Shown here: positions 1 to 55,418 of the stretch, one piece after another | Layout of the letters: every line of letters begins with the position of its first letter | Position numbering within the stretch: position 1 is the stretch's first letter | Origin: a virus | Strand: one strand, 5' to 3' | IMG/VR virus record: IMGVR_UViG_3300013109_000037 | Location: 1 to 55,418 of that record | DNA: 55,418 nt | The notes under the pieces: model-generated | The model's database searches: none | Told to the model about the DNA's origin: nothing | The model's input: the letters and a program-made list of their open reading frames with translations, nothing else | Position numbers and translations under genes: made by a program

Positions 1-354
1 GTTGAACAACAGTTTAGAGGACACATTCTGAAACTCGCAGGAGACAGAACATTCGAACCTTGGACTGTGACAATAATTAATGATATAGAATTTTCATCAA
101 GAACTGCCTTAGAGTCTTGGCAAACAGACATCCAAGAACTAGACAGTGGTGAAGGTATGACTTCATTAGACTACTTAGTAGACAGAGCATTTGTTGAACA
201 ATTAAATAAAGACGACTCAGTTCTTGCGAGATACGAATTCTTTAACATGTTTCCAACCTCTATAGGTGCTATTGACTTATCATATGAGACAGTCGATGCA
301 TTGGAGACCTTTGATGTTGAATTCCAGTATTCTCATTGGGAAAGAGTCCTTTAA
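1..354 (+). CDS. 19: Tail tube protein gp19, C-terminal part (start outside window)
   Basis: The reading frame is open from base 1, so the gene starts upstream of the window; the GTG at 67 is internal. The first visible residues (KLAGDRTFEPWTVTIIND) match the conserved gp19 signature in T4-like phages, where the same stretch reads like AGDRTFDDWTVTVYND. The protein polymerises into the inner tube of the contractile tail. It lies directly before the portal gene, as in T4 (18-19-20). Only about 117 residues are visible. The identification rests on the motif plus gene order. Confidence 0.9.
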   Translation, partial: VEQQFRGHILKLAGDRTFEPWTVTIINDIEFSSRTALESWQTDIQELDSGEGMTSLDYLVDRAFVEQLNKDDSVLARYEFFNMFPTSIGAIDLSYETVDALETFDVEFQYSHWERVL

Positions 355-362
355 TTTAGTGA

Positions 363-386
363 ATAACTCCCCCTTTAGGGAGTTAT
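363..386 (+). terminator. Hairpin between gp19 and gp20, weak terminator or processing site
   Basis: A perfect 9-bp stem (ATAACTCCC with GGGAGTTAT) closes a 6-nt loop just after the gp19 stop. No T-run follows, so classical intrinsic termination is uncertain. The 3' arm overlaps the late promoter at 384-391. Confidence 0.55.
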
Positions 387-391
387 AAATA
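384..391 (+). promoter_or_regulatory. T4-type late promoter for gp20 (TATAAATA)
   Basis: Exact match to the T4 late -10 element TATAAATA. In T4 transcription starts about 6 nt after the element, which here is the A of the gp20 ATG at 397, so the transcript would be leaderless. The predicted activator is gp55 at 10874 with the clamp gp45. Confidence 0.75.
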
Positions 392-396
392 TTATT

Positions 397-1923
397 ATGG
401 AAATTTTTGGGTTTGAAATCACTCGTAAGAAAGACGAGTTAAGAGTAAAAGATGTAGCAAAGAAGTCAGCGGCTTCTTTTGTTGCACCTGTTGAGGATGA
501 TGGAACTCCCATTATCCAACAAGCACCAGGTGGTTTCATATCAGGTGGAGCATATGGTTCCTATATTGATATGGAAGGCGGTATCAAGAATGAGGTCGCA
601 CTCATTACAAGATACCGTGAAACATCTCTGGTTCCAGAATGTGATATTGCTATCGAAGATATAGTAAATGAATGTATAGTTTCAGATACCCAAGATAGAA
701 TAGTCTCATTAGACTTAAGAGATGTAGAATTGTCAGACAGCATCAAAACCAAGATGCATGACGAATTTAAGGGGATTCTCTCCTTAATGAAATTTCATCA
801 AAATTCTCATGAACTATTCCGAAAGTGGTATGTTGACGGCAGGATTTATTTCCATAAAGTCGTTGACAGTAAAAGACCACAGCAAGGTATGGTTGATATA
901 AGAAATGTCGACCCCTTGAAAATCAAGAAGGTTAGAAATGTCGAGAAAGAGAAAGACGCTAAAACCAAGATTGATATAATAAAGAAAGTTGAAGAGTTTT
1001 ATATCTTCAGCGATAAAGGTTTCGATAAAGGTAGTGCCAGTGAAGGCTCTACAGTAAGAATCGCACCAGAGGCAGTAAGTTATACAACTTCTGGTATGTT
1101 AGATTACACTAAGAATGTAGTCATAGGTTACTTACACAAAGCATTGAAGACTGCGAATCAGTTATCAATGATGGAAGATGCACTTGTTATCTATAGGATT
1201 TCAAGGGCACCAGAAAGAAGAATTTTCTACATTGATGTAGGAAACCTTCCAAAGGCAAAGGCAGAACAGTATCTTGCAGATACTATGAACAAGTATAGAA
1301 ATAAACTTGTTTATAATGCAGATACAGGCGAAATCAAAGATGATAGACGCCACATGTCAATGTTGGAAGATTTCTGGTTACCTAGAAGAGAGGGAGGTCG
1401 AGGAACTCAGATTGAAACTCTTCCAGGTGGCATGAATCTTTCAGAGATAGAAGATATAGAATACTTCAAGAAGAAGTTGTATCGTTCTCTAAATGTACCT
1501 ATCTCAAGACTTGAAGCTGATAATGGTTTCAATATGGGTAGGGCATCTGAGATATCTAGAGATGAACTTAAGTTTAATAAGTTCACAAAGAGATTACAGA
1601 CTAAGTTTGCAAGACTCTTTACAGATTTACTCAGAACACAAATGATATTGAAAAACATTGTGTCAGGAGAAGAGTTCGATGCATTTAAAGATTTTATATA
1701 TTATGATTTTGCGACAGATAATCACTTCCAAGAATTGAAAGAGGGAGAAATTATCAGAGAAAGATTAGATACTCTTTCACAGGCAGAATCATTTGTTGGT
1801 AAGTATTTTTCTGATGAATATATCAGAAAACATATACTTCGTTTCTCAGAAGACGATATCGCTAGAATACAAGGCGAAATGGATAGTGAGGGACATAGTG
1901 AAGAAGAAGGAGATGAATTCTAA
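397..1923 (+). CDS. 20: Portal vertex protein gp20
   Basis: A 508-residue protein, close to the 524 of T4 gp20. It should form the dodecameric ring at the capsid vertex through which DNA is packaged and on which the neck is built. The sequence has the T4-type portal features: an N-terminal region rich in 'APGGFISGGAYGSY', the ETSLVPECDIAIEDIVNE segment, and the central RRIFYIDVGNLPKAKAEQY and FWLPRREGGRGTQIETLPGG motifs, all typical of marine T4-like gp20 and used as a diversity marker. It sits between gp19 and the prohead core genes and overlaps the next start by one base. The ATG lies 5 nt after a late promoter and has no close Shine-Dalgarno sequence. Confidence 0.96.
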   Translation: MEIFGFEITRKKDELRVKDVAKKSAASFVAPVEDDGTPIIQQAPGGFISGGAYGSYIDMEGGIKNEVALITRYRETSLVPECDIAIEDIVNECIVSDTQDRIVSLDLRDVELSDSIKTKMHDEFKGILSLMKFHQNSHELFRKWYVDGRIYFHKVVDSKRPQQGMVDIRNVDPLKIKKVRNVEKEKDAKTKIDIIKKVEEFYIFSDKGFDKGSASEGSTVRIAPEAVSYTTSGMLDYTKNVVIGYLHKALKTANQLSMMEDALVIYRISRAPERRIFYIDVGNLPKAKAEQYLADTMNKYRNKLVYNADTGEIKDDRRHMSMLEDFWLPRREGGRGTQIETLPGGMNLSEIEDIEYFKKKLYRSLNVPISRLEADNGFNMGRASEISRDELKFNKFTKRLQTKFARLFTDLLRTQMILKNIVSGEEFDAFKDFIYYDFATDNHFQELKEGEIIRERLDTLSQAESFVGKYFSDEYIRKHILRFSEDDIARIQGEMDSEGHSEEEGDEF

Positions 1924-2108
1924 TGTCAGAAATTAGTAAACAGATAGTAGACCAGATTGAATCTGGTAAATTAAACGATGCACGAGAAACTATAAATCAA
2001 GGCATCAAACAAAAGGCTGCTGACGCTGTCGACATGAAAAGAGTTGAAATGTCAGTAGATTGGAACAATGGCGAAGACTTGGGAACAGATAATAACGATT
2101 CTGAATGA
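1923..2108 (+). CDS. gp67-like prohead core protein (small, by position)
   Basis: A 61-residue, charged, Asp/Glu/Lys-rich protein without membrane segments. In T4 the slot between gp20 and gp21 holds gp67 and gp68, small prohead core components. Position and composition fit gp67, but the sequence alone does not prove homology. Its ATG overlaps the gp20 stop, and its 3' end overlaps the next gene by 41 bases in another frame, an unusually long overlap for this genome. Confidence 0.6.
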   Translation: MSEISKQIVDQIESGKLNDARETINQGIKQKAADAVDMKRVEMSVDWNNGEDLGTDNNDSE

Positions 2109-2376
2109 GGCAAAGTTTAAATTTCCTCGTGACCAGAAAGAAGTTAAGAAGGAGACTCAAAAGGTCGCCGGTAAAACTCTCGACATAAGGTTCGGAGAGG
2201 ATAAACGAGGCAAAGTTCATGTCTATATAGATGGTGTTTCAATGGGAGACCCATATATAAATATGAAGGCTGCTGAGAAAGAGATGAAGAATATTAAGAA
2301 TGTAATTAGACAGATGGGTGAAGAAGACATCTCAAAACATGATATACTAACAGTAATTAGGGAGTCAAATACATGA
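2068..2376 (+). CDS. gp68-like prohead core protein (by position)
   Basis: A 102-residue protein that begins inside the preceding gene and overlaps the gp21 start by 4 bases (ATGA). The central DIRFGEDKRGKVHVYIDGVSMGDPY segment looks folded, followed by a Lys/Glu-rich helix. In T4 the gene directly upstream of 21 encodes gp68, a prohead core protein; the assignment here is positional. The long overlap suggests translational coupling to keep core proteins in proportion. Confidence 0.6.
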   Translation: MAKTWEQIITILNEAKFKFPRDQKEVKKETQKVAGKTLDIRFGEDKRGKVHVYIDGVSMGDPYINMKAAEKEMKNIKNVIRQMGEEDISKHDILTVIRESNT

Positions 2377-3026
2377 AATTAATATCAGAATTTACAGACT
2401 ATCAAGTCGCACCTGTAATAGTCGAAGAGAACGAAAAGGGTGAAAAAGAATACTTCATAGAAGGAGTATTCATGCAGGCAGAAATAAAAAACAGAAATGG
2501 TCGTGTATACCCTAAAGCCGTAATGGCAAAAGAAGTAAACCGATATGTAAAAGAGTTCGTAAAAAAAGACAGAGCATTCGGTGAGTTGGGACATCCAGAC
2601 GGTCCAACAATCAATTTAGACAAAGTATCTCACATGATTACCAAACTAGAAGAAGATGGTAATAACTTCATGGGGAGAGCAAAGATTTTATCAACACCAA
2701 ACGGTCAGATTGTAAGAAATCTGATTAATGACGGTGCAAAACTAGGAGTATCTTCTCGTGGTCTAGGTTCACTAGAACAACGAGGTGGTGCTCAATATGT
2801 TAAAGACGATTTTCAATTGGCAACTGCCGCTGATATCGTTGCAGACCCTTCCGCTCCAGAGGCTTTCGTAGAAGGCATCATGGAAGGAGTAGAGTGGGTC
2901 TATGAATCTGGTATTCTTAAAGCACAAGACGCCGAACAAATGCAGAAAGATTTAAAAGCTGCAAGGCTTAATAAACTTGAAGAAACCAAATTAATTTTAT
3001 GGAAAAAGTTCGTAGAGAACCTATAA
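2373..3026 (+). CDS. 21: Prohead core protease gp21
   Basis: A 217-residue serine protease of the herpesvirus-assemblin-like (S80) family, the same size range as T4 gp21. It matures the prohead by cutting scaffold and capsid proteins after (I/L)-x-E. The catalytic His is visible in FGELGHPDGPT (about residue 74) and the Ser in GVSSRGLGS (about 127-128). It lies between the core proteins and gp22, as in T4. Candidate substrates with matching sites in this window are gp23 and the fusion protein at 53506. Confidence 0.94.
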   Translation: MKLISEFTDYQVAPVIVEENEKGEKEYFIEGVFMQAEIKNRNGRVYPKAVMAKEVNRYVKEFVKKDRAFGELGHPDGPTINLDKVSHMITKLEEDGNNFMGRAKILSTPNGQIVRNLINDGAKLGVSSRGLGSLEQRGGAQYVKDDFQLATAADIVADPSAPEAFVEGIMEGVEWVYESGILKAQDAEQMQKDLKAARLNKLEETKLILWKKFVENL

Positions 3027-3071
3027 TATATAAATAAAAGAGTTAAGCTAAAACTCAAACAGGAGAAACAA

Positions 3072-4481
3072 ATGGCAGATTTAGAAAAAAACCTAGAACA
3101 GGCAATAGAAGAGGCTCTTCAGCCAGATTCTAAAGCTCAAAAAGGTGACTCAAAACCTGTTAAGCAAGGTTCATCTGATGCCGCTAAAATTGAAAGTGGT
3201 AAAGGTGAAGTCGTCAAACCAGAAGAAAATCCTGTTGACAAAGCAGTTGCATCTATTAAAAGTGCAGAGAAAGGAACCAAAGAAGTGAGTGGTGACGCTC
3301 AACAGAAAGGGGAAGCTCCTGCCGAGAAGCAACCTAAGTTGAAAAAAGTAAAAGAGGAAGAAGATAAAGATTCAGAAGATACAATCGCTGAAGAAGCTCC
3401 TTCCAAAATGCAAACAATCAAGGCTATGGTCAACACTATGAAGGATATGAGTAAAGAAGACTTACAGACTATGTATTCAGAAATGGTACAGTCTGAGGAC
3501 GAAACTCAAGAGGTTGACGAATCCTTGACTAAAGCAGAAATTGCAAGAAATATCGTAGAATTCTTAAAGGGTTCAGACGAAGAAACAGTTGCAGAAACTT
3601 ATTCGAAGCTTGAAGAAAAAGTAGCTAAAGAAGAAGACGAAGGTGACGAAGAAGAAGACGAAGACGAAGATGATGAAGACGAAGAAGAAGTTGATGAAAA
3701 GAAAACTACTAAAGAGTCTACAGAAGTTGAGTCTGAGTTAGTTGAGATGGAAATAGAAGACGACCTAGAGAAAATCTCAGAAGCACTTGAACTATCAGAA
3801 GAAAATTCTGAGAAAGCAAGAACTATCTTCAAAGCCGCTGTATCTTCAAAAGTTGCTGAAATCAAAGAAGAATTAGAAACAACTTACGAGAAGAATTTAG
3901 AAACCTCAGTAGATAAAGTCAAAGAAGACCTCGCAGAGGCCGTTGACAAATATCTATCCTATTGTGCAGAAGAGTGGACGAAAGAAAACGAACTTGCAAT
4001 CGAAAGAGGTTTGAGGTCAGAAATGACAGATAACTTCATCGAAGGACTTAAAACATTGTTCGTAGAACATTATGTTGAAGTTCCAGAAGATAAGTACAAT
4101 GTTATTGATGAACTCGCAAATCGTCTTGATGAGATGGAAGAAAAACTCGACAGTGAAGTCCAGAAGAATATGGATGTAGTTGCTGAGAACGACCAACTCA
4201 AAAGAGGCAATGTGATTAGAGAGGCATGTAATGACCTAACTGAATCACAAACAGAGAAGATGGTTTCTCTTGCAGAAGGTGTAGACTTCACAAGTGCTGA
4301 AGACTTTAGTGATAAAGTTGAAGAACTTAAGAATGCTTACTTTCCAAAAGAAGAAGACATCGCAGAAGAAACGAGAGTAGAAGAAGGAACTGGTGAATTT
4401 ACTTCAAGTGAAGAAACTGTTCTAGATCCTACTATGACTCAGTATTCATCTGCAATTAGTAAACTACAACCATTAGGTTAA
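3072..4481 (+). CDS. 22: Prohead scaffold protein gp22
   Basis: A 469-residue, extremely acidic, helical protein in the scaffold position between gp21 and gp23. A nearly pure Asp/Glu run lies around residues 185-215, and long Lys/Glu heptad-like stretches follow. It is much longer than T4 gp22 (269 residues) because of the acidic N-terminal half; long acidic gp22 proteins are usual in marine T4-like phages. It would form the inner prohead core and be degraded by gp21. A good ribosome-binding site (aggag) precedes the ATG. No late box was seen in the 45-nt gap upstream, so it is probably co-transcribed from gp20. Confidence 0.9.
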   Translation: MADLEKNLEQAIEEALQPDSKAQKGDSKPVKQGSSDAAKIESGKGEVVKPEENPVDKAVASIKSAEKGTKEVSGDAQQKGEAPAEKQPKLKKVKEEEDKDSEDTIAEEAPSKMQTIKAMVNTMKDMSKEDLQTMYSEMVQSEDETQEVDESLTKAEIARNIVEFLKGSDEETVAETYSKLEEKVAKEEDEGDEEEDEDEDDEDEEEVDEKKTTKESTEVESELVEMEIEDDLEKISEALELSEENSEKARTIFKAAVSSKVAEIKEELETTYEKNLETSVDKVKEDLAEAVDKYLSYCAEEWTKENELAIERGLRSEMTDNFIEGLKTLFVEHYVEVPEDKYNVIDELANRLDEMEEKLDSEVQKNMDVVAENDQLKRGNVIREACNDLTESQTEKMVSLAEGVDFTSAEDFSDKVEELKNAYFPKEEDIAEETRVEEGTGEFTSSEETVLDPTMTQYSSAISKLQPLG

Positions 4482-4499
4482 ATTTAAAGGAAATCAGAA

Positions 4500-5804
4500 A
4501 TGTTTTTATCAGAAAATTTACAAGAAAAGTGGAGCCCTATTCTAGAGCACTCCGATTTACCTAAAATCGAAGACAACTACAAAAGAGCCGTCACTGCTGT
4601 AATCCTAGAAAACCAAGAGAAGGCACTTGCAGAAGACCGCCAAACTCTTGAGGAAGCAGCACCTTTAAATGCTACTGGCACTGGAATTAGTAATTGGGAT
4701 CCTATCCTAATTTCACTAGTTCGAAGAGCTATGCCAAATCTCGTTGCTTACGACATTTGTGGTGTTCAACCAATGACTGGTCCTACAGGACTTATCTTCG
4801 CTATGAAAGCAAGATACCAAGATTACCCTTCAGGTACAAGATTAGCAAATTCAGAAGCTATGGGTGTTAATGAGCCGAGAACTGCTCATTCAGCCGCAGC
4901 TAACACTGACAACGCTGGTGTTGATGCTGATCCAGAAGGTGATCCATTTGCTGGTGGTAGTGCGTATCAAAACGCTACTTCTACTGGTATGAGCACAGCT
5001 ACAGCTGAAGCATTAGGCGATGCCGCTAATAACGCATTTGCTGAAATGTCATTCACAATTGAAAAATCAACTGTGACTGCTGTATCCAGAGCATTAAAAG
5101 CAGAATACACTCTAGAACTTGCACAAGACTTAAAAGCAATCCACGGTCTTGACGCTGAATCTGAGTTAGCAAACATTCTTTCAAGTGAAATACTTGCAGA
5201 GATTAACAGAGAAGTTGTAAGGGAAGTAAACAACCAAGCAAAAACTGGTGCAGCCGCAACAGCAACTGCTGGTACTTTCAACTTAGATGTTGACGCTAAC
5301 GGAAGATGGTCAGTTGAGAAGTTCAAAGGTTTATTGTTCCAAATCGAAAGAGAATCAAACACAATTGCAAAAGAAACTCGTAGAGGAAAAGGTAACTTTA
5401 TCCTTTGCTCAAGTGATGTTGCATCTGCTCTTTCAATGGCTGGTGTATTAGATTACGCACCTGCACTTTCCACTAACTTGAATGTTGATGACACAGGCAA
5501 TACTTTCGCCGGTGTTCTTAACGGAAGAGTTAAAGTATATGTTGATCCATATGCTGGCGCAGACTACATGACAGTTGGTTATAGAGGTACTAACCCTTAT
5601 GACGCTGGTATGTTCTATTGCCCATATGTTCCATTACAAATGGTTCGTGCTGTTGGCGAAAATACTTTCCAACCTAAAATCGGTTTCAAAACAAGATACG
5701 GAATGGTTTCAAACCCATTCGTAGGTGCTACACCTGCTAACGGTCTTGCGACTGATGGAACTAACCAATACTACAGAAAAATGGTAGTTTCTAACATTAT
5801 GTAA
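4500..5804 (+). CDS. 23: Major capsid protein gp23
   Basis: A 434-residue T4-type major head protein, shorter than T4 gp23 (521), as is common in marine relatives. Diagnostic stretches include ISNWDPILISLVRRAMPNL, YDICGVQPMTGPTGLIFAMK and the C-terminal KIGFKTRYGMVSNPF. A gp21 cleavage site fits L50-E51-E52, leaving a mature chain starting AAPLNATG. The codon usage is visibly more selective than in neighbouring genes (for example many GCT and GGT codons), consistent with high expression. A strong intrinsic terminator follows immediately. Confidence 0.97.
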   Translation: MFLSENLQEKWSPILEHSDLPKIEDNYKRAVTAVILENQEKALAEDRQTLEEAAPLNATGTGISNWDPILISLVRRAMPNLVAYDICGVQPMTGPTGLIFAMKARYQDYPSGTRLANSEAMGVNEPRTAHSAAANTDNAGVDADPEGDPFAGGSAYQNATSTGMSTATAEALGDAANNAFAEMSFTIEKSTVTAVSRALKAEYTLELAQDLKAIHGLDAESELANILSSEILAEINREVVREVNNQAKTGAAATATAGTFNLDVDANGRWSVEKFKGLLFQIERESNTIAKETRRGKGNFILCSSDVASALSMAGVLDYAPALSTNLNVDDTGNTFAGVLNGRVKVYVDPYAGADYMTVGYRGTNPYDAGMFYCPYVPLQMVRAVGENTFQPKIGFKTRYGMVSNPFVGATPANGLATDGTNQYYRKMVVSNIM

Positions 5805-5840
5805 GAAACTCTATTGTAGTAGAACTACAGTTCAAAGTTA

Positions 5841-5868
5841 AAAGGGGTCTTTCGAGACCCCTTTTTTT
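5841..5868 (+). terminator. Intrinsic terminator after gp23
   Basis: A perfect 10-bp stem (AAAGGGGTCT with AGACCCCTTT) closed by a TTCG tetraloop and followed by a T-run. It ends the head-gene transcript. Confidence 0.93.
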
Positions 5869-5872
5869 ATGC

Positions 5873-5899
5873 ACTAAATATAAAGTATCATTAAGATAC
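5873..5899 (+). promoter_or_regulatory. Late promoter (ACTAAATA) with 5'-end hairpin
   Basis: The CTAAATA variant of the late box ends at 5880, putting the start near 5886. A perfect hairpin GTATC-ATTAA-GATAC (5885-5899) begins at that point and may cap the transcript of the gene at 5932. Confidence 0.6.
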
Positions 5900-5931
5900 A
5901 GACATAACACACATACACACAGGAGGAAATT

Positions 5932-6147
5932 ATGTCACAACCAAAATCAGGCTTCGAAATCAGAGCCGACTTACTAAACCAAGCACAAGGTCTCTTAGAA
6001 GGAAACCTCTACAGAGATAATGAGGCTATTGGTATTCACAATGAAAACTTCCCAAACGATAAAAGGGCACTAGGTGACCAATTCGTTTCTACGGAAGAAG
6101 TCATTGCGACTGCTAGACAGTTGAATGAGTTCGTTAATGAGAAGTAA
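5932..6147 (+). CDS. Small soluble protein after gp23, function unknown
   Basis: A 71-residue protein starting MSQPKSGFEIRADLLNQAQG, with a helical, Glu/Asn-rich body and no membrane segment. A very strong ribosome-binding site (aggagga) lies 7 nt upstream, and the gene has its own late promoter and terminators on both sides, so it is a monocistronic, probably abundant late product. I recall small proteins of this type next to gp23 in marine T4-like phages but know no function. A virion or assembly role is inferred from expression timing only. Confidence 0.8.
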   Translation: MSQPKSGFEIRADLLNQAQGLLEGNLYRDNEAIGIHNENFPNDKRALGDQFVSTEEVIATARQLNEFVNEK

Positions 6148-6165
6148 ATACTTTTATTAACTAAG

Positions 6166-6188
6166 AAAGGGGACTACGGTCCCCTTTT
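6166..6188 (+). terminator. Intrinsic terminator with TACG tetraloop
   Basis: A perfect 9-bp stem (AAAGGGGAC with GTCCCCTTT) around a TACG (UNCG-type) loop, ending in TTTT. It separates the 71-residue gene from the gp3-like gene. Confidence 0.9.
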
Positions 6189-6189
6189 G

Positions 6190-6197
6190 CATAAATA
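6190..6197 (+). promoter_or_regulatory. Late promoter CATAAATA, leaderless configuration
   Basis: CATAAATA followed by 5 nt and the ATG at 6203. The predicted +1 is the start codon itself. No Shine-Dalgarno sequence is present. Confidence 0.7.
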
Positions 6198-6202
6198 GTA
6201 GC

Positions 6203-6748
6203 ATGGGTATAAAAACAGATATAAACAAATCGATTCTAAATAAAAATAACTTTAGACTTCTAATAGATAAAGTCCCTACTGTAGAATATTATGTTAGAAC
6301 AGTAAACATACCAGGTGTTCAGTTTGGAGAAACAGTTCAACCTGCTGGTGTTGGTTTAGAAGCTTTCTTTCCAGGCGATAAGGCATCATTCGATACATTA
6401 GAAGTATCATTCTTAGTAGACGAAGACTTACAGAACTTTGTAGAGATATACAATTGGATAGACTCTATAGTTCCTTTAAGTGATCCAGAATTGTATGGAA
6501 CATTTACCGGAACTGCAAAATCAGGTACAAATGTTTTACAATCTACTGCAAATGACTTAAATCAATACTCAGATATAACACTAGTTATCAACACAAATAA
6601 AAATATCGCAAACAGATATATTAGATTCCATGATGCATTTCCTATTGCATTAGGTTCAATTGAACTAGAATCTGGTGCTGATGCAGAACCAGCACTAGTT
6701 AATGTATCATTTAGATTCTCATACTACGACATAGCAACCAAGTCTTAA
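6203..6748 (+). CDS. gp3-like tail completion / tail-tube-fold protein
   Basis: A 181-residue protein with the look of the T4 tail-tube fold family (FRLLIDKVPTVEYYVRTVN, then FFPGDKASFDTLEVSFLVD and QNFVEIYNWID). In marine T4-like phages the gene after gp23 is usually annotated gp3, the tail terminator and sheath stabiliser (176 residues in T4), and the size fits. A gp19/gp54-like paralogue is the alternative. It is the last structural gene before the recombination block and is transcribed from a late promoter abutting its ATG. Confidence 0.65.
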   Translation: MGIKTDINKSILNKNNFRLLIDKVPTVEYYVRTVNIPGVQFGETVQPAGVGLEAFFPGDKASFDTLEVSFLVDEDLQNFVEIYNWIDSIVPLSDPELYGTFTGTAKSGTNVLQSTANDLNQYSDITLVINTNKNIANRYIRFHDAFPIALGSIELESGADAEPALVNVSFRFSYYDIATKS

Positions 6749-6754
6749 AACCCC

Positions 6755-6783
6755 TTATAAATACTACTATATTGTGTTATAAT
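6755..6783 (+). promoter_or_regulatory. Overlapping sigma70-like and late promoters for uvsY
   Basis: A sigma70-like promoter (TTATAA, 17 nt, TATAAT at 6778-6783) preceded by the AAAACCCC context seen at other promoters here. Its -35 region overlaps a perfect late box, TATAAATA (6756-6763). Both would drive uvsY; the sigma70-like start would fall 1-2 nt before the ATG at 6792. Confidence 0.6.
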
Positions 6784-6791
6784 GGTATATT

Positions 6792-7235
6792 ATGAACTTA
6801 CAAGAACTTAAAGCTGAGTGGGAAAAGGATTGCATTATTGATGATATAGAACTTGATTCTGCATCTTTAGAAGTTCCCAAACTCCACGCAAAATATTCAG
6901 ACGAACTAACCAACAAAGTATTACTACTTAAGAAGTTAAACACTGACTACAACGAACTATTAAAGTATAAGTGGTTGTGGTTTACAGGTAAGTTAGATGA
7001 CGATACTATAGAGAAGTTTGGTTGGCAAAAAGACCCATTCGATGGTCTTAAAATCATGAAGAATGATATGAATTACTTCTTCAATTCAGATGAAGATTTA
7101 GTTAAATTAAAATCTAAAATAGAATATCTTGAAGTCACTGTAGACTTCATTAAGAGATGTATGGATAATATCACATGGAGACATCAAACAATCAGAAACA
7201 CCATTGAATGGCGCAAATTTATGGCGGGTCAATAA
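6792..7235 (+). CDS. uvsY: Recombination mediator UvsY
   Basis: A 147-residue protein (T4 UvsY has 137) that loads the recombinase UvsX onto gp32-coated single-stranded DNA. It has the highly charged helical UvsY layout: MNLQELKAEWEKDCIID at the N-terminus, a central LLKYKWLWFTGKLD segment, and a C-terminal helix ending in ITWRHQTIRNTIEWRKFMAG, a typical UvsY end. Its stop overlaps the next start (TAATG). Pairing with uvsW downstream matches the T4 uvsY-uvsW association, and uvsX is in the same window at 44163. Confidence 0.92.
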   Translation: MNLQELKAEWEKDCIIDDIELDSASLEVPKLHAKYSDELTNKVLLLKKLNTDYNELLKYKWLWFTGKLDDDTIEKFGWQKDPFDGLKIMKNDMNYFFNSDEDLVKLKSKIEYLEVTVDFIKRCMDNITWRHQTIRNTIEWRKFMAGQ

Positions 7236-7918
7236 TGATATTAAGACAATATTGTGTAGTCTTTCCTAATTATTTTACACCACACGAAGTTGATAAGATA
7301 CACGCAGTTGCAAATCAAATAGAAACTCTTCCAGGTCTTATTGGTAATAAAGATGTGGATCCAGATTCACCTGATCCATTGGAAGGTAATGATGATAGGT
7401 ACATTAGACAATCAGAAATTAAATGGATAGAGCACAGTGTCATGCCCAATGAGATTCAACAAAGAATTACAGATGGAGTAAATCAAGCAAGTATAGATGC
7501 AGATTGGTTGCATCAGTGGGACCATGTAGAAAATCATCAATATACAATTTACAAACATAGACCAGATGAACCAGTCACAGGAGATTTCTATACATGGCAT
7601 ACAGATGCCGGTGAAGGTGACCAATCGCCTGGTGGTAGAAGAAGAAAACTTAGTTCAACAATTCAATTATCAGATGCAGATGAATATGAGGGAGGCAACT
7701 TTCAATGGATTGAACCAGCAGGCTTATTTGATAAACTCAAAGCAACAGGTTCTCAGAACATCAATGTGGATCCATATATCAAGACAGCACCTTTCAGTGC
7801 AAAGGCACGAGGAACACTTATCGTATTTCCTTCATTTGTGCATCACCAAGTCACGCCGGTGACACGAGGAACAAGAGTATCTCTAGTTAGTTGGTATCAT
7901 GGTCAACCCTATGTCTAA
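7235..7918 (+). CDS. 2OG-Fe(II) oxygenase, PKHD/prolyl-4-hydroxylase type
   Basis: A 227-residue dioxygenase starting MILRQYCVVF at the ATG overlapping the uvsY stop; an in-frame ATG at 7208 would put nine extra residues inside uvsY and is less likely. The iron triad is visible: H and D in YTWHTDAGEGD, and the distal H in FPSFVHHQVTPV. The 2OG-binding Arg follows in GTRVSLVSWY. The family hydroxylates proteins or other substrates using 2-oxoglutarate and O2; the substrate here is unknown. It is the first of four oxygenases of this superfamily in the window. Confidence 0.88.
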   Translation: MILRQYCVVFPNYFTPHEVDKIHAVANQIETLPGLIGNKDVDPDSPDPLEGNDDRYIRQSEIKWIEHSVMPNEIQQRITDGVNQASIDADWLHQWDHVENHQYTIYKHRPDEPVTGDFYTWHTDAGEGDQSPGGRRRKLSSTIQLSDADEYEGGNFQWIEPAGLFDKLKATGSQNINVDPYIKTAPFSAKARGTLIVFPSFVHHQVTPVTRGTRVSLVSWYHGQPYV

Positions 7919-9329
7919 TCAAGTTATCGTCTCAAAGGTAGACGAATGTTTTATGAAAGTCGAATGTGACGATGGTCTTGCACGAGACTTATACGACTTC
8001 TTTTCGTTTACAGTTCCAAATGCTAAGTTCATGCCTTCTTATAGAAATAAGTATTGGGATGGCAAAGTCAGACTGTTTTCAATAAAAACTCGTAAGATTT
8101 ACATAGGACTATTACCCTATGTTGACGAGTTTTGTAGAGAAAGAGGTTTCGATTTTAGTGGTATAGAAGATGTAATAGGAGAGAAACAAAGAGCAACAGA
8201 AGAGTTGCATCAGTTTATAGAAGAACTAAATTTACCTTTCTCACCTAGAGATTATCAGATGGAAGCATTTAGAACTGCTGTGCAATATGGCAGACAACTT
8301 CTTTTATCTCCAACTGCAAGTGGTAAATCATTAATCATTTATATGTTGGCAAGATACTATAATAAGAAAACTGTAATCATAGTTCCAACAACATCATTAG
8401 TAGAACAAATGGCGAAAGATTTTGTAGAGTATGGTTATAAAGAACCTATCTGTAAGATATATCATGGTCAAGAAGTGTTCGATGCACCTATAACAATTAC
8501 TACATGGCAATCATTTAGTAAAGCACCCAAGAAGGTAATGCAAACATTCGACATGGTTGTCGGAGACGAAGCACACTTATTTAAGGCAACAACACTTAAA
8601 GGTATCTTAGAGAAGATGAAGTCTACTGCAATTAGAATAGGTACAACAGGAACATTAGATGGTTCAGAAGTTCATAGACTACAGTTAGAAGGTTTGTTTG
8701 GACCTGTTAAGAAAGTTGTATCATCTTCCGAACTTATGGAAAAGGGAACAATTGCACAAATTAATATTGATTGTGTCATACTATGTCATACCAAAATGAA
8801 GAAAATGTCATATCAAGAAGAGATGGACTATCTTGTTTCTAATGAGAAAAGAAATATGTTCATATTGAATTTAGTTAAGAGTTTAAAGGGAAACACACTT
8901 GTACTGTTCCAGTTTGTTGAAAAACATGGTGTAAAGTTATTTGATATGATGTCTAATGCAGACATGGGTGGAAACTTACATTATGTTTATGGTGGAACAG
9001 ATACAGAAGATAGAGAGTCAGTTAGAGAAATTGTTGAGAGAAATAAAGAAGATACTATACTTGCATCATATGGAACTTTTTCGACAGGTATTAATATAAA
9101 ACGAATTGATAATATCGTTTTTGCAAGTCCTTCCAAGTCAAGAATACGAAACCTACAGTCTATTGGTAGGGGTCTTCGTAAAGTGGAAGGTAAAGATAGT
9201 ATGAGGTTATTTGATATCGCAGACGACTTAGGGTATCAAAATTATACCCTTGTTCACTTAAAGGAACGCATAAATACTTATAACGAGGAGAATTTTCCTT
9301 ATGAACTCAAACAATTCGAGCTTAAGTAA
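7911..9329 (+). CDS. uvsW: ATP-dependent helicase UvsW
   Basis: A 472-residue SF2 helicase (T4 UvsW: 587) that remodels branched DNA and R-loops during recombination-dependent replication. An N-terminal substrate-binding region (DFFSFTVPNAKFMPSYRNKYWDGKVRLF) is followed by motif I (SPTASGKS), the DEAH box (VGDEAHLFK), motif III (GTTGTL) and motif VI (QSIGRGLRK). I chose the ATG at 7911 (MSNQVIV); an in-frame ATG at 7899 adds four residues. The start overlaps the oxygenase gene. Confidence 0.95.
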   Translation: MSNQVIVSKVDECFMKVECDDGLARDLYDFFSFTVPNAKFMPSYRNKYWDGKVRLFSIKTRKIYIGLLPYVDEFCRERGFDFSGIEDVIGEKQRATEELHQFIEELNLPFSPRDYQMEAFRTAVQYGRQLLLSPTASGKSLIIYMLARYYNKKTVIIVPTTSLVEQMAKDFVEYGYKEPICKIYHGQEVFDAPITITTWQSFSKAPKKVMQTFDMVVGDEAHLFKATTLKGILEKMKSTAIRIGTTGTLDGSEVHRLQLEGLFGPVKKVVSSSELMEKGTIAQINIDCVILCHTKMKKMSYQEEMDYLVSNEKRNMFILNLVKSLKGNTLVLFQFVEKHGVKLFDMMSNADMGGNLHYVYGGTDTEDRESVREIVERNKEDTILASYGTFSTGINIKRIDNIVFASPSKSRIRNLQSIGRGLRKVEGKDSMRLFDIADDLGYQNYTLVHLKERINTYNEENFPYELKQFELK

Positions 9330-9845
9330 ATGGCAATACCATCAGATTTAATACCTGAAAGATACGAAGTTATCAAACTTAAGAATGGTGCTGAAGTTGT
9401 TGGAATGACCAGAGACTTAGGAGACACAATTGAGATAACATTACCAATGATATGTCAGTTGTCTTTAATTCCAGGTACACCAAGAACTAATGCAGTGTTT
9501 TATCCTTATGCACCATTAAGTGCTGAAGAGAAAGTCAATATACCGAAGTTTGAAATAGTTCATAGAAATCTAATGAACGAACAATTCGTTCCTTATTACG
9601 ATAATGCATCTTCTAAGTGGATGGATATGATTGAGAATAAATCTATACCATTGGCCAACGCAGAAGATTTAAAAGTGCAAGAGGTGATGAGAAGACACAT
9701 AGATAGATTACTACAAGATGAGAAGGCGATATTCTCAGCACCAGATGCAGAATTCATAGAAGAAATGTTAGAAGATATGACAGAAGATGATTTCGAAGAA
9801 TTCAAATACGCATTACCACCCAAAGACAAAAAGAAGTTTCACTGA
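9330..9845 (+). CDS. Hypothetical protein with LSm-like N-terminal strand pattern
   Basis: A 171-residue protein beginning directly after the uvsW stop (TAA-ATG). The N-terminus YEVIKLKNGAEVVGMTRDLGDTIEITLPMICQLS has the alternating pattern and 'NG..V.G' turn of small LSm/Hfq-like barrels; the C-terminal 70 residues are acidic and helical. A similar N-terminal pattern recurs in the protein at 39984, so the two may be distant relatives. An RNA-binding role is only suggested by the fold-like pattern. Co-transcription with uvsW is likely. Confidence 0.75.
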   Translation: MAIPSDLIPERYEVIKLKNGAEVVGMTRDLGDTIEITLPMICQLSLIPGTPRTNAVFYPYAPLSAEEKVNIPKFEIVHRNLMNEQFVPYYDNASSKWMDMIENKSIPLANAEDLKVQEVMRRHIDRLLQDEKAIFSAPDAEFIEEMLEDMTEDDFEEFKYALPPKDKKKFH

Positions 9846-9913
9846 TGAAAATCAAAGCTCGACTCATTCGAATTCTCGAATGGTTACTTTTAAGAGTGAC
9901 TAAATGGAAATGA
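9845..9913 (+). CDS. Possible 22-residue peptide
   Basis: A very short ORF (MKIKARLIRILEWLLLRVTKWK) whose ATG overlaps the previous stop (TGATG) and which overlaps the next small gene. It reads as an amphipathic, Arg/Leu-rich helix. The overlap at both ends fits the packing style of this genome, but length makes it uncertain. Confidence 0.35.
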   Translation: MKIKARLIRILEWLLLRVTKWK

Positions 9914-10026
9914 ATAAAGAATACAAATTTAAACCACTTGCAGGTTGGGACGATACAACTAGTTGGCTAACAATAGCTTTCATGTTTGTTTACTTTACAG
10001 CTGCTGGAATATGGGCTTTTCGATAA
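9904..10026 (+). CDS. Small single-span membrane protein
   Basis: A 40-residue protein with one clear transmembrane segment (LTIAFMFVYFTAAGIWAF) after a polar N-terminus. The start could also be the ATG at 9910. Function unknown. It is the first of four tiny membrane or lipid-anchored proteins between 9904 and 10727. Confidence 0.55.
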   Translation: MEMNKEYKFKPLAGWDDTTSWLTIAFMFVYFTAAGIWAFR

Positions 10027-10038
10027 GATTCATTAGTT

Positions 10039-10070
10039 TATAAATATCTGCTGTATTACTCAGGTAATAC
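10039..10070 (+). promoter_or_regulatory. Late promoter TATAAATA with 5'-end hairpin
   Basis: A perfect late box at 10039-10046. The predicted start near 10052 is followed at once by a perfect 7-bp hairpin, GTATTAC-TCAG-GTAATAC (10053-10070). Confidence 0.65.
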
Positions 10071-10101
10071 ACCTGTGTTTAATTTTAAATCTAAGGAATC
10101 G

Positions 10102-10266
10102 ATGAAATTTTTAAGTATACTATTCTTAGTAATCTTTGCAGTTAGTTGTGCTTCAACTCAAACAGTTGCGACACCAGAAAAGAAAAAAGAGATGAAAAGA
10201 GATACCATTGAAGTCTGTACCGGCACTTCACCAAGACATTTAATCTGTCACGAAACAATCTACTAA
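10102..10266 (+). CDS. Small lipoprotein
   Basis: A 54-residue protein with a lipoprotein signal peptide (MKFLSILFLVIFAVSC) and lipobox AVSC. The ATG at 10102 has a good ribosome-binding site (aagga); an upstream in-frame GTG at 10075 would add nine residues and spoil the signal. The mature part of about 38 residues has two further Cys. Small phage lipoproteins can act in superinfection exclusion or as spanin subunits; nothing in the sequence decides between these. Confidence 0.65.
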   Translation: MKFLSILFLVIFAVSCASTQTVATPEKKKEMKRDTIEVCTGTSPRHLICHETIY

Positions 10267-10355
10267 TGTTTGACAAAATACCAGTATGGGTTGTAGGCAC
10301 TCTTGTCTACGGCATAGGTGGGTCACTCTTCATTATAATATTATTTTACACATAG
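10266..10355 (+). CDS. Tiny membrane protein
   Basis: A 29-residue protein (MFDKIPVWVVGTLVYGIGG, then a hydrophobic C-terminus) whose ATG overlaps the lipoprotein stop (TAATG). It is essentially one membrane helix. The TAATG coupling supports it as a real gene. Function unknown. Confidence 0.5.
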   Translation: MFDKIPVWVVGTLVYGIGGSLFIIILFYT

Positions 10356-10380
10356 TTGTTATTTTAAAACAAAAAGTTTA

Positions 10381-10415
10381 CTAAATAGATTGTGTATAAT
10401 TCTCGTGAATATACA
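10381..10415 (+). promoter_or_regulatory. Late promoter CTAAATA with hairpin at +1
   Basis: The late box is at 10381-10387, with the start predicted at 10393, where a perfect inverted repeat TGTATA...TATACA (10393-10415) begins. It serves the gene at 10446. Confidence 0.55.
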
Positions 10416-10445
10416 ATTATAATTACTATTAATAACGGAGAAACC

Positions 10446-10610
10446 ATGACCACGGCAATTTTAAACATTGCGAAGAGCATGGTGGGCGAATTTGAAGACC
10501 CAAGAGAAGTTCTACCAAGAATCATCAAAGAACTTGAGTTCCTAACACTATTGACTCTTCCAATATTATTACCATTTGGAATAATGTACCTAGCAACTTG
10601 GAGGTTCTAG
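10446..10610 (+). CDS. Small membrane protein
   Basis: A 54-residue protein starting at the ATG with a ribosome-binding site (cggag) 5 nt upstream; earlier in-frame starts lie in the leader hairpin. An amphipathic N-terminal half (ILNIAKSMVGEFEDPREVLPRI) precedes one membrane segment (TLLTLPILLPFGIMYLAT). Function unknown. Confidence 0.6.
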   Translation: MTTAILNIAKSMVGEFEDPREVLPRIIKELEFLTLLTLPILLPFGIMYLATWRF

Positions 10611-10727
10611 ATGAAAGAGTTTTTGGACTATTGGGCCAATATATGGGAGTTTTGTAAGCAGGAGCCAGTATGGGCAGCTGCTTTCTTCTTTTGTGGATAT
10701 ATAATAGGAGTAGTCTATTTCCATTAG
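10611..10727 (+). CDS. Small membrane protein
   Basis: A 38-residue protein whose ATG directly follows the previous TAG stop. The N-terminus is aromatic and amphipathic (FLDYWANIWEFC) and the C-terminus one membrane helix (VWAAAFFFCGYIIGVVYF). Its abutment with the upstream gene argues for co-translation. Function unknown. Confidence 0.5.
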   Translation: MKEFLDYWANIWEFCKQEPVWAAAFFFCGYIIGVVYFH

Positions 10728-10837
10728 ACTGCTAATAGCTATCCTATCCGCTGGCACAAAGCTATAATATCACGAAATCCTTCTTATAACAAGGGGGTTT
10801 TTAAAATAAATAAATAAAAATAAGGGAGAAAAACCCC

Positions 10838-10866
10838 TTACATTATAGCATTAACCCTAGTATAAT
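10838..10866 (+). promoter_or_regulatory. sigma70-like promoter of gp55, near-leaderless
   Basis: TTACAT, 17 nt, TATAAT, preceded by AAAACCCC. The expected start is 1 nt before or at the ATG at 10874, and no Shine-Dalgarno sequence exists. The 146-nt gap before gp55 holds no other gene; it has AT-rich tracts and an inverted repeat TAAGGG...CCCTTA (10821-10840) over the -35. Confidence 0.75.
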
Positions 10867-10873
10867 AGACCAC

Positions 10874-11416
10874 ATGGCAAAAACTAAAAAACAAAGTGAA
10901 CATTATGTTAATAACAAAGAGTTCACAGCCGCAGTCGCCGAACATAACGCCGCCGTTAAACTCGCCGAGGAAGAGGGCAGAACCCCACCACAAATGTCAA
11001 ATTACATAGGAGAGTGTATCTATAAGATTGCAACTCGACTATCTACACGACCAAACTTTATAAACTACACTTACAGAGATGAAATGATATGTGATGCAAT
11101 CGAGAATTGTATTCAGTATATTAAGAACTTCAATGTAGAAAAATCTAACAACGCATTTGCATATATTACACAAATTTGTTATTACGCCTTTCTAAGAAGG
11201 ATACAGAAAGAGAAGAAACAAGTTTTCATTAAGCAACAAGTAATATCAGATATCACCGCACATACATTCGATACAATAGATGGCGATACTTCTGGTATGC
11301 ATAATACTAATGTTGAGTGGATGCAAGACAATATGAACCGTGTTCAATACGAACCAAGAAAATCAAAACGAAAAAAAGTACAGAAAGATAAAGGCTTAGA
11401 TAAATTTACTGAATGA
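10874..11416 (+). CDS. 55: Late-transcription sigma factor gp55
   Basis: A 180-residue protein, the size of T4 gp55 (185). It replaces host sigma70 region 2 and directs RNA polymerase to TATAAATA boxes, which are abundant here. The core MSNYIGECIYKIATRLSTRPNFINYTYRDEMICDAIENCI, aromatic-rich FAYITQICYYAFLRRIQKEKKQ and basic C-terminus are typical of gp55. The very C-terminal residues (GLDKFTE) would be the clamp-binding tail for gp45. It overlaps gp47 by 4 bases, as in related phages. Confidence 0.93.
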   Translation: MAKTKKQSEHYVNNKEFTAAVAEHNAAVKLAEEEGRTPPQMSNYIGECIYKIATRLSTRPNFINYTYRDEMICDAIENCIQYIKNFNVEKSNNAFAYITQICYYAFLRRIQKEKKQVFIKQQVISDITAHTFDTIDGDTSGMHNTNVEWMQDNMNRVQYEPRKSKRKKVQKDKGLDKFTE

Positions 11417-12480
11417 AAATAGCGATACTCAACGACACTCATGCAGGTGTTCGAGGAGATATGTTAGAGATGGCCAAATATCAAGGCCGATTCTATGAGG
11501 AAGTATTCTTCCCATATCTCGATGAAAATAACATTGGACACATTTTACATCTCGGAGATTACTTCGATAGAAGAAAGTATGTAAACTTTGCAAGTCTAAA
11601 ATCAAATAGAGAACATTTTATAGACCCTATGCTAGAAAGGGGTATTACTATGGACTTGATTATTGGTAATCATGATACCTATTATAAGAATACCAATGAA
11701 GTAAACTCACCAGACTTATTATTGTTCGAACACGATAATATAAGTGTTATAACAGAACCTACAGTAAGAGAATACGATGGAGTTAATCTTGCACTTGTTC
11801 CTTGGATTAATAATGAGAACTATGCAGATAGTGTAGACTTCTTATTAAATGCCAATGCAGATACATGTTTTGGTCATTTCGAAATAGAGGGCGCTTTAAT
11901 GATGCCTGGAATGACAAGTCAACATGGTCTAGACCACACATATTTAAAACGATTCGACAAAGTTTATAGTGGTCACTTTCATCAAAAATCAGAACTTAAG
12001 AATATCAGGTATCTAGGAAGTCAGATGCAATTCACATGGTCAGATTATGGAGATGAAAAATACTTCCACATATTTGATACAGATACAAGAGAAATAACTC
12101 CTGTTCATAATCCATTAACTATGTTCGAAAAGTTATTCTATGATGATACAAAAGAAACTTTTGAAACAATATCAAATAAAGATTACAGTAAATTCACAGG
12201 CAAATTTGTGAAGATGATAGTAGTCAATAAAGACAATCCATATTGGTTTGATTCTATGGTCGACAAATTACATGCCGCTAATCCATTGCATGTTGTTGTC
12301 GTAGATGACCATAAACATATGGACTTAATGGACGATAAAGAATTAGAAGGAGTAGAAGACACTCTTACTATATTAGAAAAGTATATTGATGGACTAGAAA
12401 TACAAGGTCAGAAAAAACCCCTATTCGAATTAATGACTTCGTTATATAATGAAGCATTAGACGAACATAATTATCTATGA
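11413..12480 (+). CDS. 47: Recombination nuclease subunit gp47 (Mre11/SbcD family)
   Basis: A 355-residue metallophosphoesterase nuclease (T4 gp47: 339). The five Mre11 motifs are visible in order: NDTHAG, LGDYFDRR, GNHDTY, FGHFE and SGHFHQKS. It pairs with gp46 to resect DNA ends for recombination and to degrade host DNA. Its 3' end overlaps gp46 by 4 bases, giving translational coupling of the two subunits. Confidence 0.96.
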   Translation: MKIAILNDTHAGVRGDMLEMAKYQGRFYEEVFFPYLDENNIGHILHLGDYFDRRKYVNFASLKSNREHFIDPMLERGITMDLIIGNHDTYYKNTNEVNSPDLLLFEHDNISVITEPTVREYDGVNLALVPWINNENYADSVDFLLNANADTCFGHFEIEGALMMPGMTSQHGLDHTYLKRFDKVYSGHFHQKSELKNIRYLGSQMQFTWSDYGDEKYFHIFDTDTREITPVHNPLTMFEKLFYDDTKETFETISNKDYSKFTGKFVKMIVVNKDNPYWFDSMVDKLHAANPLHVVVVDDHKHMDLMDDKELEGVEDTLTILEKYIDGLEIQGQKKPLFELMTSLYNEALDEHNYL

Positions 12481-14195
12481 TTAATTTTAAAAAGATCCGA
12501 TACAAGAATTTGTTATCGGCAGGAAACACTTTTACTTCCATAGACTTAGACAGGTCGCAAACAACTCTTATTGTTGGTGATAATGGTGCTGGTAAATCTA
12601 CATTGTTAGATGCATTATGTTTTGGTTTATATGGAAAAGGGTTTAGAAACTTAAAGAAAGACTTGTTGGTTAATTCTATCAATGGTAAAGAGTTGATAGT
12701 AGAGATAGAATTTCAGATTGGAAGAAAATTATATAAAGTTATAAGAGGCGCTAAACCAAATAAGTTTGAGTTATATGTCAATGATTCATTAATCAATCAA
12801 GATGCAACGATGAGAGATTATCAAGAACATTTAGAGAAGAACATTCTTAAGATGTCCTATCGTTCATTTACCCAAGTCGCAGTATTAGGTTCTGCTAACT
12901 TTACTCCGTTTATGCAGTTAAAGTCGGTAGAGAGAAGAAGACTTGTGGAAGATTTACTAGACATATCAATCTTTTCTACAATGCAGGATATATTAAAGAA
13001 GAAAGTCACACAACATAATGTAGATGTAAGAGAAACAAACCATGAGATTGAATTGTTAGAAGAAAGAATAAATGGTCTAAATGAACAAATGGGTCTCTTA
13101 CAAAAATCTCGTGATAAGAAGATAAAGAAGTATGAGAATACCATAAAGGAGACACAAGAGAATATACAAAAGGTTATGAATGATGTTGTTCAAGAAGATA
13201 AAGAGATTGATAAAAAGAAAGAAGGCATAACTAATAAGAAATCAAATGAAGATAGATTAACTGAGACACTAGATTTAGAAAGACAATTGGAACAAGCCAG
13301 AGCTAAAGCTGACCAAGATGTCTTATTCTATCAAGAGAACGATGATTGTCCAACATGTAAACAAGGGTTAGATGAAGAACACAAGAAGAAACACATTAAG
13401 GAAAGAAAAGCTAAATCGAATGAAATCCAGAAGGCGCTCAACGAGATTGCTCAAACAATCGATGCCTGCCACGATGAAATCCAAAGAATAAATCTTATTC
13501 AAGATGAAATAGAAAAACTGCAAAGAAACATTGGATTACATCAAACAGAGATTTTATCTAATCAGAAATACATAGACAAATTGAATCAAGAGATTAAAGA
13601 TTTAAAGAATGAGACTTCTGTTGATGCTAATGTTCATGATAAATTGACCACAGCAGAAGATGATTTAGATACTTTACATATTAAGAAAGAAAGTCTAACT
13701 GATAGACAACATTACTACGACCTCGCAACAACCCTATTAAGAGACCAAGGGGTGAGGCAGAGAATTATTAAACAATATGTTCCAGTAATGAATAAGATGA
13801 TAAACAAGTATCTGGCCAATTTAGAATTTTATGTTGGGTTTGAATTGAATGAAGCATTTGAAGAAACAATCAAATCCAGATTTAGAGATGTATTTAAGTA
13901 TGATAACTTTTCACAAGGTGAGAAGATGAGAATTGACCTTGCATTACTCTTCACATGGAGAGCAGTCGCAAGAATTAAGAACTCAGTAAATACAAACATA
14001 CTTATATTAGACGAGGTGTTTGATAGTTCTTTAGATGCTCAAGGAACCGATGACTTTTTAAAGTTATTGAATTCATTGAATGAGAAAACAAACGCCTTTA
14101 TTATTTCCCATAAGGGAGGAGAGTTATACGATAAGTTCGAAGAAGTAATTCGTTTCGAAAAATATAAAAACTTTAGTCGTATATCAATTTCATAA
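12477..14195 (+). CDS. 46: Recombination exonuclease subunit gp46 (Rad50/SbcC family)
   Basis: A 572-residue SMC-like ATPase (T4 gp46: 560). Walker A (GDNGAGKS) is near residue 35, long coiled coils flank a zinc hook (CPTCKQ) near residue 295, and the C-terminal lobe carries the ABC signature (FSQGEKMRIDLA) and Walker B (ILILDEVFDSSLD). With gp47 it forms the end-resection complex. It ends 14 nt before the ammonium transporter. Confidence 0.96.
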   Translation: MINFKKIRYKNLLSAGNTFTSIDLDRSQTTLIVGDNGAGKSTLLDALCFGLYGKGFRNLKKDLLVNSINGKELIVEIEFQIGRKLYKVIRGAKPNKFELYVNDSLINQDATMRDYQEHLEKNILKMSYRSFTQVAVLGSANFTPFMQLKSVERRRLVEDLLDISIFSTMQDILKKKVTQHNVDVRETNHEIELLEERINGLNEQMGLLQKSRDKKIKKYENTIKETQENIQKVMNDVVQEDKEIDKKKEGITNKKSNEDRLTETLDLERQLEQARAKADQDVLFYQENDDCPTCKQGLDEEHKKKHIKERKAKSNEIQKALNEIAQTIDACHDEIQRINLIQDEIEKLQRNIGLHQTEILSNQKYIDKLNQEIKDLKNETSVDANVHDKLTTAEDDLDTLHIKKESLTDRQHYYDLATTLLRDQGVRQRIIKQYVPVMNKMINKYLANLEFYVGFELNEAFEETIKSRFRDVFKYDNFSQGEKMRIDLALLFTWRAVARIKNSVNTNILILDEVFDSSLDAQGTDDFLKLLNSLNEKTNAFIISHKGGELYDKFEEVIRFEKYKNFSRISIS

Positions 14196-14209
14196 TAAAG
14201 GAGAAAATA

Positions 14210-15385
14210 ATGGATTTATCATATTCATTAAACACATTTTACTTTTTAATGTCTGGCGTATTAGTCATGTGGATGGCAGCCGGTTTTACCATGCTAGAAG
14301 CGGGTTCAGTTAGAAGTAAAAATGTTATAGAAATACTCTTAAAGAATGTTGCACTTTATAGTGTCGCATCTGTAGGGTTTTTAGTAGGGGGTTATTCCCT
14401 TATGTATGGGTGGGGAGATATAGAAACACATTCGATGTATTCTGATTTCTTTTTTCAAGTAGTATTTGTCGCAACTGCAATGTCAGTTGTATCAGGTGCA
14501 GTCGCAGAAAGAAAGAAACTGTGGACATTCTTATTGTTTGCCGCTATCTTCACCACAATTATATACCCAATTCAAGGTTCTTGGACATGGGGTGGTGGTT
14601 GGTTGAGTCAGAGAGGATTCTTTGACTTTGCAGGTTCAGGCATAGTTCATATGGCTGGGGCTTCAGCCGCACTTGCAGGAGTTTTAATACTTGGACCAAG
14701 AAAGGGTAAATACTTAAAAGACGGAACACCTAAACCAATACACGGTTCCAATGCGGCTCAAGTCGCATTAGGCACACTCATTTTGTGGATGGGATGGTTT
14801 GGATTCAATGGTGGTTCACAACTTGCAATAGATGGTGTAGAGAACGCAAATGCAGTCGCAAAGATATTTGTAAACACTAATACTGCCGCTGCTGGTGGTC
14901 TTTTATCTGCAATGATATTATCTAAACTGTGGTTAGGTAAGACTGCCTTAAACGCCACAACAAATGGTGCATTAGCAGGTCTAGTAGTTATAACTGCTGA
15001 CCCATTAACACCTTCACCTTTAATCGCATTACTATATGGTTCATTGGGTGGAGTAATGATGCCTGTTGTTATGAGTTGGATAGAAAGAAAAGGTTGTGAT
15101 GATCCAGTTGGTGCAATATCAGTTCATGGTGTCGCAGGTGTTTTAGGACTTATGTTAGTCCCAATACTAAACGCAGATGCAAGTTTCTTACATCAAGCAT
15201 ATGGAACAGTCACAATATTTGGATTTGTTTTCTCTACATCATATCTATTATGGTGGATATTAAACAAGACTGTAGGTATCAGAGTTGGTGAACAAGAAGA
15301 AGTTGGTGGTTCAGATATGTGGGAAACAGGTTCAAAAGCTTACCCATATTTTATGAAAGGTCATGGAGAAGAATCTGATAAATAA
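14210..15385 (+). CDS. amt: Ammonium transporter (Amt/AmtB family)
   Basis: A complete 391-residue Amt protein, nearly the length of mature E. coli AmtB, with about 11 membrane segments. Key residues are in place: Trp127 (SWTWGGG), Asp139 in DFAGSG, pore His147 (GIVHMAG) and His306 (AISVHGVAG), and the WFGFNGGS motif with its Ser. The conserved C-terminal GIRVGEQEEVGGSDMWETGS and AYP regulatory tail is present. No signal peptide is obvious and no GlnK gene lies nearby. It sits between gp46 and a deformylase with a good ribosome-binding site (aaggag), so it is under phage control. The likely role is raising ammonium uptake in a nitrogen-limited host during infection. Confidence 0.95.
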   Translation: MDLSYSLNTFYFLMSGVLVMWMAAGFTMLEAGSVRSKNVIEILLKNVALYSVASVGFLVGGYSLMYGWGDIETHSMYSDFFFQVVFVATAMSVVSGAVAERKKLWTFLLFAAIFTTIIYPIQGSWTWGGGWLSQRGFFDFAGSGIVHMAGASAALAGVLILGPRKGKYLKDGTPKPIHGSNAAQVALGTLILWMGWFGFNGGSQLAIDGVENANAVAKIFVNTNTAAAGGLLSAMILSKLWLGKTALNATTNGALAGLVVITADPLTPSPLIALLYGSLGGVMMPVVMSWIERKGCDDPVGAISVHGVAGVLGLMLVPILNADASFLHQAYGTVTIFGFVFSTSYLLWWILNKTVGIRVGEQEEVGGSDMWETGSKAYPYFMKGHGEESDK

Positions 15386-15388
15386 TAT

Positions 15389-16024
15389 ATGATGTATAAA
15401 CTTATAGAAGAGGCTTCAAAGGTATTACGAACTCCACCACCGGAGTTCGATTTTGATAACCCACCGGAAGACCCCAAAGAGATTGCTAAGAACTTGGGTG
15501 AAGCGATGGATAAATTTGGTGGGTTAGGCCTTTCTGCAAATCAAGTAGGATTACCTTACAGAGTTTTTGTTATGAGAACTATGCATGAAGGAGATAAAAC
15601 TCCATCAAATATCGCATACTTTAATCCTGAATTGACAAAAGTTTCACAAGAAACAGAACTTATGAAAGAAGGTTGTTTATCATTTCCTGATATGTTCTTG
15701 ATGATTAAAAGGTCTAAAACAGTAGAGTTTAAATATCAAGACATTGAAGGCAAAGAACAAACAGCACTATTAGAAGGTATTGGCGCAAGATGTGTTCAAC
15801 ATGAAATAGACCATTTGAATGGTATACTGTTTCTACAAAGAGCATCTCAGTTGAAAATAGAACGAGCATTAAAAGCCAGACCAAAAATTCGAAAGAAGAG
15901 ATTAGAGAATGAAAAAAGACATGAACTCGCAAAATACTTCCAGCAACTACAAGCCAAGAATGATTCAAAATCTGATGTCGATGGAGAGATGTCAGGAACT
16001 GATACGATTTCACAAGAGTCATAG
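15389..16024 (+). CDS. def: Peptide deformylase with C-terminal extension
   Basis: A 211-residue Fe/Zn amidase that removes formyl groups from nascent N-termini. All three family motifs are intact: GLGLSANQ (residues 45-52), EGCLSFP with metal-binding Cys96, and QHEIDHLNG with His138, Glu139 and His142. Phage enzymes are usually shorter and lack the C-terminal helix; this one has about 60 extra basic, helical residues (RALKARPKIRKKRLENEKRH). The last 116 bases are shared in another frame with the next gene. Two adjacent ATGs at 15389 and 15392 are possible starts. Confidence 0.95.
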   Translation: MMYKLIEEASKVLRTPPPEFDFDNPPEDPKEIAKNLGEAMDKFGGLGLSANQVGLPYRVFVMRTMHEGDKTPSNIAYFNPELTKVSQETELMKEGCLSFPDMFLMIKRSKTVEFKYQDIEGKEQTALLEGIGARCVQHEIDHLNGILFLQRASQLKIERALKARPKIRKKRLENEKRHELAKYFQQLQAKNDSKSDVDGEMSGTDTISQES

Positions 16025-16556
16025 ACACATAACAGGCGTAGGTGATGGTTCTGATTACACTGGTATCAGATTCATGCATATACACACTCCACATATACGG
16101 AATTGGATATCAGAAGTAGTAGTCAATCTTATAGGCGAAGTCAGAAAGATATCAGACCAAGTTGTATTTCCAGAAATGATTGCACTCAATGAGTGGCCAA
16201 TCGGCGGAGTTCAAGAACCACATCTAGACACATATTCAAATCAAGAAATAAAACACCAATCAAGTCCTGATAAACCTTCAAGAGAATGGACTTGTATCTT
16301 ATATCTAAACGACAACTTTAATGGTGGTCGAACATGGATTCCAGGTGGTGAAACATACGAACCAGAAACAGGTTCAGGTTTATTGTTTCAAGGTATCTAC
16401 ATACCACACGGCGTATCAAAAGTTAGAAGACATTCAAGACATACAGTTTCATTTTGGTTCACTACAGACATCACTCGATGTATGCCAATTTATCCGGTAA
16501 AAGACTTAAATCTAGACGAAGATTCCTATCGTTTAGAAAATCCTTACGAAAATTAA
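15909..16556 (+). CDS. 2OG-Fe(II) oxygenase
   Basis: A dioxygenase of up to 215 residues. The metal site is visible as H and D in PHLDTYS and the distal H in IYIPHGVSKV, with 2OG-binding Arg candidates in RRHSRHTVSFWF. A typical turn, LNDNFNGGRTWIPGG, lies between. The ATG at 15909 gives the longest form; ATGs at 15921, 15960 and 15975 are alternatives, and even the shortest overlaps the deformylase gene. It is closest in look to phage prolyl-hydroxylase-like proteins. The substrate is unknown. Confidence 0.82.
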   Translation: MKKDMNSQNTSSNYKPRMIQNLMSMERCQELIRFHKSHRHITGVGDGSDYTGIRFMHIHTPHIRNWISEVVVNLIGEVRKISDQVVFPEMIALNEWPIGGVQEPHLDTYSNQEIKHQSSPDKPSREWTCILYLNDNFNGGRTWIPGGETYEPETGSGLLFQGIYIPHGVSKVRRHSRHTVSFWFTTDITRCMPIYPVKDLNLDEDSYRLENPYEN

Positions 16557-16591
16557 TTTCTAAATCCTTATACCTATAGGCCTTTCAGAGG

Positions 16592-16621
16592 TTGACAATG
16601 GGTAGCGCTTTTTGATACCAT
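16592..16621 (+). promoter_or_regulatory. sigma70-like promoter, TTGACA-N18-TACCAT family
   Basis: TTGACA and TACCAT spaced by 18 nt, with an inverted repeat GGTA...TACC (16601-16619) across the spacer and TGGAC downstream. It is nearly the same as the elements at 17422 and 22231. Confidence 0.65.
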
Positions 16622-16663
16622 GGACTAAGAAATGAGAAAAGTAATAAAAAAAGGAGTAAAAAA

Positions 16664-16888
16664 ATGAGTCACCCCGCTAATGACATAATTGCAGACAACA
16701 TTATAATGGATGTTGCAGATATGAAAGACATGGATGTAATCAAAGCACTTAATCCTGCAAACCTAACAAAAGTTTCCAAATTCACAGGAGACAAAGTCCA
16801 CGGTGCAAACATAATAGATTTTGCAAAAACAGTTTTAATGGACCAAATGTTCGATGATTGGATCAACATTCCTGGTCCTCACGGATAA
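16664..16888 (+). CDS. Small protein of unknown function
   Basis: A 74-residue acidic protein (MSHPANDIIADNIIMDVADM) with no membrane segment or known motif. A strong ribosome-binding site (aaggag) and its own promoter at 16592 indicate early expression. It heads a three-gene run to 17419, typical of small host-takeover or regulatory proteins, though nothing identifies its target. Confidence 0.7.
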   Translation: MSHPANDIIADNIIMDVADMKDMDVIKALNPANLTKVSKFTGDKVHGANIIDFAKTVLMDQMFDDWINIPGPHG

Positions 16889-16904
16889 AATTTATAGGAG
16901 TAAT

Positions 16905-17210
16905 ATGAAATACAATCCAATTTTAAAAGTACCTGCTGAGAAAGAAGGTATCTTTAACAAACAAAAAATTCTAGACTTTATGGAAGGTCTAGGTTATCAA
17001 TTGCAACCTGTCAAAGGTTCATTTAACAAATACTGGATTACCGGTAAAATCGAAGATGGTGAACTTCTAGATTTTATAAGTGGTGCCAAGTATTACAAAT
17101 TAATTATTAACGATAAAGATTTTGGTATCGCAAGTGCTGGTGATTATAACGCCTGGCAATTCGCTGCTGATATCAGAACAGTAATCAAAAACAAAGGAGC
17201 GAAAGCATGA
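16905..17210 (+). CDS. Small soluble protein of unknown function
   Basis: A 101-residue protein with the start at the ATG preceded by ataggag; an upstream in-frame ATG at 16854 lies inside the previous gene. The alternating hydrophobic pattern (YWITGKIEDGELLDFISGAKYYKLIINDKDFGIASAG) suggests a small mixed alpha/beta fold. It overlaps the next gene by 4 bases. Function unknown. Confidence 0.7.
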   Translation: MKYNPILKVPAEKEGIFNKQKILDFMEGLGYQLQPVKGSFNKYWITGKIEDGELLDFISGAKYYKLIINDKDFGIASAGDYNAWQFAADIRTVIKNKGAKA

Positions 17211-17419
17211 GTGAAGTAACCAATAATACACTAATGGAACAAGTAGTGAAAAATTTCGATAAAGTTATTGAAATAAATGATATATTAGGTTCAACGATTG
17301 AAGACTTAAAATCAAAAGTCGATTCTTTAGAAAGTCAATTGAGTTCAATTGAATCAGAGATACAATCTGCTAATAGTAATATTTCAGATGTTCAATCATC
17401 AGTAGATAACCTAGGATAA
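17207..17419 (+). CDS. Coiled-coil protein of unknown function
   Basis: A 70-residue protein that is almost wholly heptad-like (IEDLKSKVDSLESQLSSIES), predicting one long coiled coil and oligomerisation. It overlaps the upstream gene by 4 bases and ends 2 nt before the next promoter. Function unknown. Confidence 0.7.
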   Translation: MSEVTNNTLMEQVVKNFDKVIEINDILGSTIEDLKSKVDSLESQLSSIESEIQSANSNISDVQSSVDNLG

Positions 17420-17421
17420 AT

Positions 17422-17451
17422 TTGACAATGGGTACACTTTTTTAGTACCAT
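17422..17451 (+). promoter_or_regulatory. sigma70-like promoter, TTGACA-N18-TACCAT family
   Basis: TTGACA (17422-17427), 18 nt, TACCAT (17446-17451). The spacer carries a perfect inverted repeat GGTAC...GTACC (17431-17449), and TGGACACATGATGAA follows, the same as at 22231. Confidence 0.7.
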
Positions 17452-17479
17452 GGACACATGATGAATTATAGGAGTAAAT

Positions 17480-17701
17480 ATGTTTGAAGTAGAAGGAATT
17501 CCAGAAAAACACACAGTCAATGGTGGTCTTTATGATAGAGGCACTTGCGACTCTTATTATAGACGAGGTATAAATCCTCATTACTATCCTCACGGAACAT
17601 ACAAATGTAAAAGAGTGACCGATTTAACCCCATATCAAATAAAAATTTATATGAAAGGTTATAACGATAACGAAAAAGAAGGGTTTTACAAAGAATGGTA
17701 G
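17480..17701 (+). CDS. Small conserved-type phage protein (GLYDRGxxDSYYRR family look)
   Basis: A 73-residue protein rich in Tyr and Gly with a striking motif, GLYDRGTCDSYYRR, then PHYYPHGTYK and TPYQIKIYMKGYNDNEKEG. I recall this pattern from small proteins in many phages and bacteria, without a known function; the 'GY' end with charged neighbours vaguely resembles ribosome-modulation-factor-like proteins, which I would not claim. A clear ribosome-binding site (aggag) and own promoter precede it. It overlaps the next gene by 7 bases. Confidence 0.75.
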   Translation: MFEVEGIPEKHTVNGGLYDRGTCDSYYRRGINPHYYPHGTYKCKRVTDLTPYQIKIYMKGYNDNEKEGFYKEW

Positions 17702-20160
17702 ACGAAAGATTAAGAACGCAGAAAGATAACCTCGCTAGACTTATGGCTACTGAGGACTTGACGATAGTTCATAAAGCAATACCCACCGCATATTTTGATG
17801 TGAAGAATAGGGTACTTGCTTGTCCTGTTTTCAAAGACGATATATCACCAGAACTTTATGACTTGTTTATGGGTCATGAAGTGGGTCATGCGTTGAATAC
17901 TCCATATGAAGGGCTTCACTCCACTATTATGGAGAATAAAACTCTTAAAGGGTATCTCAATGTTATAGAAGATGTCCGAATTGAGAAGGCAATCAAAGAG
18001 AAGTATCAAGGGTTAAGGGGTTCATTCTTCAAGGCATATAATGAATTAATGGACAAAGACTTCTTTGGTATTAAAGAGAGAGATTTACAAACACTTTCTA
18101 TGATTGATAAAATCAATCTAATTACAAAGTGTGGTTCTAGAGTAGACATCATTCACGATACAGTTTTAATTCAGTTCTTAAAAAAGGCAGATGCATGTAA
18201 AACATGGGAAGATGTTGTTGAAGTTGCTACAGAGATTTATGAGTGGTCAAAAGAAAATGAGACCAGAGACGAGAATGACGAACAAATTACATTTATAGTG
18301 CCTGATGAAATGCTAGAAAATGGCGATGAAGAAGGCGAAGAAGAAAACTCAGAAGAAACTTCTAAGTGGGAAACCGAAGATGAAGAAACGGAAGATCCAG
18401 ATGGAGACAATACTGATTCTTATGGTTCACCTATCAATCCAGATAAAGAAGAGGAAGAAGAGAAAGTACCAGAACCTGGTACAGAACCTGGCGAAGACCT
18501 TGAAGAAGAAATTAAAGTCACTGGTAAAGAAGGTGGAAACTTCACAGGTAGATATGATGAACCTGAGGGTGCAAGAGAATCACTTACTGAATACAATGCA
18601 CATAATAATGAAGAAGAATTTATAGATGAAAATGCTTGTATCAGAACAACTGTTCCAATAAGAGAAAGATTTGAAAATAAAAAAGTTGATAATGTTCTTT
18701 ATGATTACAAAACAGTTCTTGAAGATTGGAGAGAATTCTTCTCGGGCAAAGACCTTGATGAAAGATTAGAAGAATTGATGGCAAATCATAAAGATAAGAA
18801 ATCACAAGCTTGGCGTTCTGAATATAACGATAGAAAAAAAGATAATAGATTATATTGGAAAGTTCTTGCTGAACATTACAAGAAACATATTCAAGATAAG
18901 AACAAAAAGATTGTCGCTCACATGGCAAAAGAATTTGAAATGAGACAAACCGCACAAAGAAGTGCAAAAGCTTTCACAGGAAAAAGTGGTGAACTCGATA
19001 TGAATAGACTTGCTAAGTATCAAATAGTTGATGATATTTTCAAGAGAGTCACTTACATACCTGATGGTAAGAATCATGGTTTGAATGTTTTAGTTGACTG
19101 GTCTGGTTCTATCAGTAGAGAAGTTTCAGACTTACTTGAACAATCTCTTGTTCTTGCTGAGTTTTGCAGAAAAGTTCAAATACCTTTCAGAGTGTATTTG
19201 TTCTCAGATGCAATTAGAAGAAAAGATGGTGATCCTTATCGTTCAAGTGGCAAAGGCAAATTAGTTGAAATACTTTCTAACGAACAATCTCACAGAGAAT
19301 ATAACGAAATGTTTGTGAACCTTAGTTCAATACTAGTTAGTAAATTGCACCAAGACATCACATACAGTTGGAGACAAAAAGAGAGACCTTTGATTGAAGA
19401 ATACGATAGAATTTTTAATGGAGTTCAAACTTGGGATCCTGAGGCATATTATAATGAGAAACAAGAAAAACACCAACATTATGAAATGTATCCTGACCAT
19501 TACAGATTGGGAGGAACACCTCTTGACCACTGTTTAGTTGCAATGAGAAAATTCTTACCAGAGTTTAACCACGCATACGGAGTTGAAAAATCTATCTTAA
19601 CGATTATCACTGATGGTTACAGTCACAGTTCTAGATTCTTCTCAGATAGTTCTGAGGAAAGGTCTGATGAAAAAGCACAAGTAGGTGAAGATTCTTATGC
19701 AAGATGGAACAAGAAGAGATATTTCTTAGACCCATACATCAATAAGAGTTTCCTTTACGAAGATAATTCAACTATCGGTGACAGTAGGTTCGATGCGACT
19801 CAAAATCTTTTAGAGTGGTTATCAGAAACTTGCAATGTGACCGTGACAGGATACTTTGTGTTCTCTAAGAAACACGATTTTAGAAATACTGCATATGCAA
19901 TAATGGGCAACAAGGCTTATCACTCAACAGATGAACTTTGGAAAGAAACCAGAAAACAAGGGTATGTAGTTGAATGTAAAGGGTACAACAAATTGTTCTT
20001 AACTTATGCATCTAAACTTGCCACGGCAGGCGATGATGAACTTGATGAAGAGTACATTGGTGCAAACAAGAATAGAGTAATGGCGGCCTTCAAAAGAAAT
20101 CAAAAAGGTAAAACAACCTCAAGATTTTTAGTTAATGAATTTATAAAGGAGATTGCATAA
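17695..20160 (+). CDS. CobT-like protein: metalloprotease-like N-terminus plus von Willebrand A domain
   Basis: An 821-residue protein with three parts. The N-terminal region has an HExxH-type motif (GHEVGHALNTP, residues 60-70) typical of zincin peptidases. A strongly acidic linker spans about residues 195-300. The C-terminal half carries a MIDAS motif (DWSGSIS, a D-x-S-x-S site) and TDGYSH, as in the von Willebrand A domain of CobT. CobT works with the AAA+ ATPase CobS in aerobic cobalt chelation; a CobS-like ATPase is encoded nearby at 22296. Whether the phage pair inserts cobalt or is a general AAA+/vWA (MoxR-type) chaperone-protease system cannot be decided from sequence. Confidence 0.82.
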   Translation: MVDERLRTQKDNLARLMATEDLTIVHKAIPTAYFDVKNRVLACPVFKDDISPELYDLFMGHEVGHALNTPYEGLHSTIMENKTLKGYLNVIEDVRIEKAIKEKYQGLRGSFFKAYNELMDKDFFGIKERDLQTLSMIDKINLITKCGSRVDIIHDTVLIQFLKKADACKTWEDVVEVATEIYEWSKENETRDENDEQITFIVPDEMLENGDEEGEEENSEETSKWETEDEETEDPDGDNTDSYGSPINPDKEEEEEKVPEPGTEPGEDLEEEIKVTGKEGGNFTGRYDEPEGARESLTEYNAHNNEEEFIDENACIRTTVPIRERFENKKVDNVLYDYKTVLEDWREFFSGKDLDERLEELMANHKDKKSQAWRSEYNDRKKDNRLYWKVLAEHYKKHIQDKNKKIVAHMAKEFEMRQTAQRSAKAFTGKSGELDMNRLAKYQIVDDIFKRVTYIPDGKNHGLNVLVDWSGSISREVSDLLEQSLVLAEFCRKVQIPFRVYLFSDAIRRKDGDPYRSSGKGKLVEILSNEQSHREYNEMFVNLSSILVSKLHQDITYSWRQKERPLIEEYDRIFNGVQTWDPEAYYNEKQEKHQHYEMYPDHYRLGGTPLDHCLVAMRKFLPEFNHAYGVEKSILTIITDGYSHSSRFFSDSSEERSDEKAQVGEDSYARWNKKRYFLDPYINKSFLYEDNSTIGDSRFDATQNLLEWLSETCNVTVTGYFVFSKKHDFRNTAYAIMGNKAYHSTDELWKETRKQGYVVECKGYNKLFLTYASKLATAGDDELDEEYIGANKNRVMAAFKRNQKGKTTSRFLVNEFIKEIA

Positions 20161-20405
20161 TGGCAATAAAAATGGAAATAATTGAATCTGTCAATTACGA
20201 CAAGTTTCAAGAAGCAATAGTTAGTGTTGGTGTAGGACCATGCGTTAAGTTTAATTGCCCTAGGCAAGCTTTGTGTGCTGAAGAAGAGGTTGAATGTAAG
20301 GCATTTAGATTTTGGGTTAACAATGATTCTTATACCACCAAGAGAAAGGGTAAGAAGACTTCTATCGCAATTGATATGGAGAGATTACTTAAGGACATAG
20401 AATGA
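20160..20405 (+). CDS. Cys-rich small protein of unknown function
   Basis: An 81-residue protein whose ATG overlaps the CobT-like stop (TAATG). Four Cys in CVKFNCPRQALCAEEEVECK could bind a metal, in keeping with the chelatase-like neighbours, but no family is recognised. It overlaps the next gene by 4 bases, so it is part of the same operon. Confidence 0.7.
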   Translation: MAIKMEIIESVNYDKFQEAIVSVGVGPCVKFNCPRQALCAEEEVECKAFRFWVNNDSYTTKRKGKKTSIAIDMERLLKDIE

Positions 20406-21928
20406 AACAAAGAGAAAAAATATTATCTGAATTGAAACAGTTTGTGGGTTGTGAATATCCAGAATTCATAGAGGCATTAAACAGTAAAGAGTATGGTAAA
20501 CAATCTTATACATTTCTAATGCCTGCTGAATTGTTGAGACCTAGTCCTGCAAATAGAAAAATGTATCCAGAGTTTGAACTCTTCGAAAAGAATCCACACG
20601 ATGAAGACCCTAATGTTCGAAAGTTATATGATTTAGGTTATGGTGTAGAGGGGTTATTAGAAAACTCAAAGATTGATTATGATGGTGTAGGTAATACAGA
20701 AGCAGTTGCAATAGATGGTTATTGTTTCATAAGAAATGGTGATTGTAGAGTTTTCATGACTACTAAGACTGGTCTTGAACTTGTAAGAGTTTATATTTGT
20801 CCAGAAGACATATGGTTTGACCCAAATAGAAGTGAGTTTGACGATGCACAGATATTATCATCACAAAACGGAAGAAACTTATTAGTAAGAAATATGAAGA
20901 GTTGGTTGACCAACTGTCAAGAGTTTAACGCCATGAGAAAAATGTTGGCAGAAGATAGAAAGGTTGACTTAACAGGAAACTATAAAGAAACAAAAAACTA
21001 TTCTTTTTGTGCTAAAGAGAGAAAAAACTTTGCCAAAGATAGAGATATAAGTAATACACATTTATTGAAAGGGCTTCAATTGATTGACTTTGTGGGTGAT
21101 AAAGAAGCAAGAAAATGGTTCAAGATTATTGATGTAGATAAGAAGTTCAATGGTAAAAGTTGCACAACTCCTGCAAAGGCATTAGAGTTTGCTATAGATG
21201 AAAATTATGCAGAATGTATTACAGATGCGAAACACTTTTGGAAGTTATTCAAAAAATCTAAGAAGATGCAAAAGAGATTCGTAAAGTTATTTAAAGATTT
21301 TCTAGAACAAAAATTTGGTGCAGTCGCAGTTGTTCCAGGTGAGGGTAAAGTAAAAATTGTATTCAGTAAGATTGCAGGCGAAAGTCAAAGTGCAATATCA
21401 AGTGGTTGTTCGCATAGTGCTATGTCTGCTATGACTCTTGTTATGAGAGAATATGGATATGATGCATACTCAGAAGGTAAAGAAAATGATAGTGTATTCG
21501 ATGTTGAAGTTAGAGGTTTAATTGATGGCGAAAGATACAAAACTTCAAAAGAGGGATATCACATTCCAGTTATTGAAGTTAAAGTGACATTGATAAATGA
21601 AGACCAAGGTTCTATGAATGGGTGGGCAGGCGGTGATGGTTCAGGTACCGCTAAAACGGCATCAACAATGGACTTCTTACTGATTGGTAGAAATGAAGAC
21701 TGTAGTAAGATGTGGATTACAATAACAGATATTAATGGTGGCAGAGCAGATGCACCTAACGATTGGAAAAGTAATGGTTCAAAAGGTAAAGATGGTCCTG
21801 CTTCTTCTAAGAAAATCACTGCAAACACTTGGCATAATCACCACAAGGATGTTGGTGACTTTTGCACTATACTAGGTTCAACAAATGATGATAGTGGCAA
21901 AGTGACACTAGTTCCGGAGAAATTATGA
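20402..21928 (+). CDS. Large protein of unknown function with ParB-like N-terminal pattern
   Basis: A 508-residue protein between the CobT-like and CobS-like genes. The first 150 residues hold an LRPSPANRKMYPE segment and later GYCFIRNGDCRVFMTTKTGL then VRVYI, which recalls the 'pNp.R' and 'G.R+..A....G' landmarks of ParB/sulfiredoxin-fold domains; this is a weak resemblance. The middle is helical and Lys-rich. The last 170 residues are Gly/Ser-rich and look like a beta-rich domain (VIEVKVTLINEDQGSMNG). No catalytic motif is certain. It overlaps neighbours by 4 bases on both sides, so it likely acts with the CobS/CobT-like pair. Confidence 0.72.
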   Translation: MKQREKILSELKQFVGCEYPEFIEALNSKEYGKQSYTFLMPAELLRPSPANRKMYPEFELFEKNPHDEDPNVRKLYDLGYGVEGLLENSKIDYDGVGNTEAVAIDGYCFIRNGDCRVFMTTKTGLELVRVYICPEDIWFDPNRSEFDDAQILSSQNGRNLLVRNMKSWLTNCQEFNAMRKMLAEDRKVDLTGNYKETKNYSFCAKERKNFAKDRDISNTHLLKGLQLIDFVGDKEARKWFKIIDVDKKFNGKSCTTPAKALEFAIDENYAECITDAKHFWKLFKKSKKMQKRFVKLFKDFLEQKFGAVAVVPGEGKVKIVFSKIAGESQSAISSGCSHSAMSAMTLVMREYGYDAYSEGKENDSVFDVEVRGLIDGERYKTSKEGYHIPVIEVKVTLINEDQGSMNGWAGGDGSGTAKTASTMDFLLIGRNEDCSKMWITITDINGGRADAPNDWKSNGSKGKDGPASSKKITANTWHNHHKDVGDFCTILGSTNDDSGKVTLVPEKL

Positions 21929-22221
21929 AACAATTAGAATTAAATTTACCAAAGATACCTAGAGGTCAGATAGACCAACAAGAATATGCAAGGGTATTAG
22001 ACCAAGAAGGAAACTTCAAAGAGTATGTTCATGGAACATATGCTGAAGTGGAAGATTACTGTCAAAGGAAAGGGTGTTGGGTTGATAGATATCTAGACCA
22101 TGTAGACCCTATGACAGTTCAGAAAGGATTTAGATATATTGGTAGTGGTCATAACCCTGCTAGTATATCGATGCCATTTGATTATGTAAACGGAGTACCA
22201 GATGTTAAAGACAAATGGTAA
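21925..22221 (+). CDS. Small protein of unknown function
   Basis: A 98-residue soluble protein (MKQLELNLPKIPRGQIDQQEY) with two Cys and a C-terminal Gly/Asn-rich stretch (GFRYIGSGHNP). It overlaps the previous gene by 4 bases and ends 9 nt before the next promoter. No family recognised. Confidence 0.65.
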   Translation: MKQLELNLPKIPRGQIDQQEYARVLDQEGNFKEYVHGTYAEVEDYCQRKGCWVDRYLDHVDPMTVQKGFRYIGSGHNPASISMPFDYVNGVPDVKDKW

Positions 22222-22230
22222 TAATAATGG

Positions 22231-22260
22231 TTGACAGTAGGTACACTTTTTTAGTACCAT
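22231..22260 (+). promoter_or_regulatory. sigma70-like promoter of the CobS-like gene
   Basis: TTGACA-N18-TACCAT with the perfect inverted repeat GGTAC...GTACC (22240-22258) and TGGACACATGATGAAAAA downstream. This is the same promoter type as at 17422, suggesting the CobS-like and CobT-like operons are switched on together. Confidence 0.7.
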
Positions 22261-22295
22261 GGACACATGATGAAAAATATTAACAAGGAGACTAT

Positions 22296-23549
22296 ATGAG
22301 TAAATGGACATATGACCCAACCGAGTCAATCGACATAGGTGGTCAAAACTTCCACCTGACGCCTGATAGAAAAGAATTTATCACGGCATTGAAAACGAAA
22401 TATCCTAATCAATTACAGTTCACTAAAGAACAATTTGATGCATTGGGACATTTCCCTTACTGGTTGAAATCAAACAGATACAATTTTAAAGATGGTGCTG
22501 TTTTCAATCTTCAACCGATTCTTGCAGTTGATGAACATGGCACAACTGTTGCAGTTAATAAACCTGCACCGTTAAAAGTTGCGACTGTTCCTGCACCGCA
22601 AGTTTCAAATATGCCTGCCGCCGCTGCTACTGAGGCAGTCAATCTAATTGACGACAAAGTCAAAATCATTCCTGAGAAGATGTCAAACTATGTTCAGTTT
22701 GGACACCATAAAGATGTTAAAAACATCATTAAATCTAAAATCTTCTTTCCAGTTTTCGTGACTGGTCTTTCAGGAAATGGTAAAACTTTGATGATTGAAC
22801 AAGTTTGTGCTCAATTGAAAAGGGAACTTTTCAGAGTGAACATTACCATCGAAACTGATGAAGATGATTTAATGGGTGGACACACTCTACAAAATGGTAA
22901 CATTATCTTTAGAGAAGGTCCTGTTATCAAGGCAATGAGAAAAGGCGCTGTCTTACTTCTTGATGAAGTTGACTTAGGGTCTAATAAACTCATGTGTTTA
23001 CAATCAGTTCTTGAAGGGAAAGGATACTTAATCAAGAAAACTGGTGAGTGGGTGACACCAACACCTGGGTTCACAGTTCTTGCAACTGCAAACACTAAAG
23101 GGCAAGGTTCAGAAGATGGCAAGTTCATAGGGACTCAAATTATGAATGAAGCGATGCTTGAAAGGTTTGCGATTACAATGCAACAAGAATATCCTCCAGT
23201 GACTACTGAGAGAAACATTCTTAAAAAAGAAATGGCATTGAGTGGCGAAGTTGATGAAGAGTTCTGCAAAAAACTAGTTGATTGGGCAGACATAATCAGA
23301 AAAACTTACTACGAAGGTGCGATAGATGATGTGATAACAACTCGAAGACTTGTTCACATTGTAAACGCTTTCAGAATGTTTAACGATAAACTCAAATCAA
23401 TAACAATGTGTATCTCTAGATTCGATGAAGAAACTAGGGCCGCAGTTCTTGACCTCTACACCAAAGTTGATGAAGGAGTTAATCCTTACGAAGAAGTTGT
23501 TGAGGAAGTCAAACCTGAGGATACTGTAATCGAAGATGATTATATCTAA
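22296..23549 (+). CDS. CobS-like AAA+ ATPase (MoxR/CobS group)
   Basis: A 417-residue ATPase. The N-terminal about 120 residues are a phage-specific region; Walker A is GLSGNGKT (residues 157-164), Walker B is VLLLDEVDLGS, and sensor 1 is VLATANTKGQGSEDG. This layout matches the CobS-like proteins annotated as auxiliary genes in marine T4-like phages. CobS energises CobT-CobN cobalt insertion; no CobN is present in the window, so the true target may be a host chelatase or an unrelated substrate. A strong ribosome-binding site (aaggag) precedes the ATG. Confidence 0.88.
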   Translation: MSKWTYDPTESIDIGGQNFHLTPDRKEFITALKTKYPNQLQFTKEQFDALGHFPYWLKSNRYNFKDGAVFNLQPILAVDEHGTTVAVNKPAPLKVATVPAPQVSNMPAAAATEAVNLIDDKVKIIPEKMSNYVQFGHHKDVKNIIKSKIFFPVFVTGLSGNGKTLMIEQVCAQLKRELFRVNITIETDEDDLMGGHTLQNGNIIFREGPVIKAMRKGAVLLLDEVDLGSNKLMCLQSVLEGKGYLIKKTGEWVTPTPGFTVLATANTKGQGSEDGKFIGTQIMNEAMLERFAITMQQEYPPVTTERNILKKEMALSGEVDEEFCKKLVDWADIIRKTYYEGAIDDVITTRRLVHIVNAFRMFNDKLKSITMCISRFDEETRAAVLDLYTKVDEGVNPYEEVVEEVKPEDTVIEDDYI

Positions 23550-23556
23550 AACCCCA

Positions 23557-23585
23557 TTGACGATAGAAAGGTTCAAGAGTATAAT
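23557..23585 (+). promoter_or_regulatory. sigma70-like promoter before the gp45 cluster
   Basis: TTGACG, 17 nt, TATAAT, followed by GGAACAAG and the ATG at 23594. The start would be about 2 nt from the ATG. AAAACCCC lies immediately upstream, as at other promoters here. Confidence 0.7.
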
Positions 23586-23593
23586 GGAACAAG

Positions 23594-23881
23594 ATGAGTA
23601 ATAGTATAGACTACAAATATAACGAAAGAGAACTCTTAAACGAGTTCTCTTCTTATGTAGACAAGACTTATGAAGAACATTACTCAAAAGAAAAATTTCA
23701 GGCCACAGAGTTCATTATGGACGGTGGTCATGGAGAAGGATTTTGTATTGGGAATATTTTGAAATATGCCCAACGATACGGAAAGAAGGACGGTTATAAT
23801 CGTGCCGACCTGTTGAAAGTTATCCATTACGGATTTCTTGCTTTATATAATCACGATACTTATAAGGAGACTGAAAAGTGA
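23594..23881 (+). CDS. DUF3310-like small protein
   Basis: A 95-residue protein. The pattern FCIGNILKYAQRYGKKDGYNRADLLKVIHYGFLAL is that of DUF3310, a helical phage family often seen near nucleotide-metabolism genes (GN..KY..R...K...DL.K). Its function is unknown. It overlaps gp45 by 4 bases, so clamp synthesis is probably coupled to it. Confidence 0.75.
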   Translation: MSNSIDYKYNERELLNEFSSYVDKTYEEHYSKEKFQATEFIMDGGHGEGFCIGNILKYAQRYGKKDGYNRADLLKVIHYGFLALYNHDTYKETEK

Positions 23882-24543
23882 AAATTTCAAGTGAAACTCA
23901 GGCGATATTAAAGAACTTCGCCACAATTAATTCAGGTATTAAAGTTGGTGCAGGTAATCAACTTAGAACAATATCTAATATGAAAAACATACTTGCTGTT
24001 GCAAATGTTCCAGAAACATTTAATCAAGAGTTTAGTATATACAACCTAGTTGAATTTCTAGGTGCAATAAGTCTGACAGATAATCCAGATTTCAATTTCA
24101 ATGAAGCATCATTGACTATTGCTGATGCTGATACATCTTTGACTTATTTCTATGCATCTGAGGGTATGGTAACTACTGTAGACAAAATGATTACAATGCC
24201 TGACTCAGAAATCAATATAGATTTATCATCAACATTATTGTCCGAATTGCAGAAGGCTGCTTCAGTTCTAGGCGTCAATGATTTAAGTATGACTTCTGAT
24301 GGTACAACTATCAAATTGTCAGTTGCTGACAAAAAGAATCCAACTTCAAATACATTCTCAAGAGTTGTAGGAGAGGGCAATGGTTCTAAATTCACAATGA
24401 ACTTCAAGATTGAGAACTTGAAAGTTTTAGATGGCAACTACTCGGTTGCAGTATCTTCTAAAGGTATATCTCATTTCAAAAATAAAGATATAGATTTAGA
24501 GTATTTTATTGCGTTAGAACCTGACAGTTCTTACAACGCCTAA
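23878..24543 (+). CDS. 45: Sliding clamp gp45
   Basis: A 221-residue DNA polymerase processivity clamp (T4 gp45: 228) starting with GTG. The N-terminal MKISSETQAILKNFATINSG and the strand-rich body (FSIYNLVEFLGAISL, then SKFTMNFKIENLKVLDGNY) are typical. It is a trimeric ring that also links gp55 to RNA polymerase for late transcription. It is followed by the clamp loader genes in the T4 order 45-44-62-regA. Confidence 0.95.
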   Translation: MKISSETQAILKNFATINSGIKVGAGNQLRTISNMKNILAVANVPETFNQEFSIYNLVEFLGAISLTDNPDFNFNEASLTIADADTSLTYFYASEGMVTTVDKMITMPDSEINIDLSSTLLSELQKAASVLGVNDLSMTSDGTTIKLSVADKKNPTSNTFSRVVGEGNGSKFTMNFKIENLKVLDGNYSVAVSSKGISHFKNKDIDLEYFIALEPDSSYNA

Positions 24544-24561
24544 CATATATAGGATATATAA

Positions 24562-24669
24562 ATGTGTGAAAAAGCGCCAGTCTCCGCTCTTTTCATGGGA
24601 GTATTAGAATCTCATCATCTTTGGTCTAATGCACAAACGGCAGGTGGGGGTCGTTCTTTTAAGTTATGA
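24562..24669 (+). CDS. Possible 35-residue protein between gp45 and gp44
   Basis: A short ORF (MCEKAPVSALFMGVLESHHL) with a weak ribosome-binding site (agga) whose stop overlaps the gp44 start (ATGA). Filling the gap exactly with a coupling overlap supports it; its length and lack of family do not. Confidence 0.5.
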   Translation: MCEKAPVSALFMGVLESHHLWSNAQTAGGGRSFKL

Positions 24670-25610
24670 GTCAAACAGAATTTTTATATGTAGAGAAATA
24701 TAGACCTCAAACAATTGAGGACACAATTTTACCCAAAGGGGTGAAGAAAAGTTTCTCAGAGTTCGTAGATAATCAAGAAATACCTAATCTATTATTGAAT
24801 GGTCCTGCTGGGACAGGCAAAACAACCATCGCTAAGGCGTTGTGTAATGAGTTAGGAGCTGACTTTATAGTTATCAATGGTAGTGATGAGGGCCGCCTTA
24901 TCGATACTTTACGGACAAAAATCAAAAACTTTGCATCAACAGTTTCACTTTCTGGTGGTCCAAAAGTAGTTATTTTAGATGAAGCAGATTACATATCTGC
25001 TGAATCTGTTCAACCTGCATTAAGAAATTTCATAGAAGAGTTCTCTTCTAATTGTAGGTTTATATTCACATGTAATTATAAGAATCGTATCATTGCACCA
25101 CTTCATAGTAGATGCACTGTTATAGATTTTGCGATACCTAATAATGAGAAACAAACTCTCGCTATGGGTGCATTAGATAGATTAAAGCATATCTGTAAAG
25201 AAGAGAATATAGAATATGACGAAAAGGTTTTAGTAGAACTTATTATGAAGTTCTTTCCAGATTTTAGACGATGTATCAATGAAGTTCAGAGATATGGTGC
25301 AAGTGGTGTAATAGATAGTGGTCTATTAGCGACATTATCCGAAGAAAAACTTACACCTCTAATTGATATGTTGGCAGACAAGAATTGGTCTGGCATGAGA
25401 AAATGGGTAGGTCAGAATTCAGATAATGACTTCAACACCCTATATAGGAAAGTATTCAATACACTTGAACAGCGTCTTGAACCAAGTTCGATACCTGCCG
25501 CTGTATTGTTTATCGCTGACTATCAATACAAGTCTGCATTTGCAATGGACAGTGAGATAAACTTTGTTGCTTGTCTTACTGAAATAATGAGTGAGTGTAA
25601 ATTCAAATGA
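24666..25610 (+). CDS. 44: Clamp loader large subunit gp44
   Basis: A 314-residue AAA+ ATPase (T4 gp44: 319). Visible features: the N-terminal FLYVEKYRPQTIEDTILP of clamp loaders, Walker A GPAGTGKT (residues 46-53), Walker B VILDEADYIS, and sensor 1 and SRC arginine-finger region (FIFTCNYKNRIIAPLHSRC). With gp62 it loads the gp45 ring onto primer ends. Confidence 0.96.
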   Translation: MSQTEFLYVEKYRPQTIEDTILPKGVKKSFSEFVDNQEIPNLLLNGPAGTGKTTIAKALCNELGADFIVINGSDEGRLIDTLRTKIKNFASTVSLSGGPKVVILDEADYISAESVQPALRNFIEEFSSNCRFIFTCNYKNRIIAPLHSRCTVIDFAIPNNEKQTLAMGALDRLKHICKEENIEYDEKVLVELIMKFFPDFRRCINEVQRYGASGVIDSGLLATLSEEKLTPLIDMLADKNWSGMRKWVGQNSDNDFNTLYRKVFNTLEQRLEPSSIPAAVLFIADYQYKSAFAMDSEINFVACLTEIMSECKFK

Positions 25611-25659
25611 GAACACTATGGTTAATCTTTTGGTGTTTTTTCAGTAGAGAGGGAGAAGT

Positions 25660-25950
25660 ATGATGACCCAATATGATGAAAGGGTAGAGAAACAAAGACT
25701 TAAACTTGAGGCAGAAGAATGGGCATGGCATGTTAAATGTGTCCATATACATCAATTAAAATCTATGTGGTACGATGATAGACCAGCAGATACAGACGAT
25801 TCACCAGTGACCGATGTTCAATACAACAATGGTGTGATTGTCAGGTCTAAAAACGGAAAAGAAATTCACAGATTCGGTTCTGAGAAGAGAGGTGAGAATC
25901 TTTTACACTCTTTCTTACGCAAGTCACAATACGAATATCCTCAAAGATGA
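25660..25950 (+). CDS. Small protein of unknown function within the clamp-loader cluster
   Basis: A 96-residue, charged, Trp/His-containing protein (EEWAWHVKCVHIHQLKSMWYDDRPADTDDS is split by an acidic loop) with a good ribosome-binding site (ggagaag). It lies between gp44 and gp62 and overlaps gp62 by 4 bases. No family recognised. Its place suggests a replication accessory role. Confidence 0.7.
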   Translation: MMTQYDERVEKQRLKLEAEEWAWHVKCVHIHQLKSMWYDDRPADTDDSPVTDVQYNNGVIVRSKNGKEIHRFGSEKRGENLLHSFLRKSQYEYPQR

Positions 25951-26339
25951 ACAAACGAAATCCGTTTGATTTCGTAAAGTCGGTCTCTTACGACAAAAAA
26001 GACATCATGGTTGATGATGTCGAAGAGAAAGCCTATCAACCATTCCTAATCAATAAAGCATTATCTTATCATCAAGATTCTGTTTTTCTTGTAAACGAGA
26101 TGAATGTCCGTCACGGTACGGATAACCGTCTTCAATACTTGTTTTTCATAAATACTCTTAGAAAAAGACAGAGATTTTCGAAATGGCAAAAACCTTACTT
26201 AAGTAAGAAGTTAGATACAGTGAAGAATGCCTTTGGTGTATCAACACAAAGAGCTAAAGAATATCTAGAGTTATTAAATGATAAACAGTATCGTGAGTTG
26301 AAAAACAGAATGAAACTTGGTGGCAAGAATAATGGATGA
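25947..26339 (+). CDS. 62: Clamp loader small subunit gp62
   Basis: A 130-residue protein, shorter than T4 gp62 (187) but like the short marine versions. It begins NPFDFVKSVSYDKKDIMVDD and continues YQPFLINKALSYHQDSVFLVNEMN, the recognisable gp62 core. It bridges gp44 to the clamp. Its 3' end overlaps regA by 8 bases, a coupling also seen in T4. Confidence 0.88.
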   Translation: MNKRNPFDFVKSVSYDKKDIMVDDVEEKAYQPFLINKALSYHQDSVFLVNEMNVRHGTDNRLQYLFFINTLRKRQRFSKWQKPYLSKKLDTVKNAFGVSTQRAKEYLELLNDKQYRELKNRMKLGGKNNG

Positions 26340-26739
26340 CAACGATTTAGTAAAGGACTTAATAGAAATCACATTTCCTGAAAAGGACGACTTTCTTAAG
26401 ATAAGAGAGACCTTATCTCGTATTGGTGTGGCATCTAGAAAAGAAAAAGAACTGTTTCAGTCCTGTCACATTCTCCACAAAAGAGGCAAGTATTACATTG
26501 TCCATTTCAAAGAACTATTCAAACTAGATGGTAAACCAACCAACTTTGACGAGTCGGATGTGGGCCGTAGAAACACCATCGTTGACTTATTAAGACAATG
26601 GAATCTAGTATCAGTAGTCATTCCAACATCAATCGCAACCCCTAGAGCACCACTTTCTCAGATAAAAGTTATACCTTACAAAGAGAAAACAGAGTGGAAA
26701 CTCACCCAAAAATACTCAATTGGCAACAATATTTCATAA
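26332..26739 (+). CDS. regA: Translational repressor RegA
   Basis: A 135-residue protein (T4 RegA: 122). The core FLKIRETLSRIGVASRKEKELFQSCHILHKRGKYYIVHFKELF is highly characteristic of RegA, which binds start regions of early mRNAs to stop their translation. I took the ATG at 26332; an upstream in-frame start at 26317 lies inside gp62. In T4 gene 43 follows regA directly; here about 13.8 kb of accessory genes intervene. A late box overlaps the stop codon. Confidence 0.95.
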   Translation: MDDNDLVKDLIEITFPEKDDFLKIRETLSRIGVASRKEKELFQSCHILHKRGKYYIVHFKELFKLDGKPTNFDESDVGRRNTIVDLLRQWNLVSVVIPTSIATPRAPLSQIKVIPYKEKTEWKLTQKYSIGNNIS

Positions 26740-26766
26740 ATACCATCGTTAATAGTAATAATTAAC
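26735..26766 (+). promoter_or_regulatory. Late promoter CATAAATA with hairpin at +1
   Basis: The late box (26735-26742) overlaps the regA stop. The predicted start, 26748, is the first base of a perfect hairpin GTTAAT-AGTAATA-ATTAAC. It drives the gene at 26795. Confidence 0.65.
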
Positions 26767-26794
26767 TTTTATTTTTAAACAATGGAGGATAGAA

Positions 26795-26971
26795 ATGTTA
26801 GAATTTCTTACATGGGTAGTCGGATGGCTTCAATTAATCCCTTGGATAGTTGCAGGCGCTTCACTAATAGCAGCCCTTACACCAACACCAGTAGATGATG
26901 GTCTAGTCAAGAAGGCTTATAAAGTCCTTGATTGGTTTGCATTTAATGTTGGTAAAGCAAAAGACAAATAA
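26795..26971 (+). CDS. Small membrane protein, possible holin-type
   Basis: A 58-residue protein with a hydrophobic N-terminal half (FLTWVVGWLQLIPWIVAGAS) and a Pro-Thr hinge then a basic amphipathic tail (DDGLVKKAYKVLDW, ending GKAKDK). Size, a late promoter and the 'TPTPvDDglv.K.Y' turn recall small phage proteins proposed as holins, but no family is certain. It has a strong ribosome-binding site (ggagg). Confidence 0.6.
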   Translation: MLEFLTWVVGWLQLIPWIVAGASLIAALTPTPVDDGLVKKAYKVLDWFAFNVGKAKDK

Positions 26972-26985
26972 TCCCAAAAAACCCC

Positions 26986-27021
26986 TTGTCAATTTTAAAC
27001 TCCAGTGTTAATATGGAGTTT
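26986..27021 (+). promoter_or_regulatory. sigma70-like promoter with internal dyad
   Basis: ACCCC followed by TTGTCA, 17 nt, TAATAT. A perfect 8-bp inverted repeat AAACTCCA...TGGAGTTT (26997-27021) spans spacer, -10 and predicted start, so it looks like an operator rather than an RNA hairpin. Confidence 0.65.
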
Positions 27022-27044
27022 CATAATTGAAATAGGAGTATATT

Positions 27045-27356
27045 ATGGAATACGCAATTGCAATTGTAGTCGTATTAGTTGTTATTTACTTCGCTTTCTT
27101 TGATAAGAAAGATAAAGGTAGTAAAGTAAGTTCGACACCAGCACCAAGACCGAGACCGGTACCAGTCGCTGATAAGAACGACAATGGAATTACTTCCAAA
27201 GCTGAACTGAAAACATTAACCAAAGTTCAACTTCTTGACCTTGCTGACAAAAACTCTCTTAAAGTTAAGAAGAGTGGTACGAAAGCTCAAGTTATCAACG
27301 AGATACACTCGCAACTGAAAGATAATTCCGATGGTGATGAAACCGAAGAATTATAA
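27045..27356 (+). CDS. Membrane-anchored protein with SAP/Rho-N-like domain
   Basis: A 103-residue protein: one N-terminal membrane helix (AIAIVVVLVVIYFAFF), a Pro-rich linker (TPAPRPRPVPV), then a helix-turn-helix-like module SKAELKTLTKVQLLDLADKNSLKVKKSG typical of SAP or Rho-N domains, which bind nucleic acids. The module would face the cytoplasm if the N-terminus is outside. It might tether DNA or RNA to the membrane; this is inference. It has its own promoter and terminator. Confidence 0.75.
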   Translation: MEYAIAIVVVLVVIYFAFFDKKDKGSKVSSTPAPRPRPVPVADKNDNGITSKAELKTLTKVQLLDLADKNSLKVKKSGTKAQVINEIHSQLKDNSDGDETEEL

Positions 27357-27375
27357 TTAGTCCTCACGGATTATT

Positions 27376-27403
27376 AAAAAGGGACCTTTTGGTCCCTTTT
27401 TTT
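27376..27403 (+). terminator. Intrinsic terminator
   Basis: A stem AAAAAGGGACC with GGTCCC plus a long T-run around a TTTT loop. It separates the SAP-like gene from the curli operon. Confidence 0.93.
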
Positions 27404-27425
27404 ATGGTTAATAAGACAATGAAAT

Positions 27426-27433
27426 CATAAATA
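27426..27433 (+). promoter_or_regulatory. Late promoter of the curli/cyclase operon
   Basis: CATAAATA with predicted start near 27439, 8 nt before the ATG at 27447. It is the only promoter I can see upstream of the run of genes to 34571, and no terminator interrupts that run. Confidence 0.65.
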
Positions 27434-27446
27434 ATAGAGTAATATT

Positions 27447-27740
27447 ATGAACTGGATAGAATTTTTAGCTGAAGTCGGAGCGCCAATTTTTGGTTCTCTT
27501 GTTATGGCTTTCTTCATATTCTTAACCCTAAAATACATCTTAGAAGGTGTACTTGATAATGTCAAAGGTCTAACAGGTATTATAACCATGTTAGAAGATA
27601 GGGCGAGAGTAATGAACAATGACATATTAAAAATCGACTTACTTATTTCACAAACTCTGGAGTTAAGACCAGATTTGGATAGAGTTGCACGGTCTGAAAA
27701 TTTTGTAGAGGATGGAAACATAGATGCAAGAAGAGATTAG
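27447..27740 (+). CDS. Small membrane protein, first gene of curli operon
   Basis: A 97-residue protein with one N-terminal membrane helix (GAPIFGSLVMAFFIFLTLKYIL) and a helical, charged cytoplasmic or periplasmic tail (IITMLEDRARVMNNDILKID). It overlaps the next gene, a protein of the same design, by 17 bases. The two may be related and may form a complex. Roles such as holin, pinholin or inner-membrane partner of the CsgG system are guesses. Confidence 0.7.
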   Translation: MNWIEFLAEVGAPIFGSLVMAFFIFLTLKYILEGVLDNVKGLTGIITMLEDRARVMNNDILKIDLLISQTLELRPDLDRVARSENFVEDGNIDARRD

Positions 27741-28065
27741 TAATGAATTGCCAGAAGATGTTCTGGACTTAGAATTAGATTATCTAACTCCTGTTGCAGA
27801 TATGCTCAATGAGTTTGGATTCCCAATTATAATTGCACTTGCAATGGGTTATTTTATCTACTTTGTCTGGAAATTTGTGACGGAAGAATTAGAACCGAAT
27901 CTGGATAAACAACAGACGGTACTTGTAAGACTTATCGACCAAATGAGAATGTTAGACCAAGACCAGATAAGATTGCAAGAAAAATTAAATACAGTTTTAG
28001 AGTATAAGCAAGCGCAGGCTCTAAAGGGGAAGAAGAATGAAGACACAAAAGATAAAGATAGCTAG
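27724..28065 (+). CDS. Small membrane protein with coiled coil, second gene of curli operon
   Basis: A 113-residue protein: an acidic N-terminus, one membrane helix (GFPIIIALAMGYFIYFVWKF), then a coiled coil (LIDQMRMLDQDQIRLQEKLN) and a Lys/Glu-rich tail. The layout matches the preceding protein. It overlaps csgF by 29 bases in another frame. Confidence 0.7.
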   Translation: MQEEISNELPEDVLDLELDYLTPVADMLNEFGFPIIIALAMGYFIYFVWKFVTEELEPNLDKQQTVLVRLIDQMRMLDQDQIRLQEKLNTVLEYKQAQALKGKKNEDTKDKDS

Positions 28066-28564
28066 TTTCGTATTTTCAATATTATTTGTATTGTTTCTAC
28101 ACGCAAACAATGTTTACGCATCACCAATAACACACGAATTTAAAAATCCATCTTTCAGTGGAAAGGGAACCGCATCTCATTATCTCACAGTAGAGAACCA
28201 AGAGTTCACTCGTAAGACGGAGATAGAAGATGCATTAGAATCAGCTCGTAAAGCTGCTGAAAGGGCAGAAGACAATACAACCCTTGCAAAATTTATTAGA
28301 AACTTAGAGAGCCGTATCTATGCTCAAATGGCCAAACAATTGGTTGAATCAATGTTCTCAAACGATACTGCAACTCGTTTTGGTTCATTTGTATTAGAAG
28401 GTAGTACAGTCACATACGAAGTAATCACTAACGCAGACGGCTCAGAATTTATTAGAATGACTATTGTATCAGAAGATGGTACAGAAACAATATTAGAGAT
28501 ACCAATAGGTTCAGGAAACTTTAGTCAGGACCCTGATCCTGTGCCAGTGCCTGGAGACAGTTAA
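28037..28564 (+). CDS. csgF: Curli assembly factor CsgF-like
   Basis: A 175-residue secreted protein. A signal peptide (KIASFVFSILFVLFLHANNVYA) is followed by SPITHEFKNPSFSGKG, which matches the mature N-terminus of E. coli CsgF (TFQFRNPNFGG), the part that inserts into the CsgG pore. A helical middle (LESRIYAQMAKQLVESMF) and a C-terminal strand region (VTYEVITNADGSEFIRM, then ETILEIPIG) also follow the CsgF plan. CsgF couples CsgG to fibre nucleation at the cell surface. The csgG gene follows with a one-base overlap (TAATG). Confidence 0.9.
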   Translation: MKTQKIKIASFVFSILFVLFLHANNVYASPITHEFKNPSFSGKGTASHYLTVENQEFTRKTEIEDALESARKAAERAEDNTTLAKFIRNLESRIYAQMAKQLVESMFSNDTATRFGSFVLEGSTVTYEVITNADGSEFIRMTIVSEDGTETILEIPIGSGNFSQDPDPVPVPGDS

Positions 28565-29451
28565 TGTTTCGAAATTTTCTTTTAAGTTCTTTATTGATTC
28601 TTATGTCAGGTTGTGCATCAATACCACAGTGGAGTATGGACCCTAAAGATTGTGATTATCAGGAGGGGTTTGGCAAAGATGTTTGGACAGGTGTTAATAA
28701 AATAATGTCCAGAAAATATATTTGTGTTGATACGCCGGAAGTAATAAGACTTCCATCATACATAGAACTGTTAAACATACCACCTGCAAAAGAAATGCCA
28801 GTGGTTGCAGTATATAATTTCATTGATAGAACAGGTCAAAGAAAATCAGAAGGTAACATTGCATCATTCTCTACAGCAGTCACACAAGGCGCTGAAGCAA
28901 TGGTTATAGATGCACTTAAAACCGCCGCTGGTGGTAAGTGGTTTAGAGTTGTCGAAAGGGGTGGTATAGACAACTTAGTAAGAGAGAGGCAGATTATTCG
29001 TTCTGCCAGACAAGATTTTGCTACTGCCAATGGGACAGAAGCACAAGGAATTCAACCTATGCTATTCGCAGGCATAATTATAGAAGGTGGGATAATTGGT
29101 TATGATTCCAATTTACTAACCGGAGGTCGAGGCGCAAGAACTCTAGGTGTTGGAATGGCCAAACAGTATCGTCAAGATGCTGTGACAATTTCTATGAGAG
29201 CTGTTAGTGTTCTCACAGGAGAAATATTATTGAATGTCCAAACAAGAAAGACTATCCTTTCTTATGGTGCTGGGGGAGATGTATTCCGATTCTTTGAAGA
29301 AGGAACACAACTTGTCGAGTTCGAGGACGGCGTGGGTAATAATGAGTCAGTGACATACGCAACACGAACAGCTATCGAGGCTGCCGTGTTGGAATTAATT
29401 TACCAAGGGCACGATAGAGGCTTTTGGATAATAGGAGAAGAAAATGAATAA
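28564..29451 (+). CDS. csgG: Curli secretion channel CsgG-like lipoprotein
   Basis: A 295-residue outer-membrane lipoprotein (signal with lipobox LMSGC). The CsgG body is clear: MPVVAVYNFIDRTGQ, FSTAVTQGAEAMVIDALK, VVERGGIDNLVRERQIIRS, IIIEGGIIGYDSN, TGEILLNVQTRKTILSYG and DRGFW. CsgG forms a nonameric pore through which curlin subunits leave the periplasm. In the pore-lining loop the Phe equivalent to E. coli F56 is kept (ASFSTAV), but the residues matching Y51 and N55 differ and the loop is one residue longer. It overlaps the first curlin gene by 8 bases. Confidence 0.95.
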   Translation: MFRNFLLSSLLILMSGCASIPQWSMDPKDCDYQEGFGKDVWTGVNKIMSRKYICVDTPEVIRLPSYIELLNIPPAKEMPVVAVYNFIDRTGQRKSEGNIASFSTAVTQGAEAMVIDALKTAAGGKWFRVVERGGIDNLVRERQIIRSARQDFATANGTEAQGIQPMLFAGIIIEGGIIGYDSNLLTGGRGARTLGVGMAKQYRQDAVTISMRAVSVLTGEILLNVQTRKTILSYGAGGDVFRFFEEGTQLVEFEDGVGNNESVTYATRTAIEAAVLELIYQGHDRGFWIIGEENE

Positions 29452-30190
29452 ATTTTTATTAAGTATAGCATTACTTTTTGGAATGTCGACATCATTCGTT
29501 TTCGCTGCTGCTACAGATGATAATGAGGTTATGATTGCACAAACTGGAGACACCTTGAAATTATATATTGACCAAATCGGTTTTGGTAACAAAATAGGTC
29601 AAAATAATTATTCAAGTGGTTCTGGTACTGCTATGACAATGACTGGTCACACTCTAGATTTAAACATCGATATGATTGGTAATCAGAACTTGTTATTCGG
29701 ACCTTTTATCACAGATAGCACTGATATAACTTTGCTACTTTCAGGAAATTCAAACTCAGTTGATTGGAACATAGGGGCCTCAGGTTCTGCTGATGATTCA
29801 GATATTAACTTTAATGTTGATGGTGATTCAAATACATTCGATTTAGACCAAGGATATTCTTTAAGTGCAGAGAGATTGAACGCAGATTTAGTCTTAGTAG
29901 GAAACAGTAATGTATTCGATGTTGATTGGGAGTCAGATGACGCTACCTGGAACTTTACAGTCACAGGTGGATCCAATAACATTAACACTCTACAAAAAGA
30001 TGGAGAACAAACATTGAACCTAACTTTAACTGGTTCAAGTGCTGATATTGATATCAATCAATTAAGTGGAACATGTGTTTCGGGTGCAGGCAATTCTTGC
30101 TCATCACCAGACGCCCATATAACCTTAACGGCGGATAGTGAAAATGCAATCATTCAAATTAATCAGAAAGACGCTGCTAACGACAGTTAG
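29444..30190 (+). CDS. Curlin-repeat fibre protein
   Basis: A 248-residue secreted protein (signal peptide ending FVFA) with at least seven curlin-type repeats of strand-turn-strand pattern, such as LKLYIDQIGFGNKIGQNN, LDLNIDMIGNQN, LLLSGNSNSVDWN and LVLVGNSNVFDVDW. These Gly/Asn turns are the amyloid-building units of CsgA and CsgB. One Cys pair lies near the C-terminus. It is probably the main secreted subunit of the CsgG channel encoded upstream. Its last 47 bases are shared with the FecR-like gene. Confidence 0.85.
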   Translation: MNKFLLSIALLFGMSTSFVFAAATDDNEVMIAQTGDTLKLYIDQIGFGNKIGQNNYSSGSGTAMTMTGHTLDLNIDMIGNQNLLFGPFITDSTDITLLLSGNSNSVDWNIGASGSADDSDINFNVDGDSNTFDLDQGYSLSAERLNADLVLVGNSNVFDVDWESDDATWNFTVTGGSNNINTLQKDGEQTLNLTLTGSSADIDINQLSGTCVSGAGNSCSSPDAHITLTADSENAIIQINQKDAANDS

Positions 30191-31295
30191 TTTAAGTCTT
30201 TTTTTATCATACGGTGGGTTCGCTTATGCTGAACCCATTGGTGATATTGTAGAAAACAAAGGTGTCACTTCCGTAAAAAGAGGTGACAGTCGGCTTGAAA
30301 CTGATGTCGGAACAGACATAGTTTTATATGATGAAGCGGAAACTGCCAATGGCAGAATGTTAATAGAGTTCCTCGATGCAGAACAACTCTCATTAACAGA
30401 AAACAGTCTTGTTTATATTGACGAGGCGTATTACGATCCAGACCCAAGTCTATCAAAGATGTCGATTAGAATGGTAAGAGGCACATCAAGATTTGCCTCG
30501 GGTGCTGGTAATAGAATTAAAAAACAAAATGTTAATGTCGCCACACCAACGGCGAACATTACGATGAGAGGGACCGATTTCACCACAACCATAGATGAGT
30601 TGGGTAGGACAATGGTCATTCTTTTGCCTGATGAAACAACAGGTGAAACATCAGGAGAGATTTTAGTATGGAATGATGGCGGTGAAACGATTTTAAATCA
30701 AGCGTATGCGGCCACAACAGTCGCATCTTTTGAGGCCGCACCAACTAAATCAGTTGTTGTTCAAGGCATAACACCTAGTATGATTGACAATATGTTTATT
30801 GTGAATCCACCACCTGCGATAAGACAGGCGATGGAAGAATCATATTCAGATGAGCAGAACTCAGACCAAGGTGTATTAGACATCGACTTCTTAGAGTTTA
30901 ATGAACTAGAAGCAAATGCATTAGATGACACTATGGAAGGAGATTTCTCCGAATTAGATATTGATTATCTAGATGTAGACTTCTTACAAGATTTATTAGA
31001 TGTTGTTGAAGCTTTAGAAAAGACTAGAGTTGTATTGGTTGATGATAGACAGGCCGCAGATATAGCAGGTTTCAAACTTAGAGGTGCATCTGCTGGGTTC
31101 AATAAAGAATCGCAGTATAATATCTTTGAACAAGATGGCGACTTAGTATTCTTTAGAGATGTGAATGGACACATAAATATAATAATAGCCGCAGGAGGTT
31201 CCGGAACTCTAGAGACCGAAGTAGAAGGTTATCAAGGTGTTATAACATTTGGTGATGGAGATGGAATAGAAATAGTTATTATTCAACAAGGTTAA
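30144..31295 (+). CDS. Secreted FecR-domain protein
   Basis: A 383-residue protein with a signal peptide (LLTTVSLSLFLSYGGFAYA) and a FecR domain at about residues 35-195: VTSVKRGDSRLETDVGTDI, then GRMLIEFLDAEQLSLTENSLVYID and VATPTANITMRGTDF, the family's hallmark. The C-terminal half is acidic and beta-rich, ending with a curlin-like DGIEIVIIQQG. FecR domains act in cell-surface signalling; in bacteria, secreted FecR proteins often neighbour CHASE2-cyclase genes (from memory), as here at 32682. The start could be the GTG at 30138; I prefer the ATG at 30144. Confidence 0.88.
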   Translation: MQSFKLIRKTLLTTVSLSLFLSYGGFAYAEPIGDIVENKGVTSVKRGDSRLETDVGTDIVLYDEAETANGRMLIEFLDAEQLSLTENSLVYIDEAYYDPDPSLSKMSIRMVRGTSRFASGAGNRIKKQNVNVATPTANITMRGTDFTTTIDELGRTMVILLPDETTGETSGEILVWNDGGETILNQAYAATTVASFEAAPTKSVVVQGITPSMIDNMFIVNPPPAIRQAMEESYSDEQNSDQGVLDIDFLEFNELEANALDDTMEGDFSELDIDYLDVDFLQDLLDVVEALEKTRVVLVDDRQAADIAGFKLRGASAGFNKESQYNIFEQDGDLVFFRDVNGHINIIIAAGGSGTLETEVEGYQGVITFGDGDGIEIVIIQQG

Positions 31296-31300
31296 TTAAT

Positions 31301-32131
31301 ATGGATTTTTTAAATAAAATAAAAACATTTGCAATAGGAACATTGTTTTCCTTATCAGTTATAGCATCTGATGATAATACTATCAACATTAATCAAGTAG
31401 CAGGTGGAGACAACTTAGAAATCGATATCATTCAAGAAGGATTCAACAACGATATATTCTTTTCTGTAGGTGATGGAGATGATGTTGTGATTGAAATGAA
31501 ACAAGTTGGTTCTAACAACGAAATAGGTTGGGCCAATGATTCTCCAAGTTGGGGTTCTGGCGCATCTTGGGGTGGTGATATTGACTATGATAACCAAACT
31601 GTTAAACTCTGGCAGAACTGTACTAAAAATTCAGATTGCAACAAGAATGATATTCAGTTTCATATTAGTTATGGAACAAATAATAAGTTATGGTGGGCTC
31701 AAGGATATGAAATCTCAAGTAGAACCGACACTAGTTGGGCAATTGATAATACAGAGGGTGGCGGTCATTATGTTACCGTAGATATACATGGAGATGATAA
31801 CGAAATAGTTGGGCAACAACGAAATTGTTCACAAGGTAATTGTGATGGACACTCAGCAAGAATATATTTATATGGAGATGATAACTCAATCTTTGGCAAA
31901 CAAAAGGGCGATGGTGCAAAAGAATTTTATTTAACAGTTCAGAATGATGACAATACTGTTGATTATCTTCAAGATGGCCATGGCGAACACAATGCAACCA
32001 TAACATTAAATGGAACATTTGGAACTACTCTCGATTTCGAACAACGAGGCAACACAACACAAAATTATACACTTACACAAAACTGCCAAACTTCTGGCGG
32101 TTGTTCTGTCACGGTTTCGCAAGGAAACTAA
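31301..32131 (+). CDS. Second curlin-repeat protein
   Basis: A 276-residue secreted protein (signal peptide ending SVIAS). The N-terminal third has clear curlin repeats (NTININQVAGGDNLEIDIIQ, then VIEMKQVGSNNEIGW) and the rest has looser repeats with GDDNEI, GDDNSI and DDNTV turns. Six Cys occur in three spaced pairs (CTKNSDC, CSQGNC, CQTSGGC), absent from classical curlins. By analogy with CsgB it could be the nucleator or a minor subunit. Confidence 0.82.
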   Translation: MDFLNKIKTFAIGTLFSLSVIASDDNTININQVAGGDNLEIDIIQEGFNNDIFFSVGDGDDVVIEMKQVGSNNEIGWANDSPSWGSGASWGGDIDYDNQTVKLWQNCTKNSDCNKNDIQFHISYGTNNKLWWAQGYEISSRTDTSWAIDNTEGGGHYVTVDIHGDDNEIVGQQRNCSQGNCDGHSARIYLYGDDNSIFGKQKGDGAKEFYLTVQNDDNTVDYLQDGHGEHNATITLNGTFGTTLDFEQRGNTTQNYTLTQNCQTSGGCSVTVSQGN

Positions 32132-32139
32132 TATCTTGA

Positions 32140-32352
32140 ATGTCTACAAAAAAAGAGAGATTTTCAACTCTAATTCGTATGCCATATCAAGAGGGCATAA
32201 GAATCATTCTGAGGGTAATAGATTATCATAATAGAATGATACTAGAAGATAAGAAGAACGCAGAGTTTCACATGAAACAAACCCATAGACTTAGAGCTTG
32301 GATGTTAGAGATGAAAGACTTTATACAAGAAAATGAACGAGAGAATAATTAA
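32140..32352 (+). CDS. Small soluble protein of unknown function
   Basis: A 70-residue basic, helical protein (MSTKKERFSTLIRMPYQEGI) without membrane segments, 8 nt after the second curlin gene and overlapping the next gene by 20 bases. The overlaps mark it as an operon member. No family recognised. Confidence 0.6.
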   Translation: MSTKKERFSTLIRMPYQEGIRIILRVIDYHNRMILEDKKNAEFHMKQTHRLRAWMLEMKDFIQENERENN

Positions 32353-32518
32353 ACTTAAAGGCGAGTGGCGTCTAAAAAAAAGGAAAAGATTTATGAGAAG
32401 ATTACTAGCATGGGCTTTGATGATTACACTTTTAGGTGGTGCATTGTATATTTACCTTAATCATATGCAACCAGAAGAGATTGTAATACCAGAACCTATA
32501 GAGGAAATCAGAGGATAA
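32333..32518 (+). CDS. Small basic membrane protein
   Basis: A 61-residue protein with a very basic N-terminus (LKKRKRFMRR), one membrane helix (LLAWALMITLLGGALYIYL) and an acidic C-terminal tail. Basic N-terminus in and acidic tail out is the predicted topology. Its stop overlaps the next start (TAATG). Confidence 0.62.
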   Translation: MNERIIKLKGEWRLKKRKRFMRRLLAWALMITLLGGALYIYLNHMQPEEIVIPEPIEEIRG

Positions 32519-32682
32519 TGCAAGACTGGTTGTTTAATAAAATGGCACCATACGCCATACGATTCAGAGAGTGGTCTAAAGGCAGAACATGGGTAAAAAT
32601 CCCATTATGGATTCTCATACTATGGTTATTAGGATTTGCTAATCCTTACTGGTGTGTATATCCTGTTTGCTGGATCCAGTAA
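32518..32682 (+). CDS. Small Trp-rich membrane protein
   Basis: A 54-residue protein with one membrane helix (IPLWILILWLLGFA), nine Trp residues and two Cys in a C-terminal YWCVYPVCW turn. Both ends overlap neighbours by one base (TAATG), which supports it as a real gene translated with the cyclase downstream. Confidence 0.6.
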   Translation: MQDWLFNKMAPYAIRFREWSKGRTWVKIPLWILILWLLGFANPYWCVYPVCWIQ

Positions 32683-34571
32683 TGTATAATTGGAAAACGG
32701 TATTACTCACTATCGTTGCATTGGTGGGTGTAAAGATATGGTCGCCTTATTTAATAGATAATGTTAGATGGTCTTACTTCGATGTTCTACATTCATCAAA
32801 AGAAAAAGTTCAAGTAGAAGACATTCTTCTAGTAAATATAGATGAAAAGTCGATAGACGCCCTAGGTCAATACCCATTCCCTAGAGAGATATATGCTGAT
32901 ACTCTATGGGAAACTCACCACACAAACACTCATGTATTCAATATTCTATTCTCAGAAGAAGATAGATTTGGTGGAGACGAAGTCTTTGCAAACGCATTAG
33001 AGAATAGATTAACCATATTATCATCTGCACCAACAGTTCAAAAAGAATCAGGCAACGCACCATTCGTAAATACATCTGTATTTGGAGATGGTGATATACA
33101 AGACCATGTATGGAACTTTCCAGGTTTGGTGAGTCCCATTCCCGGATTACAAAGTTCGGCTTGGGGTATGGGAGTCACAGTCGCTACACCTAGTGTGGCG
33201 AAAACCCCTAACTTTGATGGTACCATCAGGAGCGCTCCGCTTGTCATCCAGGCCAATGGCCAGCTCTATCCGAGTTTGGGCTTTGAAACACTCAGAGCTT
33301 TCTATGACCAACCTAATTATCAGACTAGGGTTACTAAAGAAGAGGGTATAGTTTGGGTAAAAATGGGAAGAGATTCGCCAATCGAGACCACATCAAGCGG
33401 TGACTTAATGATTTCTTATTGGAATCAGTTTGATTCCATTTCATTCTCAGACCTAAAAGAATCGGATATAGAGAATAAGATTCTAGTTTATGGTCTTACT
33501 GCTGAAGGATTAGCTAATCCAATTTCAACTCCAGTGGGTACAATGTATCCCCACGAAGTTCAAGCGAACCTAATCCAAACCGTCTCGACAGGAGTTCAAA
33601 TACAACAATCCGACTTTCTTGAATTTTTAGAAGTCGTTCTTCTTTTGATAGTCCTTCTAGGAATATTGGCATCGGTTTACAAACTTCCCACAGTCTACTC
33701 GGCGATAGTGAGTTCCAGTATCGTGTTAGTTCAGGTGGGTGGGGGTTTCTACTTATGGTCTTCATCTCTCGTTCTCTTCGATATTTTCTGGTCATCGATT
33801 TCCTCCATAGTTGTTTTCGGGCATGCCTCTTTCAACCAATACTATACGACCTACCAACTCAAAGAACAAATTAAGAAGCAGTTCCAGAAATATTTATCTC
33901 CTGATATGATTGAAGAACTCCAGAAAGACCCAAGTAAACTTAGACTTGGTGGTGATAGAAAAGAAATGTCTTTCTTATTTGCAGACATAGTTGGATTCAC
34001 TCCCATATCAGAAGCTTATATGAAGAATGATGATCCAGAGGGACTAGTATTACTTATCAATAGATTCTTAGATGGTATGACAAAGGTGGTAATTGAGAAT
34101 GGTGGAACAGTAGATAAGTATATGGGGGATTGTTTAATGGCATTTTGGAATGCTCCGTTAGATTGTCCTAATCATGCAGAGATGGCTGTGAAGACTGCAA
34201 TAGAAATAGAACTACTCACTGAGAAAATGAATCAAGAAATTAAAGATGAGGGTATGGATTTACCACCAGTAGTAATAGGTACAGGAATTAATACAGGCCC
34301 ATGTATTGTAGGAAATATGGGAAGTGAATTGAGATTTGATTACTCAGTAGTTGGAGATGCAGTTAATCTTGGCGCAAGATTAGAAGTTCAAACAAGAACT
34401 TTTGATACACCAATTCTTTTATCCGAATATACTTATATGCAATTGGACAATATTGCATGTCAACAAATAGATGAGATTAAAGTTAAGGGTAAAGACATAC
34501 CAGTTAAAATATTTGCACCTGTCTTTGATGATGGCAGAGGAAGAAAAGAGGTTCGTAAACTCAATAAATAA
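32682..34571 (+). CDS. Membrane adenylate cyclase with CHASE2 sensor domain
   Basis: A 629-residue protein starting MYNWKTVLL at the ATG overlapping the previous stop. Order: one membrane helix (residues 7-25), an extracytoplasmic CHASE2 domain (about 30-305; YFDVLHSS, then ILLVNIDEKSIDALGQYPFPR), three closely spaced membrane helices, and a class III cyclase domain (about 425-620). Catalytic features are complete: metal Asp in FLFADIVGFT and in KYMGDCLMAF, adenine-selecting Lys in TVDKYMGD with Asp in FDYSVVGDAVN, and the Asn/Arg pair in VNLGARLE. It should make cAMP in response to a periplasmic signal. A CHASE2 stretch at 33181-33300 is about 53% G+C, far above its surroundings. Confidence 0.95.
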   Translation: MYNWKTVLLTIVALVGVKIWSPYLIDNVRWSYFDVLHSSKEKVQVEDILLVNIDEKSIDALGQYPFPREIYADTLWETHHTNTHVFNILFSEEDRFGGDEVFANALENRLTILSSAPTVQKESGNAPFVNTSVFGDGDIQDHVWNFPGLVSPIPGLQSSAWGMGVTVATPSVAKTPNFDGTIRSAPLVIQANGQLYPSLGFETLRAFYDQPNYQTRVTKEEGIVWVKMGRDSPIETTSSGDLMISYWNQFDSISFSDLKESDIENKILVYGLTAEGLANPISTPVGTMYPHEVQANLIQTVSTGVQIQQSDFLEFLEVVLLLIVLLGILASVYKLPTVYSAIVSSSIVLVQVGGGFYLWSSSLVLFDIFWSSISSIVVFGHASFNQYYTTYQLKEQIKKQFQKYLSPDMIEELQKDPSKLRLGGDRKEMSFLFADIVGFTPISEAYMKNDDPEGLVLLINRFLDGMTKVVIENGGTVDKYMGDCLMAFWNAPLDCPNHAEMAVKTAIEIELLTEKMNQEIKDEGMDLPPVVIGTGINTGPCIVGNMGSELRFDYSVVGDAVNLGARLEVQTRTFDTPILLSEYTYMQLDNIACQQIDEIKVKGKDIPVKIFAPVFDDGRGRKEVRKLNK

Positions 34572-34588
34572 AAGAACAGGAGTATATT

Positions 34589-34816
34589 ATGCCAATTAAA
34601 TTTGGAAAAACATCTAGACAATATGATAGAATGACTAAGAAGACTACTTTAGTTTATGACTACATGAAATGTAAATCAAACGCAGACTTAATCGAAGCAT
34701 ACAATAAAGAAAGCACTAAACGAAAACTTAGAGCTAAAGTTAGAGTTGAGATAGAACGAAGAAACAAACTCGGACTATCAAACATAATCTTTCGTGACAA
34801 ACCTATAGAAGCATGA
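34589..34816 (+). CDS. Small conserved-type phage protein
   Basis: A 75-residue basic protein (MPIKFGKTSRQYDRMTKKTT, then YMKCKSNADLIEAYN). I recall similar 'MPiKf.pS...y.r..kkt...hYyMK' proteins in marine T4-like phages, all of unknown function. It has a strong ribosome-binding site (aggag) 17 nt after the cyclase stop and overlaps the next gene by 4 bases. Confidence 0.78.
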   Translation: MPIKFGKTSRQYDRMTKKTTLVYDYMKCKSNADLIEAYNKESTKRKLRAKVRVEIERRNKLGLSNIIFRDKPIEA

Positions 34817-34944
34817 TTAAAAGATTGTGGCGAAGACTTATGATATGGCAGATTAAAACTGATGTTTATGCATGGAATATAACTTTTCCTAAAGAAAAGA
34901 TAAGAGTTATTAGTGAAGAAGAATACAAAAATAAAAAAAATTAA
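34813..34944 (+). CDS. Small basic protein
   Basis: A 43-residue protein (MIKRLWRRLMIWQIKTDVYA) coupled to the previous gene by an ATGA overlap, ending in an A-rich stretch. Basic, amphipathic N-terminal helix; no family recognised. Confidence 0.5.
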   Translation: MIKRLWRRLMIWQIKTDVYAWNITFPKEKIRVISEEEYKNKKN

Positions 34945-34964
34945 AAAAAAAATTAAAAAACCCC

Positions 34965-34994
34965 TTGTTTAAGCTACCAAATGTACTATATAAT
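34965..34994 (+). promoter_or_regulatory. sigma70-like promoter of the structured RNA region
   Basis: AAAACCCC then TTGTTT, 18 nt, TATAAT, with an inverted repeat ACTAT...ATAGT (34985-34997) over the -10. Transcription should start near 35001 with no ORF following. Confidence 0.7.
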
Positions 34995-35000
34995 AGTCCT

Positions 35001-35365
35001 AGATTGTAATTAATCGATTGGGAGAGAAATGAAAACCAATTAGTTGAGAACAATCTGGACGATGAAGGGATCCGGTTACCGTTAATTCGAGACCTAGAGA
35101 ACTTCATCTTACTGAGTCCAGACGGATGATGTTCTTTCATAGAACAGTTTATAATTGTTCAAATGAAGGCGATTCAGAAGTAAGAGTGACTCAGTTGCTT
35201 CGTTTGCGAAGCATTGAGGAAGAAGTCCCTTCCGTGTTCGAGTTGGGAAATAAACCTCACTTTAGTATGAGATGTTGAACTTGTTTTAGATTTGCTCGAG
35301 AAGTTTGAAACCGTAAAGAGTTCGACATCCCATACGCCCTAATGCTCATTTGAGGTTAGGTATTT
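35001..35365 (+). ncRNA. Candidate structured non-coding RNA (or long leader of the sHSP gene)
   Basis: The 450 nt between 34944 and 35395 hold no convincing gene on either strand but many perfect helices. A 14-bp arm is formed by 35054-35067 with 35102-35108 and 35116-35122. Others are 35136-35146 with 35156-35167 (two 5-bp segments), a 6-bp hairpin with TTTG loop at 35197-35212, GGAAG/CTTCC at 35218-35233, an 11-bp arm 35271-35281 with 35319-35329 (one G-U), and CCTAA/TTAGG plus CTCA/TGAG at 35338-35360. A long-range 8-bp match joins 35111-35118 with 35188-35195. It does not fit tmRNA, RNase P or a group I intron by eye. The 3' end is a guess; it may read through into the sHSP gene at 35395. 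Confidence 0.7.
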
Positions 35366-35394
35366 TAACAAACAGTCGCTTAAGGAGGACTATT

Positions 35395-35817
35395 ATGACA
35401 ATCTATGACGATGTCTTCGGGAAATCATTCCCATTCGCAATAGGGTTCGACAGAACTTTTCAACTATTAAACCGTGCTGAACATTTGCACGACACTTCAA
35501 ACTACCCACCTTACAATATTGTAAAGATTGATGCTGAAAATTTCAGTATTGAACTTGCTGTTGCTGGGTTCGGTAAGAAGGATATATCCATTACAAAAGA
35601 AAAAGAAACTCTTTTGATTGAGGGTTCAAAAGAAAATCTAAGTGAAGATACTGAGTATGTTCACAGAGGTTTATCAGGCAGAACTTTCAATAGACGATTT
35701 ACACTTGCAGACGATATTGAAGTCAAGGGTGCAGATATGAAAGATGGTATATTGAGTGTATCTTTAGAAAGGATTATTCCAGAAGAAGATAAACCAGTCG
35801 AAATTAAAATTAAATAA
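35395..35817 (+). CDS. Small heat-shock protein (Hsp20/IbpA family)
   Basis: A 140-residue chaperone that holds unfolding proteins. The alpha-crystallin domain runs from NYPPYNIVKIDAENFSIELAVAGF to the typical NRRFTLADDIEVKGADMKDGILSVSLER, with a short C-terminal tail (DKPVEIKIK) where the I-x-I anchor is expected. The ATG at 35395 has an excellent ribosome-binding site (aaggagg); an in-frame start at 35350 lies in the RNA element. Hsp20 genes are common in marine T4-like phages. Expression may depend on the upstream structured leader, perhaps as an RNA thermometer. Confidence 0.94.
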   Translation: MTIYDDVFGKSFPFAIGFDRTFQLLNRAEHLHDTSNYPPYNIVKIDAENFSIELAVAGFGKKDISITKEKETLLIEGSKENLSEDTEYVHRGLSGRTFNRRFTLADDIEVKGADMKDGILSVSLERIIPEEDKPVEIKIK

Positions 35818-35831
35818 TTTCAAAAAACCCC

Positions 35832-35860
35832 TTGTAAAATACTACTAGATTTAGTAGGAT
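35832..35860 (+). promoter_or_regulatory. sigma70-like promoter of the tRNA-like gene and peroxiredoxin
   Basis: AAACCCC then TTGTAA, 17 nt, TAGGAT, with a perfect inverted repeat CTACT...AGTAG (35842-35857). The start near 35867 is 4 nt before the tRNA-like element. Confidence 0.65.
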
Positions 35861-35870
35861 GGAATACTAA

Positions 35871-35942
35871 GCGGAGTTAGTGTAAAGAACACACTCGACT
35901 ACCAGTTGAGAGATGAAGTATCGAAACTTTCACTCCGCTCCA
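35871..35942 (+). tRNA. Degenerate tRNA-Gly-like element, anticodon position ACC, with CCA
   Basis: A 72-nt cloverleaf. The acceptor stem GCGGAGT/ACTCCGC has 7 perfect pairs, then discriminator T and encoded CCA, all typical of tRNA-Gly. The D arm is GTGT-AAAGA-ACAC with a 5-nt loop lacking the GG dinucleotide. The anticodon arm CTCGA-CTACCAG-TTGAG reads ACC, an unusual A34 glycine anticodon. The T arm (GAAGTATCGAAACTTTC) has a TCGAAA core but an 8-nt loop or a mismatched closing pair. It may be a decayed tRNA, a functional odd tRNA or a tRNA-like leader for the peroxiredoxin. Confidence 0.65.
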
Positions 35943-35963
35943 GTTTCAAACAGAGGAGAAAAA

Positions 35964-36488
35964 ATGTTTAGAGAAGGAGAACAATTAACTGTAGGTGATG
36001 AATTTCCTACTTTTAATTTACAAGGAGTTAATCCTGCAAACGATATAACAGAGGTAAGTTTAGAGGAACATGTTGGTTGGAGTGTCATTTACTTTTATCC
36101 AAAAGATTTCACATTCATATGCCCAACAGAAATTGCCGCTATGGACATACTTGTCGATGAGGCGAGAGTAATTGGTATCAGTGGTGATAATGAATTCTGC
36201 AAACAGGCCTGGAGAAATGTAAATGGAATGATTAGAGAAATCAATCATGAACTTGCAGCTGACACTGGACTATATTTATCTTCTGAATTAGGAATCGTTG
36301 ATATTGACAACGGTGTTTGTTATAGAGCAACATTCATTGTTGACCCTAATGGAACAATTCAAAGTGTTTCAGTCAACGCATTAGATACAGGTAGAAACGC
36401 ACAAGAAATATTAAGAACATTACAAGCATTAAAAGCTGGTGGTCTTACAGGTTGTGCATGGAATCCTGGCGATGAATTCGTAGCATAA
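35964..36488 (+). CDS. Peroxiredoxin (AhpC/Prx family)
   Basis: A 174-residue thiol peroxidase that reduces hydrogen and organic peroxides. The peroxidatic Cys53 lies in YFYPKDFTFICPTEI, the exact Prx active-site pattern with its preceding Thr; a candidate resolving Cys164 lies in GGLTGCAWNPGD, like AhpC-type two-Cys enzymes. Two more Cys (near 80 and 115) occur. The ATG at 35964 follows gaggag; an in-frame ATG at 35913 lies inside the tRNA-like element. No reductase gene is nearby, so host thioredoxin is the likely electron donor. It probably protects the infected cell from oxidative stress. Confidence 0.94.
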   Translation: MFREGEQLTVGDEFPTFNLQGVNPANDITEVSLEEHVGWSVIYFYPKDFTFICPTEIAAMDILVDEARVIGISGDNEFCKQAWRNVNGMIREINHELAADTGLYLSSELGIVDIDNGVCYRATFIVDPNGTIQSVSVNALDTGRNAQEILRTLQALKAGGLTGCAWNPGDEFVA

Positions 36489-36502
36489 TTACAAAAAGTC
36501 AC

Positions 36503-36546
36503 TAGACAATTATACCCATCTTCGTTTATAATGGAGGTGGGTTTTT
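36503..36546 (+). promoter_or_regulatory. Promoter or terminator-like element before the DruA-like gene
   Basis: TAGACA, 18 nt, TATAAT (36527-36532) followed by GGAGG. The -10 lies inside an inverted repeat ACCCA...TGGGT (36514-36541) that is followed by TTTTTT, so the element could also act as a terminator for the peroxiredoxin gene. GGAGG is well placed as the ribosome-binding site for 36548. Confidence 0.45.
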
Positions 36547-36547
36547 T

Positions 36548-37672
36548 ATGTTGATACTATCAAAACAAGATGCACAATATGTCGGTCAAATCTTTATCGA
36601 CTACTATGCTAATTTCGATAGAATAGATGATTATCTACGCAAAGTAAAACTAGAAAAAATGTCAGATAGACCTGCATCATTATTTGGTATGGGTCCAGAG
36701 GACGACATGTTTCAAGACTTTACGATTCATCCAGAAGACATGGAGTTCGACTGTAGAGAGGTTTCTTTATACGATGATTACATTGATATAGTTGCATCTC
36801 AAATGATTCAGAAATCGATACCAGGCAAAACTCTTAAGTGGGTTGTATATGAAACTAATACTAATAAGATTGTAGGGTTCATTCGTTTTGGTTCTCCTAC
36901 TATCAACTCTAAACCTCGTAATGAATTTCTAGGCAAACCTTTAAACACATTAGACAAAGATGTAATGAGAAGATTTAATGACTCAGCAATCATGGGGTTT
37001 AATATCATACCAACACAACCATTTGGTTTCAATTATCTAGGTGGTAAACTACTTGCAGGCATTTGTAATTCACATCTTGCAAGAGAAACATTAAACAAGA
37101 AATATAATACAGAGTTCTGTATGTTTGAAACTACATCATTATATGGCACATCTAAATCATCATCGATGTATGATGGCATGAAACCATTCTTAAGATTTAT
37201 AGGACTAACTGATTCAGATTTTGTTCCGTCAATCAATGATGATAAGTATGCACATCTAAAAGAATGGTTTGAAAATAAGAATAATGGAGTGCCACTTGTT
37301 CATGATGATGCATCGAGTAGAAAACTTAAAACGCAAGGCAAGATGATTTCTATTATAAGAAATTCATTAGATAAACATCATAGCGAAATGTTAAAACCAT
37401 TCAAACAATGTTTCGTTGATGCAAAGAATCTTACAGAACAGAAGAGACAATATCTTGGAACATATGGTTTCAAGAATGTAAAAGAGTATTTGAATTTAGA
37501 AACTGATACATTAGAAAAGAATATCAACTTTGATAGATTTGAATACGATAGTATCATTACATGGTGGAAGAAACACGCAGGTAGAAGATACGAGAAATTA
37601 AAAAATGATAACAGACTTAGAACTGAACTAGAGGTTTGGTCTAAGAATAGTAATATAGATATTATTAGGTGA
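36548..37672 (+). CDS. DUF4338/DruA-like protein, first copy
   Basis: A 374-residue protein paralogous to the one at 47022: both share the core (I/L)IPTQP(F/L)GFNY.GGKL(L/M)A..C and later TTSLYG. The order of a preceding strand pair (WVVYETNTNKIVGFIRFG), this core and a C-terminal helical region resembles DUF4338, the family of DruA in the Druantia defence system; this is my pattern recognition and needs a profile search. No catalytic residues are known to me. The gene overlaps the cytidylyltransferase operon downstream, where the function may lie. Confidence 0.6.
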   Translation: MLILSKQDAQYVGQIFIDYYANFDRIDDYLRKVKLEKMSDRPASLFGMGPEDDMFQDFTIHPEDMEFDCREVSLYDDYIDIVASQMIQKSIPGKTLKWVVYETNTNKIVGFIRFGSPTINSKPRNEFLGKPLNTLDKDVMRRFNDSAIMGFNIIPTQPFGFNYLGGKLLAGICNSHLARETLNKKYNTEFCMFETTSLYGTSKSSSMYDGMKPFLRFIGLTDSDFVPSINDDKYAHLKEWFENKNNGVPLVHDDASSRKLKTQGKMISIIRNSLDKHHSEMLKPFKQCFVDAKNLTEQKRQYLGTYGFKNVKEYLNLETDTLEKNINFDRFEYDSIITWWKKHAGRRYEKLKNDNRLRTELEVWSKNSNIDIIR

Positions 37673-37677
37673 GATAT

Positions 37678-38079
37678 ATGACAAAGAAAAAAGGATTTAC
37701 TTGTGGCGCATTTGACTTATTACATGCAGGACATGTAGTAATGTTAAAAGAAGCGAGAGAGAATTGTGAACATTTAATTGTAGGGTTGCAGACTGACCCA
37801 ACTATTGATAGGCAAGAAAAGAATAAACCAGTACAGTCTGTATACGAAAGATTCGTACAACTTAATGCGATACAATATGTCGATGAAGTTATACCATATG
37901 ATACAGAAGCGAGTCTGATAGATTTACTAGAATCAACACCAATCGATGTAAGATTTATAGGTGAAGATTATAAAGACAAAACTTTTACAGGAGATTACTT
38001 GCCTATAAAAGTTTACTATACCAATAGAAAACATTCATTTTCAAGTAGTGGTTTAAGAAGGAGGGTAACCCAATCATGA
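37678..38079 (+). CDS. Cytidylyltransferase (TagD/GCT type)
   Basis: A 133-residue nucleotidyltransferase. The HxGH signature is in GFTCGAFDLLHAGHVV (residues 6-21) and the closing SSSGLRRRV matches the 'STT.ir' motif region. Size and motifs fit glycerol-3-phosphate or related cytidylyltransferases, which make CDP-alcohols for surface polymers or lipids. A GTG at 37669 is an alternative start. It overlaps the next gene by 4 bases. Confidence 0.88.
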   Translation: MTKKKGFTCGAFDLLHAGHVVMLKEARENCEHLIVGLQTDPTIDRQEKNKPVQSVYERFVQLNAIQYVDEVIPYDTEASLIDLLESTPIDVRFIGEDYKDKTFTGDYLPIKVYYTNRKHSFSSSGLRRRVTQS

Positions 38080-39062
38080 ATATAACTATAGCAAGACTTC
38101 GTTCATTTGTGAAATACAATGGACCTTTAGAGACAGTATTAGATAGTTTCTTTGAAAATTATGTGAGATGGATGAGAGCAAATCCTCAACATAGGTACGA
38201 TACTTATAATGTATCATTTGAAAATAAAAGACCAAAGAGAACACCTGAGACTATTGATTGGGCAGATGTAATTGTTATACCAAGTGATAGTGAGTTCAGA
38301 TATCACGGTGAACTACAGATGAATCCAAAAGACTTAGCGAAGTCTAACGAACATATGGATGTAATCAGACCTTTCTTCGAAGGTAAAGATGTTATAATGT
38401 TCTGTAGTGATAGGGCAGATACAGAAGAGTTATATAGAGAAGAAGTATTTAAAGGTATTAATATCAAATCATTCACTACTATCGATGAAGTCGATTTTAG
38501 TGGTAACATACACGGCATGAAGTATCACTTCATAAACACCCTAAAAAACCCTTTGGCGGAAATGGTTGGGTCAACTAAGACTCATGACTTTGGATATTGG
38601 GGTCGTATGAAACATGGCCACGATAGAGAAAAGACCATTCGTCAAATTTATAGAAGTGAACTTTCATGCCAACTTATAGGTGGAATGCCATCTGGTGTTC
38701 AACGAGAAGCCAAATGGATTAAAGATTGGAGAAAACTCTATCCTTTATTGGAGGGTTGTAGAGAAACATTATGTTTTAATTGGTTAGATGAAACTGCAAC
38801 AACAGCCAGATATCCAGAGGCACTTGCAATAGGTATTGTTCCATTTGTTTGGAGAAACTATGACTGCACCAACTCATATCGAATAGACAAGTGGCAAAGA
38901 GTCTATACTTTCGAAGAGTTTTTAGAAAAGTCATTACAATTAAGAGACGAAGTTTTCAGAAAAGAGAAGTTAGAACTTGCTAGACAAAACTACGCAGAGG
39001 TTCATCTTACAGAAGATGAATATTATGAAGAGTTTGAGAGAAGAATGAACGATGCTTTTTAG
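38076..39062 (+). CDS. Hypothetical protein, possible GT-B glycosyltransferase
   Basis: A 328-residue soluble protein. The middle (ETLCFNWLDETATTARYPEALAIGIVPFVWRNYDC is spread over two strands and a helix) resembles the donor-binding end of GT-B glycosyltransferases, where a conserved Glu precedes 'A...G.P...'. No DUF name comes to mind. With the cytidylyltransferase it could modify DNA, a sugar or the cell surface. The assignment is tentative. Confidence 0.6.
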   Translation: MNITIARLRSFVKYNGPLETVLDSFFENYVRWMRANPQHRYDTYNVSFENKRPKRTPETIDWADVIVIPSDSEFRYHGELQMNPKDLAKSNEHMDVIRPFFEGKDVIMFCSDRADTEELYREEVFKGINIKSFTTIDEVDFSGNIHGMKYHFINTLKNPLAEMVGSTKTHDFGYWGRMKHGHDREKTIRQIYRSELSCQLIGGMPSGVQREAKWIKDWRKLYPLLEGCRETLCFNWLDETATTARYPEALAIGIVPFVWRNYDCTNSYRIDKWQRVYTFEEFLEKSLQLRDEVFRKEKLELARQNYAEVHLTEDEYYEEFERRMNDAF

Positions 39063-39357
39063 AGAAGTTTATCAAGTTGTAGAAAATCCATATGAAAAAG
39101 ATGCAGGTATCGAATTGATATCTGGAGAATGGAAAGGTTTAGTCTATCAATATGGTGATGTTCAATTCGTAGATGGTGAACCACAGATGAATTTTAAAAG
39201 AACAATCAGAAGACTACCAGAAGGTGTTGAACCTTCTGATGAGGCGGTTGAAGAATTACTAAATAATGGTGAATTAAATAATCTCATGGGTGATATTCTA
39301 GTAGAGTTAATCCAAGAGCAAATCAAAAGAGAGGAAAAATCAGATGGCAATAGCTAA
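39052..39357 (+). CDS. Small conserved-type phage protein
   Basis: A 101-residue protein beginning MLFREVYQVVENPYEKDAGI, a start I recall from proteins in marine T4-like phages with no known function. An N-terminal beta-rich part (GEWKGLVYQYGDVQF) precedes an acidic helical tail. It overlaps neighbours at both ends by 11 and 14 bases. Confidence 0.72.
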   Translation: MLFREVYQVVENPYEKDAGIELISGEWKGLVYQYGDVQFVDGEPQMNFKRTIRRLPEGVEPSDEAVEELLNNGELNNLMGDILVELIQEQIKREEKSDGNS

Positions 39358-39520
39358 CTACAAATTCACTAAAGATGTTGACGGCACTCCAACAGGACAT
39401 TACTTTCCTAATATCGATGCTGATGGAAATGAAGTCGCTGAAGCAACTTTTAAAACTGCTAAGGCAGATGCTGGATTTACATTTGTTGCAAAACAAGATC
39501 CAGAACCTAAATCCGAATAA
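39344..39520 (+). CDS. Small soluble protein
   Basis: A 58-residue protein (MAIANYKFTKDVDGTPTGHY) whose ATG lies 14 bases inside the previous gene. It looks like a small beta-sheet protein with a repeated 'DADGNE' type turn. No family recognised; no membrane segment. Confidence 0.6.
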   Translation: MAIANYKFTKDVDGTPTGHYFPNIDADGNEVAEATFKTAKADAGFTFVAKQDPEPKSE

Positions 39521-39538
39521 CCATAACCCAACTTTAAT

Positions 39539-39991
39539 ATGAATAAAGAAGTCTTGAAAGAACAAATAAAAAGACACGAGGGAGAAGTTCTAGAAGTTTA
39601 TGAAGACTCACTAGGTTACTTAACCCTAGGTGTCGGTCACCTCATCAGAGAAGATGACCACGAATTTGGTGAACCAGCAGGTACACCAGTTTCACAAGAG
39701 GTGGTAGATAGATACTATGAAGTAGATTTTGATAAACATGTAGACGAAACATTACATGTTTGTGAAGCACACGACATAGATTTTGATAATCTACCAGAGA
39801 ATGTGCAACATGTATTAGTTAATATGTGTTTCAATTTGGGTGCCAACCGATTAGCAAAGTTTAGAAACATGCTCAAGGCATGTTCTGAGTCTGATTGGAG
39901 AGAAATGGCTGCTCAAATGGAAGATTCAAAATGGTTTGGGCAAGTAGGTAGAAGGTCAGTAGAACTACAGGAAATGGTATTAGATGCTTGA
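39539..39991 (+). CDS. e: Endolysin, T4 lysozyme family (GH24)
   Basis: A 150-residue muramidase that cuts peptidoglycan at lysis. The catalytic triad of T4 lysozyme is visible at Glu14, Asp23 and Thr29 in RHEGEVLEVYEDSLGYLTLGVGHL, each three positions later than in T4 (Glu11, Asp20, Thr26). Length is close to T4's 164. No signal peptide is present, so release needs a holin; the small membrane proteins in the island are candidates. It overlaps the next gene by 8 bases. Confidence 0.95.
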   Translation: MNKEVLKEQIKRHEGEVLEVYEDSLGYLTLGVGHLIREDDHEFGEPAGTPVSQEVVDRYYEVDFDKHVDETLHVCEAHDIDFDNLPENVQHVLVNMCFNLGANRLAKFRNMLKACSESDWREMAAQMEDSKWFGQVGRRSVELQEMVLDA

Positions 39992-40277
39992 TGTAAAATG
40001 CATACGCCTAGACACAGGTGAAGTCTTAATAGGGTTTGTCACCAAACACTATAATGGAGACTATACTATACAAGATGCACAAATATGTGTTTTAGAAGCG
40101 AAAGATGGAACTATGGAAGTCAATTTGGCACCATGGATTCCTTTCGCCAAAGAATATACTTTTAGAATAAAAAAACAATTGATACAAACAGTCTTTGATG
40201 CTAAACCTCAACTTGAAACTAATTTCAAAGTTGCAACAGGTAATACACACGGCGTCAGAGGCCAAATTAGGAAATAG
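39984..40277 (+). CDS. LSm-like small protein
   Basis: A 97-residue protein with an LSm/Hfq-like strand pattern (VKCIRLDTGEVLIGFVTKHYNGDYTIQDAQICVL) resembling the N-terminus of the protein at 9330. The next residues (LAPWIPFAKEYTFRIKKQLIQTVF) include a basic patch. RNA binding is only suggested by the fold-like pattern. Confidence 0.65.
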   Translation: MLDVKCIRLDTGEVLIGFVTKHYNGDYTIQDAQICVLEAKDGTMEVNLAPWIPFAKEYTFRIKKQLIQTVFDAKPQLETNFKVATGNTHGVRGQIRK

Positions 40278-40280
40278 ATT

Positions 40281-40514
40281 ATGAATGACTTTATCGATAG
40301 AGCTCTATCAGCTCAAGTAAAACAAGCAGATGCAATGATTGAGAAACACAAAGTTAATGTGGAGATTCTCACTAAAAATGCAGTGGGTGTTGCAGAACAT
40401 CCAGATATAATGGCAACAATTGAGAAAGAATTGGAACGCATTGCTTATTGGACCGATATCAAAAATGCTGCCAGTATTTTTGACTATAGACAGCAAAAGA
40501 CCCTTGTAGAATAG
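40281..40514 (+). CDS. Small helical protein of unknown function
   Basis: A 77-residue helical protein (MNDFIDRALSAQVKQADAMI) 3 nt after the LSm-like gene. Its last bases overlap the -35 of the gp43 promoter at 40504. No family recognised. Confidence 0.65.
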   Translation: MNDFIDRALSAQVKQADAMIEKHKVNVEILTKNAVGVAEHPDIMATIEKELERIAYWTDIKNAASIFDYRQQKTLVE

Positions 40515-40532
40515 ACCATAGTATAGTATAAT
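40504..40532 (+). promoter_or_regulatory. sigma70-like promoter of gp43, leaderless, with 10-bp dyad
   Basis: ACCC then TTGTAG, 17 nt, TATAAT, 6 nt, then the gp43 ATG at 40539. A perfect inverted repeat CCATAGTATA...TATACTATGG (40516-40542) spans the -10 and the start codon. Confidence 0.72.
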
Positions 40533-40538
40533 TATACT

Positions 40539-43046
40539 ATGGATTTTTACACTAATGTATGTCGTTCTCGTGATAAAATACTTGCAATAGGTTATAAGAA
40601 CGGAAAGAAACAAAAACTTTCTGTATCGTATAGACCGAATCTTTACATACCATCAAAGAAAAGTTCCTCCCCTTATAAGGCACTCGATGGTCGTCCATTA
40701 GAAGTTGTTAATCTCAACTCAATGGCAGGCGCCAAGAAATTCAAAGACAAGTATCAGAAGATAGATGGTTTTGAAGTTCATGGTTATGATAGATATGTTT
40801 ATACTTACATCTCAGATAAATTTCCTGGCAAAATAAATTTTGACCCACAACACATAAAGATTGCCACACTTGATATTGAGTGTGAATCAGAGAATGGTTT
40901 TCCAGAACCACACCAGGCAATCGAAAAAGTAAACGCAATTTCAATTAAACCTTTCGGCAAATCTACTGTCGTATTTGGTATTGGTGAATGGGAGACAGAG
41001 TCAGATGTAGTCTATGTGAACTGTAAAAACGAACAAGAACTATTAGTGAACTTCATGAAGTATTGGAGGTCAGAATGGTTTGATATCATTACAGGTTGGA
41101 ATGTAGATTCATTTGATATGACTTATCTTTGTAATCGATATGATAGATTGTTTGGTGAAGATACACATAAGAAGTTATCGCCATGGGGACAATCATCTCA
41201 AAGAGAATTCTTACAACATGGTTATCAGAGAACTCAGATATTTGATTTAAGTGGTGTCAATGTTGTTGACTATATGGAACTATACAAGAGGTCAACATTT
41301 CATAATCAAGAATCATATAAGTTAGATTACATTGCTCACTTTGAATTGGGTAAACAGAAGTTAGATTACTCAGAGTATGGTTCACTTCACACCTTATACA
41401 AAAATAATTATGCAAAGTATCTTGAATACAATGTTCGTGATGTTGTTCTCGTAGAAGAACTAGAAGAGAAATTAGGTTTCTTAGATTTAACACAGGCGAT
41501 GGCATATGATGCCAAGTGTAATTACATCGATACATTTGGTATGGTTAAGTATTGGGAAACTATCATATACAATTTCTTAAAAGAACAAGGTGTTCAGACA
41601 CCACCACAAAAGAAGAATGAGAATAAGAACAATCAGATAGTTGGTGCATATGTAAAAGAACCTATTGTAGGTGGACATAATTGGGTGATGTCATTTGACT
41701 TGAATAGTCTATATCCACATTTAATTATGCAGTGGAACATTTCGCCTGAGAAAATGATTAAAGGCAATCGTCAAGATGCAACAGTAGATAAAATGTTGTA
41801 TCAAGAAATGGACTTATCGATAGGTAAGAAGATGAATACTTCTATTGCACCTAATGGTGTCATGTTCTCTAGAGACAAACAAGGTTTCTTTCCTGAGATT
41901 ATGGAAATCATGTATGACGAAAGAAAGGCATGGAAGAAAAAGATGATTGAGTATCAGATAGAAAAAGAAAGAACAACTGATGCAAAAAGAATCAGACAAC
42001 TCGATACACTTATCAAAAGGGCATACAACAATCAACAAGTAAGAAAGATTGCATTGAACTCAGCATATGGTTCTATGGCGAATCAGTGGTTCGCCTTCTT
42101 TAGTGTTGACTTAGCAGAAGCAATTACAACTGCTGGCCAGTTGGTAATTAGATGGTCAGAGAAGATAGTCAATAGGTATCTTAATGAACTACTTAAAACA
42201 GATAATGAAGATTATGTAATCGCAATTGATACTGATTCAATTTATCTTACAATGGACAAATTTGTTAATGCAGTTATGCCAGAAGAAACAGATAAAGATA
42301 AGATTATCGATTTCTTATCTAAGGTAGAACATAAGATAGAAGAAGTATTAGAAGAAGGGTTTGTAGAACTTGCAGAGTATGTAAACGCATTTCAACAGAA
42401 GATGGAAATGGGCAGAGAAGTTATTGCAGATAAGGGTATTTGGACTGCAAAGAAAAGATACATTCTTAATGTGCATGATAACGAGGGTGTAAGATTAGAA
42501 GAACCAAAACTTAAACTCATGGGTATTGAGACTGCAAAGTCGTCTACGCCTTTGTGGGTTAGAAGAAGATTAGAACAAGCAATTAAACTTGTAATGACTG
42601 GAACAGAACAAGAACTATGGAATTTCGTAGAGACATCAAGAAAAGAGTTTAGAGAATTACCGCCAGAAGATGTTGCGTTCCCTAGAGGGTGCAGAGGTTT
42701 AATTCAATACGCAGACACTACAAATATATATTCAAAGGGTACACCAATTCATGTTAGAGGTTCATTGTTGTTTAATCATAGACTTAAAGAGATGAATCTT
42801 ATGAAGAGATATGAACCCATTTTAAATGGTGAGAAGATACACTTTACATATCTCACTATGCCTAATCCTATTAATGAGAATGTGATATCATTTACTAACT
42901 CATTGCCAAAAGAATTCGACTTACATAGATTTGTAGATTATGATTTACAGTTTGATAAATCATTTGTCGAACCACTCAAAAACATAGTTCAATTGATAGA
43001 TTGGAATGTAGAACCCACCGCATCATTAGATTCATTCTTCGGTTAG
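40539..43046 (+). CDS. 43: DNA polymerase gp43 (family B)
   Basis: An 835-residue replicative polymerase (T4: 898). The 3'-5' exonuclease DIE motif (LDIECES) puts Asp112 and Glu114 exactly at the T4 positions. Further motifs in order: ExoII GWNVDSFDM, ExoIII YNVRDVVLV, PolA SFDLNSLYPHL, PolB KIALNSAYGSM and PolC IDTDSIY. A C-terminal clamp-binding end (ASLDSFFG) matches T4 (…FL.MFDF type). It appears full length and uninterrupted. Confidence 0.97.
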   Translation: MDFYTNVCRSRDKILAIGYKNGKKQKLSVSYRPNLYIPSKKSSSPYKALDGRPLEVVNLNSMAGAKKFKDKYQKIDGFEVHGYDRYVYTYISDKFPGKINFDPQHIKIATLDIECESENGFPEPHQAIEKVNAISIKPFGKSTVVFGIGEWETESDVVYVNCKNEQELLVNFMKYWRSEWFDIITGWNVDSFDMTYLCNRYDRLFGEDTHKKLSPWGQSSQREFLQHGYQRTQIFDLSGVNVVDYMELYKRSTFHNQESYKLDYIAHFELGKQKLDYSEYGSLHTLYKNNYAKYLEYNVRDVVLVEELEEKLGFLDLTQAMAYDAKCNYIDTFGMVKYWETIIYNFLKEQGVQTPPQKKNENKNNQIVGAYVKEPIVGGHNWVMSFDLNSLYPHLIMQWNISPEKMIKGNRQDATVDKMLYQEMDLSIGKKMNTSIAPNGVMFSRDKQGFFPEIMEIMYDERKAWKKKMIEYQIEKERTTDAKRIRQLDTLIKRAYNNQQVRKIALNSAYGSMANQWFAFFSVDLAEAITTAGQLVIRWSEKIVNRYLNELLKTDNEDYVIAIDTDSIYLTMDKFVNAVMPEETDKDKIIDFLSKVEHKIEEVLEEGFVELAEYVNAFQQKMEMGREVIADKGIWTAKKRYILNVHDNEGVRLEEPKLKLMGIETAKSSTPLWVRRRLEQAIKLVMTGTEQELWNFVETSRKEFRELPPEDVAFPRGCRGLIQYADTTNIYSKGTPIHVRGSLLFNHRLKEMNLMKRYEPILNGEKIHFTYLTMPNPINENVISFTNSLPKEFDLHRFVDYDLQFDKSFVEPLKNIVQLIDWNVEPTASLDSFFG

Positions 43047-43053
43047 AAAAACA

Positions 43054-43060
43054 CTAAATA
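43054..43060 (+). promoter_or_regulatory. Late promoter CTAAATA before iscU
   Basis: CTAAATA with 7 nt to the ATG at 43068, so the predicted transcript starts about 2 nt from the codon. No Shine-Dalgarno sequence is present. Confidence 0.6.
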
Positions 43061-43067
43061 TATTAAT

Positions 43068-43487
43068 ATGGCATATAGTAAGAAGGTCATAGACAGATTT
43101 GAATCTGTTCTAAATGATCCGCATAAACACTCGGTGGGCAGTTTTGATCCTAATGACCCTAATGTTGCTACAGGCATGACAGGTGCACCTGCATGTGGAG
43201 ATGTAATGAGATTACAAATTAAACTTAACGATAAAGAAAGAATCGTTGATGTTAAATTTAAAACATATGGATGTGGAAGTGCAATCGCATCATCTACATT
43301 GTTTGTTGATATGCTGAAAGGTAAAACAATTGAAGAGGCAAAACAAGTCAAAGATAAAGATATAGCAAAAGCACTTGAATTGCCACCAATCAAATTGCAT
43401 TGTTCAGTTCTTGCAGAAGATTCTATAAGACAGGCAATAACAGATTGGGAAAATAAAAAAGAACATAGACAACACAATTATGTATAG
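43068..43487 (+). CDS. iscU: Fe-S cluster scaffold protein IscU
   Basis: A complete 139-residue IscU-type scaffold. The three cluster ligands and the key Asp are present: Cys43 and Asp45 in GAPACGDVM, Cys69 in TYGCGSAIASS and Cys112 in LHCSVLAED. The HscA-binding motif is LPPIK (residues 105-109; LPPVK in E. coli). It would assemble Fe-S clusters on demand using the host IscS cysteine desulfurase, as no IscS is encoded here. It sits between gp43 and a nuclease, an unusual place in a T4-like core. A long ORF on the opposite strand is a shadow. Confidence 0.95.
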   Translation: MAYSKKVIDRFESVLNDPHKHSVGSFDPNDPNVATGMTGAPACGDVMRLQIKLNDKERIVDVKFKTYGCGSAIASSTLFVDMLKGKTIEEAKQVKDKDIAKALELPPIKLHCSVLAEDSIRQAITDWENKKEHRQHNYV

Positions 43488-43911
43488 ATATAAAGTAAAT
43501 GTCGTAAGAGTCGTGGACGGAGACACAGTTGATGTTGATGTAGACCTTGGTTTCGGAATGGTTTACAAAAAACAAAGAGTTAGGATGTTGGGTATTGATA
43601 CACCTGAATCTAGAACTCGTGATTTAGTAGAAAAGAAATTTGGTAAAGCTTCTAAAGCTCATCTCGCAAAAATCTTAGAAGAAGGAGATATCCAAATGGT
43701 TTCTCATGACAGAGGAAAGTTTGGAAGAATCTTAGGTAATTTATATCATGGTTCTTCTTCTTATTCTATCAATCAACAGATGATTGATGACCATCATGCA
43801 GTCGCATACACAGGTGGTAATAAAGAAGAAGTTGAAAAACAACATATGGCCAACAGAAAAGTTTTGATAGAGAATGGGACAGTGGAGTTGGAGAATGGAA
43901 ACGGATCATAA
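43480..43911 (+). CDS. Thermonuclease-like (SNase family) protein
   Basis: A 143-residue staphylococcal-nuclease-fold protein: VVDGDTVDVDVDLG (Ca-binding Asp region), RVRMLGIDTPESR with the active Arg, and HDRGKFGRILGNLY with the second Arg. The family cuts DNA or RNA, but some members are only binding modules. No signal peptide, so it acts in the cytoplasm. It overlaps iscU by 8 bases. Confidence 0.9.
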   Translation: MYRYKVNVVRVVDGDTVDVDVDLGFGMVYKKQRVRMLGIDTPESRTRDLVEKKFGKASKAHLAKILEEGDIQMVSHDRGKFGRILGNLYHGSSSYSINQQMIDDHHAVAYTGGNKEEVEKQHMANRKVLIENGTVELENGNGS

Positions 43912-44113
43912 TATGCTGATAACACTTATGGATGTATTCTACATCTTAATGATTATCACAATATTTGGATTCATTGTTCATCTTGAAACACAGATGAAAC
44001 TTATTCTAGAAATGATGAAAGAACGATGGACAGGTCATTCACTAGAAGAAGATTTTTATACAGATACCCTAAAAGATTTAGAAAAGTCTCTAGACAAAAT
44101 TGACCATAAGTAG
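43895..44113 (+). CDS. Small membrane protein
   Basis: A 72-residue protein with one membrane helix (ITLMDVFYILMIITIFGFIV) and a helical, charged tail (FYTDTLKDLEKSLDK). The ATG at 43895 has ggag upstream; ATGs at 43874 and 43913 are alternatives. It overlaps the nuclease gene by 17 bases. Confidence 0.6.
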   Translation: METDHNMLITLMDVFYILMIITIFGFIVHLETQMKLILEMMKERWTGHSLEEDFYTDTLKDLEKSLDKIDHK

Positions 44114-44131
44114 TATACTGGAAACAGTATA
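44114..44131 (+). promoter_or_regulatory. Perfect hairpin upstream of uvsX
   Basis: A 7-bp stem TATACTG with CAGTATA closed by a GAAA (GNRA) tetraloop, followed by an A-run and T-run. It starts one base after the previous stop codon and lies 32 nt before the uvsX ATG. It may be a terminator, RNA-stability or promoter-associated element. Confidence 0.55.
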
Positions 44132-44162
44132 AAAAAACTTTTATATTATGGAGAAGTGAAAT

Positions 44163-45218
44163 ATGTCATTCATCAAAGACTTAGTTAAAGCATCCGGCAA
44201 TGAATACGCAGGTATTGTTGCAGATGGTGTTGCAGCTGGAGATGTTGACTCATTCGTAGACAGTGGGTCATATGTCTTCAATGCATTATTAAGTGGCTCA
44301 CTATTCGGTGGGTTACCTAAAAACAAAATTACTGCAATCGCAGGAGAATCAGCAACAGGTAAAACTTACTTCGCATTAGGAATGTGCAAACAATTCTTAG
44401 AAGATAATCCTGAAGCTGCTGTTATCTATTTTGAATCTGAATCTGCTCTTAGTAAGCAAATGATTGAAGATAGAGGAATAGATTCAAACAGAGTTGTTAT
44501 CGTGCCTGTAATAACAGTTCAACAATTTAGAAATCAGGCAATCAATATTCTCGATAGATATCTAGAAACACCAGAAGACGATAGACCTCCTATGATGTTT
44601 TGTTTAGATAGTCTTGGTATGTTATCAACTACAAAAGAAATCGAAGATACTGCTGAAGGAAAGGAAACTAAAGACATGACTCGTGCCCAAATAACAAAGG
44701 GTGCATTTAGAGTATTAACTCTAAAACTTGGTCGTGCAGGAGTTCCTATGATAGTCACGAACCACACATATGATGTGATTGGTTCTATGTTCCCACAGAA
44801 AGAAATGGGTGGTGGTAGTGGACTTAAATATGCCGCTAGTTCAATCATATATCTTTCTAGAAGAAAAGAGAAAGAGGGAACTGAGATTATAGGAAACATC
44901 ATTCATTGTAAGAACGCAAAGTCAAGACTTACTGTTGAGAACAGAATGGTCGATGTCAGATTGACATATGATAAAGGACTAGATAGATATTATGGTCTAC
45001 TAGACCTTGCACTTGCAAGTGGAGTTTTTGAAAAATCTTCAACCAGAGTCAAACTACCAAATGGAAAAACAGAGTTTGGTAAAACGATTAATAATAATCC
45101 AGAGAAATACTTCACAGATGAAGTAATGGAAAAACTTGAAAAGGTAGCAAATCAATATTTTAAATATGGAAACAACGAGAATAGAACAGACGATACTCAA
45201 GAATCTGATACAGAATGA
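44163..45218 (+). CDS. uvsX: Recombinase UvsX (RecA family)
   Basis: A 351-residue RecA-like strand-exchange protein (T4 UvsX: 391). Walker A is GESATGKT (residues 61-68), the Walker B region is [11 protein letters not shown], and loop residues [18 protein letters not shown] and the C-terminal [15 protein letters not shown] are typical. With UvsY it starts recombination-dependent replication. Its last 53 bases are shared with the helicase gene. Confidence 0.96.
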
Positions 45219-46554
45219 CGAGTTTTCACGGAAAGTAATTCCTTTCCTAAAACCTGAGTATTTTGCCGATTCATCAGAGCAATTGGTATACAAAGAAATT
45301 ACACATTATTTCGATAAGTATACTAAGAGCCCAACACTCGAAGCACTTCTCATTAACCTAGACAACATCACCTCTGAGTCAGAGAATGTAGTCAAAGGAT
45401 CCAAAGAGTTGTTGGGCTCGATGCCTAAAGATGAAACACCTATAGAATGGCTTATTGATGAAACAGAATCTTGGTGCAAAGATAGAGCAATCTATATTGC
45501 AGTTATGGATTCTATTGAAGTCTTAGATAAAAAATCTCAAAGGTCGACCGGCGAAATACCAGAGTTATTAAAGGATGCCCTTTCCGTGTCTTTTGACCAA
45601 CACATTGGTCATGACCAACTCGAAGATGCAGAACAAAGACATGATTTCTATACGCATGAAGAAGAGAAATTACCTTTTGATTTAGAATACTTTAATAAGA
45701 TTACAAAAGGTGGTCTGCCAAATAAGACATTAAACATATGTCTTGCAGGAACAGGTGTTGGTAAATCATTATTCATGTGTCATATGGCGTCAAGTTCTTT
45801 GATGCAGAATAAGAATGTATTGTATATCACTATGGAAATGAGTGAAGAAAGAATTGCAGAGAGAATAGATGCAAACATCATGAATGTTCCTATGAAAGAT
45901 TTACCAGACTTATCTAAGAAAGAATATGGTAAGAAGATTGGTAGACTTAAGAACAAGACAAAGGGTAAACTTATATGTAAAGAATACCCAACAGCAGCCG
46001 CTCATGCAGGACATTTCAGACATCTATTACAAGAATTAAACATCAAAAAAGATTTTCAACCAGATGTTATTTTTGTAGACTACTTAAACATTTGTGCATC
46101 TCAGAGAATTAGACCAGGCGCTGGTGCAAACTCATATACATTGGTGAAGAGTATAGCAGAAGAACTTAGAGGCATTGCAGTAGAATATGATGTACCAATT
46201 GTGAGTGCAACACAAACTACAAGAAGTGGTTTCGGTTCCACTGATATTGGTTTAGAAGATACATCAGAATCATTTGGTTTACCAGCAACTGCTGACTTAA
46301 TGTTCGCATTGATTACATCAGAGGAACTTGAAGAATTAGACCAATTTGTCGTAAAACAATTGAAGAACAGATACAATGACCCCACGATATTTAAACGATT
46401 TGTTATAGGTGTCGATAGGTCAAGAATGAAACTGTATGATGTAGAACAAGAGGCACAGGAAGAATTAGTCGATGGCGAACTATTAATTGATGATAGTATT
46501 CCTGTTGCTGATAGAACAAGACCATCAGACAAGTTTAACGATTTCAAGGTGTAG
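45166..46554 (+). CDS. 41: Replicative helicase gp41 (DnaB family)
   Basis: A 462-residue hexameric 5'-3' helicase (T4 gp41: 475). An N-terminal helical domain ([19 protein letters not shown]) precedes the RecA core: Walker [10 protein letters not shown], Walker [11 protein letters not shown], and the DnaB-type [11 protein letters not shown] and [10 protein letters not shown] stretches. It overlaps uvsX by 53 bases in another frame, an unusually long overlap for two essential genes, implying tight co-translation. Confidence 0.95.
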
Positions 46555-46555
46555 T

Positions 46556-46690
46556 ATGGGCGTAAGAGCGTGGAGAAATAAAAACATTAGGGTCAGAAGA
46601 CAAAGAGCCTTAGACAGACTAAAAAAAATTAAAGAACCGACTAAGAGGGAGTTGAGAGATATTGCAATTCTCGAAGAGAGATTAAGATAA
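46556..46690 (+). CDS. Small very basic protein
   Basis: A 44-residue protein (MGVRAWRNKNIRVRRQRALD) with 12 Arg and 6 Lys, probably a nucleic-acid or ribosome-binding peptide. The ATG lies 1 nt after the gp41 stop; a longer in-frame start at 46487 sits inside gp41. Its stop overlaps the next start (TAATG). Confidence 0.6.
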   Translation: MGVRAWRNKNIRVRRQRALDRLKKIKEPTKRELRDIAILEERLR

Positions 46691-47022
46691 TGAAAAAACT
46701 TAGAATAGAAGATATAGGTGGAGAAATTATTAAAGACACTTCTCGATATCTATTAAAAGATAATCCTTTTGGCGAACACTTAACTCTTAGCAGTACAATG
46801 TTAAGGGCGAATCAGTCAACAACTGGACATTCACATGACGACCAAGAAGAAGTTTATTACTTTCATAAAGGTATGGGTGAAATGCAGATTGATGATGAAA
46901 GATTTCCTGTAGAGGCAGGAGATATAGTTTGTATTCATAAGAAAGAATTTCATAGAGTTTTTAATACAGGTTTTTTTGGTTTATATTTTATATGTGTATT
47001 TGAGGGAGGAAGAAATCACTAA
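46690..47022 (+). CDS. Cupin-fold protein
   Basis: A 110-residue single-domain cupin. The metal-site motifs are intact: GHSHDDQEEVYYFHKGMGEMQ and DIVCIHKKEFHRVFN, giving His, His, Glu and His ligands. Such small cupins include sugar-phosphate isomerases and dioxygenases; the substrate is unknown. It is coupled to the neighbours by one-base overlaps on both sides. Confidence 0.82.
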   Translation: MKKLRIEDIGGEIIKDTSRYLLKDNPFGEHLTLSSTMLRANQSTTGHSHDDQEEVYYFHKGMGEMQIDDERFPVEAGDIVCIHKKEFHRVFNTGFFGLYFICVFEGGRNH

Positions 47023-48302
47023 TGGAACCATTTGTTCAGAAACAATTTGATGAGTATCAGGCCAATAGACCTGAGAAAGATATCATCTCTAGAGAAGAAC
47101 TCAGAGAGATGATAATCAAAGATTTATCATTTGTTTCTAAAATGGGTGTGGCAGAATACACCTTATACCAGAAGTATCAGGAAATACATTTAAAATATCC
47201 AACACAAACAGTCTCAACATTGTATGGTGAAGAAGTAAACTTTGTAAACGAAGACCATTTAAAACTAATCAATGAGACTAAGAATAACATATGGTTTCCA
47301 AATACATATGCAGACTTCGTTAATCTAGAACCAGAATTGATATACACTGATTCTGAGAAAGATAGACAAGCCGCTGGTTCTCTTACTGAGAGGTGGAATT
47401 GTTTAAGAACAATGACACACAGCCAGAAGAATTCATCTAACATTGGTAGAAATCTGCATTATATAGTTAGAGATAAAGTCACAGGTAAGTATCTTGGTGT
47501 CATTTGTATCACAGGCGACTTCATTGACTTAACACCTAGAGATGAATACATTGGTTGGGAGAGAATATACAAAACGAATTCTGGTAAACTGAATACCAGT
47601 GCTATAGGTTCGAGTATTCTCCCAACACAACCACTTGGTTTTAATTACACAGGTGGTAAACTCATGGCATTGTTATGCACTGCCGATGTGATACAGAAAC
47701 AGTGGGAAGAAAACTATGGTGATAAGTTAGTTGGTATGACTACTACATCATTGTATGGTAAAACTAAGACAGGTGGTTTATCACAATACGATAGACTTAA
47801 ACATTGGAAGAAAATGGGTTATAGTAAAGGTTCATTATCATTTGAAATGACCAAAGACACTGAAAGAGCTATGCTTGACTACGCAGAACATCATTTTAAC
47901 GAGAGATATTTTTTATTGTATGTTGCAAAACGAGAGAGTGGCCAGACATTGAAGAGAGACCATAGAAATCGTATGAGACAGTTCATGTATTCACAGTTAA
48001 AGATACCAAAAGAATTACAGAAGAGTGACCATCAAAGAGGCATTTATTATTCTACATTCTATGAAAACTCTAGAGAGTTTCTTAGAGGTGAGATAGAAGA
48101 AGACCAGTTAGTTAGAAACTCTAACGATGGTTCAGTAGAATCATTAACTCAGTTATGGAAAGAGAAATATGCCGCTAAGAGAATTACTAATCTTATGAAA
48201 TCAGATAGACAAAATTTAACTGAGACATTATTCTACGATGATATAATTAGTATGTCGTGGGAAGAATGTAAAGAAAAATATTTAGGAGATGTAGGTCGAT
48301 GA
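47022..48302 (+). CDS. DUF4338/DruA-like protein, second copy
   Basis: A 426-residue paralogue of the protein at 36548, with ILPTQPLGFNYTGGKLMALLC and TTSLYGKTK as the shared core, and a further YDRLKHWKKMGYSKGS motif. The long N-terminal helical region and Arg-rich C-terminal end are particular to this copy. Similarity to DUF4338 (DruA) is a visual impression. The gene is in an operon with a cupin and a 2OG oxygenase. Confidence 0.6.
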   Translation: MEPFVQKQFDEYQANRPEKDIISREELREMIIKDLSFVSKMGVAEYTLYQKYQEIHLKYPTQTVSTLYGEEVNFVNEDHLKLINETKNNIWFPNTYADFVNLEPELIYTDSEKDRQAAGSLTERWNCLRTMTHSQKNSSNIGRNLHYIVRDKVTGKYLGVICITGDFIDLTPRDEYIGWERIYKTNSGKLNTSAIGSSILPTQPLGFNYTGGKLMALLCTADVIQKQWEENYGDKLVGMTTTSLYGKTKTGGLSQYDRLKHWKKMGYSKGSLSFEMTKDTERAMLDYAEHHFNERYFLLYVAKRESGQTLKRDHRNRMRQFMYSQLKIPKELQKSDHQRGIYYSTFYENSREFLRGEIEEDQLVRNSNDGSVESLTQLWKEKYAAKRITNLMKSDRQNLTETLFYDDIISMSWEECKEKYLGDVGR

Positions 48303-48973
48303 TACCAATAACAATAGTTGACGACTTTTTAAATGAACCACACCAACTTGTAGAGTTGGCCAATAGATTAGAATTTACACCTGACCCAAATGGAATGTGG
48401 CCTGGTACTAGAAGTCGACCACTTCATGAAGTACATGAAATATTTTATGATAATCTTGTCACAAAAACGATGAGTTTATTTCAAGCTTTACCTGATTTGG
48501 GTCAAAGTGATAGAGAGTATTCTTCATATGGGTCATCTGCTGTAGGGTTAGTTGATTGCACTATGGCATTTCAAAGGATTCCTGCCAAGATGCATCGTGG
48601 GTGGATTCATAGTGATAATGGTTATGCAACAGGCATACTTTATCTAAATGATAGTGATGGCACTTCAATCTATACTAGTAAGGAAGGTACACTACTTGAC
48701 CCAGCTCATATTGAAACAAAAACGAAATGTAATCTTCAAGGTTATATGACTGAGAGGGACACACTAGTTCAAATGGAGTTTAACGATTCATTTGAAGAAC
48801 ATGTAAATGTTAAGGGCAAATTTAATAGACTATTGTTAATGCCGAATTGTTATCATGGTGCTAACAATTTCGAAGTTGAAGAAGAAGAAAGATTAACATT
48901 AGTTATGTTCTTTCATAGAATTTCAGGCGAACCCATGCCTATAGAAAGAATGAGAGCGGTAAGAACAATATGA
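48299..48973 (+). CDS. 2OG-Fe(II) oxygenase-like protein
   Basis: A 224-residue protein with a dioxygenase double-stranded beta-helix pattern. Metal-site candidates: H and D in RGWIHSDNGYATG and the distal H in PNCYHGANNF, followed by the Arg in ERLTLVMFFHR. The short beta segment GILYLND between them is typical of phage members. The substrate is unknown. It overlaps its neighbours by 4 bases on each side. Confidence 0.8.
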   Translation: MIPITIVDDFLNEPHQLVELANRLEFTPDPNGMWPGTRSRPLHEVHEIFYDNLVTKTMSLFQALPDLGQSDREYSSYGSSAVGLVDCTMAFQRIPAKMHRGWIHSDNGYATGILYLNDSDGTSIYTSKEGTLLDPAHIETKTKCNLQGYMTERDTLVQMEFNDSFEEHVNVKGKFNRLLLMPNCYHGANNFEVEEEERLTLVMFFHRISGEPMPIERMRAVRTI

Positions 48974-49224
48974 ATATACTAGACATGGTTCCAGTTAAAA
49001 AAAGAGGGGTCTTAATCGAAGATAAGAAGATTAGAATCGATAGAGACCAATATAGAGAATTTACTATAATGGTAGCTAAATTAGAATCTCTTGGTCATGA
49101 ACTACTATATGTAGTACAACATGAGACAGAGGGAGATATGTTTACAGTAGAACTTCTAGGTGAATATGACTTAGAAGAATTAGATAGAATACTTGAAGAG
49201 GAGAATGGGGCTGTAGCTCAGTAG
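48970..49224 (+). CDS. Small protein of unknown function overlapping tRNA-Ala
   Basis: An 84-residue protein (MNILDMVPVKKRGVLIEDKK) with an acidic helical C-terminus. Its last 18 bases, including the TAG stop, are also the first 18 bases of the tRNA-Ala gene, so maturation of the tRNA destroys the 3' end of this mRNA. It overlaps the oxygenase by 4 bases. Confidence 0.65.
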   Translation: MNILDMVPVKKRGVLIEDKKIRIDRDQYREFTIMVAKLESLGHELLYVVQHETEGDMFTVELLGEYDLEELDRILEEENGAVAQ

Positions 49225-49282
49225 GGAGAGCGACTGGTTTGCATCCAGTAGGTCGTAGGTTCGATTCCTATCAGCTCCACCA
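49207..49282 (+). tRNA. tRNA-Ala (anticodon TGC) with encoded CCA
   Basis: A full 76-nt cloverleaf. Acceptor stem GGGGCTG/CAGCTCC, D arm GCTC...GAGC, anticodon loop TTTGCAT (TGC), T loop TTCGATT, discriminator A and CCA. The TGC anticodon reads GCA and, with wobble, other GCN codons frequent in this AT-rich genome. Confidence 0.97.
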
Positions 49283-49287
49283 CCACA

Positions 49288-49467
49288 ATGAAAGAACAAT
49301 TAGTTTGGACCACAGATTATACCAATGTCTTATATGCAGACATCGTTATTGGTACTACAGTTATATTATTAGGATTAATTATGTGGCGTAATAAAACTTG
49401 GCGATGGCCTTTATTGGGTTGTGGAGTCATATATTCTATATCTACTTTACTATGGCATACATCATGA
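49288..49467 (+). CDS. Small two-helix membrane protein
   Basis: A 59-residue protein with two membrane helices (YADIVIGTTVILLGLIMW and WPLLGCGVIYSISTLLW) joined by a basic turn (RNKTWR). It starts 6 nt after the tRNA and overlaps the next gene by 4 bases (ATGA). No family recognised. Confidence 0.6.
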   Translation: MKEQLVWTTDYTNVLYADIVIGTTVILLGLIMWRNKTWRWPLLGCGVIYSISTLLWHTS

Positions 49468-49691
49468 ATAGAAAGAGACAAGCATTAAAAGAATCTGTTG
49501 TCACAGTAGGCACAGGTTTGGTTATCAATTGGCCGATAAGTGTCGTTCTTTTGTATGTGTTTATAGATATATTAGCACTATCAACCTTTATGGTGAGTGT
49601 CTGGTTGACACTTTGTTTTACTCTTATTGCTGTAATAAGAGTGTATTTAATTAGAATGTTCTTTACTAGAGATGAAAATAAGAAAGATTAA
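49464..49691 (+). CDS. Membrane protein, DUF7220-like
   Basis: A 75-residue protein with two membrane helices and an N-terminal RKRQALKESVVTVGTGLVIN motif. The 'KRQ..KES......G' start is that of a small phage membrane family (DUF7220 as I recall). The ATG at 49464 is coupled to the previous stop; a longer start at 49398 lies inside that gene. Function unknown. Confidence 0.65.
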   Translation: MNRKRQALKESVVTVGTGLVINWPISVVLLYVFIDILALSTFMVSVWLTLCFTLIAVIRVYLIRMFFTRDENKKD

Positions 49692-50133
49692 ACCAGAAGA
49701 TGCAGAGGCATGTTTCAATAATCAACATGCTAATCACTATCATGAAGCAGGTCTTTGGTCTATAGATTCATGGAAGTTTTTAAGTACATTTCTAACAGAT
49801 TCTTGGGTCGTAGAATTAGAGGGCGAAGTTGTTGCTCATAATATCGGCCTAATACACAACTTAGATGACCATATGATACCAGAAGAGTATTATAATCAGA
49901 TATCATATAACATTTTAGATAATTGTGTTCATCCAGATTATCGAATGAATGGTATATCAGGTATCTTAACCACTCATATATGTGAATCATATCCTTTGAT
50001 TAAAACATGTATTCATTCAGATAATACGGCTGCCGAACACATACTACTCACTCGTGATTTTAAGGTTATTAAAGAGATAGAGAACTTCTATTCAGATGGT
50101 GGAAGTACAAAAATTCTTATTCGTAGGGCTTGA
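49672..50133 (+). CDS. GNAT-family acetyltransferase
   Basis: A 153-residue protein with the GNAT layout: MKIRKIKPEDAEACFNNQH at the start, a central strand (VVELEGEVVAHNIGLIHN), the acetyl-CoA-binding turn in VHPDYRMNGISGILTTHICE and a final strand with ILLTRDFKVIKEI. The P-loop-like R-x-x-G-x-x-G/A motif is RMNGISG. The substrate cannot be told from sequence. It overlaps the previous gene by 20 bases. Confidence 0.85.
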   Translation: MKIRKIKPEDAEACFNNQHANHYHEAGLWSIDSWKFLSTFLTDSWVVELEGEVVAHNIGLIHNLDDHMIPEEYYNQISYNILDNCVHPDYRMNGISGILTTHICESYPLIKTCIHSDNTAAEHILLTRDFKVIKEIENFYSDGGSTKILIRRA

Positions 50134-50159
50134 CAATAGGTCACATTTTTGTGTAAAAT
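50130..50159 (+). promoter_or_regulatory. sigma70-like promoter, TTGACA-N18-TAAAAT
   Basis: TTGACA, 18 nt, TAAAAT, then TGGACACATAATGAAAAA, close to the family at 17422 and 22231. The spacer holds an inverted repeat CACA-TTTT-TGTG (50142-50153). The -35 overlaps the GNAT stop codon. Confidence 0.7.
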
Positions 50160-50199
50160 GGACACATAATGAAAAAACATCTTAATAAGGAGACCCCAA

Positions 50200-50679
50200 A
50201 TGGCACATCAGGCAGCTAAAATCACTACACAATATCTTGAGAATTATGGAGACGAAACATCTCCCCATTACAAATATAAAGGTGGTGATACCATCTTTGT
50301 TCCTTTCACAACTGAGAAGTTAGTCTACGAAGAAGACGCTTACGGCCCTGGTGAACACGCTTACTATGATGCGCCAAATGTGTCTCAGGCGACAATAGAT
50401 GCGCTTGTAATGCAATATCTTAACGCATACAATGGTTTAGAGTTCGCCTTCTCTTATATAACCGGTTCTGAAATAGTCACCGAAAACTTGATGAACTATT
50501 ACATTGATGGTGCTGAAGAGTGGGACAAACCCAAAGTTTTAACAATTGATGACCTTAAAAAGGGCATCAAAGATACTGCCGAATTAAAGGCAAAACATGA
50601 GTCTGAACAAGAGTTAGAAGAACTTATTAATGAAGAACATGAGTTAGAAGAAGAGTTAGTAGAAATAGAATTGATATGA
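50200..50679 (+). CDS. Hypothetical protein with acidic coiled-coil tail
   Basis: A 159-residue soluble protein starting MAHQAAKITTQYLENYGDET, with a folded Tyr-rich body and a C-terminal Glu-rich helix (LEELINEEHELEEELVEIEL). It has its own promoter and a ribosome-binding site (aaggaga). It overlaps the next small gene by 4 bases. No family recognised. Confidence 0.75.
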   Translation: MAHQAAKITTQYLENYGDETSPHYKYKGGDTIFVPFTTEKLVYEEDAYGPGEHAYYDAPNVSQATIDALVMQYLNAYNGLEFAFSYITGSEIVTENLMNYYIDGAEEWDKPKVLTIDDLKKGIKDTAELKAKHESEQELEELINEEHELEEELVEIELI

Positions 50680-50759
50680 AAAAACTCTTCAAATGGACAT
50701 TTTATATAATAATTGCATTTATATTATATCTTGCAATTATGTTTTGGGGTTTATTATAA
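50676..50759 (+). CDS. Tiny membrane protein
   Basis: A 27-residue protein, essentially one membrane helix after a basic start (MKKLFKWTFYIIIAFILYLA). It overlaps the previous stop (ATGA) and abuts the next ATG exactly, which argues that it is a real gene. Confidence 0.5.
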   Translation: MKKLFKWTFYIIIAFILYLAIMFWGLL

Positions 50760-51203
50760 ATGAATAGATTAACAGTAATTTTTGATGTAGATGGAACAAT
50801 CGCAGATTGTGACCACAGGAGACATTTTGTGGAGAACAATAACGATTGGCAATCTTTTAAAGAACAGACAGTAAATGATACGCCTGTTCAGTGGGTTTGT
50901 GATATCGCAAAAAGATACATTGCACAAGGTGATGATGTTGCTTTCTTTTCTGCAAGAAATGAATCAGAAAGAGAGGTTACTGAACAACAAATTTCAGAGT
51001 GGATTGGTGATGGTCACAAAGGACTTTTCCTTAGGCCCAATGATTCATATGATCCTGATGAAGTATTTAAAGCAGAACTTGCTGACAAGTTTGAAGAATT
51101 TGGTGGTAAAATTGACCTTGTATTTGACGATAGAAACAAAGTCGTTGATATGTGGAGGGCAAGAGGCACCACTGTAGTTCAAGTTGCAGAGGGAGATTTC
51201 TAG
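50760..51203 (+). CDS. HAD-family phosphatase, PseT 3'-phosphatase-like
   Basis: A 147-residue HAD phosphatase. Motif I is FDVDGTIADCDHR with two nucleophile/acid Asp residues, motif II is in FFSARNE, and motif III/IV in DLVFDDRNKVVDMWRARG. The last stretch is like the C-terminal phosphatase of T4 polynucleotide kinase (PseT), which removes 3'-phosphates during RNA repair. No kinase domain is fused. A terminator follows. Confidence 0.86.
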   Translation: MNRLTVIFDVDGTIADCDHRRHFVENNNDWQSFKEQTVNDTPVQWVCDIAKRYIAQGDDVAFFSARNESEREVTEQQISEWIGDGHKGLFLRPNDSYDPDEVFKAELADKFEEFGGKIDLVFDDRNKVVDMWRARGTTVVQVAEGDF

Positions 51204-51227
51204 TCTAGGGGTGGGCTAAAAGAAGAG

Positions 51228-51258
51228 AAAACCACCTATACAAATAGGTGGTTTTTTT
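51228..51258 (+). terminator. Intrinsic terminator
   Basis: A stem AAAACCACCTAT with ATAGGTGGTTTT around an ACAA loop and a T-run. TATAAT (51261-51266) follows at once, so the hairpin could sit in the spacer of a promoter for the gene at 51277. Confidence 0.92.
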
Positions 51259-51276
51259 GTTATAATAGATAGTAAT

Positions 51277-51591
51277 ATGAAAAAATTGAGTTTAGATGAG
51301 AGATTAAATAGCATGAGACCTAAGGATACTCCTTTACTTTGGATAGGATATACATTATTATTCATGATGCTTTTAATCCCTATGGGTTGTTCACATGTTG
51401 AACTCATTGAGGGTCTATGTTATAACGATAGAGATGGAACATACTTGTGTCCGGAAGAACCCGAACCAATCATAATTGACGACCCAATTATTGAAGATGA
51501 AAACTTATGTGAAATCTGGAAAAATGTTGATGATCCAGAAGCATATATGAATTGCATACTTGTTGCAAAAAAGTTTGAAGATATAGCATGA
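51277..51591 (+). CDS. Membrane-anchored or lipoprotein-like protein
   Basis: A 104-residue protein. After a basic start (MKKLSLDERLNSMRPKD) comes one hydrophobic segment (LLWIGYTLLFMMLLIPMGC) ending in a Cys that could be a lipobox (IPMGC). The secreted part is acidic with Cys pairs (LCYNDRDGTYLC and LCEIWKNV...NCIL). An envelope location is likely. Function unknown. Confidence 0.62.
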   Translation: MKKLSLDERLNSMRPKDTPLLWIGYTLLFMMLLIPMGCSHVELIEGLCYNDRDGTYLCPEEPEPIIIDDPIIEDENLCEIWKNVDDPEAYMNCILVAKKFEDIA

Positions 51592-51770
51592 CGCCATCAA
51601 AGAACATAAAATCTGATGAAGTTATCGAACTTATAACCTATAAAGTTCAACTTAAAAAAGCCATGAGAGAATTCAAACAGAAAGGCGAGAACAGAAAAGC
51701 TGATATAATTGCTGAAAAAATTCAACAAATAGAGTCTAAATTACACTCCAGACCGCTTGCAAAAAACTAG
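51588..51770 (+). CDS. Small helical protein
   Basis: A 60-residue basic, helical protein (MTPSKNIKSDEVIELITYKV, then AEKIQQIESKLHS). It overlaps the previous gene by 4 bases. No family recognised. Confidence 0.6.
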   Translation: MTPSKNIKSDEVIELITYKVQLKKAMREFKQKGENRKADIIAEKIQQIESKLHSRPLAKN

Positions 51771-51775
51771 AAAAA

Positions 51776-51782
51776 CTAAATA
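51776..51782 (+). promoter_or_regulatory. Late promoter CTAAATA
   Basis: CTAAATA with predicted start near 51788. The leader has aaaggag for the gene at 51812. Confidence 0.55.
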
Positions 51783-51811
51783 GTCCATAGAAACAAAGGA
51801 GATTTCTTTTT

Positions 51812-52240
51812 ATGGGACATTACGCTGACGAAAAAACAAGATTAACTGCTCTTCTGGCAGAGAAACAGAAACAAGCTGATTTATTAGACCCTGCTAGAGG
51901 CAATGGAACAGTAGTATTTAAAAGGTCCGCTGCTGACAAAGGCGACCATATCTATGTTCAATTCGCTGACCGCCATGATTCAGATTCTACAGAGTATAGT
52001 TATACAGGAACAGGTGGTATTAAGAGTGCATTAGCAGCATGGAGAACCGCAAATTCATCTGCAACAAGTGGTGATATGTATGTTGAATGGAACTACTTCA
52101 CTAATACAAAAGACGATGCATTTTGGGCAGGCGAGAAGGCAAAGTTTGAATCTTCTGCTAGTGATATACAAGACGATATCGCACACATACAGAAAATCAT
52201 AGACAATGGCGAAGATTCTGCCAATGTCGACTTTTCTTAG
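51812..52240 (+). CDS. Hypothetical late protein
   Basis: A 142-residue soluble protein (MGHYADEKTRLTALLAEKQK) with helical ends and a strand-rich middle (GTVVFKRSAADKGDHIYVQF, then TEYSYTGTGGIKSALAAW). The late promoter and strong ribosome-binding site suggest a structural or assembly role. No family recognised. Confidence 0.7.
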   Translation: MGHYADEKTRLTALLAEKQKQADLLDPARGNGTVVFKRSAADKGDHIYVQFADRHDSDSTEYSYTGTGGIKSALAAWRTANSSATSGDMYVEWNYFTNTKDDAFWAGEKAKFESSASDIQDDIAHIQKIIDNGEDSANVDFS

Positions 52241-52251
52241 AATCTAAAACA

Positions 52252-52298
52252 CATAAATAGTAGTATTACACGAACATTAAGATAAAAGTGATACTACT
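52252..52298 (+). promoter_or_regulatory. Late promoter CATAAATA with leader hairpin
   Basis: The late box lies at 52252-52259. An 11-bp repeat, AGTAGTATTAC (52259-52269) with GTGATACTACT (52288-52298, one G-U), ends 2 nt before the ATG at 52301; only about 5 bp are inside the predicted transcript. No Shine-Dalgarno sequence is seen. Confidence 0.55.
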
Positions 52299-52300
52299 TT

Positions 52301-53506
52301 ATGGCAGTTAAGAACCTACATTTAGAACATTTAGAAGACGAAATCATCAATAACGGTATTGATGGTGGTCGAGCATCTATAAATTTTCTCAGGTCTTTAA
52401 GGGACATGATGAAAGGCACCTCAAAGAAAGGTGTCAACATGACTGTCAAATGGGATGGTGCCCCAGCAATTTGGGCAGGAAAACACCCCGAAACAGGACA
52501 ATTCTTTGTCGCAAAGAAATCACTATTCACTAAAGAACAATTACACTACACCTCAATTCAACAAATCAAAGAAGCATCTGAACTATCTGGTGACTTAGAG
52601 AAGAAGTTCATAGAGTCATTTAACTATCTATCTAGACTATCATGGAATAAAATCTTACAAGGTGACTTGATGTTCACTGAGTCAGATAAGAAAATGACAG
52701 AGATTGATGGTGTAAATTATGTCACATTTCAACCAAACACAATATTATATGCCGCTGATATTGAATCAGACTTGGGTGAGGCTATCGCTACTGCAAAATA
52801 TGGTATAGTCTTTCACACCACCTATGAGGGTTCAACTATAGAAGACCTTGGTGCATCATTTGGTGCAGATATATCTACATTGGGACACAATAAAGATGTA
52901 TGGATTGATGATGCAACATACAAAAGTGTTGCAGGTAAGTCAAAGTTGACGGCAAAAGATACAGTCGTATTAACTAAGGCACTACAAGAAACAGGTAAAT
53001 CATTTCATAAGATTAAGAAACCTGCATTGTTAAAGTTTAAGAAAGTTCAACAGACTATACAACAGAAGGGTGCAGGTGCAACCTATAAGACATACATGAA
53101 CACAGAAATTAGAAAGGGTAAATTCAAACTAACTTACAACGATTATATAAAACATTTTGATTCGTATTGGAAAGATAAAGTCGTTGCAAAAGTTAAAATG
53201 GAAAAGACAAAACAAATGAAACAACAAATGGGCGAACAATTAAGAAGAGAACTAGTCGGCCTAAAACTTCTAATAACCGCATTAACAACATTTCAAACCA
53301 ATTTAGTTAATGCAAAGGGTATAATTATCAAAGGACTAAATACTGCAAAGGGTATAGGAACATTCAAGAAGACCTCTAAAGGGTTTGATGTTGTGAATCC
53401 AGAAGGATATGTCGCAGTAGATGATGATGGCAAGGCAGTCAAACTAGTTGATAGACTGGAGTTTTCATTGAATAATTTCACCGTAGCAAAAAATTGGGAT
53501 AAGTAA
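52301..53506 (+). CDS. Ligase-like nucleotidyltransferase (DUF6267-like)
   Basis: A 401-residue protein. The motif NMTVKWDGAPAIWAG (Lys50-x-Asp-Gly) matches motif I of ATP-dependent nucleic-acid ligases, where the Lys takes AMP. A GDLMFTE strand, YGIVFHTTYEG, and a late PEGYVAVDDDGKAVKLVDR (Glu-Gly and Lys-Leu-Val) resemble motifs III to V. Proteins like this are annotated as unknown (DUF6267, as I recall) in marine T4-like phages. An RNA or DNA ligase role is inference. The stop overlaps the next ATG (TAATG). Confidence 0.7.
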   Translation: MAVKNLHLEHLEDEIINNGIDGGRASINFLRSLRDMMKGTSKKGVNMTVKWDGAPAIWAGKHPETGQFFVAKKSLFTKEQLHYTSIQQIKEASELSGDLEKKFIESFNYLSRLSWNKILQGDLMFTESDKKMTEIDGVNYVTFQPNTILYAADIESDLGEAIATAKYGIVFHTTYEGSTIEDLGASFGADISTLGHNKDVWIDDATYKSVAGKSKLTAKDTVVLTKALQETGKSFHKIKKPALLKFKKVQQTIQQKGAGATYKTYMNTEIRKGKFKLTYNDYIKHFDSYWKDKVVAKVKMEKTKQMKQQMGEQLRRELVGLKLLITALTTFQTNLVNAKGIIIKGLNTAKGIGTFKKTSKGFDVVNPEGYVAVDDDGKAVKLVDRLEFSLNNFTVAKNWDK

Positions 53507-54798
53507 TGGCAAAAACACTAACAAGATTTATATCAGAAGCTAAGAATAAACCAGCAGTGTTTTCATTTGGCCGTTTCAATCCACCAACAACAGGACACGC
53601 AAAACTAGTAGATAGACTTAGTAGAATCGCAAAACAGGTCAAAGGTGACCCTATGTTGTTCACATCACATTCAGTTGATAAGAAGAAGAATCCTTTAACG
53701 CATAAACAGTGTGTTTGGTATCTCAGAAAGTTCTTTGCAAAGAAGGTGGGAGTACCTGATGTTGCGGCCAGAACAATATTTGATATCTGTAGTGCATTAT
53801 ACAATCAAGGGTATAAAGAAATCTACATGGTAGTAGGTTCAGATAGAGTCAGAGAGTTTGATACATTGATTAAGAAATACAATAAAGCGAGAGGACGCCA
53901 TGGTCACTATGACTTTGATAAGATAGAGATAGTCAGTGCAGGTGAGAGGGATCCAGATGCAGATGATGTATCAGGTATGAGTGCAAGTAAAATGCGTGCT
54001 GCTGCTGAAAAGGGAGACTACGATGCATTTAAGGCTGGTGTGGCGAATAAAAAACTTGCAGACAAGTTGTATAAAGATGTTCGTAAAGGTATGGGAATCA
54101 TGGAAGGTAATCTACCTGAATACATGATAGAAGACTTGATACAAGAAGGTGTATACGATCCAGGTATTTTCAAGGCAGTTTTCTTAATGGGTGGTCCAGG
54201 TTCTGGTAAATCAACTGTCGTCAATAAATTAGGACTCAATGCATTGGGTTTAAAAACAATTAATACAGACAAGGCATTTGAAAATGGATTAATCAAGGCA
54301 GGCCAGACATTAGATTTAACAACTGTACCGTCTGATGTTAGAAACCCTATAAGAAAGAAAGCGAAGAGAATGACTGCAAGAGGTTTAGACAGATACATAG
54401 AGGGCAGACTTGGTCTTATCTTCGATACAACTAGTGCTGATAAAGGTAAGATAGCTAGTTATAGGAAACGATTAGATTATCTTGGGTATGAGTCTAAAAT
54501 GATTTATGTTTCTGCATCATTAGACAACGCACAAGAAAGAAACAAGAAGAGAAAGAGAATATTACCACCAGAGATTGTTCAATCTGATTGGGAAAGGTCA
54601 CAAAAGAACATTGCAGTAATGAAGAAAATCTTTAAGAAAGACTTTATTCAGGTAACAAATGATGATGATTTAAAATCATTAGAGAAGAAAACAAATTCAT
54701 TGTTTGCAAAACTAATGACTTGGTGTTCATCATTCCCTAACAATAAAATGACTATGCTTTGGAAACAGCGTCAACTATTAACCAAAAAATATAATTAA
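53506..54798 (+). CDS. NadR-like nucleotidyltransferase fused to a P-loop kinase
   Basis: A 430-residue fusion. The N-terminal nucleotidyltransferase domain has FGRFNPPTTGH (HxGH type, His31) and SGMSASKMR (the S-x-T/S-x-x-R site); the C-terminal kinase has GGPGSGKST and INTDKAF. The order is as in NadR (NMN adenylyltransferase plus ribosylnicotinamide kinase), but the second domain also resembles zeta-toxin-like kinases. The first residues, MAKTLTRFISEAKNKP, look like the T4 capsid-targeting sequence (MKTYQEFIAEA) with a gp21 site I-S-E/A, so it may be packaged in the head. Confidence 0.82.
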   Translation: MAKTLTRFISEAKNKPAVFSFGRFNPPTTGHAKLVDRLSRIAKQVKGDPMLFTSHSVDKKKNPLTHKQCVWYLRKFFAKKVGVPDVAARTIFDICSALYNQGYKEIYMVVGSDRVREFDTLIKKYNKARGRHGHYDFDKIEIVSAGERDPDADDVSGMSASKMRAAAEKGDYDAFKAGVANKKLADKLYKDVRKGMGIMEGNLPEYMIEDLIQEGVYDPGIFKAVFLMGGPGSGKSTVVNKLGLNALGLKTINTDKAFENGLIKAGQTLDLTTVPSDVRNPIRKKAKRMTARGLDRYIEGRLGLIFDTTSADKGKIASYRKRLDYLGYESKMIYVSASLDNAQERNKKRKRILPPEIVQSDWERSQKNIAVMKKIFKKDFIQVTNDDDLKSLEKKTNSLFAKLMTWCSSFPNNKMTMLWKQRQLLTKKYN

Positions 54799-54802
54799 TA
54801 TT

Positions 54803-55288
54803 ATGGAACTGTACCCCAATTCGGTAACAGCTGACTTGACATTGAGAATATATAATGTTTATCGTAATTCAGATAATCATTATTTTGGTGAAGATAGACA
54901 CTATCCAAGTGATATAGGTCATTTTCTTTTAAGTAGTTATACTCTAGATGAAATGGGATTTGTTTGGTCTACATTATTAGAAGATGTAAATTCATTTGCT
55001 TGGGCATATGAACCAATTTTGTTTAGAGTGTTAAAATACACACCAGGTTGTTATATAGAATCTCATACAGACCAAGCAAGGAATGGTGAAACAGATTATA
55101 GTCTTATCATTCAAATGAATCCTACGGATGAATTCAAAGGTGGTATTCCTACTGTTGATGATAAAGAATATCGTATAGAACAAGGCGATGCCCTAATTTA
55201 CGAATACGGAGAAAGACATGGAGTTTCAAAGGTTACTGATGGTGTTCGTTATGTTTTTAATGTAAGAATGAAGAAAAAACATAAATAG
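54803..55288 (+). CDS. 2OG-Fe(II) oxygenase
   Basis: A 161-residue prolyl-hydroxylase-like dioxygenase. Metal ligands H and D lie in ESHTDQARNG, the distal H in YGERHGVSKV and the 2OG Arg in GVRYVFNVRM. The segment GGIPTVDDKEYRIEQGDALIY is the usual beta-turn region. It is the fourth member of the superfamily in this window. The substrate is unknown. A late box for the next gene overlaps its stop region. Confidence 0.88.
   Translation: MELYPNSVTADLTLRIYNVYRNSDNHYFGEDRHYPSDIGHFLLSSYTLDEMGFVWSTLLEDVNSFAWAYEPILFRVLKYTPGCYIESHTDQARNGETDYSLIIQMNPTDEFKGGIPTVDDKEYRIEQGDALIYEYGERHGVSKVTDGVRYVFNVRMKKKHK
55280..55287 (+). promoter_or_regulatory. Late promoter CATAAATA, leaderless configuration
   Basis: CATAAATA, 5 nt, ATG at 55293: the same spacing as at 6190 and 384. 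No Shine-Dalgarno sequence is present. Confidence 0.7.
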
Positions 55289-55292
55289 TAGT

Positions 55293-55418
55293 ATGAAATC
55301 ATTTAAAGAATATAGGTCTGGATCAAGATTGAAACATAAAACTTCTGATTGGGAAGGTAGAGATAAATTATCTAAGAAGGTTAGACAGAATTTTTGGAAA
55401 AGTTTTAAGAAACAAAAG
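55293..55418 (+). CDS. Late protein, N-terminal part (runs off window)
   Basis: The first 42 residues of a basic protein (MKSFKEYRSGSRLKHKTSDW) with no stop before the window ends. The start resembles the T4 capsid-targeting sequence (MKTYQEF). It may be a packaged internal protein. Identity unknown. Confidence 0.65.
   Translation, partial: MKSFKEYRSGSRLKHKTSDWEGRDKLSKKVRQNFWKSFKKQK

Follow-up and report, generated by a model that had tools for sequence, protein, structure and literature searches.

A curli-type secretion cassette with FecR-domain and CHASE2-cyclase genes behind a putative late promoter in a T4-like, probably marine phage

Why would a phage carry the genes of a curli secretion system together with a FecR-domain protein and a nucleotide cyclase, and at what stage of infection would it use them? 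We addressed this question in an IMG/VR virus record of 55,418 bases (G+C content, 35.6%), which in its full length is called the window here. The window encodes T4-type proteins (portal, protease, scaffold, major head protein, tail tube, late sigma factor gp55, DNA polymerase, UvsX, and helicase), its source is a T4-like phage, probably a marine one, and the isolates nearest to it infect OM43, SAR11, and cyanobacteria. Eight genes, all on the + strand and mostly overlapping, span positions 27447 to 34571 in the order TM1-TM2-CsgF-CsgG-CUR1-FecR-CUR2-cyclase (Table 1).

Table 1. Positions of the cassette genes and flanking signals in the window
Feature	Position	Strand	Evidence or remark
Intrinsic terminator, closes upstream unit	27376..27401	+	11-pair stem, 4-nt loop, T run
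T4-late-type box CATAAATA, predicted cassette promoter	27426..27433	+	Conserved in relatives
TM1, 97 aa	27447..27740	+	phrog_18771, E 6.6e-24
TM2, 113 aa, TM1 paralogue	27724..28065	+	phrog_18771, E 8.1e-27
CsgF-like protein	28037..28564	+	PF10614, E 4.9e-12
CsgG outer-membrane pore lipoprotein	28564..29451	+	PF03783, E 8.7e-50
CUR1, curlin-type, 248 aa	29444..30190	+	Alignment, AlphaFold2 beta-solenoid (predicted), CUR2 paralogue
FecR-domain protein, 385 aa	30138..31295	+	PF04773, E 4.8e-8
CUR2, curlin-repeat protein	31301..32131	+	PF07012, E 3.8e-7
Small ORF, 70 aa, no family found	32140..32352	+	ORF list, family searches
Small ORF, 61 aa, one membrane helix by eye	32333..32518	+	ORF list
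Small ORF, 54 aa, one membrane helix by eye	32518..32682	+	ORF list
CHASE2-class III adenylate/guanylate cyclase	32652..34571	+	PF05226, E 1.5e-31; PF00211, E 1.4e-17

Gene content and published relatives

An earlier note on this DNA had described CsgF, CsgG, two curlin-repeat proteins, a FecR protein, and a cyclase as one tightly overlapping late operon. The open reading frames bear out this single unit, since curated Pfam cut-offs are passed for CsgF, CsgG, FecR, the curlin repeat (in CUR2), CHASE2, and the class III cyclase, and CUR1 is a paralogue of CUR2; the extent of the operon has to be enlarged, as TM1 and TM2 precede CsgF. The assignment of the genes at 28037 and 28564 to CsgF and CsgG also holds in profile searches, with CsgF scoring 46.6 bits against a cut-off of 25.8 and the CsgG profile hitting the structure of CsgG from E. 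coli (E 2e-66). CsgF has a signal peptide followed by the SPITHEFKNPSF plug region, and its match to solved CsgF is weak (E 0.6), with the N-terminal part alone aligned. The lipobox claimed for CsgG is present in a slightly non-canonical form, LMSGC with M at -3. As the earlier note had stated, csgE is missing, and it was found in none of six records (the window and five related ones, including the complete HTVC008M and Melnitz) by a search that detected E. coli CsgE as a control. Because alphaproteobacterial curli systems have also been reported without CsgE (PMC9599517), its absence is no bar to membership in type VIII (curli) secretion, for which a CsgG homologue, a CsgF homologue, and a nearby secreted curlin-repeat subunit are present.

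The literature contradicts the suggestion that no one had recorded a set that includes FecR and a cyclase. Wittmers et al. (2022) described the order HK-CsgF-CsgG-CsgA/B-FecR-CsgA/B-adenylate cyclase in Pelagibacter podo- and myophages and reported its expression in metatranscriptomes (PMC9599517), and GenBank annotates the cassette order in HTVC008M (KC465899) and Melnitz (MZ577098). In pelagimyophages, Zaragoza-Solas (2020) had found csgF and csgG accompanied by three other genes and put forward "sibling capture," the same idea as the "recruitment of new hosts" in the earlier note (PMC7029224). The cassette itself is known, and the window, with the pelagiphage order CsgF-CsgG-curlin-FecR-curlin-cyclase, is a further member of an already described set. 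It shares genes and order with HTVC008M and Melnitz but represents a divergent lineage: CsgG is 53% and 47.5% identical to theirs, respectively, and the cyclase 42% and 33%, while gp43 is closest to cyanophages (48%) and the portal protein is 55.5% identical to that of Melnitz. csgA and csgB were called missing in the Melnitz paper (PMC9004378), whereas the Melnitz-3 GenBank record contains two curlin-repeat proteins.

The gene that leads the cassette was labelled a histidine kinase by Wittmers et al. (PMC9599517), whereas the window begins with two membrane proteins of 97 to 113 aa in which family searches find no kinase domain, so that a histidine kinase at the operon start lacks family support. 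TM1 has a single membrane helix and a coiled-coil-like tail, and a small paralogue pair likewise lies upstream in HTVC008M and Melnitz. TM1 and TM2 are probably the "histidine kinase" genes of that paper under a different label. An operon start formed by two small membrane/coiled-coil paralogues is not found in the descriptions of the cassette that were consulted. In a few loci, an extra gene lies between TM2 and CsgF that appears radical-SAM-like (CxxxCxxC by eye in one of them).

Spread, selection, and the late promoter

A profile built from five CsgG proteins and run over viral contigs recovered CsgG relatives in at least 588 IMG/VR contigs, of which 80 were fetched for comparison; a function for this widespread cassette is not demonstrated in the publications consulted. 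The search for the same gene order that the earlier note had proposed yields more than 90 matching fetched viral loci. CsgG and CsgF are each counted 98 times, TM2 95, TM1 94, FecR 90, and the cyclase 63 times, counts that take in the window plus overlapping or identical loci and in which losses fall mostly at contig ends. Curlin genes are present in every contig long enough to judge, with CUR1 57 to 78% identical to the window copy across 38 sequences, and all eight genes are under purifying selection (dN/dS of 0.01 to 0.39 against up to five relatives).

Bacterial loci have a different composition. In a small sample of 21 alpha- and gammaproteobacterial csgG loci, nearly all have curlin-like genes, and none has a FecR or CHASE2-cyclase gene beside csgG within flanks of about 9 kb, some of them shorter on one side. 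Several "bacterial" CsgG matches were left out of this count because the phage cassette, whole or in part, is present in them and they resemble phage contigs in metagenome bins. A bacterial csg operon as the origin of the whole cassette was rejected on these 21 loci, which sample two classes. Alphaproteobacterial operons, such as that of Roseovarius, have adjacent csgF, csgG, and curlin genes (CsgG, 46% identical), to which the phage adds FecR and the cyclase. E. coli curli (csgBAC/csgDEFG) share CsgG, CsgF, and the curlin repeat with the phage, which differs in having no CsgE, no CsgD or CsgC seen, reduced repeats, and the same two additional genes. The cassette is thus an assembly unseen in the bacterial loci examined, and the absence of FecR and cyclase genes beside bacterial csgG does not appear in the accounts of the cassette consulted.

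The late control proposed in the earlier note is supported by promoter conservation. The box lies directly 3' of the terminator and directly 5' of the TM1 start codon at 27447, and similar late-type boxes precede gp20, gp22, and gp19 in the window. ATAAATA occurs 17 times on the + strand of the window against about 15.6 expected, which is not above chance, and significance drawn from the window alone was rejected. What makes the box convincing is its conservation: among the distinct relatives, 49 of 59 have NATAAATA no more than 90 nt ahead of TM1, compared with none of 64 for TM2, 2 of 68 for CsgF, none of 73 each for CsgG and FecR, 1 of 50 for the cyclase, and 2.6% of random stretches, the relatives not being mutually independent, so that no P value is given. 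This contrast between the first and the inner genes is clear, and a late promoter ahead of the cassette is likely. The late box at the first gene is absent from the published accounts found, and its conservation restricts the range of roles that the cassette might play.

One such role is in lysis, as Buchholz et al. (2022) proposed for the Melnitz cassette (PMC9004378): CsgG, with or without CsgF, could form a late, ungated pore that weakens the envelope, with the curlins secondary. The late promoter and the lack of a CsgE gate in the six records are in line with this, and TM1 and TM2 could be holin-like, a guess from the layout. A bare pore, however, would need neither the two curlin genes nor FecR nor the cyclase, all of which are conserved under purifying selection; CsgF is retained, and no match to a spanin or holin family rises above noise (best E 0.089). 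We consider a role centered on lysis unlikely.

Curlin-type proteins and the FecR-domain protein

The two curlin-repeat proteins of the earlier note are upheld, CUR2 by passing the Pfam cut-off and CUR1, which stays below it (17.7 versus 20.7 bits), as a clear paralogue of CUR2 (hhalign probability of 99.6%, E 1.5e-23). CUR1 has one canonical QxGxxN repeat followed by GxSN beta-arc repeats and two conserved cysteines, and CUR2 has two QxGxxN motifs by eye and a conserved cysteine pair near the C terminus. Across the phages, CUR1 has 1 to 2 and CUR2 1 to 4 QxGxxN motifs, versus 3 to 18 (median, 7) in bacterial curlins, a contrast that is partly built in since the bacterial set was chosen for having at least three. 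This reduction is not mentioned in the accounts of the cassette consulted, and with so few canonical repeats it is uncertain whether the phage curlins would form amyloid. AlphaFold2 predicts a beta-solenoid for CUR1 (pLDDT, 77.7), and the model resembles beta-helical proteins (Z up to 17.4), with Z of 16 to 17 to the beta-helices of SufB/SufD and of 13.6 to 14.6 to putative adhesins and relatives, matches that indicate a predicted fold class and not a function. Foldseek found no match to the CUR1 model in the PDB at E <= 0.001, and its top matches among viral models were "curlin associated" phage proteins (E 7e-8). All 66 CUR1 proteins end in a strand of the pattern hydrophobic-x-hydrophobic-x-Q.

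The same ending recurs in the FecR-domain protein, where [IVLFY]x[IVLFY]xQ stands at the C terminus of 61 of 61 intact phage proteins and of 10 of 671 unrelated ORFs. The protein consists of a signal peptide, the FecR domain, an acidic LDIDFL linker, and a C-terminal beta region with this curlin-like last strand. Homology of the C-terminal region as a whole to curlins was rejected, as hhalign lends it no support outside the final strand (probability of 5% at best, little above the reversed control). The N terminus is signal-peptide-like by eye, with the FecR domain directly after it and no cytoplasmic anti-sigma part, and a non-exhaustive look at the annotated neighbors shows no FecI-type sigma gene; in these respects, the protein differs from an iron-citrate FecR regulator, which has a cytoplasmic anti-sigma part, a membrane helix, and a partner sigma factor.

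A different comparison is offered by the predicted structure. Sequence searches of solved structures gave no usable match for FecR or CUR1, and the AlphaFold2 model of FecR is poor overall (pLDDT, 62; pTM, 0.28). In this model, residues 31 to 108, of moderate confidence, superimpose on the "cell surface anchoring domain" 5ix9 (Z of 9.5; 71 of 76 residues at an rmsd of 1.9 A), well ahead of the second-best structure (Z of 3.4); at the sequence level, no match between FecR and 5ix9 was found. We take 5ix9 to be a product of the work on the RTX-adhesin anchor of Marinomonas primoryensis. That anchoring domain is cited in PMC13090378. The likeness to this domain and to the retention modules of LapA-type adhesins is one of predicted fold, and in the phage the domain belongs to a protein of 385 aa that carries a Sec-type signal peptide, not to a giant type I adhesin. 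In Alphaproteobacteria, most of the nearest FecR relatives form the N-terminal domain of a long open frame, and many of these frames run from 500 to several thousand residues.

Iron regulation is an improbable role for the phage "FecR," which we read as an exported periplasmic anchor. The combination of signal peptide, anchor-like N-terminal domain, and curlin-like strand is not described in the accounts of the cassette consulted, and reading it as an anchor gives a specific mechanism and drops a misleading label. The FecR annotation is also one of the points in favor of a role in uptake or surface change, in which the pore imports nutrients or surface fibers block superinfection; Wittmers et al. 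suggested cofactors, iron, and superinfection (PMC9599517). With late timing, however, the infection would be nearly over before uptake or exclusion could begin, and a signal peptide with an anchor-like fold does not correspond to an anti-sigma regulator that reaches from the cytoplasm into the periplasm, which makes such a role quite unlikely.

The cyclase and a possible mechanism

The reading that we favor, and to which we give about an even chance, is late, anchored export of curlin-like solenoids through the known pelagiphage-type type VIII cassette, with FecR as the anchor and the CHASE2 protein as a periplasmic sensor. Switching to the gp55-type late sigma factor would start transcription of the cassette; CsgG would form the outer-membrane pore, capped by CsgF via its N-terminal plug, and CUR1 and CUR2 would pass through the inner membrane via Sec before exiting through CsgG. 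Outside the cell, they would fold as beta-solenoids that can stack on each other. The FecR N-terminal domain, like the pore-retaining domain of RTX adhesins, would stay in the periplasm as an anchor, and its C-terminal curlin-like strand would join the solenoid stack so that the fiber stays attached. From the inner membrane, the CHASE2 cyclase probably senses on the periplasmic side how far this assembly is in place and responds by producing cAMP. The phage may gain from host envelopes or debris that stick to further hosts or from a change of the envelope near lysis. A point against anchored export is that Buchholz et al. saw no clumping in infections by the cassette-bearing Melnitz (PMC9004378).

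A more detailed version is tentative, and we think it rather doubtful: the retention-like domain of FecR would sit in the periplasm below CsgG, the acidic linker would run through the pore, the curlin-like tail would cap or nucleate the fiber outside, and the cyclase would sense FecR itself. The phage would then have combined modules from bacteria, curli export and a FecR-CHASE2 pair, into an anchored-fiber device unseen in the bacterial loci examined.

Such pairs exist in bacteria. Of 20 bacterial loci examined, 4 have a FecR relative and a CHASE2 protein no more than about 9 kb apart, and two further ones gave partial or cyclase-only matches. The S. meliloti gene smc02177, which encodes a FecR protein and is numbered beside cyaD1 (SMc02176), belongs to the targets that the CyaD1-cAMP-Clr cascade switches on (PMC5498481). 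These neighborhoods share with the phage an exported FecR-domain protein near a CHASE2 cyclase but, unlike the phage, have no curli secretion pore joined to them in the loci examined. The periplasmic sensing step of anchored export is weakened by the finding that the S. meliloti FecR protein is dispensable for signal perception (PMC5498481).

The cyclase of the window has a CHASE2 sensor and retains residues for metal binding and catalysis (Asp445 and Asp493 for the metal, Lys489, Asn572, and Arg576), and it matches adenylate cyclases in the PDB (E 1e-49 to 3e-47). Together with the FecR-CHASE2 linkage in bacteria, these residues would suit a cyclase that is itself the effector, a late rise in cAMP reprogramming host metabolism and the exported proteins merely acting as the trigger. 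A trigger that needs two exported subunits and a pore of its own would be costly, however, and in the Melnitz cyclase, Ser replaces the catalytic Asn; we regard host signalling of this kind as very unlikely and retain anchored export as the preferred reading. The cyclase more likely starts at the ATG at 32682 (MYNWKT...), in agreement with HTVC008M and Melnitz, than at 32652.

Cassette genes and relatives on contigs labelled bacterial or of doubtful origin

Whole or partial copies of the phage cassette were found on metagenome-assembled genome (MAG) contigs binned as Sphingobacteriales, Saprospirales, Rhodobacteraceae and Pelagibacter (loci L094-L099), which are probably phage contigs within bacterial bins. 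A CsgG sharing 44% identity with that of the phage is also present on GenBank OR851715 (L004), an unverified 1.5-kb "Salmonella phage" contig from wastewater whose source is doubtful. In some members of the order to which bacterial genome G001 belongs (G770, G786, G716, G839, and G847; loci L152-L156), CsgF was matched over its N-terminal 40 to 50 residues only, with csgG close by.

Variation in cassette gene content

According to its paper (PMC9004378), phage Melnitz is missing csgA/csgB, whereas two curlin-repeat proteins are annotated inside its cassette in the deposited GenBank record, MZ577098. At locus L087, an additional gene lies between csgF and TM2, the second small membrane protein gene, and apparently encodes a radical-SAM protein, as judged by eye from a CxxxCxxC motif; an equal-sized gap occupies this position in several further loci (L032, L088, and L090-L092).

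Other genes of the window

An Hsp20 gene and a peroxiredoxin-like gene lie immediately downstream of the cassette region, and two paralogous genes belong to phrog_19197, a phage family of unknown function, one scoring 530 bits.

Coordinates of the individual genes
Feature	Record	Positions
Curlin-repeat proteins	MZ577098 (L003)	9716-10435, 11494-12510
Additional gene	L087	2137-3051
Hsp20 and peroxiredoxin-like genes	window	35350-35817 and 35913-36488
phrog_19197 paralogs	window	36548-37672, 47022-48302

Follow-up and report, generated by a model that had tools for sequence, protein, structure and literature searches.

The window considered here, a viral DNA stretch of 55,418 nucleotides, carries a membrane-anchored class III cyclase as the last gene of a curli operon. 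This locus raises the question of what such an enzyme would sense in an infected cell, and on what its product would act.

A sensor cyclase in a phage curli operon

The contig is that of a marine T4-like phage, with genes for portal, scaffold, major head, gp46/47-like (SbcC/D-like), UvsW-like helicase, RegA and DNA polymerase B proteins. Among cultured phages its portal protein comes closest to those of Melnitz (55.5%) and Pelagibacter phage Mosig (54.6%). The operon is contiguous on the + strand over 28037-34571, with no gap larger than 8 bases, in the order CsgF, CsgG, curlin repeat, FecR, curlin repeat, three small ORFs and finally the cyclase. A CsgF-like protein (28037..28564; PF10614, E 4.9e-12) is followed by a CsgG-like outer-membrane secretion channel (28564..29451; PF03783, E 8.7e-50) and by curlin-repeat protein 1 (29444..30190), whose PF07012 match (E 0.0035) is under the Pfam cut-off and whose family is backed by synteny. 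The FecR-domain protein (30138..31295; PF04773, E 4.8e-8) precedes curlin-repeat protein 2 (31301..32131; PF07012, E 3.8e-7). Pfam found the FecR domain as sole match in the former and no anti-sigma N-terminal domain, and its N-terminus resembles a signal peptide, so that a role as iron regulator is not supported. Three small overlapping ORFs (32140-32682) separate curlin 2 from the cyclase, while in HTVC008M and Melnitz curlin 2 is followed directly by the cyclase. They comprise one of 70 aa taken from the ORF list (32140..32352), one of 61 aa without Pfam match and with one hydrophobic segment as judged by eye (32333..32518), and one of 54 aa (32518..32682) that terminates in TAATG across the cyclase ATG, an overlap that fits translational coupling. 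We rejected a riboswitch or another structured RNA ahead of the cyclase gene, as there was no Rfam match and the stretch conserved in some loci is the small coupled ORF.

The cyclase ORF (32682..34571, +) encodes 629 aa, with its ATG at 32682 and stop at 34571; although translation could begin at a GTG at 32652, the ATG is favoured because the homologue alignment begins there (MYxWKT). Numbered from the GTG, Pfam places CHASE2 at aa 21-336 (E 1.5e-31; 110-112 bits against a family cut-off of 26.3), with membrane helices on both flanks, and Guanylate_cyc (PF00211) at aa 437-615 (E 1.4e-17). Hydropathy indicates a single membrane segment at the N-terminus and three clustered ones past CHASE2, and the AlphaFold model (mean pLDDT 83) has helices at 4-20, 311-334, 337-362 and 368-401, its domain placement being unsure at a pTM of 0.61. 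By Pfam, hydropathy and AlphaFold, the N-terminal membrane helix and CHASE2 sensor domain occupy 32682..33660; the three membrane helices leading into the linker helix (model aa 311-401) are assigned to 33612..33884 by hydropathy and AlphaFold, and the catalytic domain (aa 424-624) to 33951..34553 by Pfam, residues and fold. From hydropathy and the modelled helices, CHASE2 probably lies on the periplasmic side. These results bear out an earlier note on this DNA, made from the sequence alone, which had read 32682-34571 as a phage-encoded CHASE2 class III cyclase, predicted to be active and sharing an operon with genes for FecR and fibres: the ORF and its coordinates hold, and the Pfam assignments and the contiguity of the genes agree with it. 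A chance ORF or bacterial contamination is ruled out, since the gene sits among T4-like phage genes and is found again on dozens of contigs of viral origin as well as in the genomes of cultured phages. Elsewhere in the window, the phage encodes an ammonium transporter (14210-15385; PF00909, E 9e-89), an HSP20-like chaperone adjoining an AhpC/TSA peroxiredoxin downstream of the module (35350-36488), and a protein at 36548-37672 with a DruA-like match (PF14236) barely above cut-off.

Searching with the cyclase as query returned 202 viral stretches, from which we retained 80, and all six module genes occur in one order at 54 of 83 loci; the remaining loci have a subset of the genes in the same order, the contig or flank mostly ending nearby (not checked singly). 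With CsgG as query, FecR and cyclase were present at every one of the 22 phage csgG loci having at least 7 kb downstream. The Pelagibacter phage HTVC008M and the Methylophilales phage Melnitz carry the operon, with the enzyme annotated as adenylate/guanylate cyclase. A phage curli module with cyclase was thus already known before the window's copy: CsgF and CsgG have been reported for pelagimyophages (PMC7029224), and Wittmers et al. 2022 (PMC9599517) gave an account of the complete module, FecR and cyclase included, from marine myo- and podophages, reported a histidine kinase in podophages, attributed to the module an alphaproteobacterial affinity and transfer between phage families, and stated that bacterial T8SS operons do not include the cyclase. 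The word CHASE2 is absent from the main text of that paper. New here are the re-pairing of sensor and cyclase, the CHASE2-FecR neighbourhood pattern and the near-absence of cAMP machinery in the SAR11 family.

Predicted catalytic competence, ancestry and domain re-pairing

In the 629-aa (ATG-start) numbering, the window cyclase has the metal-binding Asp435 and Asp483, the adenine-selecting Lys479 and the transition-state Asn562 and Arg566. The second specificity position, seven before Asn562, is Ser555 and not Asp, which makes the enzyme IIIb-like (Lys/Ser) rather than Asp-type IIIa. Of the six catalytic residues named in the earlier note, five therefore stand, while its Lys/Asp pair is in fact Lys/Ser555; the Asp meant was probably Asp553, two residues upstream of Ser555. 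The alignment for lost catalytic residues that the same note had proposed leaves the window set D435/K479/D483/S555/N562/R566 intact, and 79 of the 84 phage-type sequences in the alignment have this set in full. Three of the five exceptions are truncated or broken; the others are locus L012, in which Tyr replaces the first metal Asp, and Melnitz (L083:8986-11037), which has Ser for the transition-state Asn and Asp at the second specificity position. As such, activity may not be kept in every module member, and to judge from its residues the Melnitz enzyme may differ in activity from the others. Among the bacterial CHASE2 cyclases of our tree, the position equivalent to Ser555 is occupied by Ser in 23 and by Thr in 12. 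The PDB fold matches concern the cyclase part only: the predicted structure of this domain superposes on P. aeruginosa CyaB with Z 24.1 and rmsd 2.8 over 187 residues and on Spirulina CyaC with Z 23.0 (Foldseek E 1e-15), at domain identities of 34-37%. The gene is under purifying selection, with dN/dS of 0.05-0.21 across eight sequence pairs when the sensor and cyclase parts are computed separately. Residues and modelled fold together are best read as those of an active adenylate cyclase, IIIb-like and akin to dimeric bacterial adenylate cyclases.

Phage cyclases form one clade (100/100) inside a branch common to alphaproteobacterial CHASE2 cyclases (99/99); bacterial sequences entered the tree by best CHASE2 score and by pattern, which limits how closely it can place the donor. 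A bacterial curli operon with a CHASE2 cyclase was considered as donor and was not seen, as in a small sample of five alphaproteobacterial csgG loci none had such a cyclase adjoining. This is in agreement with the statement on bacterial T8SS operons in PMC9599517. The suggestion of the earlier note that the module may have moved as a unit fits the phages, but not these five bacterial loci. Within the phages, intragenic recombination has re-paired sensor and cyclase domains. Between the window and locus L005 the sensor part is 89% identical while two cyclase segments are 67% and 54% identical, whereas comparison of the window with loci L021, L044, L040 and L067 gives 51-63% identity for the sensor and 82-85% for the main cyclase segment. 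Across 30 sequences, the two cyclase types (type A and other, defined via a cyclase motif and not via the sensor tree) split cleanly on the cyclase tree (95/99) but can be fitted to the sensor tree only with four or more changes; forcing type A together on the latter is rejected (AU p 3e-51). Having recombined, the two halves need not be closely matched, which speaks against the sensing role considered below.

CHASE2 neighbourhoods in bacteria and the cAMP machinery of SAR11

CHASE2 occurs in 185 of 385 alphaproteobacterial genomes. In 40 of these 185, FecR lay within 10 kb of CHASE2 at 23 of 60 loci against 1.3 expected, approximately 18 times chance, a count drawn from the best-scoring CHASE2 matches listed and describing the strongest matches only. 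The assertion of the earlier note that the two are often found together in bacteria was thus correct, and it is also consistent with PMC9239204 and PMC5498481; in the former, the CHASE2 cyclases of Campylobacterota cluster with FecR and TPR genes. Ten such loci were retrieved for gene content. Two have, in a row, HlyD (in one case also an ABC transporter), a CHASE2-cyclase, an outer-membrane efflux protein and a FecR-RTX protein some 2,000 aa long; in two others a single protein combines FecR with cadherin and RTX domains, in one FecR adjoins a TPR/Slam-like protein, and in three the FecR protein has no further named domains. At L266:2-12563 and L267:1175-12941, the CHASE2 cyclase is encoded within an operon for the type I secretion of a giant FecR-RTX protein. 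We found no literature stating a CHASE2-FecR-secretion rule. These gene neighbourhoods suggest that FecR and CHASE2 may form an envelope device tied to surface-protein export, which in the phage would have become attached to curli.

Few biological entities in the ocean are as abundant as SAR11 and the phages that infect it. HTVC008M, which carries the cyclase gene, grows on SAR11; for the window phage itself the single tRNA of the contig (tRNA-Ala) has an identity to SAR11 of only 73-83% and gives no clear host call. Two genomes match all four published SAR11 16S probes, and our survey covered the 99 genomes, some incomplete, of the family containing them, and the standard cNMP-binding fold only. 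Class III cyclases above cut-off were present in 2 of the 99, both encoded together with this curli module on contigs binned to SAR11-family genomes (L381 and L382). The presence of the module leads us to read these as phage contigs within the bins, more clearly so for L382, on which genes for phage structure and lysis occur as well. On the chromosomes of the 99 genomes, a search for class III cyclases gave none above cut-off. Domains of the cNMP-binding (cAMP-receptor) type were found in 5 of the 99, and no phage-encoded cNMP-binding protein in 21 phage records, several of them fragments. CHASE2 is present in 11 of the 99, two of these being the curli-module cyclases; two other SAR11-family CHASE2 genes, checked by Pfam, have a SpoIIE-type phosphatase in place of the cyclase. 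At L262:8969-14984 and L263:9034-19901, both of the SAR11 family, a fusion of CHASE2 to a SpoIIE-type phosphatase comes first, then a protein that has no Pfam match, then FecR, with an autotransporter nearby in L262 and a TPS/ShlB pair in L263. Should SAR11 be the host of these phages, as it is of HTVC008M, the cAMP they are predicted to make would meet no standard receptor.

What the phage cyclase may report

We consider it somewhat probable that this inner-membrane receptor cyclase is the sensing arm of a phage curli (type VIII) secretion module. The CHASE2 domain, which follows the first membrane helix and precedes the other three, would face the periplasm and could there respond to the condition of the adjoining FecR protein or to curlin export via CsgG/CsgF, upon which the cyclase would produce cAMP inside the infected cell. 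In SAR11 hosts, where a standard CRP-type receptor is unlikely, the output would act through another target, of host or phage. The tie of CHASE2 to FecR and fibres is suggested by gene neighbourhood, and the neighbourhoods of T1SS/RTX loci and of the SAR11 TPS or autotransporter loci support sensing of fibre export. Against it, published work reports no fibres, and Melnitz cultures were without clumping (PMC9004378).

One proposal of the earlier note was that the phage changes host global regulation, which would mean that its cyclase raises cAMP and so steers a CRP-type regulon. The active-site residues are intact, the CHASE2 cyclases of S. meliloti do work via the CRP-type regulator Clr (PMC5498481), and the host of the window phage could possess such a receptor. 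However, the scarcity of cNMP-binding domains in the SAR11 family and their absence from the phage records examined, together with the fact that HTVC008M has the gene yet grows on SAR11, make such steering unlikely, and for SAR11 hosts the sensing of fibre export is the better inference. It is rather improbable that the product is another cyclic nucleotide (cGMP, cUMP or cCMP), perhaps a decoy or part of a Pycsar-like anti-phage defence. PADLOC PycC models match the cyclase (E 8.7e-21), but such a match is expected from the common fold and the other module proteins have no PADLOC match; likewise, Ser as second specificity residue could be taken in favour, but the adenine-selecting Lys is retained, and adenylate cyclases of the bacterial CHASE2 and IIIb kinds also combine Lys with Ser or Thr.

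Two further explanations concern what the gene is kept for. The CsgGF of Melnitz has been proposed as a lysis-timing pore (PMC9004378), and a cyclase whose CHASE2 senses the envelope and times lysis would be in keeping with a module kept whole; a bare pore would not need the curlin and FecR genes that are retained, and as weak evidence no exact TATAAATA late-promoter match lies on the + strand within the module, so that we find a lysis role quite doubtful. That the gene is a decaying passenger without function, as the changed catalytic residues in Melnitz and L012 and the few broken copies might suggest, is highly improbable given the low dN/dS, the fixed gene order and the conserved active site.

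Sensing of fibre export by the cyclase thus remains our preferred reading. A sensor cyclase under strong selection, in phages of a host family nearly without known cAMP machinery, makes the target of phage cAMP a testable question, as it does whether phage-made cAMP reports curli export. It is conceivable, and we offer this tentatively, that a cell type free of class III cAMP synthesis and of standard cAMP receptors gains from the phage a whole envelope-sensing circuit, acting through some other receptor, in which the sensor-cyclase pairing is swappable by recombination. As CHASE2, FecR and surface-protein secretion genes are repeatedly found side by side, CHASE2 enzymes may serve to monitor how surface fibres and adhesins are exported, a working hypothesis for the phage module that differs from the reading of FecR as iron regulator.

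Among the nearest known systems, the pelagiphage T8SS module (PMC9599517, including HTVC008M, and the pelagimyophages of PMC7029224) shares with the window module CsgF, CsgG, curlin, FecR, curlin and cyclase in this order as well as the alphaproteobacterial affinity, but the window cyclase is only 42-43% identical to that of HTVC008M and is preceded by the small ORFs. The module of Melnitz EXVC044M (PMC9004378) has an identical gene order, whereas its cyclase is 33% identical and differs at the specificity and transition-state positions described above. Alphaproteobacterial (S. meliloti CyaD1, PMC5498481) and Campylobacterota (PMC9239204) enzymes likewise combine CHASE2 with a class III cyclase, often beside a FecR-domain gene; unlike the phage gene they are chromosomal, and S. 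meliloti has the CRP-type receptor gene clr nearby. The catalytic fold is shared with the class IIIb enzymes of known structure, P. aeruginosa CyaB and Spirulina CyaC, which in contrast have Thr at the Ser555 position and other sensor parts.
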